IMG/VR virus record: IMGVR_UViG_3300042888_001738
Span: 1-64,000 of that record
Direction: 5' to 3' (one strand)
Origin: a virus
Length of the DNA: 64,000 nucleotides
The notes beneath the pieces were generated by a model. The model did not search any database, was not told the DNA's origin, and saw only the letters and a program-made list of their open reading frames with translations. Shown here piece after piece: positions 1-64,000 of this stretch (the first letter of the stretch is position 1; each line of letters opens with the position of its first letter). A program made the position numbers and the translations under genes.

Positions 1-877
1 CAATCTAAACACAATTGGTGGAGTTGACAACTTACTTACTTTTGAAAACAACCAAATTATGAATAATTTTAAGGGTAACGACATTCAAGGTAATTTTTGG
101 AGTAACCAAGTTAAAACAGATTTTAAGGGTAATGATATATTTGAGGAGTTTGGATATAACAATATAGGATTTGGGTGCGTACCTAATACTTTTAGTGGTG
201 TCACAATACATAACAATATCGGAGATTATTTTCAATTTAATACTTGTTATGGTGTATTTTCGTACAACACAATAGGAACCAATTTCGATAGTAATGTAGT
301 GCAAGACGGATTTGGTTTTGGTGGAGTATCTTATCAAGGAAATAGAATTGGAAATAATTTTAATGATAACACTATTGGAGAATACTTCTATAATAATACA
401 ATACCTGATAACTTTACCGATAATACAGTTGGAGATTATTTCCAATGGAATATTGTTGATACATATATTAATTTTGTTGATTTTACAACAAATTATGGAA
501 ATATAAGTGGTATTACTTATAGCGCAACAGGAACTACGGCAACTGATTCGTCATATGGTAATGTTGGTGGTACAACTAATGGTATAGGTGTTAACGCATC
601 ATTTCAAATTGATGTGGTTAGTGGAAGCGTTACTAATGTTTCAATTATCAGTGGAGGAACATTATACTTAACTGGTAATACAATAACAATTTTAGGTAGT
701 CAAATTGGCGGGACTAATGGTGTTGATAATGTTATTATTACAGTTTCTAACGTTAGTCAAACCCCATCTGTTTATGAGTTATACACTTGTAATATCTTCA
801 AAAACTCATCATTATCTAATAGGTTATCTTACTATGATGGAAGTGATGTATTAACAATAAAAAATATTAACGAATAA
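1..877 (+). CDS. Fibre/adhesin protein with beta-helix-like repeats, 5' end outside window
   Basis: The reading frame is open from base 2 to the stop at 877, and the same repeat pattern is already present upstream of the first ATG (base 59). I therefore read this as the C-terminal part of a longer gene, not a gene starting at 59. The first ~140 residues carry short repeats of about 10-12 residues with the pattern N-x-[IV]-G-x-x-F-x-x-N, as expected for a solenoid such as a right-handed beta-helix in phage fibres. The last ~130 residues are Gly/Thr/Ser/Val rich and look like a beta-sandwich cap. It is followed after 2 nt by the next gene. A tail fibre or adhesin role is inferred from composition and neighbours; I recognise no specific family. 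Confidence 0.7.
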   Translation, partial: NLNTIGGVDNLLTFENNQIMNNFKGNDIQGNFWSNQVKTDFKGNDIFEEFGYNNIGFGCVPNTFSGVTIHNNIGDYFQFNTCYGVFSYNTIGTNFDSNVVQDGFGFGGVSYQGNRIGNNFNDNTIGEYFYNNTIPDNFTDNTVGDYFQWNIVDTYINFVDFTTNYGNISGITYSATGTTATDSSYGNVGGTTNGIGVNASFQIDVVSGSVTNVSIISGGTLYLTGNTITILGSQIGGTNGVDNVIITVSNVSQTPSVYELYTCNIFKNSSLSNRLSYYDGSDVLTIKNINE

Positions 878-879
878 TT

Positions 880-1308
880 ATGGAAACAAAATACATAGTA
901 AACAACTTATCGGGACAAACAATAACAGGATCAATATATTCTCCAAACATAACAGGAGCGATAACAAATTTACCATCACCATCTGATACTGTAAATTATG
1001 ATTGTTCTATTGGAACAACATTTGTTCATTTTGGGGTTGATGCAACATCGGATTGGATAGTTAATTTAACAAATTTTAATTTACCTGAAGGTTGTTCGAC
1101 ATCTATAAAGATAATTGCGTCAAATGCTGATATATCGGGAAATACTTGGAAAATAACAGGGTTTAAAATAGATGGAGTTCCTCAAATATGGACTAAATCA
1201 TGGACTAATGGTGCTAGAAATACATTGTATATTTATAAGTTTACAATTGTAAATACAGTATCGGGTATAGTTGCGTATGGGGAAAGAACAACAACAACAC
1301 CAGCATAA
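880..1308 (+). CDS. Small beta-rich virion-associated protein, unknown
   Basis: A 142-residue protein starting 2 nt after the preceding fibre gene, so probably co-transcribed with it. It is rich in Thr, Ser, Asn, Gly and Ile with regular alternation, suggesting an all-beta fold. It has two cysteines (in DCSIG and EGCST) and no signal peptide or transmembrane segment. The sequence reads like a phage receptor-binding or fibre-tip domain, but I do not recognise a family. Function is inferred only from position between fibre genes. Confidence 0.6.
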   Translation: METKYIVNNLSGQTITGSIYSPNITGAITNLPSPSDTVNYDCSIGTTFVHFGVDATSDWIVNLTNFNLPEGCSTSIKIIASNADISGNTWKITGFKIDGVPQIWTKSWTNGARNTLYIYKFTIVNTVSGIVAYGERTTTTPA

Positions 1309-1334
1309 ATTAAAATGACTAAAAAATAAATAAT

Positions 1335-1583
1335 ATGAGAATTTGTATTTTAACAGAAAACGATAAGGTAGAACAAGTAAGAGAAGGTTGGATAAATAAA
1401 AATGTTATGAAAATACCTTGTTCATCAACAGGTGAAGAACCTGCAACACATTGGTTTTGTACCATGGCAGGATCTGAAGAAAAAATGAACTCTATTTACG
1501 CAAAGAAAAACTTATCTATTATGGAATTAGAAATTGGTCCAAAAGAATTTCTTAATAAATGGAATCTGAAAATTATAAAATAG
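1335..1583 (+). CDS. Hypothetical 82-residue protein
   Basis: A short protein beginning MRICILTEND, with a Cys/Trp/His-containing centre (PCSSTGEEPATHWFCTMAG) and a basic C-terminus. Its 3' end overlaps the start of the oxygenase gene by 25 nt in a different frame, which supports co-translation with it. I recognise no domain. The CSSTGEEPATHWFC segment could bind a metal or simply be structural. It may be a small partner of the oxygenase. Confidence 0.55.
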   Translation: MRICILTENDKVEQVREGWINKNVMKIPCSSTGEEPATHWFCTMAGSEEKMNSIYAKKNLSIMELEIGPKEFLNKWNLKIIK

Positions 1584-2191
1584 TAAAAAATTTTATCAGT
1601 GATGATGAGGTTAAACTTATTGTTGATTGGGTTGATTCGTTAAATCCTGAAGAGGGAGATCCAAATTATCACCTGAATGAAATATCAAAAGTACTAAAAG
1701 GTAAATCTTGTATTATAGATATCTCAAACACTGAGATTACAAACTACATCACAAATTTTCAATCAGTATCTAAAGTTTCAAAACAAGAGATACCCCCAAT
1801 TATTAAAACCATTTTTGAAAGAATTTCAAAAGAAAATAATCTACCCCTTGATAATATTTTTATTCAAGCTGTTGATATGAATAAGGGTGGTAGAATACAA
1901 CCCCACTATGACGCATCATTCGATGGTTACATAAATTACAAATGTAACATTAGTGTCATTTCTGAAGACTATAAAATCTTCATAGACAAATCATCCCCAA
2001 TAATAAATCAAAAAGATCTTTACTGTTTTGAGGCATCACTATACAAACATTGGACTGAAGAGTTTAACTCACGTCGAGTTTTTTTAAGTTTTGGTTTTAT
2101 AGTTCCATATAATACACTTGGAAGATCTGAAAACGACCCAAGAGTCCGCCTAAGTAAAAGAATAACAAAATACTTCCAAAGTGGTTTGTGA
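1559..2191 (+). CDS. 2-oxoglutarate/Fe(II)-dependent oxygenase, prolyl-hydroxylase-like
   Basis: A 210-residue protein with the signature of the 2OG-Fe(II) oxygenase superfamily. It has an HxD pair (His116-Tyr-Asp118 in QPHYDAS), a distal His164 (in YKHWTEE), and Arg172/Arg173 eight to nine residues later, where the family binds the 2OG carboxylate, followed by the strand VFLSFGF. The size fits small prolyl-4-hydroxylase-like enzymes, which hydroxylate proline using O2 and 2-oxoglutarate. The gene sits directly before a Pro-Thr repeat protein and the giant fibre genes, so a virion protein is a plausible substrate. The family call is fairly firm; proline specificity is inference, and the Gly-Ser-Thr fibres themselves contain essentially no proline. 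Confidence 0.72.
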   Translation: MESENYKIVKNFISDDEVKLIVDWVDSLNPEEGDPNYHLNEISKVLKGKSCIIDISNTEITNYITNFQSVSKVSKQEIPPIIKTIFERISKENNLPLDNIFIQAVDMNKGGRIQPHYDASFDGYINYKCNISVISEDYKIFIDKSSPIINQKDLYCFEASLYKHWTEEFNSRRVFLSFGFIVPYNTLGRSENDPRVRLSKRITKYFQSGL

Positions 2192-2193
2192 TT

Positions 2194-2202
2194 GTATTTA
2201 TT
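2194..2202 (+). promoter_or_regulatory. Candidate late-promoter motif
   Basis: GTATTTATT, ending 11 nt before the ATG at 2214. It is one of the set of sense-oriented TATTTAT motifs in front of virion genes in this window. Confidence 0.5.
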
Positions 2203-2213
2203 AAATAAATGCA

Positions 2214-2717
2214 ATGAGTCAAACTATTACTATAAATAGCGTCAATTACGATGGTGAATTAGCCAACGTTTTATTTACACCTGACAATGACCCTGTGGTC
2301 ATTAATTTAGGTGATGTGACACTTCCATTTACTTTCCAACCATCTTTATTAGTACCACCAAGAGAAGTTTATGGTACGTATACAATTTATACTTATGAGG
2401 ATAAGTGTACCAATATTTTAGTGGTACCAAGACCGACACCGACACCAACACCGACAAATACCCCTACAAGAACTCCTACACCAACACCAACACCGACACC
2501 AAGTCCATCTACAAGTAGTTTACCATGTAGTTCAAATACACCTACACCAACACCTACTAATACACCGACACCTACACCAACACCTACTAATACACCTACA
2601 CCAACACCATCTTACAACCCATGCGGGACATACCCAAACCCACCAAGTCCAACACCAACCAATTCGGTGACACCAACACCAACCATTACACCAAATTATA
2701 ATCCTTGTCTGATATAA
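2214..2717 (+). CDS. Virion-associated protein with Pro-Thr repeat tail
   Basis: A 167-residue protein. The first ~75 residues form a small beta-rich domain (begins [10 protein letters not shown], contains a VPP motif and one Cys). The remainder is a low-complexity stalk of PT/TPTP repeats broken by short Ser/Asn/Cys segments ([24 protein letters not shown]). A related domain start (INSV, VPP, Cys) occurs in the 101-residue protein at 29753. PT stalks of the same kind occur in three other virion proteins of this window, including the tail sheath. Such segments are typical O-glycosylated linkers, and the upstream oxygenase could hydroxylate these prolines (inference). It is preceded by a late-promoter-like motif. 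No family recognised. Confidence 0.65.
2434..2694 (+). repeat. Pro-Thr codon repeat
   Basis: Degenerate CCN-ACN repeats encoding the TPTPT stalk of the gene at 2214. Short sub-blocks such as ACACCTACACCAACACC recur two or three times, so slippage or recombination length variation is likely. Confidence 0.8.
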
Positions 2718-2767
2718 TTGTGAGACATTTAATTATTAAACCCCTCCCTTATTTTTTAAGGACTTAA

Positions 2768-2776
2768 GTATTTATA
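2768..2776 (+). promoter_or_regulatory. Candidate late-promoter motif before giant fibre 1
   Basis: GTATTTATA ends only 6 nt before the ATG at 2783. If it is a -10-like element, the transcript would start at or within a base or two of the start codon, giving a leaderless mRNA. Confidence 0.5.
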
Positions 2777-2782
2777 ATTGAA

Positions 2783-5700
2783 ATGCCAGTATATAATAGA
2801 TTAACGGACAGACAACAGGTTTCAGCAGTAACCTTAAATGATATTTTCCACGTCGTAGTTACGGGAGATACTTCTCAGAGCCCACAAGGTTCTTCTTATT
2901 TCGCACCTTTAAGTGATTTACAAGCAATTTTAAGTGGTGCTAGTGGTACAAGTGGTACCTCAGGTACCTCAGGTGCGTCAGGATCAAGTGGTACATCAGG
3001 AACAAGCGGTGTTGCGGGTTCTAGTGGAACTTCCGGTACGAGTGGTGGTTCGGGAACGTCAGGAACTTCCGGAACTAATGGGACATCTGGATCAAGTGGT
3101 AGTTCAGGAACTAGTGGAAGTTCGGGTTCTAGCGGTACATCAGGAGCTAGTGGATCTTCAGGAACTAGCGGAATAGACGGTACAAGTGGTACTTCAGGAA
3201 CATCAGGTGTAGATGGAACATCAGGTACAGACGGAACTAGCGGAACAGATGGGACTTCAGGAACTAGTGGAACTGATGGATCTTCAGGAACTAGCGGAAC
3301 TGATGGATCTTCAGGAACTAGTGGAACTGATGGATCTTCAGGAACTAGCGGATCTTCAGGAACTAGCGGAATAGATGGAACATCAGGTACAGACGGAACT
3401 AGCGGAACCGATGGTACTTCAGGTACGGATGGTACTTCAGGAACAAGCGGAACAGACGGTACTTCAGGAACTAGCGGAACAGACGGTACTTCAGGTTCAA
3501 GTGGTTCTTCAGGAACAAGTGGATCGTCAGGAACAAGCGGAACAGATGGTACAAGTGGTACTTCAGGAACAGATGGGACTTCAGGTACGGATGGTACTTC
3601 AGGAACAAGCGGAACAGATGGTACTTCAGGCTCAAGTGGATCTTCAGGAACAAGCGGAACAGATGGTACAAGTGGGACTTCAGGTACAGATGGTACTTCA
3701 GGTACTAGCGGTTCAGATGGTACTTCAGGATCATCAGGATCGAGCGGTACATCAGGAACTAGTGGTAGCGATGGTACAAGCGGTTCATCAGGAACTAGCG
3801 GTATTGACGGCACATCAGGTTCAAGTGGCTCTTCAGGGACTAGCGGTAGTGATGGTACAAGTGGTTCGTCAGGAACTAGTGGAACAGACGGAACCAGCGG
3901 ATCTTCAGGTTCATCAGGTTCATCAGGTTCATCAGGTTCATCAGGGACTAGCGGTAGTTCAGGTACAAGCGGAATAGATGGTACAAGTGGTTCATCAGGG
4001 ACTAGCGGAAGTGATGGTACTAGCGGTTCATCAGGGACTAGCGGTTCATCAGGGACTAGCGGTAGTGATGGTACATCAGGATCAAGTGGAAGTTCGGGAT
4101 CATCAGGAAGTTCAGGAACTAGCGGTTCAGATGGTACTTCAGGAAGTTCAGGATCAAGCGGTACTAGCGGTACTAGTGGAATTTCAGGTGTAGATGGAAC
4201 GAGTGGAACTTCCGGAACTGGAGGTACCAGCGGAACGTCAGGTTCTAGCGGTTCTTCAGGAACTAGCGGTAGCGATGGTACATCAGGAAGTTCAGGAACA
4301 TCCGGATCAAGTGGAAGTTCGGGAACTAGCGGAAGCGACGGTACATCTGGATCAAGCGGTTCTTCAGGAACTAGCGGTAGCGACGGCACATCAGGAAGTT
4401 CGGGAACATCTGGATCAAGTGGAAGTTCAGGAACTAGTGGTAGCGACGGCACATCTGGATCAAGCGGTTCTTCAGGAACTAGCGGTAGTGACGGTACATC
4501 TGGATCAAGCGGTTCTTCAGGAACTAGCGGTAGTGACGGTACATCTGGATCAAGCGGTTCTTCAGGAACTAGCGGTAGCGACGGCACATCTGGATCAAGC
4601 GGTTCTTCAGGAACTAGCGGAAGCGACGGTACATCAGGAAGCTCAGGAACATCTGGATCAAGCGGTTCTTCAGGAACTAGCGGATCATCAGGTTCAAGTG
4701 GTACAAGCGGTACATCAGGAACTAGCGGTAGCGATGGTACTAGTGGTTCATCAGGAACAAGTGGAAGTTCGGGTACTTCAGGTTCAAGTGGAAGTAGTGG
4801 TACATCAGGTTCATCAGGAACTAGCGGAAGCGACGGTACATCAGGAAGCTCAGGAACAAGTGGTTCTTCTGGTTCATCAGGAAGTTCAGGAACATCTGGA
4901 TCAAGTGGTACTAGCGGTTCTTCAGGAACTAGCGGAAGTGATGGTACATCAGGAAGTTCAGGATCAAGCGGTACTAGCGGAAGCGATGGTACTAGCGGTT
5001 CATCAGGAACTAGCGGAAGTGATGGTACTAGTGGTTCATCAGGAACAAGTGGGAGTAGTGGATCTTCAGGAACTTCGGGCTCAGATGGAACATCAGGTTC
5101 AAGCGGTTCTTCAGGAACTAGCGGTTCAGACGGAACATCAGGTTCATCAGGAACAAGTGGTACTAGCGGTAGTGATGGAACTTCAGGTTCTTCAGGAACT
5201 AGCGGATCATCAGGTTCAAGTGGTACATCGGGAAGTAGTGGAACTAGCGGAAGCGATGGTACTTCAGGTTCATCAGGAACTAGCGGAAGCGACGGTACAT
5301 CTGGAAGTTCAGGAAGCTCAGGAACAAGTGGTTCTTCTGGTTCATCAGGAACTAGCGGTAGCGATGGTACATCAGGATCAAGCGGTTCGTCAGGAACAAG
5401 CGGTAGTGATGGTACATCTGGATCAAGCGGTTCTTCAGGAACTAGCGGTAGCGACGGCACATCAGGATCAAGCGGTTCTTCAGGAACTAGCGGTAGTGAC
5501 GGTACATCAGGATCAAGCGGTTCGTCAGGAACAAGCGGTAGTGATGGTACATCAGGAACATCTGGATCAAGTGGCACTAGCGGTTCATCAGGTTCTTCAG
5601 GAACTAGCGGAAGCGACGGTACATCAGGAAGCTCAGGAACATCTGGATCAAGCGGTACTAGCGGAAGCGACGGTACTTCAGGAAGTTCAGGAACTAGCGG

Positions 5701-8700
5701 TAGTGATGGTACATCCGGATCAAGTGGTTCTTCAGGAACATCAGGATCTAGCGGAACTAGCGGTTCTTCAGGAACTAGCGGAAGTGATGGTACATCCGGA
5801 TCAAGTGGAACTAGCGGAAGTTCAGGTTCAAGTGGTACATCCGGATCTAGCGGAAGTTCAGGTTCAAGTGGTACATCCGGATCTAGCGGAAGTTCAGGTT
5901 CAAGTGGTACATCCGGATCTAGCGGAACTTCAGGATCGAGTGGTACTAGTGGTACTAGTGGTATTTCCGGTGTAGATGGAACGAGTGGAACTTCAGGAAC
6001 TAGCGGAAGCGATGGTACATCAGGTTCATCAGGAACTAGCGGTTCTTCAGGAACTAGCGGAAGTGATGGCACATCAGGGTCTTCAGGAACATCTGGATCA
6101 AGTGGGAGTTCGGGAACTAGCGGAAGCGACGGTACATCTGGTTCAAGTGGTAGCTCAGGTACATCAGGTAGTAGTGGAACTAGTGGATCTTCAGGTTCGT
6201 CAGGTACAAGCGGAAGCGATGGTACATCTGGTTCATCTGGATCAAGCGGAACTTCAGGTTCTAGTGGAACATCTGGATCAAGCGGTACTAGCGGTTCATC
6301 AGGTTCTTCAGGAACTAGCGGTAGCGATGGTACATCTGGATCAAGCGGTACTAGCGGTTCATCAGGTTCTTCAGGAACTAGCGGTAGCGATGGTACATCT
6401 GGATCAAGTGGAAGTTCAGGAACAAGCGGAAGCGACGGTACATCTGGATCAAGCGGTTCATCAGGAACATCAGGGTCTAGCGGTACTAGCGGAACAAGCG
6501 GTTCATCAGGGTCAAGTGGAACTTCAGGATCTTCAGGTTCAAGTGGAACAAGTGGAAGCGACGGTACATCAGGAAGCTCAGGAACAAGTGGAAGTAGTGG
6601 TACATCAGGATCTTCAGGAACATCTGGATCAAGTGGAAGTTCGGGAACTAGCGGAAGCGACGGCACATCTGGATCAAGTGGTTCATCAGGAACTAGCGGA
6701 AGCGACGGTACATCAGGAAGTTCAGGAACATCTGGATCAAGTGGTACTAGCGGTTCTTCAGGAACTAGCGGAAGCTCAGGTACATCAGGTAGTAGTGGAA
6801 CAAGTGGAAGCGACGGTACAAGTGGTAGTTCAGGTACTAGCGGATCTTCAGGTACTAGCGGATCTTCAGGTTCATCAGGTTCGTCAGGTACAAGCGGAAG
6901 CGATGGTACTTCAGGTTCAAGCGGTAGCTCAGGAACATCTGGTTCATCAGGAACGTCAGGAAGTAGTGGAACAAGTGGAAGTTCGGGATCAAGTGGTTCT
7001 TCAGGGACTAGCGGTAGTGATGGTACATCTGGATCTAGCGGATCTTCGGGCACTTCTGGATCATCAGGAAGCTCAGGTACATCAGGAACAAGTGGGTCAT
7101 CTGGAACATCAGGATCAAGCGGAAGCTCAGGTACTAGTGGTTCGTCGGGAACTAGCGGTAGTAGCGGTTCAAGTGGTACTTCAGGATCTAGCGGTACTTC
7201 AGGATCTAGCGGTTCGTCAGGAACAAGCGGTAGTAGTGGAACATCAGGTTCTAGTGGAACAAGTGGAAGTTCAGGATCATCTGGATCAAGTGGTAGTAGT
7301 GGAACATCAGGTTCTAGTGGAACAAGTGGTTCTTCAGGGACTAGCGGTAGTGATGGTACATCTGGATCTAGCGGATCTTCGGGCACTTCTGGATCATCAG
7401 GATCAAGTGGTTCCTCAGGTACTTCAGGAAGTAGTGGAAGCTCAGGGACATCGGGATCATCAGGTTCTTCAGGAACGTCAGGTTCAAGCGGGACTAGTGG
7501 ATCATCAGGAACAAGTGGAAGTTCGGGTACATCTGGATCTTCAGGATCAAGTGGGACAAGCGGTTCTTCAGGATCTAGTGGAACTTCAGGTAGTAGCGGA
7601 ACAAGCGGGTCTTCAGGAACATCTGGTTCAAGTGGATCGTCAGGAAGCTCAGGTACTAGCGGATCATCAGGTACGAGCGGTTCATCAGGAACAAGTGGTT
7701 CTAGCGGAAGTTCAGGAAGCTCAGGTTCAAGTGGAACATCTGGTTCGTCAGGAACTAGTGGAAGTTCAGGAACAAGCGGAAGCGACGGTACATCTGGATC
7801 AAGCGGTTCATCAGGAACATCAGGGTCTAGCGGAACAAGTGGATCGTCAGGTTCAAGCGGCACATCAGGTAGTAGTGGTACATCTGGATCTAGCGGATCT
7901 TCAGGTAGTTCAGGATCTTCAGGCACTTCTGGATCATCAGGATCAAGTGGAACATCAGGTAGCTCAGGTTCATCAGGGACTAGTGGGTCTTCAGGAACAT
8001 CTGGGTCAAGCGGTACTTCAGGTAGTTCGGGAACAAGTGGATCTTCAGGAACATCAGGTAGTTCAGGTTCAAGTGGTACATCAGGAAGCTCAGGTACATC
8101 TGGATCTTCAGGTAGTTCAGGAACTAGTGGATCTTCAGGTAGTAGTGGTACATCAGGTTCTTCAGGAACTAGCGGAAGCTCGGGAACATCTGGATCTTCA
8201 GGTAGTAGTGGTACATCAGGTTCTTCAGGATCTAGTGGAACAAGTGGTTCATCGGGAACATCAGGATCTTCAGGTTCAAGTGGAACAAGCGGTTCTAGTG
8301 GAAGTAGTGGTACATCCGGGTCATCAGGTACTAGCGGATCATCAGGAAGTAGTGGTACTAGCGGGTCTTCAGGAACTAGCGGAAGCTCAGGTTCAAGTGG
8401 AACGAGTGGAAGCTCGGGATCAAGCGGTACATCTGGATCAAGTGGTACTTCAGGAACAGGGTTCTCAGCGGTAACTGATCCTGGACTTACAAGAATCTTA
8501 ACATCAGATGGAACACCAAATGGAGCAATTGCTCAATCAGGTTTCACGTTTGATGGTACATACTTGAGTCTAATCGGTACACAGAGAATACAAAGTGATG
8601 TAAATACAGGAGTAAGTTCTAGTACATCTCTTTATCAAATACCAACATTAAGTGGATGTGGGGCATTCTTTGACTATTGTATTACAGAATCAGGTGGGGC

Positions 8701-8896
8701 TAAGAGATTAGGTACAGTAATGACAACGTGGGACGGTTCAAATGCAACATGGACTGATACCTCAACACCGGACCTAAATAGTTCAACATTAGGAATAGGA
8801 TTTAGTGTAACCGTATCAGGAGGAAACGTAAACTTTAACTCTGTAGTTACAAGTGGAACATGGACAGTTAGATTAGCAGTAAGAGTAATTTATTAA
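2783..8896 (+). CDS. Giant Gly-X-Y (collagen-like) fibre protein 1
   Basis: A 2037-residue protein. Residues 1-51 form a small N-terminal domain (MPVYNRLTDRQQ...), probably the virion attachment part. Residues 52-1890 are an unbroken run of about 613 Gly-X-Y triplets, almost all GTS, GSS, GSD or GTD with a few GID, GVD, GIS, GAS. The last ~145 residues are a globular beta-rich domain with three Cys or near-Cys sites (SGCGAFFDYC) that resembles fibre-tip domains. There is no Pro in the triplets, unlike classical collagen, so a stable triple helix is uncertain; an extended or polyglycine-II-like assembly is an alternative. Every triplet offers Ser/Thr hydroxyls for O-glycosylation. Terminated by a strong hairpin at 8914. 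Confidence 0.85.
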   Translation: MPVYNRLTDRQQVSAVTLNDIFHVVVTGDTSQSPQGSSYFAPLSDLQAILSGASGTSGTSGTSGASGSSGTSGTSGVAGSSGTSGTSGGSGTSGTSGTNGTSGSSGSSGTSGSSGSSGTSGASGSSGTSGIDGTSGTSGTSGVDGTSGTDGTSGTDGTSGTSGTDGSSGTSGTDGSSGTSGTDGSSGTSGSSGTSGIDGTSGTDGTSGTDGTSGTDGTSGTSGTDGTSGTSGTDGTSGSSGSSGTSGSSGTSGTDGTSGTSGTDGTSGTDGTSGTSGTDGTSGSSGSSGTSGTDGTSGTSGTDGTSGTSGSDGTSGSSGSSGTSGTSGSDGTSGSSGTSGIDGTSGSSGSSGTSGSDGTSGSSGTSGTDGTSGSSGSSGSSGSSGSSGTSGSSGTSGIDGTSGSSGTSGSDGTSGSSGTSGSSGTSGSDGTSGSSGSSGSSGSSGTSGSDGTSGSSGSSGTSGTSGISGVDGTSGTSGTGGTSGTSGSSGSSGTSGSDGTSGSSGTSGSSGSSGTSGSDGTSGSSGSSGTSGSDGTSGSSGTSGSSGSSGTSGSDGTSGSSGSSGTSGSDGTSGSSGSSGTSGSDGTSGSSGSSGTSGSDGTSGSSGSSGTSGSDGTSGSSGTSGSSGSSGTSGSSGSSGTSGTSGTSGSDGTSGSSGTSGSSGTSGSSGSSGTSGSSGTSGSDGTSGSSGTSGSSGSSGSSGTSGSSGTSGSSGTSGSDGTSGSSGSSGTSGSDGTSGSSGTSGSDGTSGSSGTSGSSGSSGTSGSDGTSGSSGSSGTSGSDGTSGSSGTSGTSGSDGTSGSSGTSGSSGSSGTSGSSGTSGSDGTSGSSGTSGSDGTSGSSGSSGTSGSSGSSGTSGSDGTSGSSGSSGTSGSDGTSGSSGSSGTSGSDGTSGSSGSSGTSGSDGTSGSSGSSGTSGSDGTSGTSGSSGTSGSSGSSGTSGSDGTSGSSGTSGSSGTSGSDGTSGSSGTSGSDGTSGSSGSSGTSGSSGTSGSSGTSGSDGTSGSSGTSGSSGSSGTSGSSGSSGSSGTSGSSGSSGSSGTSGSSGTSGSSGTSGTSGISGVDGTSGTSGTSGSDGTSGSSGTSGSSGTSGSDGTSGSSGTSGSSGSSGTSGSDGTSGSSGSSGTSGSSGTSGSSGSSGTSGSDGTSGSSGSSGTSGSSGTSGSSGTSGSSGSSGTSGSDGTSGSSGTSGSSGSSGTSGSDGTSGSSGSSGTSGSDGTSGSSGSSGTSGSSGTSGTSGSSGSSGTSGSSGSSGTSGSDGTSGSSGTSGSSGTSGSSGTSGSSGSSGTSGSDGTSGSSGSSGTSGSDGTSGSSGTSGSSGTSGSSGTSGSSGTSGSSGTSGSDGTSGSSGTSGSSGTSGSSGSSGSSGTSGSDGTSGSSGSSGTSGSSGTSGSSGTSGSSGSSGSSGTSGSDGTSGSSGSSGTSGSSGSSGTSGTSGSSGTSGSSGSSGTSGSSGTSGSSGSSGTSGSSGTSGSSGSSGTSGSSGTSGSSGTSGSSGSSGSSGSSGTSGSSGTSGSSGTSGSDGTSGSSGSSGTSGSSGSSGSSGTSGSSGSSGTSGSSGSSGTSGSSGTSGSSGTSGSSGTSGSSGSSGTSGSSGSSGTSGSSGTSGSSGTSGSSGSSGSSGTSGSSGTSGSSGTSGSSGSSGSSGSSGTSGSSGTSGSSGTSGSDGTSGSSGSSGTSGSSGTSGSSGSSGTSGSSGTSGSSGSSGSSGSSGTSGSSGSSGTSGSSGSSGTSGSSGTSGSSGTSGSSGTSGSSGTSGSSGSSGTSGSSGTSGSSGSSGTSGSSGSSGTSGSSGTSGSSGTSGSSGSSGTSGSSGSSGTSGSSGTSGSSGSSGTSGSSGSSGTSGSSGTSGSSGSSGTSGSSGTSGSSGSSGTSGSSGSSGTSGSSGTSGTGFSAVTDPGLTRILTSDGTPNGAIAQSGFTFDGTYLSLIGTQRIQSDVNTGVSSSTSLYQIPTLSGCGAFFDYCITESGGAKRLGTVMTTWDGSNATWTDTSTPDLNSSTLGIGFSVTVSGGNVNFNSVVTSGTWTVRLAVRVIY
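2936..8452 (+). repeat. Gly-X-Y coding repeat tract 1
   Basis: 5517 nt of 9-nt units reading GGN-(TCN/AGY/ACN)-(TCN/AGY/GAY). Peptide repetition is near perfect, but synonymous codons are heavily mixed. GTD and GID units concentrate near the start, GSD units run through the middle, and Asp is almost absent near the 3' end. Confidence 0.95.
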
Positions 8897-8913
8897 AAAA
8901 AATGATATAAAAA

Positions 8914-8945
8914 CAACACCATCCAAAAAAGGGTGGTGTTTTTTT
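8914..8945 (+). terminator. Intrinsic terminator after giant fibre 1
   Basis: A 10-bp stem (AACACCATCC with GGGTGGTGTT, one G-T wobble) around an AAAAAA loop, followed by a run of T. It lies 17 nt after the stop codon at 8896. Confidence 0.85.
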
Positions 8946-8975
8946 GTGCTTTATTACCTAAAAGAAATGATTAAA

Positions 8976-8984
8976 GTATTTATA
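8976..8984 (+). promoter_or_regulatory. Candidate late-promoter motif before giant fibre 2
   Basis: GTATTTATA, 45 nt before the ATG at 9030 and just after the preceding terminator, so the second fibre is probably an independent transcription unit. A purine-rich GGAAAG lies between them. Confidence 0.55.
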
Positions 8985-9029
8985 AAATAATAATAAATTT
9001 CTTTTGGAAAGTGAAAAAAGAAAAACTAC

Positions 9030-12000
9030 ATGGCTAACGAATTTATTCTAAGAAAAGGGTTAATTAGCTTGGGTGGGGTGACATTTCCCCTAACTCAAGT
9101 TTCAAGCACCTATACAGTGGACTCAACAGATTATTTTGTTGACGCAATATCAGGTACATTTACTATCTCATTACCTACTGCGGTCGGTATTAAGGGTCAA
9201 ATCTATCAAATAAAAAATGCAGGTAGCGGAACAATTACCGTTGACCCAAATGGTACTCAAACCATCGATGGTCAACTTACGGTTACGCTTACTCAAAATG
9301 AAAACTTATATATAGTAAGTGATGGTGCCAATTGGTTACTTGCTGGTGCTGACGGCACTTCAGGATCAAGTGGTACATCAGGTACTAGTGGCTCGAGCGG
9401 AAGCTCAGGAACTAGCGGATCTTCAGGATCAAGTGGGTCAAGTGGAAGTTCAGGTACAAGTGGAAGTAGTGGAACATCTGGATCTTCAGGTTCAAGTGGT
9501 ACTAGCGGAAGTTCAGGTTCTTCAGGAACTAGTGGAAGCTCAGGTACAAGCGGAAGTAGTGGTACATCAGGTTCTTCAGGAACTAGCGGAAGCTCAGGTT
9601 CAAGTGGAACATCTGGGTCTTCGGGTTCGTCAGGGACAAGCGGAAGTAGTGGTACGTCAGGATCATCGGGAACATCAGGTACAAGTGGTTCTTCAGGAAG
9701 TTCAGGTACTAGTGGATCGAGCGGTACAAGTGGGTCAAGTGGTAGTAGCGGAACAAGCGGGTCTTCAGGGTCAAGCGGAACGTCAGGTTCTTCAGGTACG
9801 AGCGGATCAAGCGGTACAAGTGGAAGCTCAGGTTCTTCAGGAACATCTGGATCAAGTGGTAGTAGCGGAACAAGCGGAAGCTCAGGTTCAAGTGGAACAA
9901 GCGGAAGCTCAGGATCATCGGGAACTAGTGGTAGTTCAGGCACTAGCGGATCGAGTGGAAGTAGCGGAACATCAGGTTCAAGCGGTAGCAGTGGTACGTC
10001 AGGTTCTTCAGGAACTAGTGGATCTTCAGGTACATCAGGTACATCAGGTTCAAGTGGTACGAGCGGTACAAGTGGTAGCTCAGGATCATCGGGAACTAGT
10101 GGTAGCTCAGGTTCAAGTGGAACATCAGGATCATCAGGTACTAGCGGATCAAGTGGAAGTAGTGGGACATCAGGTTCAAGCGGAAGTTCAGGTACATCTG
10201 GTTCTTCGGGAACATCAGGATCAAGCGGTACAAGTGGTTCCAGTGGATCATCGGGTACAAGCGGAAGTTCAGGTTCTTCAGGTACATCAGGTAGTAGTGG
10301 ATCATCGGGCACAAGCGGAAGCTCAGGTTCTTCAGGTACATCAGGTAGTAGTGGAACATCAGGATCTTCAGGAACAAGTGGTTCTAGCGGATCATCGGGT
10401 ACAAGTGGAAGTTCAGGTTCGTCTGGTACAAGCGGAAGTAGTGGAACTAGTGGATCTTCGGGAACAAGCGGAAGTTCAGGATCAAGTGGGACATCAGGGT
10501 CAAGTGGAACTAGCGGATCGAGTGGAAGTAGCGGTACATCAGGATCAAGCGGTAGCAGTGGGACATCAGGATCTTCAGGAACTAGTGGATCTTCAGGTAC
10601 ATCAGGTTCGTCAGGTTCGTCAGGAACAAGTGGAAGTAGTGGTACATCAGGTTCATCAGGAAGTTCAGGAACGTCTGGATCTTCGGGTACAAGTGGGTCA
10701 TCTGGATCAAGCGGTACATCAGGTAGTAGTGGAACAAGCGGATCTTCAGGCTCAAGTGGTACTTCGGGAAGTTCAGGTACATCTGGATCAAGCGGAACAA
10801 GTGGTTCTTCAGGATCTAGCGGTACTTCAGGTTCATCAGGAAGTTCAGGAACGTCTGGATCAAGCGGATCTTCAGGTACTAGCGGAAGTAGTGGAACATC
10901 AGGATCTAGCGGTTCATCGGGTACTTCTGGTTCATCTGGAACTTCAGGAAGTTCAGGTACTAGCGGATCAAGCGGTACGAGTGGAAGTTCAGGTTCAAGT
11001 GGAACATCAGGTTCTAGCGGTACATCAGGATCTAGCGGTACATCAGGATCTAGCGGTACGAGCGGTTCTTCAGGTACAAGCGGAAGTAGTGGTTCATCAG
11101 GAACTAGCGGAAGTTCAGGGACATCCGGATCAAGCGGTACTTCAGGTAGCTCAGGTTCAAGTGGTACTAGTGGAAGCTCAGGAACATCTGGATCAAGTGG
11201 TTCTTCAGGAACTAGCGGAAGTTCAGGTACATCTGGTTCTTCGGGAACTAGTGGAAGCTCAGGATCAAGCGGAACATCAGGATCATCAGGTTCAAGTGGA
11301 ACAAGCGGATCAAGTGGAAGTAGTGGTACTAGCGGGTCTTCGGGATCAAGCGGTACATCAGGTAGTAGTGGAACTAGCGGATCTTCAGGGACTAGCGGAA
11401 GCTCAGGTTCTTCAGGAACATCAGGCTCAAGTGGGACTAGCGGATCATCAGGTACGAGCGGTAGTTCAGGTACTTCAGGATCAAGTGGTTCGTCAGGTAC
11501 ATCTGGATCATCAGGAACATCAGGTTCTTCAGGATCTAGTGGTACAAGTGGAAGTTCAGGTACATCTGGTTCAAGCGGTACAAGTGGTTCTTCAGGTACC
11601 TCAGGTTCAAGTGGTTCATCAGGGACATCAGGTTCAAGTGGTTCATCAGGAACTAGCGGCTCAAGTGGAACAAGTGGTTCAAGTGGTACTTCAGGTTCTT
11701 CAGGATCAAGCGGAACATCTGGATCGTCAGGTACTAGCGGATCAAGTGGGTCTTCAGGTACGAGCGGTTCTTCAGGTACATCAGGTTCAAGCGGTACAAG
11801 TGGATCTTCAGGTTCATCTGGTACTAGTGGTTCTAGCGGAAGTTCAGGTACATCCGGATCAAGTGGTACTTCTGGATCATCAGGTAGCAGTGGAACAAGT
11901 GGATCTTCAGGAACAAGTGGATCTTCAGGAACAAGTGGTTCTAGCGGAAGTAGTGGAACATCAGGATCAAGTGGTTCATCGGGAACGTCAGGATCTTCAG

Positions 12001-15000
12001 GTACTAGCGGAAGCTCAGGAACATCTGGATCAAGTGGAAGTAGTGGTACTAGCGGATCTTCGGGATCAAGCGGTACATCAGGTAGTAGTGGATCAAGTGG
12101 AAGTAGTGGTACTAGCGGATCTTCGGGATCAAGCGGTACATCAGGTAGTAGTGGAACAAGTGGGTCTTCAGGTACTAGCGGAAGCTCAGGAACATCTGGA
12201 TCAAGCGGTACAAGCGGAAGCTCAGGAACTAGCGGATCAAGCGGTACTAGTGGAAGCTCAGGTTCATCAGGTACTAGTGGATCTTCAGGTACGTCAGGTA
12301 GTAGCGGAACAAGTGGTTCATCAGGAACATCAGGATCAAGTGGAAGTAGTGGTACGAGCGGAAGTTCAGGTTCAAGTGGAACATCAGGATCTAGCGGTTC
12401 ATCGGGAACAAGTGGTTCTTCAGGAACATCAGGTTCAAGTGGTACAAGTGGATCTTCAGGTTCATCAGGAACTAGTGGAAGTTCGGGTACATCTGGATCT
12501 TCAGGTACTAGCGGTTCATCAGGGACTTCAGGTAGTAGCGGAACAAGCGGATCTTCAGGAAGTTCGGGTACATCAGGATCAAGTGGATCTTCAGGGACAA
12601 GTGGAAGTAGTGGAACGTCTGGAAGCTCAGGCACATCAGGATCTTCAGGATCAAGTGGAACTAGTGGAAGTTCAGGTTCAAGCGGAACATCTGGATCTTC
12701 AGGGACAAGCGGAAGTAGCGGAACAAGTGGTTCAAGCGGTTCTTCAGGAAAGTCAGGATCTTCAGGTAGTAGTGGAACATCAGGGTCTTCAGGTACAAGT
12801 GGTAGTTCAGGATCTTCAGGTACTAGCGGATCCTCAGGAACATCTGGATCAAGTGGGACATCAGGTAGTAGTGGTACAAGCGGAAGTTCAGGTACATCTG
12901 GATCTTCAGGAAGTAGCGGTACAAGTGGAAGTAGCGGGTCTTCAGGTACTTCAGGATCAAGCGGTACATCAGGTAGTTCAGGAACATCAGGTTCAAGTGG
13001 AACAAGTGGGTCTTCAGGAACAAGTGGTTCTAGCGGAAGTTCAGGTACGAGCGGAAGTAGTGGAACTAGCGGATCTTCAGGAACATCAGGAAGCTCAGGC
13101 TCAAGTGGTATTAGTGGTTCTAGTGGAAGTTCAGGCACATCAGGATCTTCAGGTACAAGTGGTAGTTCAGGATCATCGGGAACTAGTGGTTCTTCAGGTA
13201 CATCAGGTTCAAGTGGTACAAGTGGAAGCTCAGGTTCATCAGGTACTAGTGGATCAAGTGGTACGAGTGGAAGCTCAGGTTCAAGCGGTACAAGTGGTAG
13301 TAGTGGAACATCAGGAAGTTCAGGAACAAGCGGTTCAAGCGGATCTTCAGGAAAGTCTGGATCTTCAGGTAGTAGTGGGACATCAGGTTCAAGTGGTACA
13401 AGCGGATCTTCAGGTTCATCAGGTACGAGCGGAAGTTCAGGAACTAGTGGATCGTCAGGGACATCAGGATCTAGCGGATCTTCAGGTACTAGCGGATCTT
13501 CAGGTACTAGTGGAAGTTCAGGATCTAGCGGTACAAGTGGTAGTTCAGGAACATCTGGATCTTCAGGTTCATCAGGAACAAGCGGAAGCTCAGGAACATC
13601 TGGATCAAGCGGTACTAGCGGTAATAGCGGAAGTTCAGGTTCATCAGGAACATCTGGATCAAGCGGTACTAGCGGAAGTTCAGGAACATCTGGATCTTCA
13701 GGAACTAGCGGTAATAGCGGAAGTTCAGGATCAAGTGGTACTAGCGGAAGCTCAGGTACATCTGGATCAAGCGGTACTAGCGGTAATAGCGGAAGTTCAG
13801 GATCAAGCGGTACTAGCGGAAGTTCAGGTACATCTGGATCAAGCGGTACTAGCGGTAATAGCGGAAGTTCAGGATCAAGCGGTACTAGCGGAAGCTCAGG
13901 AACATCTGGATCAAGCGGTACTAGCGGTAATAGCGGAAGCTCAGGTTCATCAGGAACATCAGGATCAAGCGGTACTAGCGGAAGCTCAGGAACATCTGGA
14001 TCTTCAGGAACTAGCGGTAATAGCGGAAGTTCAGGATCGTCAGGAACAAGCGGAAGCTCAGGTACATCTGGATCAAGCGGTACTAGCGGTAATAGCGGAA
14101 GTTCAGGATCAAGCGGTACTAGCGGAAGTTCAGGTACATCTGGATCAAGCGGTACTAGCGGTAATAGCGGAAGCTCAGGTTCATCAGGAACATCAGGATC
14201 AAGCGGTACTAGCGGAAGCTCAGGAACATCTGGATCTTCAGGAACAAGCGGAAGCTCAGGTACATCTGGATCAAGCGGTACTAGCGGTAATAGCGGAAGT
14301 TCAGGATCAAGCGGTACTAGCGGAAGTTCAGGTACATCTGGATCAAGCGGTACTAGCGGAAGCTCAGGTTCATCAGGTAAATCTGGTAGCTCAGGATCAA
14401 GTGGTACTAGCGGAAGCTCAGGAACATCTGGATCTTCAGGAACTAGCGGTAATAGCGGAAGTTCAGGATCGTCAGGAACATCTGGATCAAGCGGTACTAG
14501 CGGAAGTTCAGGAACATCTGGATCTTCAGGAACTAGCGGTAATAGCGGAAGTTCAGGTTCATCAGGAACATCTGGATCAAGCGGTACTAGCGGAAGTTCA
14601 GGAACATCTGGATCTTCAGGAACTAGCGGTAATAGCGGAAGTTCAGGTTCATCAGGAACATCTGGATCAAGCGGTACTAGCGGAAGTTCAGGAACATCTG
14701 GATCTTCAGGAACTAGCGGTAATAGCGGAAGTTCAGGATCGTCAGGAACAAGCGGAAGCTCAGGTACATCAGGAACATCTGGATCTTCAGGAACGTCAGG
14801 ATCAAGTGGTACTAGCGGTAATAGCGGAAGCTCAGGATCAAGTGGTACTAGTGGAAGTTCAGGTACATCAGGATCAAGCGGTACAAGCGGAAGTTCAGGG
14901 TCATCAGGTAAATCTGGAAGTTCAGGATCATCAGGAACAAGCGGAGAGTCGGGTTCATCTGGATCAAGCGGAACTAGCGGTGTTGGCGGAAGCTCAGGAT

Positions 15001-17342
15001 CATCAGGAACAAGTGGAAGTTCAGGTACTTCAGGATCATCGGGTACAAGTGGATCTTCAGGGACATCTGGATCAAGTGGAACTTCAGGAACAACAGGTAA
15101 ATCTGGAAGTTCTGGAAGTTCTGGAACAAGCGGTTCATCAGGTACTTCAGGATCTTCAGGAACATCTGGATCGAGCGGTACATCAGGAGCAGCAGGAACT
15201 TCAGGATCGAGCGGTACATCAGGAGCGGCAGGAACTAGCGGAAGTTCAGGAACTTCAGGGGTATCTTTACAAGTATTAGATGAAGGAACTTCTTTAACTA
15301 CGGCAGCGTCATCAATGAACTTTGTGGGAACTGGCGTTACTGTCACAAGCACGGGTAGTTCAGTTACTGTAAATATTACAGGTGGAGGTGGTGGTGGATC
15401 AATACCAGGATCTAACAATCAAGTTATCACATCAGATGGTGCAGGTGGAGCAGTTGCCGAATCATTATTAACATTTGACGGTACGATCACATCTCCTTAT
15501 TTGAATGTTAATAGTGTTACAGTAGGTAGAGGAAATAATAACGTCGCATCCAACATTTCAATCGGAGATGTTGCATTTAATGCCGCCGCAAACGGGTCGT
15601 ATAATATTGCCTTAGGTAAGGCGGTTTTACGAGGTATTACAAGTGGTGTGTGTAATATTGGTATCGGATTCGGAGCTCAAAACACTAATAACGTTTGTAA
15701 TGTAATTGCTATTGGTAAAAGTGCTTTGTATTATAATACAGCAAGTAGTACAATTGGTATTGGTGATTTCGCATTGAGACTTAATACCGGTGTAGGTAAT
15801 ACCGCGGTTGGTTATAGATCTATTGAAAATAATGGTATTGGTGTATATAACACAGCATTGGGTTTTGGTACTTTATTAAGTAATACTAGTGGTTCTCGAA
15901 ACGTCGCAATTGGTTCTGGAGCTTTTTGTCCCGGATCCCCAACGTCATTTAACACTCGTACTCTTGGTAAAAATCAAGGTGGTTACAACAATATTGGAAT
16001 TGGTGTTGGTGCATTACATAATAATGTAAATAATTCTCAACTTATCGCGATTGGTGTTGGGGCGTTATACAAAAATAATGGTGGAGTAAGAAACGTTGCG
16101 ATAGGTACTTGCTCTTTAGTGTATAACTCCACTGGAGTATGTAATATTGGGATTGGATATGAGAGTTTAGCAACTAATTCATATGGTGGTTGTAACATTG
16201 CAATAGGAGGAAGTCAAACACTATTTAATAACACCCTTGGTGGTGCAAACATTGCCATGGGTGTTGCTTTATACAATAACACTATTGGTAATCATAACAT
16301 TGCCTTAGGAAGATCTGCACTTTACACAAATACCACTGGTTGTGGTAATATTGCATTAGGTAGAAGAGCTTTAGCGTTTAATACCATAGGTGGATACAAC
16401 ATTGCAATGGGTCGAGGAGCAATGTATTGTAACGACAGAGGATTAAATAATGTTGCAATAGGTAGAAGTGCTCTTTATGAAAACGTTACTGGTAACGGAT
16501 CTGTTGCCATCGGTGTAAGATCATTAGCCTGTGCTAATACAGGAGGGGTCTATGGATTCCCTAACACTGCTGTTGGATCTGAGTCTCTGTATAATAACAC
16601 AACAGGATATTATAATACTGCGATTGGTTTCAGAGCGGCTTTCACCCTTTCAACTGGTTGTAGGAATACTGCTGTTGGTCATAGGGCATTATGTAGTAGT
16701 ACTTATGCATATGATAACGTTGCGGTAGGTGAAGGTGCGTTGTTAGGCAATACCACAGGGTTCAATAACGTTGGTGTTGGTCAGGGTACATTGTTAGCTA
16801 ATACAGTTGGGTATTCATCAACAGCATTAGGTTTTAGGGCCGGGGGTAATTTTACATATAACTATCAAATTGCGGTAGGTGCCAACGCGGTAACAACTAA
16901 TGTTGCATACCACACAGTTTGGGGTTCTGCGGCTAACAATGTTTATAACTGTGTGTGGGTCGCTTGGACAAACGTTTCGGATTGTAGAGATAAAGTTTGT
17001 ATTGAGACCATACCAACAAACTTAGGTTTACCATTTGTTAAAAGATTAAATCCTGTTTCATTCAATTGGGATACTAGACAATCATATGTTGATAGATGTA
17101 AATACGAATATGGTCAAAAAGACGGAACGTTATCAGGATCAACAAAAGAATATGGTATAATTGCCCAAGAAGTTGAGGAAGTAATGAATGAATTGGGCGT
17201 TAGGTTTGATGCATTAAAACACAATGAGAAAGATGACGCATACCGTTTCACTTATGAAGGTTTATTCGCACCAATTATTAAATCAATTCAAGAGTTATCG
17301 GATAAAATTGATGATTTAGAAGAAAGAATAAATAAATCATAA
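9030..17342 (+). CDS. Giant Gly-X-Y fibre protein 2 with YadA-like head and peptidase S74 chaperone
   Basis: A 2770-residue protein. Residues 1-105 form an N-terminal beta domain of the kind found in tail fibres (GQIYQIKNAGSGTITV). Residues 106-2076 are about 657 Gly-X-Y triplets of Ser and Thr with scattered Lys, Asn, Glu and Ala. A beta linker follows. Residues ~2160-2600 carry repeats such as NVAIGSGAF and NTAVGYRSI, the pattern of the trimeric-autotransporter (YadA/Hia) left-handed beta-roll head. The C-terminus is a peptidase S74 intramolecular chaperone: Ser2650 and Lys2655 in NVSDCRDK, then YGIIAQEVEEV and a coiled-coil end. S74 domains trimerise the fibre and cut themselves off before the SDxRxK serine (family knowledge). 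This indicates a very long homotrimeric fibre ending in an adhesive head. Confidence 0.88.
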   Translation: MANEFILRKGLISLGGVTFPLTQVSSTYTVDSTDYFVDAISGTFTISLPTAVGIKGQIYQIKNAGSGTITVDPNGTQTIDGQLTVTLTQNENLYIVSDGANWLLAGADGTSGSSGTSGTSGSSGSSGTSGSSGSSGSSGSSGTSGSSGTSGSSGSSGTSGSSGSSGTSGSSGTSGSSGTSGSSGTSGSSGSSGTSGSSGSSGTSGSSGTSGSSGTSGTSGSSGSSGTSGSSGTSGSSGSSGTSGSSGSSGTSGSSGTSGSSGTSGSSGSSGTSGSSGSSGTSGSSGSSGTSGSSGSSGTSGSSGTSGSSGSSGTSGSSGSSGTSGSSGTSGSSGTSGTSGSSGTSGTSGSSGSSGTSGSSGSSGTSGSSGTSGSSGSSGTSGSSGSSGTSGSSGTSGSSGTSGSSGSSGTSGSSGSSGTSGSSGSSGTSGSSGSSGTSGSSGTSGSSGTSGSSGSSGTSGSSGSSGTSGSSGTSGSSGTSGSSGSSGTSGSSGTSGSSGSSGTSGSSGSSGTSGSSGTSGSSGTSGSSGSSGTSGSSGTSGSSGSSGTSGSSGTSGSSGSSGTSGSSGTSGSSGSSGTSGSSGTSGSSGTSGSSGSSGTSGSSGSSGTSGSSGSSGTSGSSGTSGSSGSSGTSGSSGTSGSSGTSGSSGTSGSSGSSGTSGSSGTSGSSGTSGSSGTSGSSGTSGSSGSSGTSGSSGTSGSSGTSGSSGSSGTSGSSGTSGSSGSSGTSGSSGTSGSSGTSGSSGSSGTSGSSGSSGTSGSSGSSGTSGSSGSSGTSGSSGTSGSSGTSGSSGSSGTSGSSGTSGSSGTSGSSGTSGSSGSSGTSGSSGTSGSSGSSGTSGSSGTSGSSGTSGSSGTSGSSGSSGTSGSSGSSGTSGSSGTSGSSGTSGSSGSSGTSGSSGTSGSSGSSGTSGSSGTSGSSGTSGSSGSSGTSGSSGSSGTSGSSGTSGSSGSSGTSGSSGTSGSSGTSGSSGSSGTSGSSGSSGTSGSSGTSGSSGTSGSSGSSGTSGSSGSSGTSGSSGSSGSSGTSGSSGSSGTSGSSGTSGSSGTSGSSGTSGSSGTSGSSGTSGSSGTSGSSGSSGTSGSSGTSGSSGTSGSSGTSGSSGSSGTSGSSGSSGTSGSSGSSGTSGSSGTSGSSGTSGSSGSSGTSGSSGTSGSSGTSGSSGTSGSSGTSGSSGSSGTSGSSGSSGTSGSSGTSGSSGTSGSSGSSGTSGSSGSSGTSGSSGTSGSSGTSGSSGSSGKSGSSGSSGTSGSSGTSGSSGSSGTSGSSGTSGSSGTSGSSGTSGSSGTSGSSGSSGTSGSSGSSGTSGSSGTSGSSGTSGSSGTSGSSGTSGSSGSSGTSGSSGTSGSSGTSGSSGSSGISGSSGSSGTSGSSGTSGSSGSSGTSGSSGTSGSSGTSGSSGSSGTSGSSGTSGSSGSSGTSGSSGTSGSSGTSGSSGSSGKSGSSGSSGTSGSSGTSGSSGSSGTSGSSGTSGSSGTSGSSGSSGTSGSSGTSGSSGSSGTSGSSGTSGSSGSSGTSGSSGTSGSSGTSGNSGSSGSSGTSGSSGTSGSSGTSGSSGTSGNSGSSGSSGTSGSSGTSGSSGTSGNSGSSGSSGTSGSSGTSGSSGTSGNSGSSGSSGTSGSSGTSGSSGTSGNSGSSGSSGTSGSSGTSGSSGTSGSSGTSGNSGSSGSSGTSGSSGTSGSSGTSGNSGSSGSSGTSGSSGTSGSSGTSGNSGSSGSSGTSGSSGTSGSSGTSGSSGTSGSSGTSGSSGTSGNSGSSGSSGTSGSSGTSGSSGTSGSSGSSGKSGSSGSSGTSGSSGTSGSSGTSGNSGSSGSSGTSGSSGTSGSSGTSGSSGTSGNSGSSGSSGTSGSSGTSGSSGTSGSSGTSGNSGSSGSSGTSGSSGTSGSSGTSGSSGTSGNSGSSGSSGTSGSSGTSGTSGSSGTSGSSGTSGNSGSSGSSGTSGSSGTSGSSGTSGSSGSSGKSGSSGSSGTSGESGSSGSSGTSGVGGSSGSSGTSGSSGTSGSSGTSGSSGTSGSSGTSGTTGKSGSSGSSGTSGSSGTSGSSGTSGSSGTSGAAGTSGSSGTSGAAGTSGSSGTSGVSLQVLDEGTSLTTAASSMNFVGTGVTVTSTGSSVTVNITGGGGGGSIPGSNNQVITSDGAGGAVAESLLTFDGTITSPYLNVNSVTVGRGNNNVASNISIGDVAFNAAANGSYNIALGKAVLRGITSGVCNIGIGFGAQNTNNVCNVIAIGKSALYYNTASSTIGIGDFALRLNTGVGNTAVGYRSIENNGIGVYNTALGFGTLLSNTSGSRNVAIGSGAFCPGSPTSFNTRTLGKNQGGYNNIGIGVGALHNNVNNSQLIAIGVGALYKNNGGVRNVAIGTCSLVYNSTGVCNIGIGYESLATNSYGGCNIAIGGSQTLFNNTLGGANIAMGVALYNNTIGNHNIALGRSALYTNTTGCGNIALGRRALAFNTIGGYNIAMGRGAMYCNDRGLNNVAIGRSALYENVTGNGSVAIGVRSLACANTGGVYGFPNTAVGSESLYNNTTGYYNTAIGFRAAFTLSTGCRNTAVGHRALCSSTYAYDNVAVGEGALLGNTTGFNNVGVGQGTLLANTVGYSSTALGFRAGGNFTYNYQIAVGANAVTTNVAYHTVWGSAANNVYNCVWVAWTNVSDCRDKVCIETIPTNLGLPFVKRLNPVSFNWDTRQSYVDRCKYEYGQKDGTLSGSTKEYGIIAQEVEEVMNELGVRFDALKHNEKDDAYRFTYEGLFAPIIKSIQELSDKIDDLEERINKS
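9345..15257 (+). repeat. Gly-X-Y coding repeat tract 2
   Basis: 5913 nt of 9-nt Gly-X-Y units. Aspartate is essentially absent after the first triplet, unlike tract 1. Asn, Lys, Glu and Ala variants appear only in the 3' third. Confidence 0.95.
13620..14840 (+). repeat. Higher-order tandem repeat inside fibre 2
   Basis: Fourteen copies of GGTAATAGCGG (Gly-Asn-Ser) spaced mostly 72 or 90 nt apart (24 or 30 residues), with near-identical DNA between them. This contrasts with the shuffled codons elsewhere in the tract and points to recent tandem expansion. Confidence 0.85.
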
Positions 17343-17374
17343 TACACTTTGAGTGTATTATGATTTATTTTTTT
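17334..17374 (+). terminator. Intrinsic terminator containing the stop codon of giant fibre 2
   Basis: A perfect 15-bp stem (17334-17348 with 17352-17366) closed by a TTG loop, then a run of seven T. The TAA stop of fibre 2 (17340-17342) lies inside the left arm. Confidence 0.85.
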
Positions 17375-17385
17375 AATAAAAATTT

Positions 17386-18201
17386 ATGAAAAAAATATTT
17401 TTTAACTCGTCACTACCAAGAGCAGGATCAACATTGATTCAAAATATATTAATGCACAACCCAAAAATTCACTCGACCCCAACTTCAGGTCTTTCGGAAT
17501 TATTGCTAAATGCAAGAACCCTATATTCGACAGGAGATGCTTTCAGGGCTCAAAACGAAGAAGAAATGGAAAAGGCATTTAAAGGGTTTTGTAATTCAGC
17601 ACTTCATGGTTATTTTGAGAATATTACAGATAGACCTTATGTGATTGATAAAAGTAGAGCTTGGTTAGGTCATTATGGGTTTTTGGATTGGTTCTACGAA
17701 AAACCAAAAATTATTGTAATGGTTAGAGATTTAAGAAGTATATTTTCTTCTATGGAAAAAAACTTTAGGAAAAATCCACATAAAGATCCACTTATCGTTA
17801 ATGGTACTGAATTGAAGAATATGACGACATCCGCAAGAGTTAACCATTTCTCAATATCACCCCCCGTGGGACCAAGTATTGAGTGGTTATTTGAAACAAT
17901 TCATCAAGGATTACACGAAAATATTTTATTTATTAAGTTTGAGGATTTAACAACTAATCCAAAAAAAGAAATAGATAAGATTTACAGATATTTAGAATTA
18001 GAACCGTTTGATCATGATTTTGACAACATCCAACAATTAACCCATGAAAATGACACTATACATGGTATATTTGGTGATCACAAAATCAAAAATAAAATTT
18101 CGCCCGTTGTTGAAGATTATAATGAAATTTTAGGGAAAGGGGAAGCGGACAGAATTAAAGAACATTATAATTGGTTCTATCAATTTTTTAATTATTTATA
18201 A
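17386..18201 (+). CDS. PAPS-dependent sulfotransferase
   Basis: A 271-residue protein. The N-terminus has SLPRAGSTLIQ (residues 9-19), the 5'-phosphosulfate-binding loop of sulfotransferases (PRSGST type). Around residue 110, VMVRDLRSIFSSM matches the 3'-phosphate-binding Arg...Ser element. Length fits soluble bacterial sulfotransferases, which move sulfate from PAPS to a hydroxyl or amine of a sugar, peptide or lipid. No signal peptide is seen, so it acts in the host cytoplasm during infection. It starts 44 nt after the giant Ser/Thr fibre, and an APS kinase that would make PAPS lies 1.8 kb downstream. That supports sulfation of a fibre or of its glycans (inference). Confidence 0.82.
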   Translation: MKKIFFNSSLPRAGSTLIQNILMHNPKIHSTPTSGLSELLLNARTLYSTGDAFRAQNEEEMEKAFKGFCNSALHGYFENITDRPYVIDKSRAWLGHYGFLDWFYEKPKIIVMVRDLRSIFSSMEKNFRKNPHKDPLIVNGTELKNMTTSARVNHFSISPPVGPSIEWLFETIHQGLHENILFIKFEDLTTNPKKEIDKIYRYLELEPFDHDFDNIQQLTHENDTIHGIFGDHKIKNKISPVVEDYNEILGKGEADRIKEHYNWFYQFFNYL

Positions 18202-18206
18202 TAGAG

Positions 18207-18800
18207 ATGACAGATTTTAACCTTAAGAAAAAAATGGCAGAACAGGCAATACTTATTGCGGATGATTTTATTAGCTCCGATATTGCTAAGGAAATTTTAC
18301 TTAAAGATGATGAAAAAACACCAAGACAATTAACAGATCGTATTACAAGAGAAATTGAGGAACATCTTGAGATAAATAAATTTTTTATCAATAAAATTAA
18401 AGAAGAGGAAAAAAACCTTCCGACTGAGATTTTCACCGAAGAGTTTAAATCAAACTTGTTTGATAAAGTTGGTAAGATCGAGGAGTTAAAATCAGACATA
18501 CCAAAATTTTTTAATGTATCTCAATTTAACGAGATTTATGTAACAAATAGTCCTGAAGGGATATTTTTTAATTATAAAATTAATGAAAAATATGAAGGAA
18601 ATGTATTTGTTAAATTAATTATTGCATTTGATGTTTTAAAAAATAGAGACATTATAATTGGGAACCCAAAAGAAGGGTCACAAATTTTTTCAGGTACGAA
18701 TCTTGTTGGGCTTAGCATGTTGATACCTGGAAGACAATACACTTTTACGGCAATAACAAATGAAGAAAAAAGAATAAAAGTAGAAATAAGAAACAAATGA
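18207..18800 (+). CDS. Hypothetical 197-residue protein
   Basis: Starts 5 nt after the sulfotransferase and overlaps the next gene by 4 nt (ATGA), so it belongs to the same operon. The N-terminal ~110 residues are charged and helical (many Lys/Glu/Asp). The C-terminal ~90 residues look beta-rich (NSPEGIFFNYKINEKY, PGRQYTFTAITNEE). A TATTTATA sequence overlaps the end of the preceding gene, 6 nt before this ATG, which might be a late promoter. I recognise no family. Confidence 0.6.
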   Translation: MTDFNLKKKMAEQAILIADDFISSDIAKEILLKDDEKTPRQLTDRITREIEEHLEINKFFINKIKEEEKNLPTEIFTEEFKSNLFDKVGKIEELKSDIPKFFNVSQFNEIYVTNSPEGIFFNYKINEKYEGNVFVKLIIAFDVLKNRDIIIGNPKEGSQIFSGTNLVGLSMLIPGRQYTFTAITNEEKRIKVEIRNK

Positions 18801-19045
18801 TGTCAGGTAATACACCAAATCAAGAACAAATACAAATACACATTTCATCTGCATTCGATTCAGTAAATTTAATAACCAATAAAATAACTGAGCCAAGTAA
18901 TGATCAAACAAAAAATATTGTTTTAATTAATTCTAAACATTTACAATTAATGTTACTTAAAAAATGGTTTGTGGATAGTATTACAACACAACAATATACT
19001 ACTATAAATAATTGTATTATATCAGGAATGACTTATTGTGATTAA
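18797..19045 (+). CDS. Hypothetical 82-residue protein
   Basis: Overlaps the previous gene by ATGA, typical of translational coupling. Mostly polar, with a central helix (KHLQLMLLKKWFVDS) and two Cys near the end. No family recognised; it could be a small accessory factor of the modification cassette. Confidence 0.5.
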   Translation: MMSGNTPNQEQIQIHISSAFDSVNLITNKITEPSNDQTKNIVLINSKHLQLMLLKKWFVDSITTQQYTTINNCIISGMTYCD

Positions 19046-19089
19046 AGATTTATTTTGATTTTACTTTTTCTATTTTTTAATAAAAAAGT

Positions 19090-19968
19090 ATGGAAGAAAA
19101 ATATCTTGTTTGGCACATTGAGGGTGGTTTAGGAAAAAATGTTGCATCAACTTCATTATTAAAATCTTTAAGTGAAAAATATAATGATCGTAAGATAATT
19201 GTCGTAGCTTCTTATCCTGATATTTTTCTTAACAATCCTTACATTTATAGAGTCTATAGAGTTAATAACACACAATATTTTTATGATGATTTTATAAAAA
19301 ATAAAGATACTTTAGTATTCAGACACGAACCATATTTTGAATCCAATCATATTCATAAAAGAAAACATCTAATTGATAATTGGTGTACCCTTATGGATTT
19401 AGATTATGAAAATCAAATTCCACTGATATCTTTGAATTTAGTCCAACAAAGAAATTTATTTAAGTGGCAAAGAGAAAAGCCAACTTTAATTTTACAAACA
19501 AACGGAGGACCTTTCACTAGTGACGTGGTTTACTCTTGGACAAGGGACATTCCTTTTGATATCTCTTTAAAAATATGGGAAAAATTCAAAGACGAATATC
19601 ATATAATACAAATTTGTAAACCAAACTCAAGAAAACTACCTGATGTAGAAGTTGTTGATTATGAATTATCAAACATTGATTTATTCTCTATGTTGGCGAT
19701 AAGTGAAAAAAGAATTTTAATTGACTCTTGTTTACAACATGCCGCGGCAGGACTATCCCTCCCTTCTTCGGTATTATGGATTGGTACGTCACCAAAGGTA
19801 TTTGGTTACACCTTACATAATAACTTTACCGCAGAAATACCAAGACAACAAACAAAACACCCAAATTCTTATTTATTTGATTACTCATTAGATGGTGTTC
19901 CTTTTGAATGTCCTTATTACTCAATAGAAGAAATGTTTGACATTGATAAACTTTTAGAAAAAATTTAA
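19090..19968 (+). CDS. GT9-like (heptosyltransferase-fold) glycosyltransferase
   Basis: A 292-residue protein beginning with a Rossmann strand and a Gly-rich loop (VWHIEGGLGKNVAST). It continues with a second Rossmann-type half (PTLILQTNGGPF) and the motif ILIDSCLQHAAAGLSLPS, like the conserved 'SD.G..H.AAAL..P' segment of ADP-heptose:LPS heptosyltransferases and related GT-B enzymes. No membrane segment. It ends 2 nt before the APS kinase gene, so the two are co-translated. Sugar donor and acceptor cannot be read from sequence. A role in building fibre glycans is inferred from context. Confidence 0.65.
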   Translation: MEEKYLVWHIEGGLGKNVASTSLLKSLSEKYNDRKIIVVASYPDIFLNNPYIYRVYRVNNTQYFYDDFIKNKDTLVFRHEPYFESNHIHKRKHLIDNWCTLMDLDYENQIPLISLNLVQQRNLFKWQREKPTLILQTNGGPFTSDVVYSWTRDIPFDISLKIWEKFKDEYHIIQICKPNSRKLPDVEVVDYELSNIDLFSMLAISEKRILIDSCLQHAAAGLSLPSSVLWIGTSPKVFGYTLHNNFTAEIPRQQTKHPNSYLFDYSLDGVPFECPYYSIEEMFDIDKLLEKI

Positions 19969-19970
19969 TA

Positions 19971-20423
19971 ATGATTTATTGGTTTACTGGTCAACCTGGC
20001 GCAGGTAAGACCTCAATTGCTGAAGTACTAATTAACAAACTCCCAAAGAACACATTTCATGTTGACGGAGATGATTTGAGGGAGATCTTCAATAACAAAG
20101 ATTATAGTGAAACAGGAAGAAGAAAGAATATAGAACTTGCCCAACACATCACACATTTTTTACATAACAAAGGAACCAATGTTGTTGTAAGTTTAGTTTC
20201 ACCATATAGAAATCAAAGAGAAGAATTTAAACAAAAAATCGGTGACGATATTATTGAGATATATGTTCACACCGAAAATTTAAGAGGACGTGAAGATTTC
20301 CACGTTAAAAACTATGAGGAACCATTAGAGAACTTTTTAGATATGGATACCTCTGACGTTATAATAGAAACATGTGTTAATAAAATATTAGAATATGAAA
20401 AATTACATAGCCAAAGCAGATAA
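19971..20423 (+). CDS. cysC: Adenylylsulfate (APS) kinase-like enzyme
   Basis: A 150-residue P-loop kinase. The Walker A loop is GQPGAGKT (residues 7-14). DGDDLR (32-37) and the following SETGRRKNIELA and VSLVSPYRNQRE segments are the APS-kinase signature (DGDNVR, F..EDR.ENIRR, SFISPYR). The enzyme phosphorylates APS with ATP to give PAPS, the sulfate donor. At 150 residues it is shorter than typical APS kinases (~200), mainly at the lid and C-terminus. It lies in a tight operon with a nucleotidyltransferase and a DUF2061 protein and downstream of a sulfotransferase. An alternative is another small-molecule kinase of the same fold, but the signatures favour APS. Confidence 0.78.
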   Translation: MIYWFTGQPGAGKTSIAEVLINKLPKNTFHVDGDDLREIFNNKDYSETGRRKNIELAQHITHFLHNKGTNVVVSLVSPYRNQREEFKQKIGDDIIEIYVHTENLRGREDFHVKNYEEPLENFLDMDTSDVIIETCVNKILEYEKLHSQSR

Positions 20424-20793
20424 GAAAACCTCATCAACCGATCATCAATACTCAATGTTCGTAGGACGATGGCAACCACTTCACGAAGGGCATCAATGGT
20501 TATTTGGTCAAGCATTAGAAGAAGGTAAGAACGTTTTGATTTGTATTAGAGATGTCAAACCTGACGACAAAAATCCTTTTACCCCTGAAGAAGTTAAAAA
20601 AAATATTGAGGACCACTATGGTAACCTCATCACAGAAGAACGAGTTAAGGTTATTATTATTCCTGATATTGAGTCAATCAATTATGGTAGAGGTGTTGGT
20701 TATGATGTTATAGAACATGTTCCACCACAAAACATTCATGATATATCCGCAACCAAAGTTAGAGAACAAATGAAAAAGGAGGGTAAGATATGA
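20395..20793 (+). CDS. Nucleotidyltransferase of the HxGH (cytidylyltransferase-like) superfamily
   Basis: A 132-residue protein with FVGRWQPLHEGH (HxGH at residues 30-33) and a C-terminal ISATKVR like the ISxTxxR loop. Together these define the adenylyl/cytidylyl-transferase superfamily that includes NadM-type enzymes. It overlaps the APS kinase by 29 nt and the next gene by 4 nt, so all three are translated together. An internal Met at residue 21, just before the core, is a possible alternative start. The product could be an activated sugar, a cofactor, or conceivably APS, since ATP sulfurylase has a related fold. The sequence does not decide. Confidence 0.68.
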   Translation: MKNYIAKADKKTSSTDHQYSMFVGRWQPLHEGHQWLFGQALEEGKNVLICIRDVKPDDKNPFTPEEVKKNIEDHYGNLITEERVKVIIIPDIESINYGRGVGYDVIEHVPPQNIHDISATKVREQMKKEGKI

Positions 20794-21233
20794 AAGAAAA
20801 AATTAAAAAGTTTCAAATAAGATTTAACGTAAACTCCACATCTGAAAAAGACAGATGGAGATTAATAACGGATGGTGATGAACGACTTGTGTCTAATATC
20901 ATAATAGATGGTCATACCTACACTACTATGGATTGGATGGAAGAGATTGGTGAATATAAATGGCATGTGAGTTGTGAGGGTTACCTATCGGTTCAAAACG
21001 ATGTTGCGTATGTTGTCACGGTTAAAGAAGAATCTGTAATGACTCGTCACATTTTGAAGACAATTTCTTATCGGGTTTTAGGTACTTTGACTACCGTATT
21101 TACCGCATACTCTTTAGGTGTATCTCTTGAATTGTCGTCCTTATTAGGTGTTGGGGAACTTATGATCAAACCAACTCTATACTTCTTTCACGAAAGAGTA
21201 TGGTATAAGTACATACGTATTAAGAAAGATTAA
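20790..21233 (+). CDS. Two-domain protein: N-terminal beta domain plus DUF2061 membrane domain
   Basis: A 147-residue protein. Residues 1-85 form a soluble beta domain (RWRLITDGDERLVSNI...YKWHVSCEGYL). Residues ~90-147 match DUF2061: RHILKTISYRVLGTLTT, two hydrophobic segments and LMIKPTLYFFHERVWYK. DUF2061 proteins are small inner-membrane proteins that, as I recall, often neighbour sulfate-activation genes; that would fit here but I could not check it. It overlaps the nucleotidyltransferase by 4 nt. It might anchor the sulfation or sugar-activation enzymes to the membrane or move a substrate; both are inference. Confidence 0.65.
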   Translation: MKEKIKKFQIRFNVNSTSEKDRWRLITDGDERLVSNIIIDGHTYTTMDWMEEIGEYKWHVSCEGYLSVQNDVAYVVTVKEESVMTRHILKTISYRVLGTLTTVFTAYSLGVSLELSSLLGVGELMIKPTLYFFHERVWYKYIRIKKD

Positions 21234-21235
21234 GT

Positions 21236-21610
21236 TTAATATTCGTTGTAGGATTTCTCTTCAACAAACCCTGATCCGTATTTAAGATTTATTTCTTTTT
21301 TAATTTTAGCACGAACATCATTTGTGTGATAAACCGATCTTGCTAGTTCAATAAACTCTTCATCAAATTGTTTGTCTCTTTCTTTATCCCTTATTTTATC
21401 TTCAATAACCCAAAGTTTTTTATTAACCTCAAGTAATTTAAGATAATCCTCATCATGGCTAATATTTAATTCGGAAAAAACAATTTCATGTAAATAAAGA
21501 TACTCTTTATTAATGTTTGATAATTTTTCAACATCGAATATGTTTTCTTTTTTAATTTGTAGTATGGATAGTTTATCTACTATCTCTCCGATTGATGATT
21601 CTATTTTCAT
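21236..21610 (-). CDS. DUF6165-like small protein
   Basis: A 124-residue protein starting MKIESSIGEIVDKLSILQIK, a pattern I associate with DUF6165 proteins, which are found in sugar-biosynthesis and glycosyltransferase loci. The rest is charged and mostly helical. Its start overlaps the end of the upstream minus-strand glycosyltransferase by 4 nt, so it is translationally coupled to it. Function unknown; probably an accessory to glycosylation. Confidence 0.6.
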   Translation of the reverse strand: MKIESSIGEIVDKLSILQIKKENIFDVEKLSNINKEYLYLHEIVFSELNISHDEDYLKLLEVNKKLWVIEDKIRDKERDKQFDEEFIELARSVYHTNDVRAKIKKEINLKYGSGFVEEKSYNEY

Positions 21611-23910
21611 TGTAAAAGATTTTTTATTTCATTTATTACCATTTGAGGTGTTATTGATTTTTGACAAATGTGCTGTCTTTCAGTTCCTTTATATACGGGA
21701 CACCAATCCCAATCACCGGTGTCAAATACATGTACCGGATCGTTCCAACACTTAATACAAATATTGTTAGATACTCTTATAACATTAGATGTGAATTCAT
21801 GATCAATTTCACTAAATCCTGAGATCATGATAGTTTTTTTATTTAAAGCCCAATTAGCCCAAGAAAGTCCCGAACTTAAACCAACAAAAAATTCGGAATG
21901 ATATAGACAAGAAAAAACTTCATCCCAATCCGTACTTGTAATATTTATGGTACCATCAATTCTATATTCTTTAAGAGAAAGTATAACCACTGAGTATCCC
22001 ATCTCTTTGACCATTTTAGTTAACTCAACCCAATGATCGAAAGACCATTCCTTACAACCAGCAGTTGATTGTGGGCCAAATACAACATACTTAGAATTTG
22101 TTGGTCTTTCAGTTAGTTTGTGTTTTACACCATGATTTATCTCTTTATACTCTAAACCTAAAATATCGGTTGCGGTTTTTTGTAATGGTATTAAATTGGG
22201 TTGATTTGGATGTAAATTAAAATTTTTCCATCCACCGTTATCATCTCTAAACCAACCAAGTTTATATATAACATCACAATTAACTGACTCTCCTGGATTA
22301 ATAAACTCAATATCTTTATATGTTTCTAAACCTTTAAACCAATCATTACGGAAAGTACTGAGAATAACTTTACAATTTTTTTGTTTCATTAACTCAATTG
22401 CATAAGGTGCCCATGCGATCGTATCTCCGACAGACTTAGACTCAAAAGAAATCAAAACCTTTTTATTTTCAAGATTAAGTTGATCTATGATCTTTCCGTT
22501 AACTTTTATTGTCCAGGGCACATAATATTTTATGCCACATGTTGTCCACATATTATTGGTTATTGTGTCCGAATATTTTACCTTTCCATTATCATCAATA
22601 AACTCAACAAAGTAAGATGAATCAAAGTCACCAACGATCTCAACTTTAGGGCCTTCGAGGTATGAAACTTTAATTTGGTTTGTGTCTTTGGTTCTTGATA
22701 TAACTCCCGAATTAATTTTATCCGTAAACTCATCAATTTTTTCTTTACCTATTAATGCGATTTTTTCCCAAGAAAATTCATTTCTTAGTTCTTCACTTTC
22801 CTCAACTGATTTTTGTTTGTGTGAATTATAATTAGAATAGGCATCTCTCATAACACGAGATAAATCCTCAAAGTCTGGTTCGTAATAATTTCCCGGTAAA
22901 TCACTCATTGTATATCTACCATAATCATTTTCGTTAGCCGGTTTTTCACCAACTATTTTTACAGGTAAACCTTTTCCTTTGGCGAACTCCATTTGTGCTG
23001 AACATTCAGAATAGATTGATGGTGTACCACAAGCCATCGCTTCGATAAGTGGTAAATTCCACCCTTCAGATCTGGCACATGAAAGGAATACGTGACCCGT
23101 TTTTAGATATTTAATATAATCTTCTCTTGATGGGAAATGTATTATTTTAATTCTTGGGTCGGTTAAACCGTAGTTTAATAAACGTTCTTCGGTTGTTTTA
23201 AACCCGTCCATTTGTTCTCCCCACATATTATCGATAGATACGACCAAGTCAACTGGTTCATCTGGTGAAAATGTTTTAAGGAAAGTCTCAATAATTTCCT
23301 TTGTTGATTTTCTGTAATCCCAACGACCCATTAAAAGAAACTTAAACCTACCGTCTTTGTATTCATCAAGTTTTTCCACCGACTCAGGATAAAATGTATG
23401 AACATCAACCCCTTCAGGTACTACCTTAACTTTGTCGGGATCCGCACCTTGTTCTATTGTACATTCTCTTTGCCACTCACTCGGTACCCAAATTTCGTCA
23501 AACTCTAATAATTTTTTAAAAAAGTTTTCAGGTTGCCTTGTTGATTCCCATACGTTATACCCAATTTTAGGTCCAATATATTTGTCATAATATAAGTAAT
23601 GATTTGTCTCATTCAAAACTATATTAAAATCATGAAAAAATTCTTTTTCTTTTGATGGATAAATCTTGAAGTCACTCATTTTTCCATCCCCAACCCATAA
23701 CCTTTGTTGATATAAAATAGATTTATCTACATGATTGATATAAGGTTCGTTATCGTGAGGGGTATCGTTTAATCCAGTCCAAGATTCACCGATAGTAAAA
23801 TTTCTTACTTTAATTTGTGAATGTTTAGATAACTCTCTAAAAAAATCACGAGTGTGGTTATTGTAACCCGTGTTTCCGATATAAGACCCATGAACATAAA
23901 TTTTCGCCAT
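21607..23910 (-). CDS. Fusion of a GT4 glycosyltransferase and an autotransporter-heptosyltransferase-like domain
   Basis: A 767-residue two-domain protein. Residues 1-~390 are a GT-B enzyme of the GT4 type: HGSYIGNTGYNNHTR, DEIWVPSEWQRE, VVPEGVDVHTFYP, FLLMGRWDYRKS and the E-x7-E region SEGWNLPLIEAMACGTP. Residues ~450-767 are a GT9-like domain (ISFESKSVGDTIAWAPYA, VVFGPQSTAGCKEWSF, FFVGLSSGLSWANWAL). This domain ends with four cysteines, C718-x2-C721-x15-C737-x11-C749, in CIKCW, DWCP and HICQKSIT. This cysteine finger and the QKSIT...V end are characteristic of the TibC/Aah family, which attaches heptose to Ser in autotransporter repeats. The phage's Ser/Thr repeat fibres are obvious candidate acceptors (inference). 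Donor unknown. Confidence 0.75.
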   Translation of the reverse strand: MAKIYVHGSYIGNTGYNNHTRDFFRELSKHSQIKVRNFTIGESWTGLNDTPHDNEPYINHVDKSILYQQRLWVGDGKMSDFKIYPSKEKEFFHDFNIVLNETNHYLYYDKYIGPKIGYNVWESTRQPENFFKKLLEFDEIWVPSEWQRECTIEQGADPDKVKVVPEGVDVHTFYPESVEKLDEYKDGRFKFLLMGRWDYRKSTKEIIETFLKTFSPDEPVDLVVSIDNMWGEQMDGFKTTEERLLNYGLTDPRIKIIHFPSREDYIKYLKTGHVFLSCARSEGWNLPLIEAMACGTPSIYSECSAQMEFAKGKGLPVKIVGEKPANENDYGRYTMSDLPGNYYEPDFEDLSRVMRDAYSNYNSHKQKSVEESEELRNEFSWEKIALIGKEKIDEFTDKINSGVISRTKDTNQIKVSYLEGPKVEIVGDFDSSYFVEFIDDNGKVKYSDTITNNMWTTCGIKYYVPWTIKVNGKIIDQLNLENKKVLISFESKSVGDTIAWAPYAIELMKQKNCKVILSTFRNDWFKGLETYKDIEFINPGESVNCDVIYKLGWFRDDNGGWKNFNLHPNQPNLIPLQKTATDILGLEYKEINHGVKHKLTERPTNSKYVVFGPQSTAGCKEWSFDHWVELTKMVKEMGYSVVILSLKEYRIDGTINITSTDWDEVFSCLYHSEFFVGLSSGLSWANWALNKKTIMISGFSEIDHEFTSNVIRVSNNICIKCWNDPVHVFDTGDWDWCPVYKGTERQHICQKSITPQMVINEIKNLLQ

Positions 23911-23974
23911 ATTGTTTTCTTTTTATTGAAATATAGGGAACGTTGTATATATTTGAAATAGTAACTATTAAATA

Positions 23975-24985
23975 ATGAAATCAATTTTAATCCTCGATGC
24001 TTTTATTACCGATGAAGCTGACGAAAATTTATTAATCAACTTTATCGATAACATAAAAAGTCTTGGTGATGATGTATTATTAATGTCAAATACGACAATA
24101 TCAAAAAAAGTCCAAGATAAAGTTAATTATTTATTTTATGACAAACGAAATCAATTATTTACTAAAAAATACGACAACTATAAAGAGCTAAATTATTATA
24201 CAGTTCACGATTCATTCAAAGTGTCTAATTTTTTCCCTCATCCACAACCTCACGGTCTCTCAGTTTTAATTAGTTTATTTCGATCAGTTAAAATTGCAAA
24301 AGATTTGGGTTATACTCATTTCTATAAAATGGAATACGATGCAATTTTAGGTGAAGAAACTAAGAAAAAGATATTAGAGATGAATAAATCTTGTGAGTTA
24401 AACAATAAAAAAGGAGTCTTTTTTACGGGTATTGGTGATAATCGAGTTGTCGAAGCCCACTATTTTTTTTGTGAAATTGATTTTTTCCTTGATAATTTTT
24501 GGTGTATTGGTAGTGAACAAGACTATATCGAATACTTAGAAAAAGAAATTGGAAATAATGATTTTTTAACTATGGAAGAATTTATGTATATTAATTTAAT
24601 GAAACTCAATACCAATGACGTATACATCAATACAGGTTTGACAGAAATATTTTTTGATACATATTTTAATTCAAAACACACTAAAGTTTATTATGATGAA
24701 AAGTACAATCAATGTTTTACAAAATTTTACCATGTAAAGGACGATCCAAGTAAAATAATAATATATAGTGTAAATAAAAAAAATAGTCCTGATTTTAGAA
24801 AAATTATTGTATTTCATAAACATGATAAACAATCCGTATTCAACCAATCTTTTGGTGGATACAATACTTGGTCATATCATGTGATGGATAATGACGTTGA
24901 AAAAATGATGGTTTATGATCAAGAAGATTCATTCCTATATGAAGAATACTTTAAGGATATTAAAAATATAATAGAATTTTATTAA
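23975..24985 (+). CDS. Putative GT-A-type glycosyltransferase
   Basis: A 336-residue protein, divergent from the minus-strand GT gene across a 64-bp spacer. It begins with a GT-A-like Rossmann strand (MKSILILDAFITDEADE) and has FYKMEYDA near residue 125, an acidic motif where GT-A enzymes place their DxD. It shares layout with the next gene (an early YLFYDKRNQLF segment and an acidic ExDA motif), suggesting paralogy. TATATTTG at 23949-23956 resembles a Bacteroidota -7 element and may drive the operon. No donor or acceptor can be inferred. Confidence 0.55.
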   Translation: MKSILILDAFITDEADENLLINFIDNIKSLGDDVLLMSNTTISKKVQDKVNYLFYDKRNQLFTKKYDNYKELNYYTVHDSFKVSNFFPHPQPHGLSVLISLFRSVKIAKDLGYTHFYKMEYDAILGEETKKKILEMNKSCELNNKKGVFFTGIGDNRVVEAHYFFCEIDFFLDNFWCIGSEQDYIEYLEKEIGNNDFLTMEEFMYINLMKLNTNDVYINTGLTEIFFDTYFNSKHTKVYYDEKYNQCFTKFYHVKDDPSKIIIYSVNKKNSPDFRKIIVFHKHDKQSVFNQSFGGYNTWSYHVMDNDVEKMMVYDQEDSFLYEEYFKDIKNIIEFY

Positions 24986-24989
24986 AAAG

Positions 24990-25997
24990 ATGAATAAAGA
25001 TTTAATATGTATCACCGCGCATTGCCCTAATGAAGAAAAAAGAAGGGTGTTACATAATTTAGTATTATCCCTACAATCAATTAGAAAAGATTTTGATTTA
25101 ATGGTCATCAGTCATACACCCGTTACATTTGACGTACAAGAAAACGTTGACTGGGTTGTGTTTGATAGAGACAACGAATTACTAACTGATTGGAAATATC
25201 AAAATCAACCTTGGTTTTCACCTCACGAAGGTAAACACATACAATCAGTATTTTTTGGTGTAGGTAATACTTACCTTACATTACATAAACAGCTAATCAC
25301 CGGTTATGGTCACGCAAAAACATTTGGTTATAACAAGGTCCACTTTATAGAATACGACGCATATTTTAGTGATCATACAGAATTTTATGATAACTCAAGA
25401 ATTCTTGATGAATATGATGCGGTGATGTACACTAAAAAAGATGCCTTGTTTGAAATAAATCTTCAGTTCGGAATCGGCAATTTTCATTCTGTGAAGATAT
25501 CAACATTATCTGATAAGGCGTTTTACTTCAACCGTGAAATGATATTGAATGAGTTGGAAGAAAGTTCAGAAAAAACTACGGAGAAACGAACTCAAGATCT
25601 TTATGGTGAAAACGGTAATAAAATCTTTTTTAAAGATCATAACGTAATCACTAAGAACGGAAACATATTAAGAATTGTGGATTTCCATAAGGGTGAATTT
25701 GAAATGCAGTGGGCTGTTCCATTTTACGATCAGACTACGGATAATATTGATTTCATTGTTTGGAATGATTCTTCAGATAAACCATGTAATATTGTGGTCA
25801 TTCTGAATGACGATAAAATTATAAAGTTCTCTAATTTAGAAAAATTTAATTGGTCAATTAGTTCATTAGGAAAACCTAATGATGTGAAAAATATTAAAAT
25901 CATAATTAATGACAAATTAAAAAACAATATTACATTAGATGAAAGTAATATTGAGATGTTTAAAAAAACGAATTTCGTAAAATATGGTAAATCATAG
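24990..25997 (+). CDS. Putative GT-A-type glycosyltransferase, paralogue of the preceding gene
   Basis: A 335-residue protein starting 4 nt after the previous stop. The N-terminal half has MNKDLICITAHCPNEEKR, VDWVVFDRDNELL and KVHFIEYDAYF. The last of these sits at the same position as FYKMEYDA in the upstream neighbour, so both appear to be the same glycosyltransferase family. The C-terminal ~80 residues form a separate beta-like domain (IDFIVWNDSSDKPCNIVVI). It overlaps nothing but is clearly operonic with the genes at 23975 and 26000. Specificity unknown. Confidence 0.55.
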   Translation: MNKDLICITAHCPNEEKRRVLHNLVLSLQSIRKDFDLMVISHTPVTFDVQENVDWVVFDRDNELLTDWKYQNQPWFSPHEGKHIQSVFFGVGNTYLTLHKQLITGYGHAKTFGYNKVHFIEYDAYFSDHTEFYDNSRILDEYDAVMYTKKDALFEINLQFGIGNFHSVKISTLSDKAFYFNREMILNELEESSEKTTEKRTQDLYGENGNKIFFKDHNVITKNGNILRIVDFHKGEFEMQWAVPFYDQTTDNIDFIVWNDSSDKPCNIVVILNDDKIIKFSNLEKFNWSISSLGKPNDVKNIKIIINDKLKNNITLDESNIEMFKKTNFVKYGKS

Positions 25998-25999
25998 AA

Positions 26000-26968
26000 A
26001 TGATGATTAATGTATTAAACGTAGAACATAACGGTAATATATACTTCTCAGCTAATGAGGAAGTGGATAACGTGACTTTCAAAGTCATGGATAGGAAATT
26101 TGATTCCGAAATTTATATTAAACATTATGAGAAATTAATTAATGGTGTCACTTATTATATTAACATTAGTAGTGTAGTTTTACCGTTTTTAAAGGATTCG
26201 TACCTTATTATCCTACATGATGATAAATCATATAATGTTGATATAAAATTTCCTGAAGGTGACTTAGGTAATTTTTCACTTATTGGTAATACTTGTTTGG
26301 CTTGGAGAACTTATGAAAGATTCAATTTACCATACAATTCACCAACGATAGGTAATTTAATTTTGGACGACGAAGAATATGTTCGTTTTTGTGAACATAT
26401 TAATAGTTATTTGGATGTTGAAATGGTTTTCGGTGAAAGTAAGGGTAATGTTAATTTTAAAAATAATTGTGGTAATGTTAGGGTTATAAATCCCAACGCT
26501 CACATACCTTTAGATTATCCTATTAGTCATCATTTAGATGTTGAAATACATTGGATACACACAAAGTCTAAGGAATTGATTTTTAAAAATGGTGTTTATC
26601 ATTTTAAAGATTTGAGTGATCGAACACCTCTTGAGGATTATAAAAATAAATGGGAACGAAGATCACAAAGATCCAAGAATAAAGAAAAAATATTTTTATG
26701 GTCGGCGTCTGAAATGTTTAACATTCATGGAAATTGGAAAAGAAAACAATTAATTGATAGGTTTAAAAGTTTACCCCATAGAAGTATTTTTTTAACTGAG
26801 AGACCCGAAGAAGAATTTGAGGACGAGAATCATATTGTAAAATTCATTCCTGAATGGAGAGACAACAACCAATTCCAACGAGATTCGTCAGGAGGTATTT
26901 TATGGAATAATCAAGAAGATAATTCTGAAATCACGTATAATATAATTCAAGAAAAATTTTTAAAATAG
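26000..26968 (+). CDS. DUF1919-like exopolysaccharide-biosynthesis protein
   Basis: A 322-residue protein. An N-terminal ~90-residue beta domain is followed by FSLIGNTCLAWRTYERF and PYNSPTIGNLILDDEEYVRF. This matches the start of DUF1919 proteins (ISN.C.G...Y..LGL.YNSP...L...), which are found in capsule and polysaccharide loci and thought to be glycosyltransferase-like. A late segment (EKIFLWSASEMFN) is consistent with that family. It begins 2 nt after the preceding stop and the next gene starts 1 nt after it ends. The extra N-terminal domain resembles the C-terminal beta domain of the previous gene in size and style. Confidence 0.6.
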   Translation: MMINVLNVEHNGNIYFSANEEVDNVTFKVMDRKFDSEIYIKHYEKLINGVTYYINISSVVLPFLKDSYLIILHDDKSYNVDIKFPEGDLGNFSLIGNTCLAWRTYERFNLPYNSPTIGNLILDDEEYVRFCEHINSYLDVEMVFGESKGNVNFKNNCGNVRVINPNAHIPLDYPISHHLDVEIHWIHTKSKELIFKNGVYHFKDLSDRTPLEDYKNKWERRSQRSKNKEKIFLWSASEMFNIHGNWKRKQLIDRFKSLPHRSIFLTERPEEEFEDENHIVKFIPEWRDNNQFQRDSSGGILWNNQEDNSEITYNIIQEKFLK

Positions 26969-26969
26969 T

Positions 26970-28604
26970 ATGGATAATAAAGTTTGTTACGTTTGTTGTT
27001 GTTATTTAGGAGACAGAAGATCCGCAATTGAATATTATAATGAGGACAAGTCAGTTTACGTCAAAGAACAAATTAAATCTCTTAACGAATTTAATCATGA
27101 TTTAAGTAAGATAATTTTTATTTTCAACTTGGACCCTGAACATATTGAATTATTCGAAATCGTTAAAAAAGAAATACCAAAGAAAATCCAAAACGCTGAT
27201 GTTGAAATTATTGTTAGAGAAAATTACGGTATGTCTTATGCAGCATTTAACGAGGTCTATGAAAAATATAGGAGAGACTTTGATTACTACATTTTTAATG
27301 AAGACGATTATTACTTCAACATACAAAATTTCGACGAGTACTTAGTTACTAAATTTAACTCCTATAATAATATAGGTTATTTGGCGGCATTAGCGGTAAA
27401 CCCCGCATGGGATTTCCAACATACATTAACACATGCTGGTAATAGTGTTGGTATTACATCGTCTAAAGTGCTTGAAGAACTGTATCAAAAATTTGGTTGT
27501 TTACCCCATTCTAAACACAGAAAAGGACATGAAGCTTCATTCTATAGTTTGAATGAGTTAGAAGGTCAAGTCGCACAGACACATGAGATATTTAAAATGG
27601 GTTATAATATATTCGACATTAGAGACGACTATTCTTGTCCACATGATATGGGGAATAAATTAAAGAGTAAAATACCCAATTTTGATCATTTTGTGGATCA
27701 CTTCTTTACTTGGAACAAACCTTTGATTTTACCGGCATCCATGAGATTTGATTTACCAACTTGGCATGTATACGTCACCGATCCACAATTTCAAAGAAAA
27801 CGATCATGTTTAGTAACCAGTTTTTATTTTGGTGACCGAAGACGAACAGTTGATGAATTTTACGAGGACAGAATTTTTTTCATGAGAAAACAAATCGAAA
27901 CTCTCGAAACCTATTCACATAATTTAAGTAAAATTATATTTTCAATTAATGTTGAAACCGATCATTATAATTATGTGAATGAAGCTTTAAAAATAATCCC
28001 TAAAAAAATTCAAAACACTCCGGTTGAAGTCATCATCAGGGAAAACAAAGGGTTTAGTTATAGTGCTTTTTCTAACGCATTTGAAAAAAACCGAAATGAC
28101 TACGATTATTTTATTTTTAATGAAGACGATTACTTCTTAGTTGAGAATAATTGGGATGAATATTTGTTCAGAAAATACCACAGTCTACCTGACACAGGTT
28201 ATTTATGTGCAATAATGAGAGACGAAGATGAATGGAATGACTATAAGATACACGCAGGACACACTTTTGGTATCGCGTCTACTTCAGTTTTAAATAAAAT
28301 TTGGGATAAATACGGATGTTTACCTAATTCTTATGAATTAGATTACGACACCCAACAAAAAGTTCAGGTAGATTTTTCACATTCCTTTATTGAAATTGGG
28401 TTGCGGGTTTACGACATCCGAGAAGATTATAGAGTTTCATTCGCAATGACCGGAAAAGATGATCAAGATATATGGAGATGGTTCTGGTGGAATGAGAAGG
28501 ATTTAATTGTTCCCGCAATAATTTTATTAAATAAACCTTACACTTGGTATGAGTCTTACGATGGACCATGTCAAAGAAAAACTAATTTAGAAAAATATGA
28601 ATAA
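26970..28604 (+). CDS. Tandemly duplicated GT-A-like glycosyltransferase
   Basis: A 544-residue protein consisting of two homologous halves, ~1-275 and ~276-540. Matching landmarks are CCYLGDRRSAIEYYNED / SFYFGDRRRTVDEFYED, IPKKIQNADVEIIVREN / IPKKIQNTPVEVIIREN, and the catalytic-looking IFNEDDY at residues 108-114 and 382-388. The NEDD motif is at the DxD position of GT-A folds, so both halves may be active. The C-terminal end overlaps the next gene by 8 nt. Two-active-site glycosyltransferases often build alternating polymers; here that is a guess. The duplication is plain in the sequence. Confidence 0.68.
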   Translation: MDNKVCYVCCCYLGDRRSAIEYYNEDKSVYVKEQIKSLNEFNHDLSKIIFIFNLDPEHIELFEIVKKEIPKKIQNADVEIIVRENYGMSYAAFNEVYEKYRRDFDYYIFNEDDYYFNIQNFDEYLVTKFNSYNNIGYLAALAVNPAWDFQHTLTHAGNSVGITSSKVLEELYQKFGCLPHSKHRKGHEASFYSLNELEGQVAQTHEIFKMGYNIFDIRDDYSCPHDMGNKLKSKIPNFDHFVDHFFTWNKPLILPASMRFDLPTWHVYVTDPQFQRKRSCLVTSFYFGDRRRTVDEFYEDRIFFMRKQIETLETYSHNLSKIIFSINVETDHYNYVNEALKIIPKKIQNTPVEVIIRENKGFSYSAFSNAFEKNRNDYDYFIFNEDDYFLVENNWDEYLFRKYHSLPDTGYLCAIMRDEDEWNDYKIHAGHTFGIASTSVLNKIWDKYGCLPNSYELDYDTQQKVQVDFSHSFIEIGLRVYDIREDYRVSFAMTGKDDQDIWRWFWWNEKDLIVPAIILLNKPYTWYESYDGPCQRKTNLEKYE

Positions 28605-29286
28605 ATTTGATTTTAATGTTTTCATTAAACCTTATAAAGAATTTTTAATCAAAAGTGGTATTACCAGATTAAATTATTATGAATATGTTTTGAATAAACT
28701 ATATTCGTTAAATCGACCGATCACGGTAATTGAAACCGGTACTATGTGGAATAATCTAGAAGACAATCAAGGTGCGTTCACATTAGTTTTTTCTGATTTT
28801 ATTAAAAACTATACTGGTGGTAAACTTATAACTGTCGACATTTCACAAACACACATGGATAATTGTAAAAAATATACCGAACAATATGGTGATGTAATTG
28901 AATATGTTGTGTCAGATTCGGTGTCATACCTAACATCACTGAGTGATGATTTTATTAAAAACACTGATTTTATTTTTTTCGATTCATACGATTTGAATCT
29001 AACCGACCCAATACCTTCAGAAATTCATCACTTAAGAGAATTACTTGCGGTTTATGATAGATTATCGGAAGATGTAATATTGGCGGTTGATGATAACCTG
29101 ATGCCGGGTAATTGGATTGAGTGGCTTATGTATGACAACAATGCTAACTTGATAAATAAAACGATCGTTACTGCGGAAAAAGAAATTATAGGGAAAGGTA
29201 CTTTAATCAATAGATTTCTGTTAGATAACAATTGGAAAAGAACGAATGATAATTTATCATCATGTTTGTTAGGATATGAAAGATAA
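28597..29286 (+). CDS. Class I SAM-dependent methyltransferase-like protein
   Basis: A 229-residue protein with a Rossmann methyltransferase layout: TVIETGTMWNN (motif I, E/DxGxxxG-like), KLITVDIS (acidic residue after strand 2), VIEYVVSDSVSYL (motif II region), DFIFFDSYD (motif III/IV) and VILAVDDNLMPGN. The pattern resembles Methyltransf_24 / cephalosporin-hydroxylase-like enzymes of sugar pathways. It overlaps the glycosyltransferase upstream by 8 nt, suggesting it methylates the sugar or glycan made by the cassette. The glycine motif is degenerate, so activity is not certain. Confidence 0.6.
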   Translation: MNKFDFNVFIKPYKEFLIKSGITRLNYYEYVLNKLYSLNRPITVIETGTMWNNLEDNQGAFTLVFSDFIKNYTGGKLITVDISQTHMDNCKKYTEQYGDVIEYVVSDSVSYLTSLSDDFIKNTDFIFFDSYDLNLTDPIPSEIHHLRELLAVYDRLSEDVILAVDDNLMPGNWIEWLMYDNNANLINKTIVTAEKEIIGKGTLINRFLLDNNWKRTNDNLSSCLLGYER

Positions 29287-29315
29287 ACCTAACATCAATT
29301 ATACATTCTGAAATT

Positions 29316-29705
29316 ATGATATACAACCCAAAGATATACGTAGATAAAAGCCCAATCCATGGTTGGGGTGTTTTTGCTAAAGAAGACATAATGGAAGGTG
29401 AGGTTTTTGAGGAATGTCCGGTTCTTACCTTACCAATAGAAAAAGGTGAGATAACTTCACTACTAGTTGATTATAGATTTAATTGGCCTCAGGGGAACGA
29501 CTTTGAAGAGCAAGTAGTAACTTTAGGTTATGGTAGTTTATATAATCACAGCAACAATGCAAACGCTTACTGGGTGTCAGATCTTGAAAACAAAACCTTC
29601 AAATTTATTTCCAACAGAGAAATAAAGAAAGATGAAGAAATTTTTGTTTGGTATGGTGATGTGAGTTATTGGAACGATGGTAGAACTTACACAAACGTTA
29701 TATAA
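29316..29705 (+). CDS. SET-domain protein (lysine methyltransferase-like)
   Basis: A compact 129-residue SET domain, similar in length to the stand-alone viral SET of chloroviruses. Visible landmarks are SPIHGWGVFAKEDI (residues 12-25, G-x-G-V-F-A SAM-binding strand), GSLYNHSNNAN (73-83, the NHS substrate/SAM motif) and REIKKDEEIFVWYGDVSYW (101-119, including the conserved 'E-E-I-F...Y-G' end). It lacks the post-SET cysteines. SET enzymes methylate lysine side chains of proteins with SAM. In a phage the target could be a virion protein or a host DNA-binding protein; the sequence does not say. The genes on both sides are modification or virion genes. Confidence 0.78.
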   Translation: MIYNPKIYVDKSPIHGWGVFAKEDIMEGEVFEECPVLTLPIEKGEITSLLVDYRFNWPQGNDFEEQVVTLGYGSLYNHSNNANAYWVSDLENKTFKFISNREIKKDEEIFVWYGDVSYWNDGRTYTNVI

Positions 29706-29730
29706 GGTTCTTTTTAATTTGTGTTCGTAA

Positions 29731-29739
29731 GTATTTATA
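29731..29739 (+). promoter_or_regulatory. Candidate late-promoter motif
   Basis: GTATTTATA ending 13 nt before the ATG at 29753. Confidence 0.55.
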
Positions 29740-29752
29740 GAATAAAAGTTAA

Positions 29753-30058
29753 ATGCCAAACTACGTCCAAATAAATTCTGTAACAGGTACACCACCATAC
29801 ACAGTCTCTGTATGTGATCAGACCTACACGTATTGTTATTTGGTGACAGGATCAACATCATTACCAACACCATACTTGTTTATGGTACCACCACCCCTTA
29901 CTAATGTTACAGACATTATACTACAGATAACAGATGCATTGGGTTGTGAATATTTTATCGCACTATCTTGTGGTACATATTATGGTAAAGAGTTTGAGGA
30001 CTTTGCAATATTCATGTTCCAAGACTTCGACATATATTTATATGAGGGTCCACCTTAA
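29753..30058 (+). CDS. Small virion-associated beta protein
   Basis: A 101-residue protein starting MPNYVQINSVTG, with four to five Cys, a PPP segment and alternating beta pattern. Its INSV start and VPP...C spacing recall the N-terminal domain of the Pro-Thr protein at 2214, so the two are probably distant paralogues. It lacks the PT stalk. A late-promoter-like motif lies 13 nt upstream although its neighbours are modification genes, which argues that it is a virion component. No family recognised. Confidence 0.6.
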   Translation: MPNYVQINSVTGTPPYTVSVCDQTYTYCYLVTGSTSLPTPYLFMVPPPLTNVTDIILQITDALGCEYFIALSCGTYYGKEFEDFAIFMFQDFDIYLYEGPP

Positions 30059-30109
30059 TTTCATTTATAAATCAATTTACAAGTAAACAATGTTTAATAT
30101 TTTTTCTGT

Positions 30110-31354
30110 ATGAGAATATTCGTACAGATAGCATCCTATCGAGATCCACAGCTTATACCAACAATTAAATCTATGTTGGAAAATTCAAAGAAACCAAAGA
30201 ATTTAAGATTTGGTATTGCAAGACAATTTCATCCCGAAGATGGTTTTGATAATTTAGAAGAATTTGTTGGGGACGATCGTTTCCGTATTTTAGATATCCC
30301 ATATACAGAATCAAAAGGAGTTTGTTGGGCAAGACACCTAACACAACAACTCTATGATGGTGAGGAATATACTTTACAAATTGATTCTCATATGAGATTT
30401 GAAAAGAATTGGGACGATGAGTTTATAAAAATGATAAAACAATTACAAAAGAAAGGTCATAAAAAACCTTTATTAACTGGTTATGTTTCATCGTTTGATC
30501 CCGAGAATGATCCCCAAGGTAGAGTCGATGTTCCGTGGAGAATGGCGTTTGATAGATTTACACCTGAAGGTGTTGTATTCTTTTTACCTGAAACTATACC
30601 AGGATGGAAGGAACTTAAAGAACCGATTCCCGCAAGATTTTATTCCGCACACTTCTGTTTCACTTTAGGTCAATTCTCAACTGAAGTACAACACGATCCT
30701 GAATTTTATTTTCACGGTGAAGAAATATCAATCACCGTAAGATCTTACACACACGGGTACGACTTATTCCACCCACATAAAGTTTTGATTTGGCACGAAT
30801 ATACCCGAAAAGGTAGAACAAAACAGTGGGACGACGACAAGGAATGGTATAAGAAAAACATGTCGTGTCATATTAAGAATAGACAATTACTTGGTGTTGA
30901 TGGTGAGAAATATAGTGGGGATACTTCAGAATGGTTTGGTACTGAAAGAACTATTAGAGATTATGAAAAATATGCCGGACTTCTGTTTGAGACAAGAGGA
31001 GTACAACAAGAAACAATAGATAAGAAATATCCGCCAAACACTTATGAATTTGAGAATGAAGAAGAATGGAAAAAATCATTCTCAAGTATTTTTAAACATT
31101 GTATTGATTTGGATTTAAAACAAGTACCTGAAACCGATTATGATTTTTGGGTTGTTGCTTTCCATGATAAAGATCACAACACTTTATTTAGACAAGATGC
31201 TGATGCAAATGAAATTGCAAGAATAAAATCCGATCCTGATGGTTATGGTAAGGTGTGGAGAGAATTCCATTCAACACAAGTACCAGCATATTGGGTAGTT
31301 TGGCCTCACTCCGTTTCTAAAGATTGGTGTGATAGAATTGTGGGTAATTTATAA
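30110..31354 (+). CDS. Skp1 GlcNAc-transferase-family glycosyltransferase (Pfam GlcNAc, GT60-like)
   Basis: A 414-residue protein with the hallmarks of the family that includes Dictyostelium Gnt1. These are an N-terminal VQIASYRDPQL (residues 5-15), YTLQIDSHMRFEKNWD (87-102) with the metal-binding DSH, FHGEEISITVRSYTHGYDLFHP (201-222), and the downstream IWHEY. Characterised members transfer GlcNAc from UDP-GlcNAc to hydroxyproline of Skp1 in the cytoplasm. No signal or membrane segment is present. A prolyl-hydroxylase-like oxygenase is encoded in the same window (1559-2191), together with several Pro-Thr-rich virion proteins, so a hydroxyproline acceptor is plausible. Family assignment is strong; donor and acceptor are inferred. 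Confidence 0.82.
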   Translation: MRIFVQIASYRDPQLIPTIKSMLENSKKPKNLRFGIARQFHPEDGFDNLEEFVGDDRFRILDIPYTESKGVCWARHLTQQLYDGEEYTLQIDSHMRFEKNWDDEFIKMIKQLQKKGHKKPLLTGYVSSFDPENDPQGRVDVPWRMAFDRFTPEGVVFFLPETIPGWKELKEPIPARFYSAHFCFTLGQFSTEVQHDPEFYFHGEEISITVRSYTHGYDLFHPHKVLIWHEYTRKGRTKQWDDDKEWYKKNMSCHIKNRQLLGVDGEKYSGDTSEWFGTERTIRDYEKYAGLLFETRGVQQETIDKKYPPNTYEFENEEEWKKSFSSIFKHCIDLDLKQVPETDYDFWVVAFHDKDHNTLFRQDADANEIARIKSDPDGYGKVWREFHSTQVPAYWVVWPHSVSKDWCDRIVGNL

Positions 31355-31357
31355 AAT

Positions 31358-33025
31358 ATGATAACACTAGTAACAGGTCTTTGGGATATTGGTCGTGGTA
31401 ATCTTTCAGAAGGTTGGTCTAGGTCCTTTGATTATTATTTAAAAAAGTTTGAGAATCTACTTCAGGTTGATTGTAATTTGATAATATTTGGTGATCGTGA
31501 GTTAGAGGTATTTGTCAATCAAAGAAGAAAGAAAGAAAATACTCAATTTGTTTTAAGGGATTTGGATTGGTTTAGACAAAATGAATTCTATGGTCAAATA
31601 CAACAAATAAGAAATAGTCCTAAGTGGTATAATCTTGCTGGATGGTTAAAAGATTCAACACAAGCTAGATTAGAAATGTATAATCCTTTGGTTATGTCAA
31701 AGATGTTTATTCTTCATGATGCATTACTCTTAGATGGATTTAATTCGGAGAAACTATATTGGATTGATGCGGGATTGGCAAATACCGTTAATATGGGTTA
31801 TTTCACTCACGATGATGTGTTAAATAAAATTGATAATCTTTTTGATAATTTCACTTTTGTTTGTTTCCCATATCAAGCGGATCGTGAAATTCATGGTTTC
31901 GACATTGATAAAATGACACAACTTACAGGTGTTAGGGTTGATAAAGTTGCTAGAGGAGGATTTTTTGGTGGTACCAAAGAGTTAATTACCCAAATGAATA
32001 CTCTATATTATAACCTAATGAAGACGACTTTAGGGAGAGGTTTAATGGGAACCGAAGAAAGTTTATTTTCAATATTATTATATAATAACCCAACGATTAC
32101 AGAGTATGCTGAAATTAATTCCGATGGATTACTACTCAAATTTTTTGAGGATGTAAAAAACAACTCAGTTCAAATTAAAACTATGTCTGGTGACAAAAAG
32201 ATTGAGGTTAAAACAAATGGTGATATTGGATTGTATGTTATTAGTTTTAATAGCCCAAACCAATTCCAAACCTTAATAGATTCTATGATGAGTTATGACC
32301 CTGAGTTTATTAGTAAGACAAGGAAGTTCTTATTAAATAATTCAACGGATTTAACAACAACACCTGAATATGTAAGATTGTGTAATCAATACGGATTTGA
32401 ACACATTAAAAAAGATAACATAGGTATTACTGGTGGTCGTGTCTTTATTGCTGAACATTTTGATAATTCAGACATGGATTATTACGTATTCTTTGAGGAT
32501 GATATGTTTTTTTATAATGGGGTGGACAAAACATGTAAAAATGGTTTTAACAGAAAAACTAAAAATTTATATAAAAAAGTTTTACAAATTACCAGAAAAG
32601 AACAATTTGATTTTCTTAAGTTTAATTTTACAGAGTTTTATGGGAGTCATGAAAATCAGTGGTCTTGGTTTAACGTAGATCAAGAATTTAGAAAAACACA
32701 TTGGCCTTTTAATCAGAACTTAGCTCACCATGGAGAAAGTCCAAACGTACCAAAATTAGAATTCAAAAACATTAAATCACACGAAGGTGTACCATATGCG
32801 ACAGGTGAAGTTTATTTATCAAATTGGCCAATCATATTATCTCGTGAAGGAAATTATAAATGTTACGTTGAAACTAAGTTTGATCATCCTTATGAACAAA
32901 CTCTTATGTCTCACTGTTACAAACAAACAGTTAAAGGTAGAATTAATGCGGGTGTGTTATTAATGACACCAACTGATCATAATAGATTTGATCATTACGA
33001 AGGACATTTGAGAAAAGAATTCTAA
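31358..33025 (+). CDS. HtrL/YibB-like glycosyltransferase fused to a second GT-A-like domain
   Basis: A 555-residue protein. Residues 1-~290 resemble the HtrL_YibB family: MITLVTGLWDIGRG, YNPLVMSKMFILHDA, LYWIDAGLANTVN and VARGGFFGG, a glycosyltransferase type found in O-antigen and capsule loci. Residues ~290-555 begin a new Rossmann unit (IGLYVISFNSPNQFQTL) with YYVFFEDDMFFY near residue 377, an acidic DxD-like motif, and a C-terminal His-rich segment (FDHPYEQTLMSHCYK). It starts 3 nt after the preceding glycosyltransferase. Two active sites in one chain would allow sequential addition of two sugars (inference). Confidence 0.68.
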   Translation: MITLVTGLWDIGRGNLSEGWSRSFDYYLKKFENLLQVDCNLIIFGDRELEVFVNQRRKKENTQFVLRDLDWFRQNEFYGQIQQIRNSPKWYNLAGWLKDSTQARLEMYNPLVMSKMFILHDALLLDGFNSEKLYWIDAGLANTVNMGYFTHDDVLNKIDNLFDNFTFVCFPYQADREIHGFDIDKMTQLTGVRVDKVARGGFFGGTKELITQMNTLYYNLMKTTLGRGLMGTEESLFSILLYNNPTITEYAEINSDGLLLKFFEDVKNNSVQIKTMSGDKKIEVKTNGDIGLYVISFNSPNQFQTLIDSMMSYDPEFISKTRKFLLNNSTDLTTTPEYVRLCNQYGFEHIKKDNIGITGGRVFIAEHFDNSDMDYYVFFEDDMFFYNGVDKTCKNGFNRKTKNLYKKVLQITRKEQFDFLKFNFTEFYGSHENQWSWFNVDQEFRKTHWPFNQNLAHHGESPNVPKLEFKNIKSHEGVPYATGEVYLSNWPIILSREGNYKCYVETKFDHPYEQTLMSHCYKQTVKGRINAGVLLMTPTDHNRFDHYEGHLRKEF

Positions 33026-33030
33026 ACGAA

Positions 33031-33039
33031 GTATTTATT
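33031..33039 (+). promoter_or_regulatory. Candidate late-promoter motif
   Basis: GTATTTATT ending 13 nt before the ATG at 33053. It lies across the in-frame TTG at 33038, which argues against that TTG as the start codon. Confidence 0.55.
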
Positions 33040-33052
33040 GATAAAAGGTTTA

Positions 33053-34609
33053 ATGGAATTCTTTATCAAGAAAAATGCGACGCTACCTGTATTAAAAATT
33101 AACGTAATAAAAGACGGTAGAAGTGACTACAATAGATCCATGAAGTTTCTATCTGAAACTGACGTGTTCTTTTCTATGGTAGACACCGCAACTAATATCC
33201 CAAGAATTACTACAAGACCTGCTGGTTTGATGTCTAAAATTGCACCATTAACAGCATCCACTTCAGATTATTATGTGTATTATCAGTTCACACCATTTGA
33301 TACTAAAAAAGTTGGTAGATATAAAGGTCAGTTTCTTTTTAGGGATGATACAGGTATTTTAATACTACCATTAAACGAGGACATCTACATTAACGTAACC
33401 GATAGTTTTGTTTTAGATGAAATGGAGTTCCAAAGTTGTTATGTTGTTGATTACCCATGTTGTTCTGGATTCATACCAACACCACCAGGACCTGTACCAC
33501 CAGGACCAACAACAACGAGTACAACATTCTTACCATCAACAACAACAAGTACAACAACACCAATAACCACAACAACGTCAACGGCGATACCTTGTGAAGT
33601 GTGTACTTCAGGTGCGACTTTACCACAACTTTTACAGACGGTAATATATAACGATATTAGATTATCACCAGGAACTGTTCTACCTACCGATATAACCGCA
33701 ACAACCTCAAGTACTGTTATGACTTGTTTTGAGGAATTAGAGGGTCCATCATCAGGTAATTTACTTTTAGGTAGTACATCACCATTCAATTATAACATAA
33801 CCTTTATCGGTGGTCCGGTAAATGATGTCGTATTTAGATTTATTAATTATGAAAAAACCTCAACGACAACAGAATCATTTACAATTTTAACACAAAGACT
33901 TGATGGTTTAGAAATGACACCAACGATTACCGCTTGTGAATATTGTTGTGCAACAATTAGTGGTAATACAATTACTGCTGGTGATAATACAGATTGTGAA
34001 ATAGGAAGTGGTTATTTTAGGATAAGTACTGAATTCCCATATAGTAATATATCTATATCAGGTACGGGAGGAAATGGAGGAACTATTGTTGACGTATGTG
34101 AAGAAACCGTTAAAAAACCTGAAATAAGATCAACAGCATGGTCAATATCACCAGGTGTTGCAGACGGTAGATATTTTTGTAGTCGAGACACGGCAGAATT
34201 TACAACTATTTTTACAGTAGAATCCCCAACTTTACAAGTCGGAATGCAATTATTTGCTGATCAGTATCTCACAATGCCAATTACCTTTCTTTTAGAAACT
34301 TCATTCTATACTGTTTTAGAAAGGGATTATGTTGCACTGACTGAGAGATATTCATTTATAACAACAGGTTCATCACAACAATACACACAAAATCAATATG
34401 TTGGTGGGATTTTAAATTGTAGTGGACCAATTCCTTGTCGAGAACTTACAATAACAAGAACAAACCCAAATGGTAGTTTAGTAAGATGGTACGATTGTAA
34501 CGCCATTCTTAGTGGTCAACAAATTGGTTTAGGTCAAACGATTACTATTTGTGGGTCTTTCAGAATACAACAATCTAATGCGTCAACAACAATAGGTCCT
34601 AATTGTTAA
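33053..34609 (+). CDS. Virion protein with conserved N-terminal domain, Thr/Pro stalk and Cys-rich beta domains
   Basis: I start it at the ATG at 33053 (MEFFIKKNATLPVLK); an in-frame TTG at 33038 overlaps the promoter motif. Length is 518 residues. The first ~130 residues are paralogous to the protein at 34650 (NATLPVLK / NASLPVLK, DVFFSMV / SIFFSMV, YYVYYQFT / YYVYYRFT, VGRYKGQFLF / IGRYEGQFMF). Next come a stalk of Pro, Gly and TTTST repeats (~140-178) and several Cys-rich beta domains (CEVC, CEYCC, CEIG). The N-terminal domain looks like a virion-binding module and the stalk a probable glycosylation site. Tail fibre or head decoration are both possible. Confidence 0.65.
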   Translation: MEFFIKKNATLPVLKINVIKDGRSDYNRSMKFLSETDVFFSMVDTATNIPRITTRPAGLMSKIAPLTASTSDYYVYYQFTPFDTKKVGRYKGQFLFRDDTGILILPLNEDIYINVTDSFVLDEMEFQSCYVVDYPCCSGFIPTPPGPVPPGPTTTSTTFLPSTTTSTTTPITTTTSTAIPCEVCTSGATLPQLLQTVIYNDIRLSPGTVLPTDITATTSSTVMTCFEELEGPSSGNLLLGSTSPFNYNITFIGGPVNDVVFRFINYEKTSTTTESFTILTQRLDGLEMTPTITACEYCCATISGNTITAGDNTDCEIGSGYFRISTEFPYSNISISGTGGNGGTIVDVCEETVKKPEIRSTAWSISPGVADGRYFCSRDTAEFTTIFTVESPTLQVGMQLFADQYLTMPITFLLETSFYTVLERDYVALTERYSFITTGSSQQYTQNQYVGGILNCSGPIPCRELTITRTNPNGSLVRWYDCNAILSGQQIGLGQTITICGSFRIQQSNASTTIGPNC

Positions 34610-34627
34610 CCAACTTTTAGTTTCCGA

Positions 34628-34636
34628 GTATTTATA
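34628..34636 (+). promoter_or_regulatory. Candidate late-promoter motif
   Basis: GTATTTATA ending 13 nt before the ATG at 34650, the same spacing as for the paralogous gene at 33053. Confidence 0.55.
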
Positions 34637-34649
34637 GTTAAAAGAATTG

Positions 34650-35489
34650 ATGGAATTTACAATAGGTCAGAACGCGTCATTACCGGTACTTAAAATGCAA
34701 GTAGTAAATGACGGTACGCAAAGTTTTGAGGATATGATGGAATTCATAGAAAGATCATCAATCTTTTTTTCTATGGTCGGTACCGATAATGGTATACCAA
34801 AAGTATATACAAAATCGGCAGGGTTTGTTGAGAAACTCGATATGGATCCAAATGCAGCACCTGAATATTATGTTTATTACAGATTTACACAACAGGATAC
34901 AAGTAGGATTGGTAGATATGAAGGTCAGTTTATGTTTATAAATGAAGACGGTACTTTGGTTTTACCAATAAGAGAATCATTATTTATAAATGTTGTTGAA
35001 AGTTTTATTTCCGATAGTTTACCTTATAATAGTTGTTATACATTAAACTATAGTTGTTGTACGACACCGTTCCCATCACCAACACCAACACCAACCAAAG
35101 CACCTGTCATTAGCCCAACACCATCACCCTCAACTACACCAACACCTACAGTAACACCAACACCTACTCAAACACCTAACCAACCTATTTGTCCTCACCC
35201 TGTTATGCAGACTTTGGTTTATGGTACAGATCAATTTGGTCCGTTTGATACTCAAGAGAAAATTTGTTACGCATATCTTTGTTTCTCACAGGGTAATTGT
35301 ACTACTTCTGATTATCTTGTTAGATTCTTCAACCTACCAACGTTAAATGTAGGTTCTTTAATGTTTGATAATGAAATCTCTTGTTATAAAACAAATGATA
35401 CAGGATATTTCTTAACAAATTACGAAGGTGGTTATAGAATGTTCTATGCAACTGATGGTGTAATCACAGAAATAATTGATTGTGATTAA
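34650..35489 (+). CDS. Paralogous virion protein with Pro-Thr stalk
   Basis: 279 residues from the ATG at 34650 (an in-frame TTG precedes it by one codon). The N-terminal ~130 residues match the protein at 33053 across their whole length. A stalk of SPTPTPTKAP and TPTPTVTPTPTQTP (residues ~140-175) leads to a C-terminal ~100-residue beta domain with four Cys, ending EIIDCD. Two adjacent genes sharing a base domain but with different tips suggest alternative or co-assembled fibres or decoration proteins. Function otherwise unknown. Confidence 0.65.
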   Translation: MEFTIGQNASLPVLKMQVVNDGTQSFEDMMEFIERSSIFFSMVGTDNGIPKVYTKSAGFVEKLDMDPNAAPEYYVYYRFTQQDTSRIGRYEGQFMFINEDGTLVLPIRESLFINVVESFISDSLPYNSCYTLNYSCCTTPFPSPTPTPTKAPVISPTPSPSTTPTPTVTPTPTQTPNQPICPHPVMQTLVYGTDQFGPFDTQEKICYAYLCFSQGNCTTSDYLVRFFNLPTLNVGSLMFDNEISCYKTNDTGYFLTNYEGGYRMFYATDGVITEIIDCD

Positions 35490-35528
35490 AATTTAACTCA
35501 CATATTGATAAGGGTATTTTTTACTCCT

Positions 35529-35537
35529 ATATTTATT
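35529..35537 (+). promoter_or_regulatory. Possible late-type promoter motif before the polymerase
   Basis: ATATTTATT, 55 nt before the polymerase ATG. It is the weakest of the set, since a polymerase would be expected to be early, and it may be coincidence in AT-rich DNA. Confidence 0.3.
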
Positions 35538-35550
35538 TACGAAGGTAAAT

Positions 35551-35566
35551 GTCGACCTTATTCGAC
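35551..35566 (+). promoter_or_regulatory. Small hairpin in the polymerase leader
   Basis: GTCGA and TCGAC can pair around a CCTTAT loop 26 nt before the polymerase start. A 7-codon open frame (ATG at 35549) covers it. T4 polymerase represses its own mRNA through a leader hairpin; whether this one does so is speculation. Confidence 0.25.
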
Positions 35567-35592
35567 AGCTAATGGACCAAAAGTAAATTTAT

Positions 35593-38454
35593 ATGATATC
35601 ACAAGAAGAAATTGAAAGCTTCCTTGTGGGTAATGACCCCGAGGAATATATCGTATCCGTAGAGTACGATTATGTATCCGACAAAATCTACAAAATAAAA
35701 GAAATTCCTGGTAAAGGTAAACAGATCCATCGTGACACTCTAATCTCATTTGCATGGGTTGGTGATCTACGTGGTCAGAACTTTTACTCATCATCCAAAG
35801 CTTTACAGAAAGAAGCCATGTCTAAACATGGTATCATCATCGAGAAACTTCGAACTGATGGTAATGATCGTTTAGAACGAGGACTCACCTTTATGGTTAA
35901 GTCAATGAAAGGTTATAGAAACCTCATTCAATTCTTTAGAGAAGGTGGTGTAGATCCTTGGGGTGAAAAAACCAAAGATCTTGTTATGGTATTACCCCCC
36001 GTTGAGCAATACCTCATCTCAAAAGAGAAAAGACTATTCAAGGGATTCGAGGAATACAACGACATTACGAGGATGGTATTCGACTTGGAGACGACCTCAC
36101 TTGAGCCCAAGGATGGTCGTATCTTTATGATTGGAGTTAAAACAAACAAAGGATTTAGAAAAGTAATCGAGTGTGCAACACCTGACGATGAAAGAAGAGG
36201 CCTTGTGGAGTTCTTCAATTTAATTGACGAACACAAACCATCAATTCTTTCAGGATACAATTCATTTAACTTCGACTGGTATTGGATTTACGAAAGATGT
36301 AAGATGTTGAATCTTGACATTAAGAAAATTGCAAAGTCCCTCAATCCTGAAAAAAGTATTTCAACTAAGGAATCTATGTTGAAACTCGCCAACGAGGTTG
36401 AAAAGTTTAACCAAACTCAAATGTGGGGTTACAACATTATTGATATCCTTCACTCAGTTCGTCGTGCACAAGCAATCAACTCAAACATCAAAGAAGCTGG
36501 TTTGAAGTATATTACCAAATATATTGAAGCAGAAGCACCTGATCGTGTTTATGTTGATCACGATAAAATTGGATCTATGTATCGTGAAAAAGAAGACTAT
36601 TGGTTGAACATAGAGAATGGTAAGTACAAAAAAGTTGGTGTGGACCCGAAGATCGATGATGTATGTGGTAGACACTCAAGTGTGTATATTAAAACAACAG
36701 GGGACGACATTATTGAGCGTTATCTTGACGATGACTTGGAAGAAACTCTATTGGTTGACGAAGAATTCAATCAAGGTTCATTCTTGTTGGCGTCATTACT
36801 TCCAACAACATATGAAAGAGTTTCAACGATGGGTACAGCAACATTATGGAAAATGTTGATGTTAGCTTGGTCTTATAAACACGGACTTGCAATTCCTGCT
36901 AAGAATGATAAAGGAAACTTCGTAGGAGGACTTTCTCGTCTGATCCGAACAGGATACTCAAGAAACGTTCTAAAACTTGACTACTCGTCTCTATACCCAT
37001 CTATTCAGTTGGTACACGATGTATTCCCCGAGTGTGATGTGACAGGTGCGATGAAAGGTTTATTATCTTACTTCCGTAATACTCGTATCAAATACAAACA
37101 ACTTGCTGAGGAATACGCAACGATTGATAAAAAGAAATCAACTTCTTATGACCGTAAACAATTACCAATTAAGATCTTTATCAACTCGATGTTCGGTGCC
37201 TTGTCAGCCCCACAGGTTTTCCATTGGGGTGATATGGATAAAGGTGAGATGATTACTTGTACGGGTCGTCAGTATCTTCGTATGATGATTCACTTCTTTA
37301 TGGATCGTGGGTATACACCACTTGTAATGGACACGGATGGTATTAACTTCTCAGTTCCTGAAGGTGTGGAGACAAGAAGATACGTCGGTAAGGGTTTGAA
37401 TTGGAAAGTTGTTGATGGTAAAGAATATATTGGTGAAGAAGCGGATGTAATGGAATTTAATGATCTTGCGATGAGAGGTGAGATGGCACTTGATACTGAC
37501 GGACAATGGCCAGCATGTATTAACTTGGCTCGTAAGAACTACGCACTTATCACCGCTAAAGGTAAGATCAAACTTACAGGGAACTCAATCAAATCTAAGA
37601 AAATGCCAATCTATATTGAGAAGTTTTTGGATAAGGGGATTAAGTTATTACTTGATGGTAAAGGGCAAGAGTTTGTTGAGTGGTATTACGAATACGTACA
37701 AAAGATCTTTGATCAAAAGATTCCGTTAATGGACATTGCAAACAAGGCTAAGATCAAACAAAGTATTGATGATTATATTGCTAGAAGTAAAACTAAAACT
37801 AAGGCGGGAGCTTTAATGTCAAGACAAGCACATATGGAGTTGGCAATTAGAGATAAGTTAAATGCGAATCTTGGTGAGGTAATATTTTATGTGAATAACG
37901 GAACCAAAGCTTCTCATGGTGATGTTCAGAAAGTTAACAAACCAAAGAAAGGGTGGAATCAAGAACACATTGATACATACATGTCAAATTATGGTACAAC
38001 AATACCTGAATCTGCAGAATCAATCATACAATTAAATTGTTATAGAATTGACCCATCTGATATCGAAAGTAACCCAACCATGACAGGACAGTATAATATC
38101 CAAAGAGCGATTGCAACGTTTAATAAAAGGGTTGAGCCCTTGTTAGTTGTGTTCCAACAAGAAGTTAGAAATGGTTTATTAGTTAAGAACCCTGAAGATA
38201 GACCTTTCTTCACTAAAGTTCAGTGTGAGTTGATTAATGGTCAACCATTTGATGAAGGTGATCAAGATAAGTTAGAAGATGTAATGGAAATCTCCGATGA
38301 GGAAATGTCTTTTTGGGATAGGGTTGGTGAGACTCCATATCATATGTATAAAGATGCAGACTCTTATATGTGGAGATATCTACCTGATGAAAAATTATTC
38401 CATCTTGAGACCATCGGAGGAGAGAATATACCACACACCTCTGACGTTCTTTAA
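35593..38454 (+). CDS. Family B DNA polymerase with 3'-5' exonuclease
   Basis: A 953-residue replicative polymerase, close in size to T4 gp43. Exonuclease motifs: FDLET (163-167), NSFNFD (223-228) and a likely ExoIII Asp284 (YNIIDIL). Polymerase motifs: A, LDYSSLYPS (462-470); B, K527...NSMFG (531-535); C, MDTDG (579-583). Two departures from the usual consensus are visible: motif B has Phe534 where most have Tyr (NSxYG), and motif C has Gly583 where most have Ser (DTDS). The catalytic aspartates are intact, so it should be active. Its 3' end overlaps the convergent small gene by 60 nt. It is the only replication gene on this strand in the window; an SNF2 helicase is on the other. Confidence 0.93.
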   Translation: MISQEEIESFLVGNDPEEYIVSVEYDYVSDKIYKIKEIPGKGKQIHRDTLISFAWVGDLRGQNFYSSSKALQKEAMSKHGIIIEKLRTDGNDRLERGLTFMVKSMKGYRNLIQFFREGGVDPWGEKTKDLVMVLPPVEQYLISKEKRLFKGFEEYNDITRMVFDLETTSLEPKDGRIFMIGVKTNKGFRKVIECATPDDERRGLVEFFNLIDEHKPSILSGYNSFNFDWYWIYERCKMLNLDIKKIAKSLNPEKSISTKESMLKLANEVEKFNQTQMWGYNIIDILHSVRRAQAINSNIKEAGLKYITKYIEAEAPDRVYVDHDKIGSMYREKEDYWLNIENGKYKKVGVDPKIDDVCGRHSSVYIKTTGDDIIERYLDDDLEETLLVDEEFNQGSFLLASLLPTTYERVSTMGTATLWKMLMLAWSYKHGLAIPAKNDKGNFVGGLSRLIRTGYSRNVLKLDYSSLYPSIQLVHDVFPECDVTGAMKGLLSYFRNTRIKYKQLAEEYATIDKKKSTSYDRKQLPIKIFINSMFGALSAPQVFHWGDMDKGEMITCTGRQYLRMMIHFFMDRGYTPLVMDTDGINFSVPEGVETRRYVGKGLNWKVVDGKEYIGEEADVMEFNDLAMRGEMALDTDGQWPACINLARKNYALITAKGKIKLTGNSIKSKKMPIYIEKFLDKGIKLLLDGKGQEFVEWYYEYVQKIFDQKIPLMDIANKAKIKQSIDDYIARSKTKTKAGALMSRQAHMELAIRDKLNANLGEVIFYVNNGTKASHGDVQKVNKPKKGWNQEHIDTYMSNYGTTIPESAESIIQLNCYRIDPSDIESNPTMTGQYNIQRAIATFNKRVEPLLVVFQQEVRNGLLVKNPEDRPFFTKVQCELINGQPFDEGDQDKLEDVMEISDEEMSFWDRVGETPYHMYKDADSYMWRYLPDEKLFHLETIGGENIPHTSDVL

Positions 38455-38742
38455 CTCAACACAAGCACCACGACCTACGGAAATCTCATCCCAATCTTCA
38501 TCAATCCTACCAATATCAGGTATGATGATACAATTTGTTAGAGTTTTAATTTTAATTTTGTCAGTCGTTGTAGAATCTAATCTTATTTTACAATGATTGA
38601 CATCTCTAACAATTATAAGTAATTCACCATTAGTTGAGTAAAACTCATCACTAACTATGGCGGTTTCAAACGTATCTATGTTAATTGATCGTTCACCACG
38701 TATTACCGTTTTTCTGTTTGGTTTTTCTTTTATAATTGACAT
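38395..38742 (-). CDS. Small conserved-looking virion protein
   Basis: A 115-residue protein at the end of the minus-strand gene run, starting 3 nt after the neck-protein stop. Its last 20 codons overlap antisense with the end of the polymerase gene. The sequence is beta-rich (ELLIIVRDVNHCKIRLDS), ending ACVELKNVRGVWYILSSDG, a pattern common in small phage head/neck or fibre-tip domains. The tight spacing and coding-like composition make it real. Exact role unknown. Confidence 0.6.
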   Translation of the reverse strand: MSIIKEKPNRKTVIRGERSINIDTFETAIVSDEFYSTNGELLIIVRDVNHCKIRLDSTTTDKIKIKTLTNCIIIPDIGRIDEDWDEISVGRGACVELKNVRGVWYILSSDGLKME

Positions 38743-38745
38743 ATA

Positions 38746-39870
38746 TTAAATTACATATATTTGACGAGGCATTGCTCTAAACTTAAGTTGTTTGTTTAAG
38801 TTTTCCGCAAGTAACGCTTCTCTCTCCATAACTTTTTCAGGTCGTAATCTTGTTAACCTACCTTCGGGACCTATCAATTCATCCACAAGTTTTGTTTTTT
38901 CGTCTTTCGCTTCTGTTGCTAAAGATGTATAATCCATTGTTAGATCACCATCAGGTGCTTTTAAGTTACCACTAAACTTACCACGAACTCTTGCTAAGGT
39001 TTCTTTACAATAAGCGGTAAACCATCTTCTTACCCAAACCTGAGCGGGATTATTAAGTTTGTACCAACTAATTTTGTTAAATGGTACATCTGATGGTAAT
39101 AATACGATATCAGGATTATCCGCTAAACATTTATCTCTATCTCCTTGACCAACATCATAATACCAATACCAAACTCTACGTTGTGCCATTTCAGCATTTC
39201 CAAAGTCAAATCTACCACCTGGTACATTTAGTAAGTGTAATGCTTTCTTCCCGTCAGGTAACGCTGTAATATAATAAGTTAAATCAGGAGATATAATTCT
39301 TCTTTGAATGTTAATTTCCTGCATTCTTAATAACATATCAAATGCTGGCATCAAGAAGTAACTACCTGCCATATTACCCATTTGTGCGAATCCACCTGTA
39401 CCACCAATACCTCCACCGGCTATACCACCGAATGACCAGGGATCGATAAACATATTATTCATTTCTGTTGGTGAAAACCAAAGAACTTCATTGATTTCTC
39501 TACCTGCAGGAATTTCATATATTTGTTGGTTTGGTACTAATTGTACGTAATCTTTTTTGATAACCCAATCACCACCAGCTTGTAAACCAACAATCTTGGA
39601 GTATGCGTATGTGTATCTAGTTTCAAAATCTAAACTCTTGGTAACAAAGGCTCTCGCTAAAGATTGTGTGTCTAGATTTAAATTATATAATGAAGTCCAT
39701 TGAGATTCTATCAACCAATCTTGTACGTATTGTGAATAATCATCAATAGAGTACTCTAAAAGAGTATCCATCATCTCATCTTCTAATTCTACCGATCTTA
39801 AAGGGGCACCTAAAAGGTGTCTTACTTTTTGGTAGAATTCACTTCTTTCTGGTTCGTTAATAATTGCCAT
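38746..39870 (-). CDS. gp13-like neck (head-completion) protein
   Basis: A 374-residue protein. The N-terminus (RHLLGAPLRSVELEDEMMDTLLEYSIDDYSQY) follows the T4 gp13 pattern of 'LGAP..VEL...I...I..AL..Y..Y'. The C-terminal WVRRWFTAYCKETLARVRGKF plus a following Gly/Leu-rich and EAK..K..L..EL helix also parallels gp13. The middle has a Gly-rich loop (GGIAGGGIGGTGG). In T4, gp13 joins the portal and tail. A late-promoter-like motif lies 14 nt upstream on the minus strand. The alignment is from memory, so I keep moderate confidence; a different virion structural role is possible. Confidence 0.62.
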   Translation of the reverse strand: MAIINEPERSEFYQKVRHLLGAPLRSVELEDEMMDTLLEYSIDDYSQYVQDWLIESQWTSLYNLNLDTQSLARAFVTKSLDFETRYTYAYSKIVGLQAGGDWVIKKDYVQLVPNQQIYEIPAGREINEVLWFSPTEMNNMFIDPWSFGGIAGGGIGGTGGFAQMGNMAGSYFLMPAFDMLLRMQEINIQRRIISPDLTYYITALPDGKKALHLLNVPGGRFDFGNAEMAQRRVWYWYYDVGQGDRDKCLADNPDIVLLPSDVPFNKISWYKLNNPAQVWVRRWFTAYCKETLARVRGKFSGNLKAPDGDLTMDYTSLATEAKDEKTKLVDELIGPEGRLTRLRPEKVMEREALLAENLNKQLKFRAMPRQIYVI

Positions 39871-39884
39871 AGAGTTTTTTTCTC

Positions 39885-39893
39885 TATAAATAT
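39885..39893 (-). promoter_or_regulatory. Candidate late-promoter motif, minus strand
   Basis: Sense reading ATATTTATA, ending 14 nt before the start codon at 39870. It shows that the motif keeps the same orientation relative to the gene on both strands. Confidence 0.55.
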
Positions 39894-39912
39894 CTTTAAT
39901 AATTAGTTTGTG

Positions 39913-42108
39913 TTAGGACGGACAAACGATCTTTTCTCTATCCTTTGTTTTAACATCTAAACTAACAGGTTCTAAAACACTTTTATCTTTAAAGTAGAAA
40001 CCATCAATTTTATTATATTCAGGTTTTATCCTAAATCTTATCGATAATCTTTTTTCATCACAACCTCGTTGACCTTTGTTAGACCAATATAAATCAATAA
40101 ATTCGATAGGAACAATTAAATCACCTTCATAGATTATACCCGACATTTGACTTCTAACCTTGTTTAAATATTCCTGAGCTGAAGGTGTGGTATTTAACCA
40201 AACGAATAATTTATCGATTAATTCGTTATATAGTTTTATATAAATTGGTTTTTCACTTGATAGTGAACTTTGTTTAAAGATTGAAAAGAATTCGGACAAA
40301 TAACTATCAATAAATGGGTCCATCTTTTTTACTTCAAAAAATGATCCAGCGGGGTATAACACATTACCTTCATCATCTGTTAAATCTTTTTTAGTTATTA
40401 AGTCGGTTTTTATGTAATAACTACCCTTCTTAAATGAAGATAACATACAAGATGATATTTGATTAAATGTGTAATTTAAGGTTTCGGTACCAGAATGAAT
40501 TTTCTTTAATACATCTATTAAAGTTTCTTTTGCATCATCTGAACAGTTATAGTCTAATTGTAATTTTGTTGGTCTCTTCTCAAAGTAATCACCTGAAAAT
40601 CTATCTTCATACTTACTATGTTCTTTCTGTCTAGCATATGCCAACAGACCCTCAATATCATTAGGTATTGTCGTTGAGTACCTTTGTTTGTTTAATATTT
40701 TTTTTACTTGGTCGTCATCATATTTCTTATCAATAATAAAGTCTGAAATTAATTCTAAAAAGTTTACGGTTCTACTTGTGTCTTGGAGTGCTAATTGTAT
40801 TATTACTGGAAACGTACCTACATTTTTCTTACCAAAGAATTGATCTAATATAAACATAGAACGCTCTAATTCAGTAATCAAATATTGATCTTCTAAACCG
40901 TCTCTAAATTTTTTTAATTGGCAGTATGGTGATTCTTTAGATTTTGATTGTATGCACAAATAATCTATTTTAGAATTTCTTTTAAATGCAATTTCATTTA
41001 TCTCTTTGGATTCATTAAGTTTTTTCTTAGTTGTATGACCCACAAATAAGTCATTAACAAATTCCCAATTTACTACGTCCCAAAACTTAGAAATATATTC
41101 ATCTCTCTTATTTTGATACTTCAGGTAATACGCATGTTCCCAAACATCAAGACCAAGTAATGGATAACCACCACCCTTAACAATATTCATAAGTGGGTTG
41201 TCCTGATTAGGTGTGGACATGATTTTTAATTTTCCGTCTTTTGCCAAATATAACCAAGCCCAACCAGACCCAAAACGATCCTGAGCAGCTTTGTTAAATT
41301 CGTCTTTTAGTTTTTTTATGTTACCAAAATCTTCTCTAATCTTTTTTAAGATTTCTCCTTTCGGTAATTGTTTTTTCGGAGACAACATTTTCCAAAACAA
41401 AGCGTGGTTAAAAGCACCACCCGCATTATTTCTAACTTTATCATCAAACTTACTAATGGATTTGATAATTTCTTCTAAATCCATATCACCTTTTTTATCC
41501 TTAATTGCCTTATTCAGTTTGTCAACATACCCCTTGTAGTGTTTGTTGTAATGAATGTTCATGGTTTTAGAATCAATAAATCTTTGTAATGCGGAATATG
41601 AATAAGGTAGTTTCTCAATACCAATTTTTTTCATCTCAACCAACAAGTTTTCTTTGATGGTTTTTTTTTCAGTTAAAAGTATTTGTTCTGATAAAAGATT
41701 GATACGACCTTCTATACTTTTACTTTCATACATAATTTTTTCTAATTCAGGATGTTCTTTTTCAAACATCTTAACTAAACGACCGGCAAATGCATTCGCT
41801 TCGTCCTCATTCTGTCCACCAATGTTTGGTCCAGGTTCCCTACCTAAAATTGTCATTTGATGTTCATGAACCCACTCATGTGCAAGAGTCCTCATGATAT
41901 CCCTATTCAATCTACCTTTCGCTAAAACTTTAATAAGATTATCACCACGCCTACTACCTGTGGACATGTCTCCCCTTTTACCATCCATAAAGATAATTTT
42001 GAGATCTTGTTTCAGGGGATATTCTTTTTGTAGAAGTTTTATAAACTCACTTACAAAGTCTTTGTGTTTTTTAATTTCTTGGTTTTCGTATTTGATTGAA
42101 AGTTTCAT
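39913..42108 (-). CDS. HExxH metallopeptidase - manganese-type superoxide dismutase - unknown domain fusion
   Basis: 731 residues from the ATG at 42108 (an in-frame TTG at 42126 lies inside the promoter motif and is less likely). Residues ~1-125 form a zincin-like domain with AHEWVHEH (H77-E78-x2-H81) and NEDEANAFAGR (E101/E103). Residues ~165-355 are a complete superoxide dismutase: metal ligands His186 (NIHYNKHY), His235 (NNAGGAFNHALFW), Asp321 and His325 (LDVWEHAYYLKY), and Gln302 in NQDNPL, the manganese-type second-shell position. Residues ~365-731 match nothing I know. Both linkers carry clusters of [IL]-x-E: LSE, LTE, IKE, LVE at 139-158, and LNE, INE at 364-372. [IL]-x-E is the cleavage motif of T4-like prohead proteases. 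A late-type promoter suggests a virion-related role. Confidence 0.82.
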   Translation of the reverse strand: MKLSIKYENQEIKKHKDFVSEFIKLLQKEYPLKQDLKIIFMDGKRGDMSTGSRRGDNLIKVLAKGRLNRDIMRTLAHEWVHEHQMTILGREPGPNIGGQNEDEANAFAGRLVKMFEKEHPELEKIMYESKSIEGRINLLSEQILLTEKKTIKENLLVEMKKIGIEKLPYSYSALQRFIDSKTMNIHYNKHYKGYVDKLNKAIKDKKGDMDLEEIIKSISKFDDKVRNNAGGAFNHALFWKMLSPKKQLPKGEILKKIREDFGNIKKLKDEFNKAAQDRFGSGWAWLYLAKDGKLKIMSTPNQDNPLMNIVKGGGYPLLGLDVWEHAYYLKYQNKRDEYISKFWDVVNWEFVNDLFVGHTTKKKLNESKEINEIAFKRNSKIDYLCIQSKSKESPYCQLKKFRDGLEDQYLITELERSMFILDQFFGKKNVGTFPVIIQLALQDTSRTVNFLELISDFIIDKKYDDDQVKKILNKQRYSTTIPNDIEGLLAYARQKEHSKYEDRFSGDYFEKRPTKLQLDYNCSDDAKETLIDVLKKIHSGTETLNYTFNQISSCMLSSFKKGSYYIKTDLITKKDLTDDEGNVLYPAGSFFEVKKMDPFIDSYLSEFFSIFKQSSLSSEKPIYIKLYNELIDKLFVWLNTTPSAQEYLNKVRSQMSGIIYEGDLIVPIEFIDLYWSNKGQRGCDEKRLSIRFRIKPEYNKIDGFYFKDKSVLEPVSLDVKTKDREKIVCPS

Positions 42109-42112
42109 CTTT

Positions 42113-42121
42113 GATAAATAT
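42113..42121 (-). promoter_or_regulatory. Candidate late-promoter motif, minus strand
   Basis: Sense reading ATATTTATC, ending 4 nt before the ATG at 42108. The spacing is shorter than for most members, so a leaderless transcript or a different start is possible. Confidence 0.4.
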
Positions 42122-42137
42122 TCCAATCATAAAAAGA

Positions 42138-43907
42138 TTATCTCCTTTTATTGATTAGCTTAAGGATTTCCTCTGCTACGTCACCAGGGTTTTCAATGAT
42201 ACCATCACCCATTACCGTATTTATGATCCTCTTTTTATTGTTTAGTATGTCATATATGGCACCCTCGATGGTATTTTCGAATAGGGGATAATAAACCAAC
42301 ACATTTGATTTTTGTCCGTAACGATATGCTCGGTCTTCAGCTTGTGCGTGTTCTGCAGGTACAAACGATAGGTCATTCATAATAACAACCTCAGCGGAGG
42401 TCAATGTTAAACCAACACCCGCAGCCTTCAGGTTACCAACAAATATTCTGATCTTATCGTCATTTTGAAATGAATCGACGGATTGTTGTCTCATTGCGTT
42501 AGAACAACTACCATCAAGATACACCGCTTGTTTACCAAAGTGCTGATAGATAGTCTGAAGTGTGTCTGTAAAGTTTGTGAAGATGATAACTTTCTTACCC
42601 TGTTCTAAAATGTTTTCAGCAAACTCAATTGTCTGTTTAGTTTTCTCATTTGCAATTACCTTTCTAACCTTCATCAGTTTAGAGAATTGAACCGTAAGTG
42701 ATGATGACTCATCGGGGTTTTTATCATACCACTCATAATACTCACCCATCAAATCTTCATATTCTTTAGATTTTAATCTCAAATAAACAGGAGTAATAAT
42801 TTTGTCGGGTAGATCTAATACTTCTTCTTTTAATCTACGAAGAATTTGTTTTGATGTCCTATCCCTTAATTCCTCAAGATTAGAAGCACCCATAACGTTC
42901 CAAACTTTTCTTTTACCTGCCGTAAATTGGAATCCTTGACAATAACGGATCGCATAAGCTTTCCAATTCTGAGCCACAGGACTTTCGATTAGGTTTAATA
43001 AGTTATAATAATTCATAGGTCGAGAGGTCATCGGTGTTCCTGTTAATAACCAAACTCTATCTACCTTCTTTGCGAAACTATTAATTATCTTTGTTCTTTG
43101 CGCTTGAACATTTGATATCATGTGAGCTTCATCCAATATTACCAAATCAAATCCACTTTGTGTTAATAGAGACTCATCTTTTTTCTTTGGGTCAGAGTCG
43201 TGAAAGTTTTTAAGGATATCATAATTAACGATTACAAAATCATCTTCAGTTGAAAATTTCTTACCTTCTGCAATAAAAACAGGTCTATCTGAATAATTTG
43301 CGATTTCTCTTTGCCAATTAATCTTAAGAGACGCCGGACAAACAATTAGAATCTTTTTAGATCCAGTTTCTAACGCCGCTATAATTGTTGAGGTTGTCTT
43401 ACCAAGACCCATATCATCAGCCAAAATAAATCTTTTAGAACCCGCAAGTTTCTCAATTGCAATCTTCTGATGTTCTAGTGGTGGTCTATGAGAATACTTT
43501 GAGTAATCTATCTTAACCTGATCTATCTTGTGTGTTTTAATAAGTGCTGACTTCGGAACCCAAAATTCACTTAACTTATCCTTTTCAAAGAACTTACCCC
43601 AAACATGATAAGATTTTTCTTTTTCAACTAAAAGTTTTTCAATATAAATTTGTTCGGGAACTTGTAGTAGATATCTTTCTTCTGCGAACTTTTTAGCAAA
43701 GTATGTGTCTAACTCAACCCATTTACGAGCAACCTTTGGTGTTGTATTATGGTATGTTGTAATATATTCTGACTGATTTCTTGTTGGGTAAAACTTACTT
43801 GAGACTTCCTTCTTGTTTTTTAGGTATAATATATAGTTATTCGCACCACTATATGAGTCAAGCAAATCCAAAGCCTTATGTTCTATAAGTGATTTAGTGT
43901 TATCCAA
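42138..43907 (-). CDS. SNF2-family DNA helicase/translocase
   Basis: A 589-residue superfamily 2 ATPase. Motif I is DDMGLGKT (164-171), motif II DEAH (259-262), motif III WLLTGTPM; the second RecA domain has VIIFTNFTDTLQTI, VYLDGS, AAGVGLTLTSA and the arginine-finger motif QAEDRAYRYGQ. This is the SNF2/SMARCAL1-like type (annealing or fork-remodelling ATPases), functionally comparable to T4 UvsW, though a different family. No ATG is available near the start. The frame begins with TTG at 43907 (DNTKSLIEHKALD follows) and the next in-frame Met is at residue 166, inside motif I. No late-promoter motif is seen upstream, fitting an early or middle gene. It is divergent from the virion gene at 43966. 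Confidence 0.88.
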   Translation of the reverse strand: MDNTKSLIEHKALDLLDSYSGANNYILYLKNKKEVSSKFYPTRNQSEYITTYHNTTPKVARKWVELDTYFAKKFAEERYLLQVPEQIYIEKLLVEKEKSYHVWGKFFEKDKLSEFWVPKSALIKTHKIDQVKIDYSKYSHRPPLEHQKIAIEKLAGSKRFILADDMGLGKTTSTIIAALETGSKKILIVCPASLKINWQREIANYSDRPVFIAEGKKFSTEDDFVIVNYDILKNFHDSDPKKKDESLLTQSGFDLVILDEAHMISNVQAQRTKIINSFAKKVDRVWLLTGTPMTSRPMNYYNLLNLIESPVAQNWKAYAIRYCQGFQFTAGKRKVWNVMGASNLEELRDRTSKQILRRLKEEVLDLPDKIITPVYLRLKSKEYEDLMGEYYEWYDKNPDESSSLTVQFSKLMKVRKVIANEKTKQTIEFAENILEQGKKVIIFTNFTDTLQTIYQHFGKQAVYLDGSCSNAMRQQSVDSFQNDDKIRIFVGNLKAAGVGLTLTSAEVVIMNDLSFVPAEHAQAEDRAYRYGQKSNVLVYYPLFENTIEGAIYDILNNKKRIINTVMGDGIIENPGDVAEEILKLINKRR

Positions 43908-43940
43908 AATTTGTTTTTATTAAAAATAACAATAAAAAGA

Positions 43941-43949
43941 ATATTTATC
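43941..43949 (+). promoter_or_regulatory. Candidate late-promoter motif
   Basis: ATATTTATC ending 16 nt before the ATG at 43966, in the spacer between the divergent helicase and neck/tail genes. Confidence 0.5.
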
Positions 43950-43965
43950 AAGAAATAAAACTATT

Positions 43966-44478
43966 ATGAAGAGTAGTGTTCCTGTAAGTAGATTAGGGAA
44001 GTTTTTTGGGGACAACGATTTTAACCTTGAAATTAGTATGGGTCAAGAGTGGTTGATAGGTGATATGAACTTCACTTGCGTATTATACAGAGTGGATAAA
44101 AATAAAATCAAAACTGACGATGTCTATGGTGAGGTCGTTGAGGATGGTATTAAGTTTTTACCACCTGTTGAGTTTAATGCTTACGTTGGTATTGCAGCAC
44201 CCGAAAACAAAATGTTGGGGTCTACTCGTATTGATCAAGTCGAACCTGGTAACATTACTATTTCAGTTTACATGAAGACCTTGAACGATCTTGATATCGA
44301 TATCGACTTTGGTGATTATATAGGATATTATGATAGTGAAAACTTTGTTAGGTATTATACGGTCGTTAATGATGGTCGTGTTGTATCCGATTTAAAACAT
44401 ACTTATAAAGGGTTTAAACCTTTTTATAGAACAATAATTGCGGCACCTGTCGGACCAAACGAATTTAGAGGATTATAA
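43966..44478 (+). CDS. Neck/tail-completion structural protein
   Basis: A 170-residue protein, first of the tail-gene run. It is beta-rich with a conserved-looking centre (GVTRIDQVEPG-like: STRIDQVEPGNITIS) and ends with a Gly/Pro-rich tail (APVGPNEFRGL). Its stop overlaps the next ATG by one base (TAATG). By position between the helicase and the tail-completion/sheath genes it probably corresponds to a neck or tail-terminator protein. I cannot assign it to gp14 or another T4 gene from sequence alone. Confidence 0.6.
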   Translation: MKSSVPVSRLGKFFGDNDFNLEISMGQEWLIGDMNFTCVLYRVDKNKIKTDDVYGEVVEDGIKFLPPVEFNAYVGIAAPENKMLGSTRIDQVEPGNITISVYMKTLNDLDIDIDFGDYIGYYDSENFVRYYTVVNDGRVVSDLKHTYKGFKPFYRTIIAAPVGPNEFRGL

Positions 44479-45515
44479 TGGCATTACCAAAACAAGTTAA
44501 ACCAACATTACCTTTAACGTACCCTAAAACTCTTTTACCGAGAAGGGAACAAATAAAGGATATGATTACTAAGGATGGAACTTACCTACCTAAGTCATTA
44601 CTTCATGCAGATCTTGATGGTGGGTTCTTAGACTTTGTTAAAGAAAAGTTTAGTATAACTTCTGAGGGTAAGAAAATTCCTGTGGTTGATATCTTAATAA
44701 CAACTCAAAACTGGTCACAATTTGTTGAGACATGGGATTTTCAAAACATCGATAAGAATGTTGAACCCCCATTTATTACGGTAATTAGAAATCCTGAAGT
44801 TAAATACGGAAACAACCCCGCTGTAATGTATAACATTCCTAATAGACGAATGTATTATTATATGGAAGTCCCAACGTGGGATGGTAATAGAGCTGGTGCT
44901 GACATTTATAAAATACCTCAGCCAGTTCCTATCGATTTAAAATATACCGTTGCAATTATTTGTAATAGAATGAGAGAAGCAAACACTCTTAATCAAAGAG
45001 TTATGGAAACATTTGCATCAAGACAAGCTTATCAAGTTATTAAAGGTCATTACATTCCAATTATTAATGATGGGTTTACTGACGAATCATCTTTAGACTT
45101 GGAGAAGAGAAAATACTATATCCAAAAGTATGAGTTTACCATGATGGGATTCTTAATGGATGAAAATGATTTTGAGGTTAGTCCCGCAATCTCAAGAACT
45201 TTCCAAATGTTTGAGGTAGATCAAAGACCTGTAAAACGACCACAGAAAAAACAACAACCTACTCAATTGGAGACGATCACTTTAAATTACCTAACAGGTG
45301 AGTTAACTCAAGAATACTTCTTTAGTTACACTTGTAATCTTTATTTTGAACAGTCACCAAACGTTGAGTCGTACTCGGTTTATATCAATGACAATTATTA
45401 TGGTGATGATGTTACCGAAATACAAATCAACACTGATGATAATTTAAGAATTGATATTGTTAAGATTGATGAGTCTTCAGAATCATCACTTTCTTTTTCA
45501 CAGAAATTACTTTAA
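44478..45515 (+). CDS. Tail-completion/sheath-stabiliser-like structural protein
   Basis: A 345-residue protein translationally coupled to the preceding gene. Landmarks are FVETWDFQNIDKNVEPPFITVIRNPE, YNIPNRRMYYYMEVPTWDG and KYTVAIICNRMREANTLN. These read like the conserved body of a phage tail protein located just before the sheath gene. A polar linker (QRPVKRPQKKQQPTQ) at ~250 leads to a C-terminal ~90-residue beta domain. Position before the sheath suggests the role of T4 gp15/gp3 (tail completion), but this is inference. Its 3' end overlaps a convergent small gene by 9 nt. Confidence 0.58.
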   Translation: MALPKQVKPTLPLTYPKTLLPRREQIKDMITKDGTYLPKSLLHADLDGGFLDFVKEKFSITSEGKKIPVVDILITTQNWSQFVETWDFQNIDKNVEPPFITVIRNPEVKYGNNPAVMYNIPNRRMYYYMEVPTWDGNRAGADIYKIPQPVPIDLKYTVAIICNRMREANTLNQRVMETFASRQAYQVIKGHYIPIINDGFTDESSLDLEKRKYYIQKYEFTMMGFLMDENDFEVSPAISRTFQMFEVDQRPVKRPQKKQQPTQLETITLNYLTGELTQEYFFSYTCNLYFEQSPNVESYSVYINDNYYGDDVTEIQINTDDNLRIDIVKIDESSESSLSFSQKLL

Positions 45516-45677
45516 CGGTTCCCCGTAAATGTCCTTTTTTTCTTGACATTTTTCCATAATTAGATTCTCTAAAAACCTATACATTTTAATACCTCGTTTG
45601 TCGCAATATTTCTTTAACACACCGTGAACTTCGATGTCAATCTTAAGGTTTTTTATCTTCTTATTATCGTTAGACAT
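45507..45677 (-). CDS. Small ribbon-helix-helix-like protein
   Basis: A 56-residue frame: ATG at 45677, stop at 45507. It begins MSNDNKKIKNLKIDIEVH, followed by VLKKYCDKRGIKMYRFLENLIMEKC. The plan is a short basic strand, a helix, a Lys-Arg-Gly turn and a second helix, the plan of ribbon-helix-helix DNA-binding proteins (Arc/CopG type). It lies antisense between the tail-completion and sheath genes and overlaps the former by 9 nt. No other gene occupies this interval. It may be a small repressor acting on adjacent late genes (inference). Confidence 0.6.
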   Translation of the reverse strand: MSNDNKKIKNLKIDIEVHGVLKKYCDKRGIKMYRFLENLIMEKCQEKKDIYGEPLK

Positions 45678-45757
45678 AGGGGCAGAATTAAGGCAGAATA
45701 AAATCTTACCAAAATATAAATACTTTCTATAATGTAAAGTTTTTCGTGTTTTGAGAA

Positions 45758-45766
45758 GTATTTATA
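45758..45766 (+). promoter_or_regulatory. Candidate late promoter of the tail sheath gene
   Basis: GTATTTATA, 32 nt before the sheath ATG at 45799. The longer leader (AT-rich, AAAAGAAA) is shared only with the tube and second fibre genes, all presumably very highly expressed. Confidence 0.6.
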
Positions 45767-45798
45767 GGTAAATAAATAAATTAAAAGAAATTTTTAGT

Positions 45799-48700
45799 AT
45801 GGCAACAAACAGTAAGGTTTTTGTTTCACCAGGTGTCTATACTTCAGAGGTTGACTTAAGCTTTGTAGCACAGAGTGTTGGGGTAACTACTTTGGGTATT
45901 GCTGGAGAGACTCTGATAGGACCGGCTTTTGAACCAATCTTTATTACAAGTTTTGATGATTTCCAAACCGTATTCGGTGGGACTTCACCTGAAAAATTTG
46001 TAAATACACAGATTCCAAAGTACGAAGCCGCGTATATCGCAAAAGCATATTTACAACAATCTAACCAATTGTTTGTAACTAGAATTCTTGGTCTATCAGG
46101 ATATGATGCAGGACCATCTTGGTCAATCACAACGGTTGCAAACGTTAACCCAGATACTATCGATGTATGGTGTTTGAGTTCAGTAACAGATTTTACAACT
46201 TGTGTAACGACTTGTGTAACACCAAAAGAATTAACATTCTCAGTACAATTTACAGGTTGTACAAACGATTCAGGAACGATTAGTTATTTAACATCTTTCC
46301 CATCTGAGATTGAGGATCTATTATTATCCCAATATGAAGAGTTTAATGGTGATACCTCAACTCTAAATGATCAAATTCAAAACTTAGTATTCAATGTAAT
46401 CACAAGTACTAATCCATATACAGCGGAAGATCAACAAATTGCATACTTCGGTTCTATCGCAACTGATGATTACGATGTATTAAGTGGATCAGGATTTAGT
46501 GCTGAAACTAACGTGTTCGAAGTTCCTTCGGTTTCATTCAATGACACTGATTTGAATTCGGCGTTTAATGATTCTTGGTATTATGCATTATTTAATAATT
46601 ATGGTAATACTAATTACTCAGGTTTCTCATTCTTTACTTATGTATCAGGATTAACGGCTTATTTCCCTAACCCTACACCAACACCTGGGGCTACGGCATC
46701 ACCAACTCCTACACCTTCATTTGTAAATCCTTGTATTACACCATCACCTTTCACATCACCAACACCAACTCCTACGCCAGTTAACATCGATTGTTATTCA
46801 GGTACTATCGTTGGTAAGATCTACTACTACACAGGTACTTCTTATGTTGATTATGATAATGTTGTTGTTGGTACTTTGAGATCAAGAGGTATTTCTACTT
46901 ACACAACTGACACTAACCCAACTTATTCAGTAACAGGTACGTCAGACGTAACATTAGACATGACAGGTCAATACGCTGGAGTTCTTAAAAACCCTTACTT
47001 AACGTTTGGTGTTAATGTAGTTGATAAGTTCGGTACGTCATTTAAGTTCGAAACATCACTTACACAAAACGATCCAGAATATTTCACTAAAGTATTTGGT
47101 ATTACTAACTTCCAAAAACCAAGAATCGAGGTTCCGATATTTGCTGAAGAAGTGTTCCAATCATTCTTGAACTACTCTTGGAGAAAAGGATATATCAAAG
47201 GTCTTAACCCTAACCCAATCGCATTAGACTCAGCACAAAGTGGTGATCCTAATTCAATTGGTTGGTACTTAGATAAATGGCAAACACCAGCATCACCATA
47301 CGTGGTATCTGAATTAAGAGGTAATAAAGTTTATGACTTATTTAGATTCTACACAGTTTCTGATGGTGACGCAGCAAACACTTTAATTAAAGTTTCAATT
47401 ATCAATCAAACATACAACAACTTAACGTTTGACGTATTAATCCGTGACTATTTTGATACAGATGCAAATCCTGTAGTACTTGAGAAATTTACAAACTGTA
47501 CTATGGATCCAGGACAAAATAACTTTGTTGCGAATAAAATTGGTACATTAGATGGAGAATACTTGTTAAACTCTAGATATGTGATGGTTGAAATGAGTGA
47601 GGATGCTCCGATAGACGCATTACCTTGTGGATTCAACGGATTCAACTTTAGAAATTATGCAGGTGCTAATTCACCATTCCCAATTATCAAAGGTAAATAT
47701 GACTTCCCTGGTGAAGTTATTTACAACCCACCGTTTGGTTTATCTTCAGGTAACGATAACGCGTTGATAAGCCCGGGAGATAATGTAAGAAGAACTTACT
47801 TAGGTATATCCAATAGTTTAGGTTGGGACCCTGCTTACTTCGAATATGTTGGTAAGAGAAATCCAATCAACTCTTGTGATATCGATGGTTTACCATTTAA
47901 CTACAGATCCGCTGGTTTCCACATGGACGTAAATGCAAGTGGTTTAACAATCGGACCTGAGTTCTCAACAGCAGGTGACCAAAGATTTATCTGTGGTAAC
48001 TCACCGTTCATTACTGATCCTGAATCACCAACAAATGCATACTACAGATTGTTCGCTCGTAAGTTCACATTCTTAGTACAAGGTGGTTTCGATGGTTGGG
48101 ATATCTACAGAGAGTGGAGAACAAATACAGACCAATTCCAAATTGGTAGAAGTGGATTCTTAAGAGGGGCTTGTCCTTCTACAAGATACCCTAACGCTAC
48201 AGGATGGGGAGCATTCAAAGAGATTTCTCTTGGTGATGGAACTCAAAACTTTGCAAACTCTGACTACTACGCATACTTGTTAGGTCAACAAACATTTGCA
48301 AACCCTGAAGCGACAAACATCAACGTATTCGTTACACCTGGTATTGATTATGTAAATAACAGTAACCTTGTAGAGGCAGCAGTTGAGATGATCGAGTTTA
48401 ACAGAGCGGATTCACTTTACGTGTGTACAACACCTGACGTGGATATGTATGTTCCTAACTTGAACGGTCAAGACTTATTAATCTACCCAACTGAAGCGGT
48501 TGATAACTTGGATAACACAGGAATTGACTCTAACTACACAGCAACTTACTATCCGTGGGTATTGACAAGAGATAGTGTGAATAACACTCAAATCTATATC
48601 CCACCAACAGCTGAGGTTACAAGAAACTTAGCGTTAACAGATAACATCGCGTTCCCATGGTTCGCAGCGGCGGGTTACACTCGTGGTATTGTTAACTGTA

Positions 48701-49149
48701 TCAAGGCTCGTAAGAAGTTGACTCAAGAAGATAGAGACATTCTTTATATAGGTAGAATTAACCCAATTGCAACCTTCGCTGATGTTGGTACTGTGATTTG
48801 GGGTAATAAAACTCTACAAGTTAGAGAATCTGCTCTTGACAGAATCAACGTAAGAAGATTGTTGTTACAAGCTCGTAAATTGATTTCAGCGGTATCTGTA
48901 AGATTATTGTTTGAACAAAACGACGCACAAGTTAGACAAGACTTCTTAAATGCGGTTAACCCAATCTTAGATGCGATCAGAAGAGATCGTGGTTTATATG
49001 ACTTCCGTGTAACGGTTTCTAATGATCCTGAGGATATTGATAGAAACCAATTGACAGGTAAGATTTACATCAAACCTACAAGATCACTTGAGTTCATCGA
49101 CATCACATTCTACATCACTCCAACAGGAGCATCGTTTGAGAATATATAA
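45799..49149 (+). CDS. Contractile tail sheath protein, enlarged, with Pro-Thr insert
   Basis: A 1116-residue tail sheath protein (T4 gp18 has about 660). The N-terminus (FVSPGVYTSEVDLSF, then GIAGETLIGPAFEP, ITSFDDFQTVFGG, ILGLSGYDAG) and the C-terminus (LFEQNDAQVRQDFLNAVNPIL, GLYDFRV, TGKIYIKPTRSLEFIDITF) are unmistakable sheath signatures. Between them are large extra domains. These include a Cys-containing segment (TTCVTTCVTP) and a stalk-like insert at residues ~292-327 (PTPTPGATASPTPTP, SPTPTPTPV) of the same composition as the stalks in other virion proteins. The inserts would project from the sheath surface. Preceded by a late-promoter motif and followed by a terminator, so probably monocistronic and highly expressed. 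Confidence 0.93.
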   Translation: MATNSKVFVSPGVYTSEVDLSFVAQSVGVTTLGIAGETLIGPAFEPIFITSFDDFQTVFGGTSPEKFVNTQIPKYEAAYIAKAYLQQSNQLFVTRILGLSGYDAGPSWSITTVANVNPDTIDVWCLSSVTDFTTCVTTCVTPKELTFSVQFTGCTNDSGTISYLTSFPSEIEDLLLSQYEEFNGDTSTLNDQIQNLVFNVITSTNPYTAEDQQIAYFGSIATDDYDVLSGSGFSAETNVFEVPSVSFNDTDLNSAFNDSWYYALFNNYGNTNYSGFSFFTYVSGLTAYFPNPTPTPGATASPTPTPSFVNPCITPSPFTSPTPTPTPVNIDCYSGTIVGKIYYYTGTSYVDYDNVVVGTLRSRGISTYTTDTNPTYSVTGTSDVTLDMTGQYAGVLKNPYLTFGVNVVDKFGTSFKFETSLTQNDPEYFTKVFGITNFQKPRIEVPIFAEEVFQSFLNYSWRKGYIKGLNPNPIALDSAQSGDPNSIGWYLDKWQTPASPYVVSELRGNKVYDLFRFYTVSDGDAANTLIKVSIINQTYNNLTFDVLIRDYFDTDANPVVLEKFTNCTMDPGQNNFVANKIGTLDGEYLLNSRYVMVEMSEDAPIDALPCGFNGFNFRNYAGANSPFPIIKGKYDFPGEVIYNPPFGLSSGNDNALISPGDNVRRTYLGISNSLGWDPAYFEYVGKRNPINSCDIDGLPFNYRSAGFHMDVNASGLTIGPEFSTAGDQRFICGNSPFITDPESPTNAYYRLFARKFTFLVQGGFDGWDIYREWRTNTDQFQIGRSGFLRGACPSTRYPNATGWGAFKEISLGDGTQNFANSDYYAYLLGQQTFANPEATNINVFVTPGIDYVNNSNLVEAAVEMIEFNRADSLYVCTTPDVDMYVPNLNGQDLLIYPTEAVDNLDNTGIDSNYTATYYPWVLTRDSVNNTQIYIPPTAEVTRNLALTDNIAFPWFAAAGYTRGIVNCIKARKKLTQEDRDILYIGRINPIATFADVGTVIWGNKTLQVRESALDRINVRRLLLQARKLISAVSVRLLFEQNDAQVRQDFLNAVNPILDAIRRDRGLYDFRVTVSNDPEDIDRNQLTGKIYIKPTRSLEFIDITFYITPTGASFENI
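46672..46780 (+). repeat. Pro-Thr codon repeat inside the sheath gene
   Basis: Two CCN-ACN blocks separated by a Cys-containing stretch. Codons match the PT repeats at 2434-2694 and in the gene at 34650. Confidence 0.75.
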
Positions 49150-49168
49150 GTTGGTTTATATTCATATG

Positions 49169-49198
49169 AAAAGGGGAGGCGAAAGTTTCCCCTTTTTT
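49169..49198 (+). terminator. Intrinsic terminator after the sheath gene
   Basis: AAAAGGGGA pairs with TCCCCTTTT around a GGCGAAAGTT loop, with T continuing. The following motif TATTTATA overlaps its 3' end. Confidence 0.8.
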
Positions 49199-49205
49199 AT
49201 TTATA
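49198..49205 (+). promoter_or_regulatory. Candidate late-promoter motif
   Basis: TATTTATA ending 15 nt before the ATG at 49221. A second ATATTTATT at 49209-49217 is too close (3 nt) to fit the usual spacing. Confidence 0.45.
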
Positions 49206-49220
49206 GAGATATTTATTTAT

Positions 49221-50048
49221 ATGAATTATAAAAAAATTGTTAAACAGATCATTTCAGAGATCATTCACGATCAGATGAAACCTACAATGAAGTATTATGC
49301 TTTTGACTGGGATGATAACCTTATGTATATGCCAACTAAAATCTATACCAAAGATGATAAAGGTAAGGTTGTTGGTATGTCAACAGAAGATTTTGCGGAA
49401 TACAGAACTGAAATCGGTAAAGAACCCTTCGAATATGAGGGACATACCATAGTTGGTTTTGATGAAAACCCATTTAGAGACTTCAACGTACCTGGTGATG
49501 AAGGGTTTTTAAAAGATGCAATGAAAGCACCTACAGGACCAGCATGGAGTGATTTTGTTGAGGCGGTTAATAATGGGTCAGTTTTTTCGATCATTACAGC
49601 AAGGGGACACACACCTTCAGTTCTTAAAAATGCGGTTTATAACTTAATTAAGAAAAACAAACACGGATTAAGTGAAAAAGAATTAATTAAAAATTTAAAA
49701 AAATATAGAGAACTAGCTGATGAAGATGATTTATCTGATGAGGAACTTCTTAGGTCTTACTTAGATATGAACAAATATCACCCTGTAAGTTTCGGACAAG
49801 GTTCTGCTGCTAACCCTGAACAACTTAAAGTCGACGCTATGAAAGAATTTATGACATACGTCCAAAATCTTTCTAGAAGATTGCAAGAAAAGGCATTTAT
49901 GAAAAATAAGATTAGCAATTATTTTGTTCCTTATATTGGTTTTTCAGATGATGACTTAAGAAATGTTCAAGCAATGAAGAAACATTTTGATGATGAAACT
50001 GGTTTAGAAATTTATCATACAGGAGGAGGAAAGAAGACTAAATACTAA
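49221..50048 (+). CDS. HAD-superfamily phosphohydrolase
   Basis: A 275-residue protein. Residues 24-38 are KYYAFDWDDNLMYMP, with the catalytic DxD of HAD hydrolases; FSIITARGH gives motif II (Thr) and PYIGFSDDDLRNVQAM the acidic motif IV. A ~100-residue cap lies in between. The first 20 residues (MNYKKIVKQIISEIIHDQ) precede the fold as an amphipathic leader ending in I-S-E, similar in style to T4 capsid-targeting sequences cut at [IL]-x-E. It sits alone between sheath and tube genes with its own late-promoter motif, so it may be packaged or virion-associated (inference). Substrate unknown. Confidence 0.75.
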   Translation: MNYKKIVKQIISEIIHDQMKPTMKYYAFDWDDNLMYMPTKIYTKDDKGKVVGMSTEDFAEYRTEIGKEPFEYEGHTIVGFDENPFRDFNVPGDEGFLKDAMKAPTGPAWSDFVEAVNNGSVFSIITARGHTPSVLKNAVYNLIKKNKHGLSEKELIKNLKKYRELADEDDLSDEELLRSYLDMNKYHPVSFGQGSAANPEQLKVDAMKEFMTYVQNLSRRLQEKAFMKNKISNYFVPYIGFSDDDLRNVQAMKKHFDDETGLEIYHTGGGKKTKY

Positions 50049-50118
50049 TTTAGTTGTGACTAGTAAATGTATAACTTGAAAAATATTTGAAGTAAATAGA
50101 AAATTTTTTATTTCACAC

Positions 50119-50127
50119 TATTTATAA
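50119..50127 (+). promoter_or_regulatory. Candidate late promoter of the tail tube gene
   Basis: CTATTTATA, 33 nt before the ATG at 50161, nearly the same leader length as the sheath gene. The 112-bp gap before the tube gene holds nothing else that I can see. Confidence 0.6.
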
Positions 50128-50160
50128 TAAAAATAAAAGACAAAAGTAAAAAAATAAGAT

Positions 50161-50649
50161 ATGGCTGATTTGTTAATGAAAATGCCGATCCCTTACGAAC
50201 CGAAAAGGGAGAACCGATGGATTTTGAGATTTCCATCATCACTTGGTATTAATGAGTGGTACGTTGAGACGACATCTAGACCAAAACTTACTATCAACAC
50301 AACTAAGATTGACTTCTTAAATACTTCAACGTATGTTGCAGGTCGTTTTGAATGGGGTGAACTTCCAGTTACTTTCCGTGATCCAATCGGACCTTCAGCA
50401 TCACAAGCTGTAATGGAATGGATTCGTTTATGTGCTGAGTCAGTAACAGGTCGTATGGGATATGCTGCGGGTTATAAAAAGAATGTTGACCTTGAAATGT
50501 TAGACCCAACAGGAGTTGTGGTTGAGAAATGGATTTTAGAAGGTACATACTTAACAGGATATGATGGAGGATCTCTATCATACTCAAATGATGGTATCGC
50601 TAAGATTACTGCAAACATGAGAATGGACCGTTGTATCTTGGTTTACTAA
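50161..50649 (+). CDS. Tail tube protein (gp19-like)
   Basis: A 162-residue protein matching T4 gp19 in size (163) and pattern: PIPYEPKRENRWILRFP at the start, YVETTSRPKLTIN, WGELPVTFRDPIGPSASQAVMEW, and a C-terminal NMRMDRCILVY. It forms the inner tube of the contractile tail. It has its own late-promoter motif and a strong terminator, so it is transcribed as a single gene, as expected for a highly abundant protein. Confidence 0.9.
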   Translation: MADLLMKMPIPYEPKRENRWILRFPSSLGINEWYVETTSRPKLTINTTKIDFLNTSTYVAGRFEWGELPVTFRDPIGPSASQAVMEWIRLCAESVTGRMGYAAGYKKNVDLEMLDPTGVVVEKWILEGTYLTGYDGGSLSYSNDGIAKITANMRMDRCILVY

Positions 50650-50673
50650 AAAAATATTACATACAAAATATAT

Positions 50674-50708
50674 AAGACCGTATACTTTACTAGTTACGGT
50701 CTTTTTTT
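50674..50708 (+). terminator. Intrinsic terminator after the tail tube gene
   Basis: A 9-10 bp stem, AAGACCGTA with TACGGTCTT, around a 12-nt loop, followed by a T run. Confidence 0.85.
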
Positions 50709-50732
50709 ATTTTTAATTATAAAAGAAAGTTT

Positions 50733-51503
50733 ATGGAACAAGATGTATATGTAGCAGGACAAGAAGGTTTTAATTTACCTCACGACGTAATTCAATTACC
50801 AACACAAGGTAAATTTTATAAGTCCAAAAAGAAATCGATTAAAGTTGGTTACTTAACTGCCGCTGACGAAAATATTTTGGCTGAGGTTGATTTTAGAAAA
50901 AATGTAAACGAAGGCATTATTCTACCTTTGTTAAGAAACAAGATATATGAAAGAGATCTTAGACCTGAAGAACTTTTAGATGGTGATGTTGAGGCAATCT
51001 TATTGTTTTTACGTAATACATCCTTTGGTCCTGAATATAAAATAACTCCGATTGATCCTGAAACAGAAGAAAGGTTCTCATCAACAATTCTACTTGACGA
51101 ATTAAATTATAAAAAAACGGATGTAGAACCAAATGAAGACGGATATTTTGAGACGACACTCCCTGTGTCAAAAAAGAAAGTGGTTTTAAAACTATTAACC
51201 ATAAGTGACAAGATTGAAATTGATAGAGTAGTAAAATCATATCCTTCTGAAAGAACTGCACCTGTCATTACGACTAGATTATTAAAAAATATAGTTTCCC
51301 TTGATGGTGATGAAGATAGATCTAAAGTCAGTATGTTTGTTGAACAAATGCCAATTGCCGATTCCAAATACATTAGAAGATTTTTAATTGATAATGAACC
51401 AAGATTAGATCTATCAAAAGAAGTTATAGCCCCGTCAGGAGAAAAAGTGGTAGTGGATATCACTTTTGGGGTGGAATTTTTTCGGCCTTTCTTATCAATA
51501 TAA
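50733..51503 (+). CDS. T4 gp26-like baseplate hub / tail assembly protein
   Basis: A 256-residue protein. The start region (VIQLPTQGKFYKSKKKSIKVGYLTAADENIL) is the signature of the T4_baseplate family (gp26): 'LPS.G..Y....I.V..MTA.DE.IL', continuing with GIILPLLRNKI and a C-terminal FGVEFFRPF like the family's FFWP end. It lies between the tube and tape-measure genes, the usual place of tail assembly chaperones. A second frame overlaps its end after a run of six T (51477-51482) and encodes a 57-residue segment listed separately. The product may therefore exist in two lengths. No late-promoter motif is seen upstream; it may be reached by readthrough of the tube terminator. Confidence 0.75.
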   Translation: MEQDVYVAGQEGFNLPHDVIQLPTQGKFYKSKKKSIKVGYLTAADENILAEVDFRKNVNEGIILPLLRNKIYERDLRPEELLDGDVEAILLFLRNTSFGPEYKITPIDPETEERFSSTILLDELNYKKTDVEPNEDGYFETTLPVSKKKVVLKLLTISDKIEIDRVVKSYPSERTAPVITTRLLKNIVSLDGDEDRSKVSMFVEQMPIADSKYIRRFLIDNEPRLDLSKEVIAPSGEKVVVDITFGVEFFRPFLSI

Positions 51504-51639
51504 GACAATCTTATTAGACGAATTTTATTATTTCTCAAGACTATTCAGAACTCAATATTCTGAGTTTATGAATATGCCCACCTACGTCCGCAGATATTTA
51601 ATCCAAAAACATGTTGAGGAGACTAAAACCAATAATTAA
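51466..51639 (+). CDS. Small gp51-like frame, or +1 frameshift extension of the gp26-like gene
   Basis: An open frame of up to 57 residues in the +1 frame relative to the gp26-like gene. It contains LLDEFYYFSRLFRTQYSEF and MNMPTYVRRYLIQKHVEE. The coding character (aromatic-rich helix, MPxxxRRxxI motif) resembles short hub-assembly proteins downstream of gp26 in T4-like phages. There is no ATG upstream of the conserved part. Either a TTG at 51466 starts it, or ribosomes shift +1 at GAA-TTT-TTT-C (TTT slipping to TTC, both Phe), fusing it to gp26-like. That would mirror G/GT-type tail chaperones. The frame is real by composition; the initiation mechanism is undecided. Confidence 0.55.
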   Translation: MGWNFFGLSYQYKTILLDEFYYFSRLFRTQYSEFMNMPTYVRRYLIQKHVEETKTNN

Positions 51640-51648
51640 ATATTTATG
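51640..51648 (+). promoter_or_regulatory. Candidate late-promoter motif
   Basis: ATATTTATG ending 14 nt before the tape-measure ATG at 51663. Confidence 0.5.
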
Positions 51649-51662
51649 AAATAAATGTAGTT

Positions 51663-53495
51663 ATGTCGGATAGAGAAGAAGAATTAAAGAAGGAAAACAA
51701 ATTACTTGAGGAACAACTTGCGAAATACAAAAAACTGAACCAACAGGATGGTGAACGATCTAGTGGTATGAAAAAACTCTATGACGAAAAAAACCAATAT
51801 GTAGGAAGTTGGACTACAGACCTTTCTGTCATCAAAAAAAGAATGGAAGATACTTTTTCAAGTATAGGTGACGCACTCAACCCTGCAGATTTAGGTGCCT
51901 TTGAAGAATTAGATGAAAGGGCGACAAGTCTCCAAAACAAATTTGGGGCAACTAAGGGTGTAATGGAAGGATACAAACAAAGTATAGCCGACACCATACC
52001 TGAATTAATTAGAATGGGAATTTCCGAAGAAACTGCTGTAACGAATATGGCGACTCTAATGGAAAGTATGGGAAGTTCTGCCACGTTAGGTACCGAAGCA
52101 ATCACTGAAGTATCAGCCGCGGCTAAAGTAAGTGGGGTAGAAATTGGTAAATTATCGGCTAATTTTAGAGATGTCGGTATTTCAATTTATGATGTTGGTG
52201 ATCAAATGAAAGAAGTAACCGATATTGCAAGAGCTGCCGGTGTATCAGTTGCCGGTGTTTCAGACAAAGTAACAAGTAATTTAAATAAAATGAATCTTTA
52301 CAACTTCGATAATGGAGTAAAAGGTTTAGCGAAAATGGCAGTTACTTCAGAAAGACTTGGAATTAGCATGAACCAAGTATTCGAATTTGCGGAACAAATA
52401 TATAATCCTGAAGGTGCAATAGAAATGGCCGCAGGTCTACAAAGACTTGGGGTTACAGCAAGTGGGTTATTGGATCCACTTAAAGCCATGGATATGGCGG
52501 CTAATGACCCTGAAGCACTACAAAAAGAAATTATTAATGTGACAAAAGAATTTACCAAATATAATGAGGCTAATGGTAAGTTTGAAATTATGCCAGGTTC
52601 AAAAAGAAGACTTAGAGAAATTGCTAAAGAAATGCACATACCTGCAGACCAATTAGCATCTATGTCTATTAAGGCGGCGGATTTCGATATGAAAATGAAA
52701 CAAATTGAATTCCCATCTTTGGCTGCGGATCAAGAAACAAAAGAAATGATTGCGGGAATGGCTCAGTTGAAAGACGGAAAGGCACAAATTAATGTTAAAA
52801 ATGAGGCGACTGGTGAATTTGAACTTAAACAAGTTGACCAACTTACCGCCAAAGATATTGAAAGTCTTAAAAAATCCCAAGAAGAGGATAGCATGTCTAT
52901 TGAAGATGTCCAAAGAGAACAACTTAGTATAAGTCAAAAAATTGAGGCGAATACAAGAGGGGCTATTAGTAGTGTTAAAATGGGTAAGGCAACAACTGAA
53001 CCACTTGAAAAGTTATATACCACTATTATGGGTGCTCAAGTAGATATTAGTAGAAATTTTGCAGATCAAACGTCTAGTAAAGGTACAAGAAAGACTCTTA
53101 CATCGATTGGACAACCTATGGAAGATTATATTGTAGGTGGTATTAGCGGTGATGCGAATATGCAAGCCGATGCTGGTAAAAACTTATTAAAGGCTCTTAG
53201 TGATGCTGAACAACAAATTAAAACAGGATCTCAAGAATTTCTAAATCAAACTCTTACAGATATAAGTACTAGATTTAAGGAGGCATACTCACAACCTCAA
53301 AAAGTTGAAACAAAATCAGAAGTAAATTTAAACATGACAATCAACGGTAATGACAATGTTAAGAACATGGATTTAAACTCTGTAAGAAATGATATTGTAA
53401 ACTATCTTACTCAAACTACCGAAGGTAAGGATATTTTGAAAAAGGCAGTTGAGAATCCAAACGCACCAACTGCTATGGTTGGATCAAAAAACTAA
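51663..53495 (+). CDS. Tail tape measure protein
   Basis: A 610-residue protein, close to T4 gp29 (590). It has an N-terminal coiled coil (REEELKKENKLLEEQLAKYKKL), then a long, mainly helical body rich in Ala, Lys, Glu and Met (AAKVSGVEIGKLSANF, GLAKMAVTSERLGIS, MAAGLQRLGVTASGLL). This is typical of tape measures, and the gene sits right after the tube and chaperone genes. The C-terminus is Asn-rich with EVNLNMTINGND. There is no obvious transmembrane segment or muralytic domain. It would set tail length and may be ejected into the host. Confidence 0.75.
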   Translation: MSDREEELKKENKLLEEQLAKYKKLNQQDGERSSGMKKLYDEKNQYVGSWTTDLSVIKKRMEDTFSSIGDALNPADLGAFEELDERATSLQNKFGATKGVMEGYKQSIADTIPELIRMGISEETAVTNMATLMESMGSSATLGTEAITEVSAAAKVSGVEIGKLSANFRDVGISIYDVGDQMKEVTDIARAAGVSVAGVSDKVTSNLNKMNLYNFDNGVKGLAKMAVTSERLGISMNQVFEFAEQIYNPEGAIEMAAGLQRLGVTASGLLDPLKAMDMAANDPEALQKEIINVTKEFTKYNEANGKFEIMPGSKRRLREIAKEMHIPADQLASMSIKAADFDMKMKQIEFPSLAADQETKEMIAGMAQLKDGKAQINVKNEATGEFELKQVDQLTAKDIESLKKSQEEDSMSIEDVQREQLSISQKIEANTRGAISSVKMGKATTEPLEKLYTTIMGAQVDISRNFADQTSSKGTRKTLTSIGQPMEDYIVGGISGDANMQADAGKNLLKALSDAEQQIKTGSQEFLNQTLTDISTRFKEAYSQPQKVETKSEVNLNMTINGNDNVKNMDLNSVRNDIVNYLTQTTEGKDILKKAVENPNAPTAMVGSKN

Positions 53496-53516
53496 TAAAA
53501 AAAATATACCGAACAC

Positions 53517-53525
53517 CTATTTATA
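53517..53525 (+). promoter_or_regulatory. Candidate late-promoter motif
   Basis: CTATTTATA ending 12 nt before the ATG at 53538. Confidence 0.5.
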
Positions 53526-53537
53526 AAATAAAACAAT

Positions 53538-56500
53538 ATGTCTGAAAGTTTTTTATCGTTTGGTAACTCATCGGCTTTTAGGAAACAATTATTAGTTAAG
53601 AATTTAACGCCTTATAATGTTCCTGGAACATACACATCACCAGGTAATCCTGTTGACTATGAAGTTGTGCTTTCAGTCAATAATGTTATTGATTCACCTA
53701 ATAATTACGTATCCACAAATTTATTTGCCCAAGATTTATATCCATTAAATGAATATGGTCCTGAAGGTGGTTTTGGTAACCCCATAGGAGTTAATTCTGT
53801 TGCGTCAACAAACAACCCAGAAGGAACTAATCAAGGTCCTTACGAACCAATTGATACGGTTTTAGATATTGTAAATGAATTCTACATTGAATCTGCTTAT
53901 GTGACTAATAAGTGGGGACCGAGTGGTGGATACAAAGATTTAGTTGTTATTACCGATATACAAAATGCAGGTAACATATACCAACCATATTGGGATCCTG
54001 GATATTATAGTTATTCATCATACCCAACATTTAACATTGTCTTCCAAAACGACCCAATTGGGTCAAACGGACCGTTATCGTCAGATAGTTTTTTAGCTAA
54101 AATTGGGGCTTCTCAGTTAAAGTTTGCTTTTGAGGAACGAGTGGCTCAAGAACTACAACAAGCGACGATTGGTGTTATTAATCTTGATACAATTTCAGAT
54201 CCTTTTTCTGCAAGTTTATTAGCATCAGGACAACAACCATTCTTTATTAGAGATTGGAGAATTACGGTTCCTGAAAATCCTGCTTTGGTTGCAGTATCTT
54301 TAGCTAATCGATTAACAGGAACTTACTTTCCTGTTTCATTTATACCTGGTGATTATTTCGATGGAGATAACCCAATAAATGGACCACAAACAGAGGCAGC
54401 TCTTGGAGTTGCAAATAGTTTAACAGGTGGTTTATTGGCACCAATATTAAACAAATATAGAAGTCCATCTGAAGTTTTTGTTGCAAATACGGGTAATGGT
54501 ACTAGATCTGCATTATTTTCGGCACTTGACTATAACTTATATAGACCGGCATACAACCGAGGAGTAATTGGTGGTTTAATCGCAGGTGCTTCTGCGGCTG
54601 TTAATAGATTATTTGACCAAGACAAAGCTCAATCTTCGGGTTATTATGTTGGTAATGAAAATGCAGAACCATCACAAATTGATGGACCACCAAACCAAGT
54701 TCCTGTTAACCAATTCGGAGTCCAACAACAAAGTATTGTTTATGGACCACAAGAATTGGCTAAACTTTATGAGGGTAACGAAAGTTTAATCAATTTTGGT
54801 TTAGCGGGTAGATCTTATAGTGACGGTGGAGGAACTTCGGGTCAATTAGTTTGGACATCACCAAAGTATAAAGGTAATGCAGGGTTTAGAGCAACGCAAG
54901 GTGGTGGGGCTGGTAGTTTGGATGACGATTTCAATCAGATATCGGCAGATTATTTACGATACCAATCTGTTGACATTCCATTTAGACCTGGTTCTATTTT
55001 ATATGAAACACAACGACTTGTTGATTCTGCAGACCAAGTACAAGGACAGGCGAGATTAAAACACGTAGGTACTGCAATTAACCAAGTTTCTAAAGTATTC
55101 AACGACGGATATAAGGAAATGACAAAAGGTTCTATGGTACTTTCATATGTTAATCAAGCCGATGGAACACAAGCGGGATTAGAATATTGTAGAGTATTCC
55201 AAAAGGATACACCATATTATACTTATGCCGATCTACAAAAGTCTGCGGGTATTACTACGGAAGGTAGAAGAGTTGATTATTCAATTTTAGATAGTACCTA
55301 TAATTTGAACATTGCCCCATTAAAAAATCCTGGGTCAACAAATATTGTTGATGGAAAAGTTAAGAAATACATGTTCTCAATTGAAAATTTGGCGTGGAGA
55401 ACTTCAGACAGACCTGGTTATACTTATGATGATTTACCTGTTTGTGAGAAGGGACCTAATGGTGGTAGAATTATGTGGTTCCCACCATATGATTTAAAAT
55501 TTTCTGATGACTCAAAACCAGATTTTAACTCAACATTTTTCTTAGGAAGACCTGAGCCAATTTATACATATAAAAATACAAGTAGATCAGGACAGTTAAC
55601 TTGGACTATTATTGTTGATAACCCTTCTATGTTAAATACAATAATTGAAAAACAAATGAAAGGTGTTGGTAAAGAACGAGTACAAAGTGTTGTGGACTCA
55701 TTCTTTGCAGGTTGTACTAAGTATGATATATATGAATTAGGTATCAAATTTAATATGATACCGACAAAAGATTTATTTACGTACCAACAAATCTTAAATA
55801 ACCCAAGATTAACGACTGAGGAGCAAATACAGGTATTTGAAAGTATACCACAAGATCCGGTAACAAAACAACCTAATAAAGCAACTGGTGGTGACGGAAC
55901 CCCAAATACCACAGAAACGGGAACAGAAACCGCTGAAAATACCAAACCTACTGATGTTGATTTGAGTAAGTATGTTGGTTATGGATTTTATTTTGAAAAT
56001 GATATACCTAAAGGAAACCCTGGAACAACTGCAGCATCACCATATAATGTATATTATGACAACTATATTGGTTTACAAAACACCACATATCAATCTGAAG
56101 CACCAACCACAGTTTCATCAGGAGGACAGGAGTTCCAAAAGGCTGGAATACCACAATTCTTCAGTGACGTGATCACTGGAAACTTTAATCTTATTCAGAC
56201 CGGGTTAATGAAGGAAATTGATGAGGTATTAATTAAAAATGGGTCCATCACAATCGATATGGTTGGATCTGCATCTGCACCTGCAAAGGTTAGTTATAAC
56301 CAAAAACTTTCTGAAAGAAGAAATGACTCAGTTAAGAAGTGGATGTTGGCTTACAAATTGTCAAATGGAGACACCGTCCAAAAATATGCAGATTCGCAAA
56401 AATTTACTATGAACTTTAAAGGGAGTGGTGAAGAGTTAGTAATACCTAAAACAAAAAAAGATGCGGATGCAACATCATTCACAGGTGACACTTCGGTAAC

Positions 56501-58610
56501 AACATCATCTGGCGGTGACATATTATCTGCTCAAGTAAATTGTACGGATGATATTATAAATTTAACAACAACCCCAAATAAAGTTAATAGTCAATCACAG
56601 TGGTATAGTATACCGGCAATGGCATGTCGAAGAGTTTCGATACTAAAAATTGTTGCAACCGTCCCACCTGAAAAGGTAGTAAAAGACCCTGACCCAATAC
56701 CTGTCCCTGATGATGGATCAACACCAAACCCACAAAACATATTAACTGGTCAGACTCAAAGTATTAAACCTGAACCAAAAATAACTATAGAACAAAAAAT
56801 TAAGGAGGGTATATCTAAAAAGATATTAAGAAACTTATTCACGGAGTGTGATTACTTCCAAGTGATTAAAGAGACTGATCCCATGATTTATGATACAATC
56901 AAAGATAAGATCAAATTCTTTAGTCCCGCTTTTCACTCTATGACACCTGAGGGTTTAAATGCGAGATTAACATTCTTACAACAGTGTACAAGACCGGGTC
57001 AAACAATACCTGTGATTGGACCTGATGGTAGACCAAAATATAATGATGCGTTAAACACATCATTCGGAGCACCACCAATATTGGTATTAAGAGTCGGTGA
57101 CTTCTATCATACAAAAATAGTACCGACAAGTTTAGGTATTTCTTATGAACCATTAGTTTTAGATATGAATCCTGAAGGTATTGGTGTACAACCTATGTTG
57201 GCAAAAATTAGTTTAAGTTTTAATATTATCGGTGGTATGGGTATAAAAGAACCCGTACAAGAATTACAAAACGCATTATCGTTTAACTATTATGCAAATA
57301 CTGAGATATATGACGAAAGGGCAACCCCAACCGAAGATACAAGTAAGTTAGACAAATATGTTGTTGAAAAAATAACAAACGGTTTACCACCAGTAACAAC
57401 TTCAGATCAAGCACAAATTAATAGCGTACAACCTAAAAAAGGTGGAAGTACTATAGGTGTTATTGCGAGTGATACCAATATGGATTATGCACCTCTGTTA
57501 ACCTCTCTACAAGATGGTTTACGAGGTTACTTCACCACATATTATGATGCTTTAGAAAAGATCAGTACTGATTATAATTATGGTATATTACAATTGTATT
57601 TGAAAGATAGATCTTATGTTAAAGGTGATGTTTCGGTTTATACGAACGATAAAAAAGAAACGACTTTATTTGGTAAAAACAACAAATACCAAGATTATAT
57701 TGAAAACCTCATCAAAAAAGTTAAAAAGGATATTGATGATGAAGATTCACCTATTATAAAACCTTTGGTAGGAGATGGTCAAGGTATGACAAACAAACAA
57801 AAAAGAGAAATACAAGACAAGTTAAAAACTTTGGCGGATCAAAGACAAGGTGCCATCTTAGATGTTTTAAATGCGAATACAAATAACATCATACAGAATC
57901 AAACCGAGTTAAATTACATTTTTAGACAATTGGATGTAGTCGCTTCTAAACTTGATGGTGAGTTAAATACAAATAACAAACCAAAACTTTATGATTTAAG
58001 TGGTGATACATTCTTCGCACCAGCAACAACTGAAGGTTCATTATCAAATGTGTTTACCGTTAAAGTACCAGAAGCAATCAAAGAGTTTGAAGATATAATG
58101 ACTGAACTCAAGATAGTTACAAATTACTTCGACCCTAGTACATCCAGTTTAAATAGTGGTGATGGATGTGACTTTAAATTTGGGGGTACAAGTATTTTTG
58201 GAGATAGTTGTCCTAACAATAGATTTTATATTGCGATGTCGACATTATTTACCGATTCTAATTTATTAACGTCAGTAATAAATGATTTAACAAGTGGGGA
58301 GGAAGTTAAGAAAAATCCGGCGTTGGTAACACAAATTAATGAGGTTTGTAAAAATTATGGAGTTTTCTGTACTAATACAAATACATCATTTAACGGACAA
58401 TTTACGAAAACGGAAACCGATACAATATATGGACCAAGATTTAAAGCCGTAACAACATTTGCTTTACCTGATAGTACGGTTAAGATTTGTAATTATAGTA
58501 CTGACGTAACACAAGACGTTAATCAAAAAAATAAAAAAATAGAAGACCTATATTCAAATAATAATTTGAACAATAAAAATACCTTCAACGGAAAAGTAAC
58601 ATTTAATTAA
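53538..58610 (+). CDS. Giant baseplate protein with an OmpA-like segment
   Basis: A 1690-residue protein following the tape measure. Long Asn/Pro/Gly-rich beta regions suggest a multidomain baseplate hub or wedge protein. Around residues 900-960, IDMVGSASAPAKVSYNQKLSERR and SVKKWM match the OmpA/MotB C-terminal peptidoglycan-binding pattern ('V.G.AS.......N..LS..RA..V'). Near residues 1160-1260, ILRVGDFYHTKIVPTSLGISYEPL and LSFNIIGGMG look like a conserved tail-hub domain. A coiled, Lys/Asp-rich stretch (LIKKVKKDIDDEDSP) follows. The next gene starts 1 nt after its stop. An OmpA-like unit could grip the host cell wall during penetration (inference). Confidence 0.7.
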   Translation: MSESFLSFGNSSAFRKQLLVKNLTPYNVPGTYTSPGNPVDYEVVLSVNNVIDSPNNYVSTNLFAQDLYPLNEYGPEGGFGNPIGVNSVASTNNPEGTNQGPYEPIDTVLDIVNEFYIESAYVTNKWGPSGGYKDLVVITDIQNAGNIYQPYWDPGYYSYSSYPTFNIVFQNDPIGSNGPLSSDSFLAKIGASQLKFAFEERVAQELQQATIGVINLDTISDPFSASLLASGQQPFFIRDWRITVPENPALVAVSLANRLTGTYFPVSFIPGDYFDGDNPINGPQTEAALGVANSLTGGLLAPILNKYRSPSEVFVANTGNGTRSALFSALDYNLYRPAYNRGVIGGLIAGASAAVNRLFDQDKAQSSGYYVGNENAEPSQIDGPPNQVPVNQFGVQQQSIVYGPQELAKLYEGNESLINFGLAGRSYSDGGGTSGQLVWTSPKYKGNAGFRATQGGGAGSLDDDFNQISADYLRYQSVDIPFRPGSILYETQRLVDSADQVQGQARLKHVGTAINQVSKVFNDGYKEMTKGSMVLSYVNQADGTQAGLEYCRVFQKDTPYYTYADLQKSAGITTEGRRVDYSILDSTYNLNIAPLKNPGSTNIVDGKVKKYMFSIENLAWRTSDRPGYTYDDLPVCEKGPNGGRIMWFPPYDLKFSDDSKPDFNSTFFLGRPEPIYTYKNTSRSGQLTWTIIVDNPSMLNTIIEKQMKGVGKERVQSVVDSFFAGCTKYDIYELGIKFNMIPTKDLFTYQQILNNPRLTTEEQIQVFESIPQDPVTKQPNKATGGDGTPNTTETGTETAENTKPTDVDLSKYVGYGFYFENDIPKGNPGTTAASPYNVYYDNYIGLQNTTYQSEAPTTVSSGGQEFQKAGIPQFFSDVITGNFNLIQTGLMKEIDEVLIKNGSITIDMVGSASAPAKVSYNQKLSERRNDSVKKWMLAYKLSNGDTVQKYADSQKFTMNFKGSGEELVIPKTKKDADATSFTGDTSVTTSSGGDILSAQVNCTDDIINLTTTPNKVNSQSQWYSIPAMACRRVSILKIVATVPPEKVVKDPDPIPVPDDGSTPNPQNILTGQTQSIKPEPKITIEQKIKEGISKKILRNLFTECDYFQVIKETDPMIYDTIKDKIKFFSPAFHSMTPEGLNARLTFLQQCTRPGQTIPVIGPDGRPKYNDALNTSFGAPPILVLRVGDFYHTKIVPTSLGISYEPLVLDMNPEGIGVQPMLAKISLSFNIIGGMGIKEPVQELQNALSFNYYANTEIYDERATPTEDTSKLDKYVVEKITNGLPPVTTSDQAQINSVQPKKGGSTIGVIASDTNMDYAPLLTSLQDGLRGYFTTYYDALEKISTDYNYGILQLYLKDRSYVKGDVSVYTNDKKETTLFGKNNKYQDYIENLIKKVKKDIDDEDSPIIKPLVGDGQGMTNKQKREIQDKLKTLADQRQGAILDVLNANTNNIIQNQTELNYIFRQLDVVASKLDGELNTNNKPKLYDLSGDTFFAPATTEGSLSNVFTVKVPEAIKEFEDIMTELKIVTNYFDPSTSSLNSGDGCDFKFGGTSIFGDSCPNNRFYIAMSTLFTDSNLLTSVINDLTSGEEVKKNPALVTQINEVCKNYGVFCTNTNTSFNGQFTKTETDTIYGPRFKAVTTFALPDSTVKICNYSTDVTQDVNQKNKKIEDLYSNNNLNNKNTFNGKVTFN

Positions 58611-58611
58611 A

Positions 58612-58935
58612 ATGGCATTACAATATTGGAATAGATATACCGACTTTTTAATCAACGGACAACAGACTGTTGTACCTGGTGTTGCATTACCAACTAAAAC
58701 TTCAGATAAAAACTTTATTTACAAAGTTGGTCAATCACGATTGGATAAAACATCACAACAATTTTACGGAACCCCATACTTTGGTTGGTTAATTCTACAG
58801 GCAAATCCGCAATATACAGGTGATGAATTTTCAATACCTGACGGTGCGGTATTGACAATTCCATTTCCGTTAGTAGCTTCATTACAAGATTATAAAAATT
58901 CATTAGATAATTACTATTTCTACTATGGCAGATAA
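58612..58935 (+). CDS. Baseplate protein with LysM / tail protein X-like domain (gp53-like)
   Basis: A 107-residue protein. Residues 35-90 (SRLDKTSQQFYGTPYFGWLILQANP, then IPDGAVLTIPFP) follow the LysM/gpX plan of 'D.ia..fYG.....w.i...N......i..G..L.iP'. LysM-like domains occur in baseplate proteins such as T4 gp53 and P2 gpX. It starts 1 nt after the giant baseplate gene and overlaps the next gene by 11 nt, so it is translated as part of the baseplate operon. Confidence 0.72.
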   Translation: MALQYWNRYTDFLINGQQTVVPGVALPTKTSDKNFIYKVGQSRLDKTSQQFYGTPYFGWLILQANPQYTGDEFSIPDGAVLTIPFPLVASLQDYKNSLDNYYFYYGR

Positions 58936-61900
58936 CGGGGAAAATATTTTAGTTGAGTTTGATTATGACAACATTACCCTTATTGATCCAAACAAATTAG
59001 TAGACCAAGATGGTAATGTAAAAGAAAGATTAGTCAAACAAGAAGATTTGGTTTATTACGCCAATCTTGAGTGTAATGTATTGCCTCGAACTAAGTTGGC
59101 GGTAGGTTCCGCAATGAACGACCAACAAAGAACAATCTCGGTTGGTAAGATTAATTTCTTAAATCCAGGTAGTAAGACTTTTATGGATACCGCTTGGTCT
59201 GATGAAATTACAGGTAAAGACAGCGTTCAAGGAAAGGGAGTAAATCAAGTAAATTTAACTTCGGTTAAAAATCCTAATAAGTCCGATGACTTTTATATAA
59301 CCCAAAACTTAAATTCAAACGGAACACCAGGAGCCGTTGATAATGGTTTCTTGGGGATGAAAAGTATTAACGTATCAATAGGTTTGGATTTCTTACCCGT
59401 AATTACGGTTGACCTTGAGGATGTTAAAGGACGAGCATTATTTGAAGGTGGAAATAATTCACCATACGCAGCGTTCTTCCAATTACCATACCCACAGTTT
59501 ACATTAACGTTAAAGGGATATTACGGTAAAGCGGTTAAGTTCCCAATAATGTTGCAGTCATTTACATCTAAATTTGATCCATCAACACATAACTTTGTAG
59601 TAAGTTTAAAATTCTACGGATACAAATATACGTTGTTGTCTTATGTGAACTTCGGATCTTTGATGGCGGTACCACACATGTATAATAATACAGTGACTCA
59701 AGCACCTGTATCTGTAGAACAAGGTACAACATCAAACGCAACAACGGCAACCTCACCTACTGTTGTGAGTAGAGGTTATCAAAAAATGAAAGAGATCTAC
59801 TCTAACTACAAATCAAAAGGTTTAATTCCTGATGATTTCCCTGAGATCACTTTAAATCAATTGAAATATAGATTACAAAGATTTATCGATGAGGTTTTAG
59901 AAGATTTCACCAAAGAGAATATGGGTGTTATGACAACTATGACCGATTATACTAATACGTTGTTATCATACCAACAAAAAGTATTTTTATTTACGACATC
60001 ATGGTTTAATACATACATGGATATCAAAAACCCAATAATCCTTAAGAGTGGACAAAAGGTTTATGATTATAAAAAAGAATTGTCACCTGAAAAAAGGGAA
60101 ACTGCCCTTACTGAGTTAGATGGTATTATCAAAGAATATAATGCTAGATTAAATGAAAATAAGGTTTTTGGTGTTGGGGGTAGTTACACAATTGGTAATA
60201 TTACCGAACAAACACAAATTCCATTTAACATCACAACAGGTACTTTTAGAGTTTCTATTAAACCTGATGATGTAAATATAATTAAAACATTCCAAGCACA
60301 AGAGAACGCACCAAAAGAAAAATTATCACCAGCCGGAACTCCGTTATCAAATCAAACAAAGGCTGATATTGCGTACACTAATTTTTTATTATCATCACAA
60401 ATATCCTTTATTGCTAATAACTTCACATATAACTATTTTGAGGGTCTAAAATCTTTTATGGAGATAACAGACGGAATGTCTAAACAAGCCGCAACCCTAA
60501 GAACTAAAATAGAACAACAAATTACAACTAGTTTAGCTGAGAAGTTTAATTCAAGAGGGGGAGGAGGTCTCGGATTTACTCCTTCTATTAGAAATATCTT
60601 GGCGGTGTTTTATTGTCAGGGTGAAGCATTTTTAAGATTGTTAGATGATGTTCATAAGAAAGCTTGGGAACAAAGAGAAAATGACTATAGACGAGCTGCG
60701 ATATTTGGTAACCAAACAACCGCACCAAGTGTTGACATAAAATCATCAACACAGAATAACGAACCAATATATCCTTGGCCTCAAGTGATACAAGAAACTG
60801 TAGGTGACGACGGCAAAGAAAAATTCGAATTAATTTATCCTGGTGCACAAAATGTTGCGTCATCGTATAGGGCTTATAGTCCTGAGATTTGGCCTGAAGT
60901 GGAGTTTGTGGAACAATTCATTAAAGGATACACTGAACGTCAAAAAACTGATGATAAAGTGGGTGCCGAATTTAATGAATTAAATAACCAACCATCAAGA
61001 GCATCACTAAATGCTATTGAATTCCCTGTCACAAACGAGGTTTTCCAAAACAAAGAAGAATCAAAATACTTTTTTGAGATTTACGAAAGACTCATGTTAA
61101 ATTCGTACTACAGCAAGTTTAACAGAATGTCCGGTTATGATTTATCAATATATGAAGCCGAAGCTGATGATGAAGCGGTAAACGTAATTAAAAGTTTGGG
61201 TGCGGATAACCCATTTTTAACAAAGAAAATTAAAGAATATCTTTTAGATAGTAATAATTATTTACCATTTTTAAGACATATATCTAATCAAGGACAAGGT
61301 GATAGTTGGCAAACTTTTATCAAAGGTACATTCGTAACACCATATATTAGAAATGATGTTGAAAACCCAAGCGTTGTGTATAACTCTGATATCTTAGCAT
61401 CAACAAAATCACAACCTAATGTTTCTTTATCTAATCCAAGAAACCTTACAAATTTAGAAAAGTATTTGACTGAGACATCGAGTAGTAATACTTTCGACTT
61501 TACCGATGTTTACCCGATCACAAATTTAAATTGGGATAGAAATAATTTAGCGAATGGTAAAAGTCTTAATAACGCTAATGAGGCTTTCGATACTAAAGAT
61601 GTTTTAGAGTATAACGATACTCATAAGACTGTAACTAATTTTGAAGACGACGATAACGAAACGACAAAAAGACCGTATACTTATTTTAATTTTCAAAATT
61701 TATCGGTAACTCCTGATACAACAAATTTAAAAACTTTTTATAATACAAGAGCATATAAAAACCAATTAGTAACAGAAGGTAATTTAAAATATACAGGTTA
61801 TTCAAATCACTTAACTGAAACACAAACTACATCAATGTTGAACACACCGTATTTTATTAATGCTGTACAACAGGGTGTGTTTAATTTTAGATACAAACAA

Positions 61901-64000
61901 AAAGACCCATATCCATATAAAACCGCATCATACCTATTCTTGAATAGTTTACCTTTGGCAACCTTAAGAGAAAAATACGTTACTAAAAATGGTGAGTCGA
62001 CATCAGATTTAAGTTACATTTTAGCAACTATGAAAAAATTTGGGGCGGTTCATAAACTACCTTATGCTTGGATATTAAAATACGGATCAATTTGGAATAG
62101 ATATAAAACATATCGAGACACTGGTGTTGACTACCTTGATAGTGTTTGGAAGGACTTTAATTATCTTGAAAATTGGGACCCTGCAAACTCTGCGGCAACC
62201 AAAAATTATGATTTAGTAATTGACGGTATACCTAGAAGTTTAGTATTAGATACAACAACAGGAACACAACCATTTACAGATATTAACACAGGTTTTTATC
62301 CACAATTAGTTGATGACTTTAATGTCTTCTTACAAGGTTTAAAATTATTTAGTGGTAAAACTCAAACGGGTGGAAGTTGTACAGTACAAGAAGTAACAGG
62401 TAATACAACAGTTTTTGAAGTGACAGGTGTTTGTAGTGGAAACGGATCGACCGTAATCATAAATTCAATCACTAATAATCTATTACAGGTTGGTACTACA
62501 ATCACAATTCCATCCATAAGTGTTAACTTAGTGGTAACAGGGCAAATTGCGGGTGCTGCAGGAAGTACTGGTGTTTATACAACAACCCCAACCCTCTCGA
62601 GTGCAATACCTCTAAACTTTACAATCGGTAGTTTTGCTCAGATGTCAAATGTCAGTTTGGCGGCAATAACAAACGGTTTGATATTATCAGGATCATCATT
62701 CCCATCATCATTAACAATTACCAACCAAATTACAGGTACTACGAATTTAAATGGTTTATATAAAGTTAGTAATAGTTCTGGGTTTACATCTAGTTTTATT
62801 GCTTTAAATCCGGTATTACAAATTAATTCTATTGATAGTAATGTTTTAGTGAACGGATCAATAGTTAATGGTCCTCTATTAAATGGGAATGTAACAATAC
62901 AAAATCAAATTTCGGGAACTACAGGTGGTATTGGTCTTTATATAGTCGGTACAGGTCAAACACCAACAACATCGGCGTTTGTTGTACAAAATAGTTATGT
63001 ACAAGGTATTCCATCATTATCGATACAGAACAACTTAGATAGTGGTAAGTTAATAATGATGAACACACAAAACTCAACAATTTATGAGACACCAGGTTTT
63101 GATCAATCAAATCCTGCAAGGACAATGAGAGTTTCTCCTTGGTCTGTTGTTGTATCATCATCGACCGAACCAAGTTTTTGTTATGTAATGCCGTCTTTTG
63201 GTACTAATATAAATCAGACAAAAGATGAGGCGTTCAAGAATGGGGTTATGCGTACCGAACTTTCGGGTAATGACGCAATGTTTAACGGATCGGTTAGATT
63301 ATTTTGGAACGCACCACAATACGGATGGTTTGATAATTCTAAAGTAATTAAGAATGACCCCGAAACTTATTTGAAAAAAATACTTAACGAACAAAAGGAC
63401 CAACAAAACTTTATTATAAGTGGTAATAAAAATGATTATACGGACTTCCAAGAATTATTTACAACTTTCAATATTAAAACATTAGATTATTTTGAGTCTG
63501 AGTTTTTAAATTTTAGTAGATCAATTTATGATTTTATTGATACCCTACCATCATCTCAAACCGCAAGTAACTTAAATACGACTGAGGCTGAAACCAATGC
63601 GAACGAAGTCAGTGAACAAACGTTTAAAAATTTCCAAACCTTAGCGAGGGAATTATTTAAAGTAAAAATTCCTACAGGTACTTCACCCGAAACAAAATTG
63701 AATAGTTTAATAACAAGTCAAAACGAGACATTCCAAAATATATTAACATCATTTATGAATTATGATGTGGTATTTAAGTATGGTAACCCATCTGATTTTA
63801 ATAAAAGATTGTTCTATACATTCTCAACTAGATTCATTGAAGACCCTATTATTTATGGACCTTATTTCCAAGGATCTTTACCTACACAAGGTGGTGGAGT
63901 CACATTAGCTCAATCCAAACAACAAAACCCAAAATCATGGGAAGCTCTTGAATACTATGTTGGTAAATCAAGTATTCCTGAATTAGTATATAAAGATAGT
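58925..64000 (+). CDS. Giant baseplate protein, 3' end outside window
   Basis: The frame opens at ATG 58925 (MADNGENILVEFDYD), overlapping the LysM-like gene by 11 nt, and stays open to the window edge: at least 1692 residues. The N-terminal ~250 residues (LPYPQFTLTLKGYYGKAVKFP, FTSKFDPSTHNFVVSLKFYGY) look like a conserved baseplate domain. Mid-protein helical stretches (SPEKRETALTELDGIIKEYN) are followed, around residues 1150-1400, by repeated small beta units with TTITIPSIS, GQIAGAAGSTGVYTTT and ISGTTGGIGLYIVGTG, a repeat type common in fibre and baseplate proteins. No enzymatic motif recognised. Probably a wedge or spike-associated component. Confidence 0.72.
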   Translation, partial: MADNGENILVEFDYDNITLIDPNKLVDQDGNVKERLVKQEDLVYYANLECNVLPRTKLAVGSAMNDQQRTISVGKINFLNPGSKTFMDTAWSDEITGKDSVQGKGVNQVNLTSVKNPNKSDDFYITQNLNSNGTPGAVDNGFLGMKSINVSIGLDFLPVITVDLEDVKGRALFEGGNNSPYAAFFQLPYPQFTLTLKGYYGKAVKFPIMLQSFTSKFDPSTHNFVVSLKFYGYKYTLLSYVNFGSLMAVPHMYNNTVTQAPVSVEQGTTSNATTATSPTVVSRGYQKMKEIYSNYKSKGLIPDDFPEITLNQLKYRLQRFIDEVLEDFTKENMGVMTTMTDYTNTLLSYQQKVFLFTTSWFNTYMDIKNPIILKSGQKVYDYKKELSPEKRETALTELDGIIKEYNARLNENKVFGVGGSYTIGNITEQTQIPFNITTGTFRVSIKPDDVNIIKTFQAQENAPKEKLSPAGTPLSNQTKADIAYTNFLLSSQISFIANNFTYNYFEGLKSFMEITDGMSKQAATLRTKIEQQITTSLAEKFNSRGGGGLGFTPSIRNILAVFYCQGEAFLRLLDDVHKKAWEQRENDYRRAAIFGNQTTAPSVDIKSSTQNNEPIYPWPQVIQETVGDDGKEKFELIYPGAQNVASSYRAYSPEIWPEVEFVEQFIKGYTERQKTDDKVGAEFNELNNQPSRASLNAIEFPVTNEVFQNKEESKYFFEIYERLMLNSYYSKFNRMSGYDLSIYEAEADDEAVNVIKSLGADNPFLTKKIKEYLLDSNNYLPFLRHISNQGQGDSWQTFIKGTFVTPYIRNDVENPSVVYNSDILASTKSQPNVSLSNPRNLTNLEKYLTETSSSNTFDFTDVYPITNLNWDRNNLANGKSLNNANEAFDTKDVLEYNDTHKTVTNFEDDDNETTKRPYTYFNFQNLSVTPDTTNLKTFYNTRAYKNQLVTEGNLKYTGYSNHLTETQTTSMLNTPYFINAVQQGVFNFRYKQKDPYPYKTASYLFLNSLPLATLREKYVTKNGESTSDLSYILATMKKFGAVHKLPYAWILKYGSIWNRYKTYRDTGVDYLDSVWKDFNYLENWDPANSAATKNYDLVIDGIPRSLVLDTTTGTQPFTDINTGFYPQLVDDFNVFLQGLKLFSGKTQTGGSCTVQEVTGNTTVFEVTGVCSGNGSTVIINSITNNLLQVGTTITIPSISVNLVVTGQIAGAAGSTGVYTTTPTLSSAIPLNFTIGSFAQMSNVSLAAITNGLILSGSSFPSSLTITNQITGTTNLNGLYKVSNSSGFTSSFIALNPVLQINSIDSNVLVNGSIVNGPLLNGNVTIQNQISGTTGGIGLYIVGTGQTPTTSAFVVQNSYVQGIPSLSIQNNLDSGKLIMMNTQNSTIYETPGFDQSNPARTMRVSPWSVVVSSSTEPSFCYVMPSFGTNINQTKDEAFKNGVMRTELSGNDAMFNGSVRLFWNAPQYGWFDNSKVIKNDPETYLKKILNEQKDQQNFIISGNKNDYTDFQELFTTFNIKTLDYFESEFLNFSRSIYDFIDTLPSSQTASNLNTTEAETNANEVSEQTFKNFQTLARELFKVKIPTGTSPETKLNSLITSQNETFQNILTSFMNYDVVFKYGNPSDFNKRLFYTFSTRFIEDPIIYGPYFQGSLPTQGGGVTLAQSKQQNPKSWEALEYYVGKSSIPELVYKDS

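Follow-up and report, generated by a model that had tools for sequence, protein, structure and literature searches.

A superoxide dismutase fused to a zincin-like metallopeptidase in large freshwater phages, with interdomain linkers that look like prohead protease sites

Why would a phage join a metallopeptidase and a complete superoxide dismutase (SOD) in a single polypeptide, and encode it beside the genes for its virion? The question is raised by a gene in the 64,000-nucleotide stretch of viral DNA analysed here (hereafter the window; positions 1 to 64,000 of the IMG/VR record IMGVR_UViG_3300042888_001738, which is itself a fragment of 129.8 kb). A preliminary description, made from the nucleotide sequence, had placed at 39913-42108 on the minus strand an HExxH domain, a full Mn-type SOD and approximately 365 residues without a known family. 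The coordinates and the strand were correct, and the three-part layout is borne out by the open reading frame (ORF), by Pfam and by the invariant residues described below.

The fused gene and its two enzymatic domains

The ORF is single and uninterrupted over 731 codons (window positions 39913-42108, minus strand), with its ATG at 42108 and its stop codon at 39913-39915. The encoded protein begins with a zincin-like metallopeptidase domain (residues 1-141; 41686-42108), which is followed by a first linker (residues 141-158; 41635-41688), the Mn-type SOD (residues 159-366; 41011-41634) and an exchangeable C-terminal module (residues 367-731; 39916-41010), all on the minus strand. The second linker, between the SOD and the module, carries a putative cleavage site after E366, KKKLNE/S (41011-41019; here and below a slash marks the putative cut).

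A search of IMG/VR yielded 151 tblastn-confirmed sequences related to the entire protein and 430 related to its N-terminal domain, from which the top 80 of each scan were retrieved. At 238 retrieved loci, some contigs being counted repeatedly among them, the N-terminal domain shares a single ORF with the SOD; the only departures are L238, which lies at a contig end, and L112, whose contig is frameshifted. Removal of near-duplicates left 75 complete proteins, and an earlier set comprised 37 representatives. The preliminary description had named an assembly error as a possible source of the fusion, and nothing beyond the unusual architecture speaks for such an origin. An assembly artefact is refuted, because the same intact fusion occurs in independent contigs from many metagenomes, 75 of them non-redundant; the fusion is real, and we assign practically no probability to an artefact of assembly or annotation that joined separate genes.

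The statement that this architecture had not been described in phages holds for the 50,697 GenBank phage records, among which the fusion was not found. The matches there were standalone SODs of PA5oct-like and Vibrio jumbo phages, together with bacterial carry-over in phage-labelled records. The freshwater 'bacteriophage' record MW462191, which contains an SOD, was rejected as a phage case, as its neighbouring genes look bacterial. With the patterns used, relatives of the N-terminal domain were absent from the GTDB contigs of 84,980 prokaryote genomes.

In the N-terminal domain, the residues H77, E78 and H81 of the motif HEWVH (residues 77-81; 41880-41866), as well as E101 and E103, are invariant in the 37 non-redundant relatives. 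Its predicted structure (pLDDT 85) gave Foldseek matches that were all weak, the best being gluzincin-type metalloproteins: an M61 peptidase (probability 0.97, E 0.043), PprI/IrrE and thermolysin-type proteins. We therefore call the domain zincin-like mainly on account of the HExxH motif and the invariant glutamates. The Pfam peptidase families M78, M76 and SprT scored below the cut-off in one member. An assignment to peptidase M78 (ImmA/IrrE, PF06114) was rejected, since the domain of the window gave no match and that of L080 reached 11.8 bits against a cut-off of 22. Thus the peptidase proposed in the preliminary description stands as far as its motif and its glutamates are concerned, and the fold and family matches behind the name are weak.

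The SOD was recognised by Pfam well over the curated cut-offs, with Sod_Fe_N at residues 165-243 (E 4.4e-22, 78.8 bits vs a cut-off of 27) and Sod_Fe_C at residues 249-353 (E 1.3e-40, 138 bits vs 20.9). The best PDB matches were Mn-SODs (E 5e-67 over residues 166-352), and among the best-matching solved structures is a Mn-SOD of Sphingobacterium, a genus of Bacteroidota. The four metal ligands H186, H235, D321 and H325, substitution of which had been raised as a possible objection, are invariant in the 37 representatives, as are Y194, W239, Q302 and the Mn-type glycine G231; the gateway and outer-sphere residues are present. G231 and Q302 are the equivalents of Gly77 and Gln146 in the Mn-type second sphere, and the preference for Mn is a predicted one. 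The enzyme looks catalytically complete and is under strong purifying selection: pairwise dN/dS is ~0.03 for the SOD, 0.07-0.10 for the peptidase and 0.09-0.10 for the C-terminal module, the values against L007 being rough because synonymous sites are near saturation.

Among cellular SODs, the nearest come mostly from Bacteroidota. In the tree, one long branch (1.72 changes per site, support 99/100) runs between the 75 phage SODs and every one of the 35 bacterial SODs sampled, which makes the acquisition by these phages look single and old; the Vibrio phage sequence forms a very long branch in this tree, for which placement is impossible.

Genomic neighbourhood and exchangeable C-terminal modules

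The fused gene lies between an SNF2-family helicase gene upstream (42138-43907, minus strand; SNF2-rel_dom, E 1.2e-30) and a gene for an Ad2-like neck or head-tail adaptor protein downstream (38746-39870, minus strand; phrog_211, E 5.7e-10), the latter as the preliminary description had reported. This order is conserved: among 75 loci, the helicase is present in 74 and the neck protein in 72.

A promoter-like box, TATTTAT, precedes the gene (42114-42120, minus strand), 5 nt before the ATG. It occurs within 50 nt upstream in 69 of the 75 relatives and at exactly 5 nt from the ATG in 63, which supports the assigned start, and upstream of genes it is enriched 14.6-fold in this genome and 7.7-fold in the relative G002. 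Because it is conserved and enriched, the upstream motif noticed in the preliminary description is a real phage motif; its label of 'late type' needs amending, as the box corresponds to the late box of T4 only when reverse-complemented. The box suggests a phage-specific promoter and possibly leaderless mRNAs, and the gene is presumably expressed late. Genome-wide, TATTTAT often stands only 4-7 nt before the ATG.

Three relatives also encode ribosomal protein bS21, roughly 1 kb away from the gene for the prohead protease and on the other strand, an arrangement that has been described for freshwater Bacteroidetes phages (PMC9723584). The carriers of the fusion are a widespread group of large freshwater phages, with hosts probably among the Bacteroidota.

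Several other genes of the window deserve mention in their own right. Two giant ORFs of 2037 and 2770 aa occupy positions 2783-17342, the first with GTSGTS-type repeats near its start, and the long overlapping antisense ORFs under both are probably spurious. The tail sheath protein (45799-49149) has 1116 aa with inserted TPTPTP-rich stretches and is far larger than the T4 sheath. A 767-aa protein with two glycosyltransferase-like regions (Glycos_transf_1 and Glyco_transf_9) is encoded on the minus strand among plus-strand genes (21607-23910).

What follows the SOD differs from phage to phage. Twenty-three of the 75 proteins are short forms of 361-367 aa with nothing behind the SOD, and the others carry one of three unrelated modules: class A, the type of the window, in 13, class B in 27 (length variants included) and class C in 12. 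The three classes were considered as divergent homologues and rejected as such, with profile comparison giving only E 0.05-0.5. For the C-terminal 365 residues of the window protein no Pfam family matched. The class A module was modelled confidently (pLDDT 84), Foldseek matched the model to no solved fold in the PDB, and the single good match obtained was to an uncharacterised protein from an uncultured phage of marine origin. A PD-(D/E)XK nuclease, suggested by D..ExK-like patterns seen by eye, was also rejected for these modules, given the lack of a PDB match for the class A model and of nuclease profile matches for classes A, B and C. Module A is also found in proteins without the SOD, preceded either by nothing more than a short N-terminal peptide or by an N-terminal domain of another type. 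Two class B members (L201 and L225) contain extra modules of ~100 aa (KEKSALKWLNKKFG...), in one case in tandem, each of which follows INE/S. Such module swapping resembles effector diversification.

These data bear on the possibility that the protein is a structural component of the neck or tail, in which the SOD and zincin folds would serve as scaffolding only. The adjoining neck gene fits this explanation, but the catalytic residues of both domains are all invariant, the SOD is constrained as strongly as its dN/dS indicates, and the third module varies freely in size and presence. We consider a purely structural role very improbable.

Linkers, prohead protease and capsid-targeting-like peptides

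T4 prohead protease cuts after [LI]xE. When alignment columns over residues 1-400 were compared, the columns richest in [LI]xE were exactly the four at the domain junctions: E141 (49/54), E158 (49/54), E147 (45/54) and E366 (38/54, 13 of the sequences being short forms without the last region). The motif directly precedes M159, at which the SOD domain begins (start sequence MKKIGIEKLPYSY), in 69 of 73 sequences, and between SOD and module in all 52 extended forms; the short forms stop before this second site. We counted 226 [LI]xE sites in linker 1, where shuffling of the residues gave 117 +/- 8; elsewhere, 11-23% of 22-residue windows include the motif. As a motif, [LI]xE is weak and frequent in helices, and the linker counts are not independent of one another because the sequences are related. 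In AlphaFold2 models, the domain borders fall below a pLDDT of 60 between well-folded domains.

A cognate protease is encoded by relatives of this phage. Three that carry the fusion (G001, G002 and G005) possess an S77, T4-gp21-type prohead protease (E ~1e-23), in which the motifs NHP and GISSRG are present, and the propeptide of their gp23-type capsid protein ends in YLINE or FLINE before ATSDG, ATSET or ASSDG. Neither the protease nor the capsid gene was found in the 129.8-kb record from which the window is taken; as this record is an incomplete fragment, the cognate protease is known from the relatives only. The interdomain linkers look like targets of the protease with which the phage matures its head, and this suggests that the enzymes enter the particle as cargo and are liberated inside it. 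The SOD set free in this way would probably be a normal-sized protein of ~208 aa (residues 159-366).

Alternatively, the protein could be cut by its own N-terminal zincin-like metallopeptidase, either within the head or once injected. In the polyvalent proteins of phages and plasmids, zincin-like domains form the hub and were proposed to carry out the processing (Iyer et al. 2017, PMC5512222), and the HExxH motif and the conserved glutamates are intact in 37 of 37 relatives. Nevertheless, the junctions obey the [LI]xE rule of S77 proteases and match the LINE/A of the capsid protein of the phages' own relatives, and module A keeps such sites beside partners that lack this peptidase domain. Self-processing therefore appears quite unlikely to us, even though it is one of the two nearest competitors of cleavage by the prohead protease.

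The other is that the gene is an ordinary auxiliary metabolic gene, whose late SOD would lower superoxide in the cytoplasm of the infected cell, with the fusion being incidental and nothing packaged. A metabolic benefit is plausible, and free-standing SODs do occur in PA5oct-like and Vibrio jumbo phages. Against this, the peptidase domain was never seen apart from the SOD among the fetched loci (the best 80 per scan, so that rare cases could be missed), the place of the gene beside virion genes is constant (72-74 of 75 loci), each domain is bordered by conserved sites, and the swapped modules have the look of diversifying effectors. A cytoplasmic enzyme of this kind is unlikely, in our judgement.

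Further hints of cargo come from short peptides that resemble the capsid-targeting sequence (CTS) of T4. Standalone copies of module A in other phages start with MKIIISESQFLKLKE/N, MKFIMSESQYNRIFE/S or MKILISESQLVRLTE/K (MKIIISESQ..LKE/-type), and alternative fusions of module A carry the same peptide internally, e.g. INIIITEEQYEHLNE/ and LNIIISEKQYELLSE/M. Four consecutive small genes in the record of the window (positions 124941-126870 of the record, locus L166) begin with MKIIITESQ..LLKE/S-type peptides, and their products are candidate packaged proteins. The CTS-like N-terminal pattern was absent from 355 kb of bacterial control sequence. A general enrichment of [LI]xE at N-termini was seen in G002 (87/226 vs 37-56) and was absent in the record of the window. 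The fused protein itself has no short N-terminal CTS ending in [LI]xE, its N-terminus being a folded domain.

Two further proteins with CTS-like peptides were noted. The gene just after that for the tail sheath (49221-50045) encodes a protein whose N-terminus is CTS-like (MNYKKIVKQIISE/I) and which contains a HAD-like motif, FDWDDNLM. At L293 (1072-4080), a protein of 1003 aa unites module A with a second HExxH domain (TFAHEIQHMLENR) and, at its N-terminus, a domain of membrane type; it has internal CTS-like linkers and is another possible cargo polyprotein.

A putative cargo polyprotein and its relation to known systems

Taking the border sites and the synteny as our guide to packaging and delivery, we favour, with moderate confidence, the view that the protein is a cargo polyprotein packaged in the virion, from which the prohead protease releases the peptidase, the SOD and the effector for injection together with the DNA. 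We regard carriage in the virion as likely, and the fusion is probably a polyprotein with prohead-protease-type sites rather than a static virion enzyme. The polyprotein would be made late and would co-assemble into the prohead, where the T4-gp21-type S77 protease would cut after [LI]xE in the flexible linkers (at E141/E147/E158 and at E366). Three proteins would thereby be freed inside the maturing capsid, namely the zincin-like metallopeptidase, the ~208-aa Mn-SOD and the exchangeable C-terminal effector, and these would be injected along with the DNA. The SOD may then clear superoxide from the surroundings of the entering DNA, and host targets may be acted on by the other two, peptidase and effector.

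The closest described class is that of the polyvalent proteins (PMC5512222). The fusion shares with them the union of unrelated activities in one polypeptide, an HExxH domain that is putatively a zincin-like peptidase, modular domain exchange, and predicted packaging with injection at entry; at least two disparate activities, judged from sequence motifs, and variable architectures around shared domains were both found in it. In contrast to polyvalent proteins, its domain borders carry prohead-protease-type sites and it occupies a fixed syntenic locus of one lineage. The word 'superoxide' is absent from the paper that defines the class, so an SOD seems new to it, and an SOD in such a protein appears to be undescribed.

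The internal head proteins of T4 (IPI-III and Alt; PMC3012670, PMC9958956) offer a second parallel, with an S77-type protease, [LI]xE-type processing and fast-varying injected effectors, and the standalone homologues of the third module likewise carry short CTS-like N-termini. In T4, the CTS directs a variety of injected proteins into the head and can take foreign ones there as well (PMC3012670). T4 internal proteins are, however, single small cargos behind a CTS of ~10-20 aa, whereas the fusion comprises several folded enzymes, of which a folded domain of 141 aa comes first. The ejection proteins of the giant phages SPN3US and phiKZ (PMC5694885, PMC10052503) are packaged proteins with long N-terminal propeptides and several internal sites, which the prohead protease cuts after E; cleavage C-terminal to Glu is common to giant phages and T4 (PMC5694885). 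The motif in these ejection proteins is AxE or SxE, compared with [LI]xE in the fusion, and the portions of text searched make no mention of SOD. The fusion would work like a polyvalent protein and like a T4 internal protein and is strictly neither, because it lacks a short N-terminal CTS and its delivery is inferred.

As for viral SODs, the Cu/Zn-SOD of chlorovirus PBCV-1 is late, was reported in the virion and was proposed to lower superoxide in the infected cell (PMC7019647). PBCV-1 is a virus of eukaryotic algae and its SOD is an unrelated enzyme encoded by a gene of its own, in contrast to the Mn-type SOD of the fusion. The phage Fe/Mn SODs of the PA5oct group and of Vibrio phage 2.275.O are short and about 28-30% identical to the query domain, and the Vibrio one is unfused. 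In the literature searched, we found no SOD in a phage virion.

If the favoured reading is extended to the whole group, a new virion-delivery system emerges, which we put forward tentatively, as something a little short of probable. Jumbo-type phages of Bacteroidota would build beads-on-a-string cargo polyproteins with CTS-like or [LI]xE linkers, use the prohead protease as their processor, and deliver a metallopeptidase and a Mn-SOD along with effectors that are rapidly exchanged, the SOD countering an oxidative response of the host or protecting the DNA at entry. The linker pattern supplies a simple rule, based on [LI]xE borders and on peptides of the MKIIITESQ type, by which packaged cargo can be predicted across a large group of uncultured phages, and it points to many effector modules without known function. 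If a redox enzyme is truly carried in the phage particle, this would suggest that superoxide matters at phage entry, and phage-triggered oxidative stress would become directly testable.
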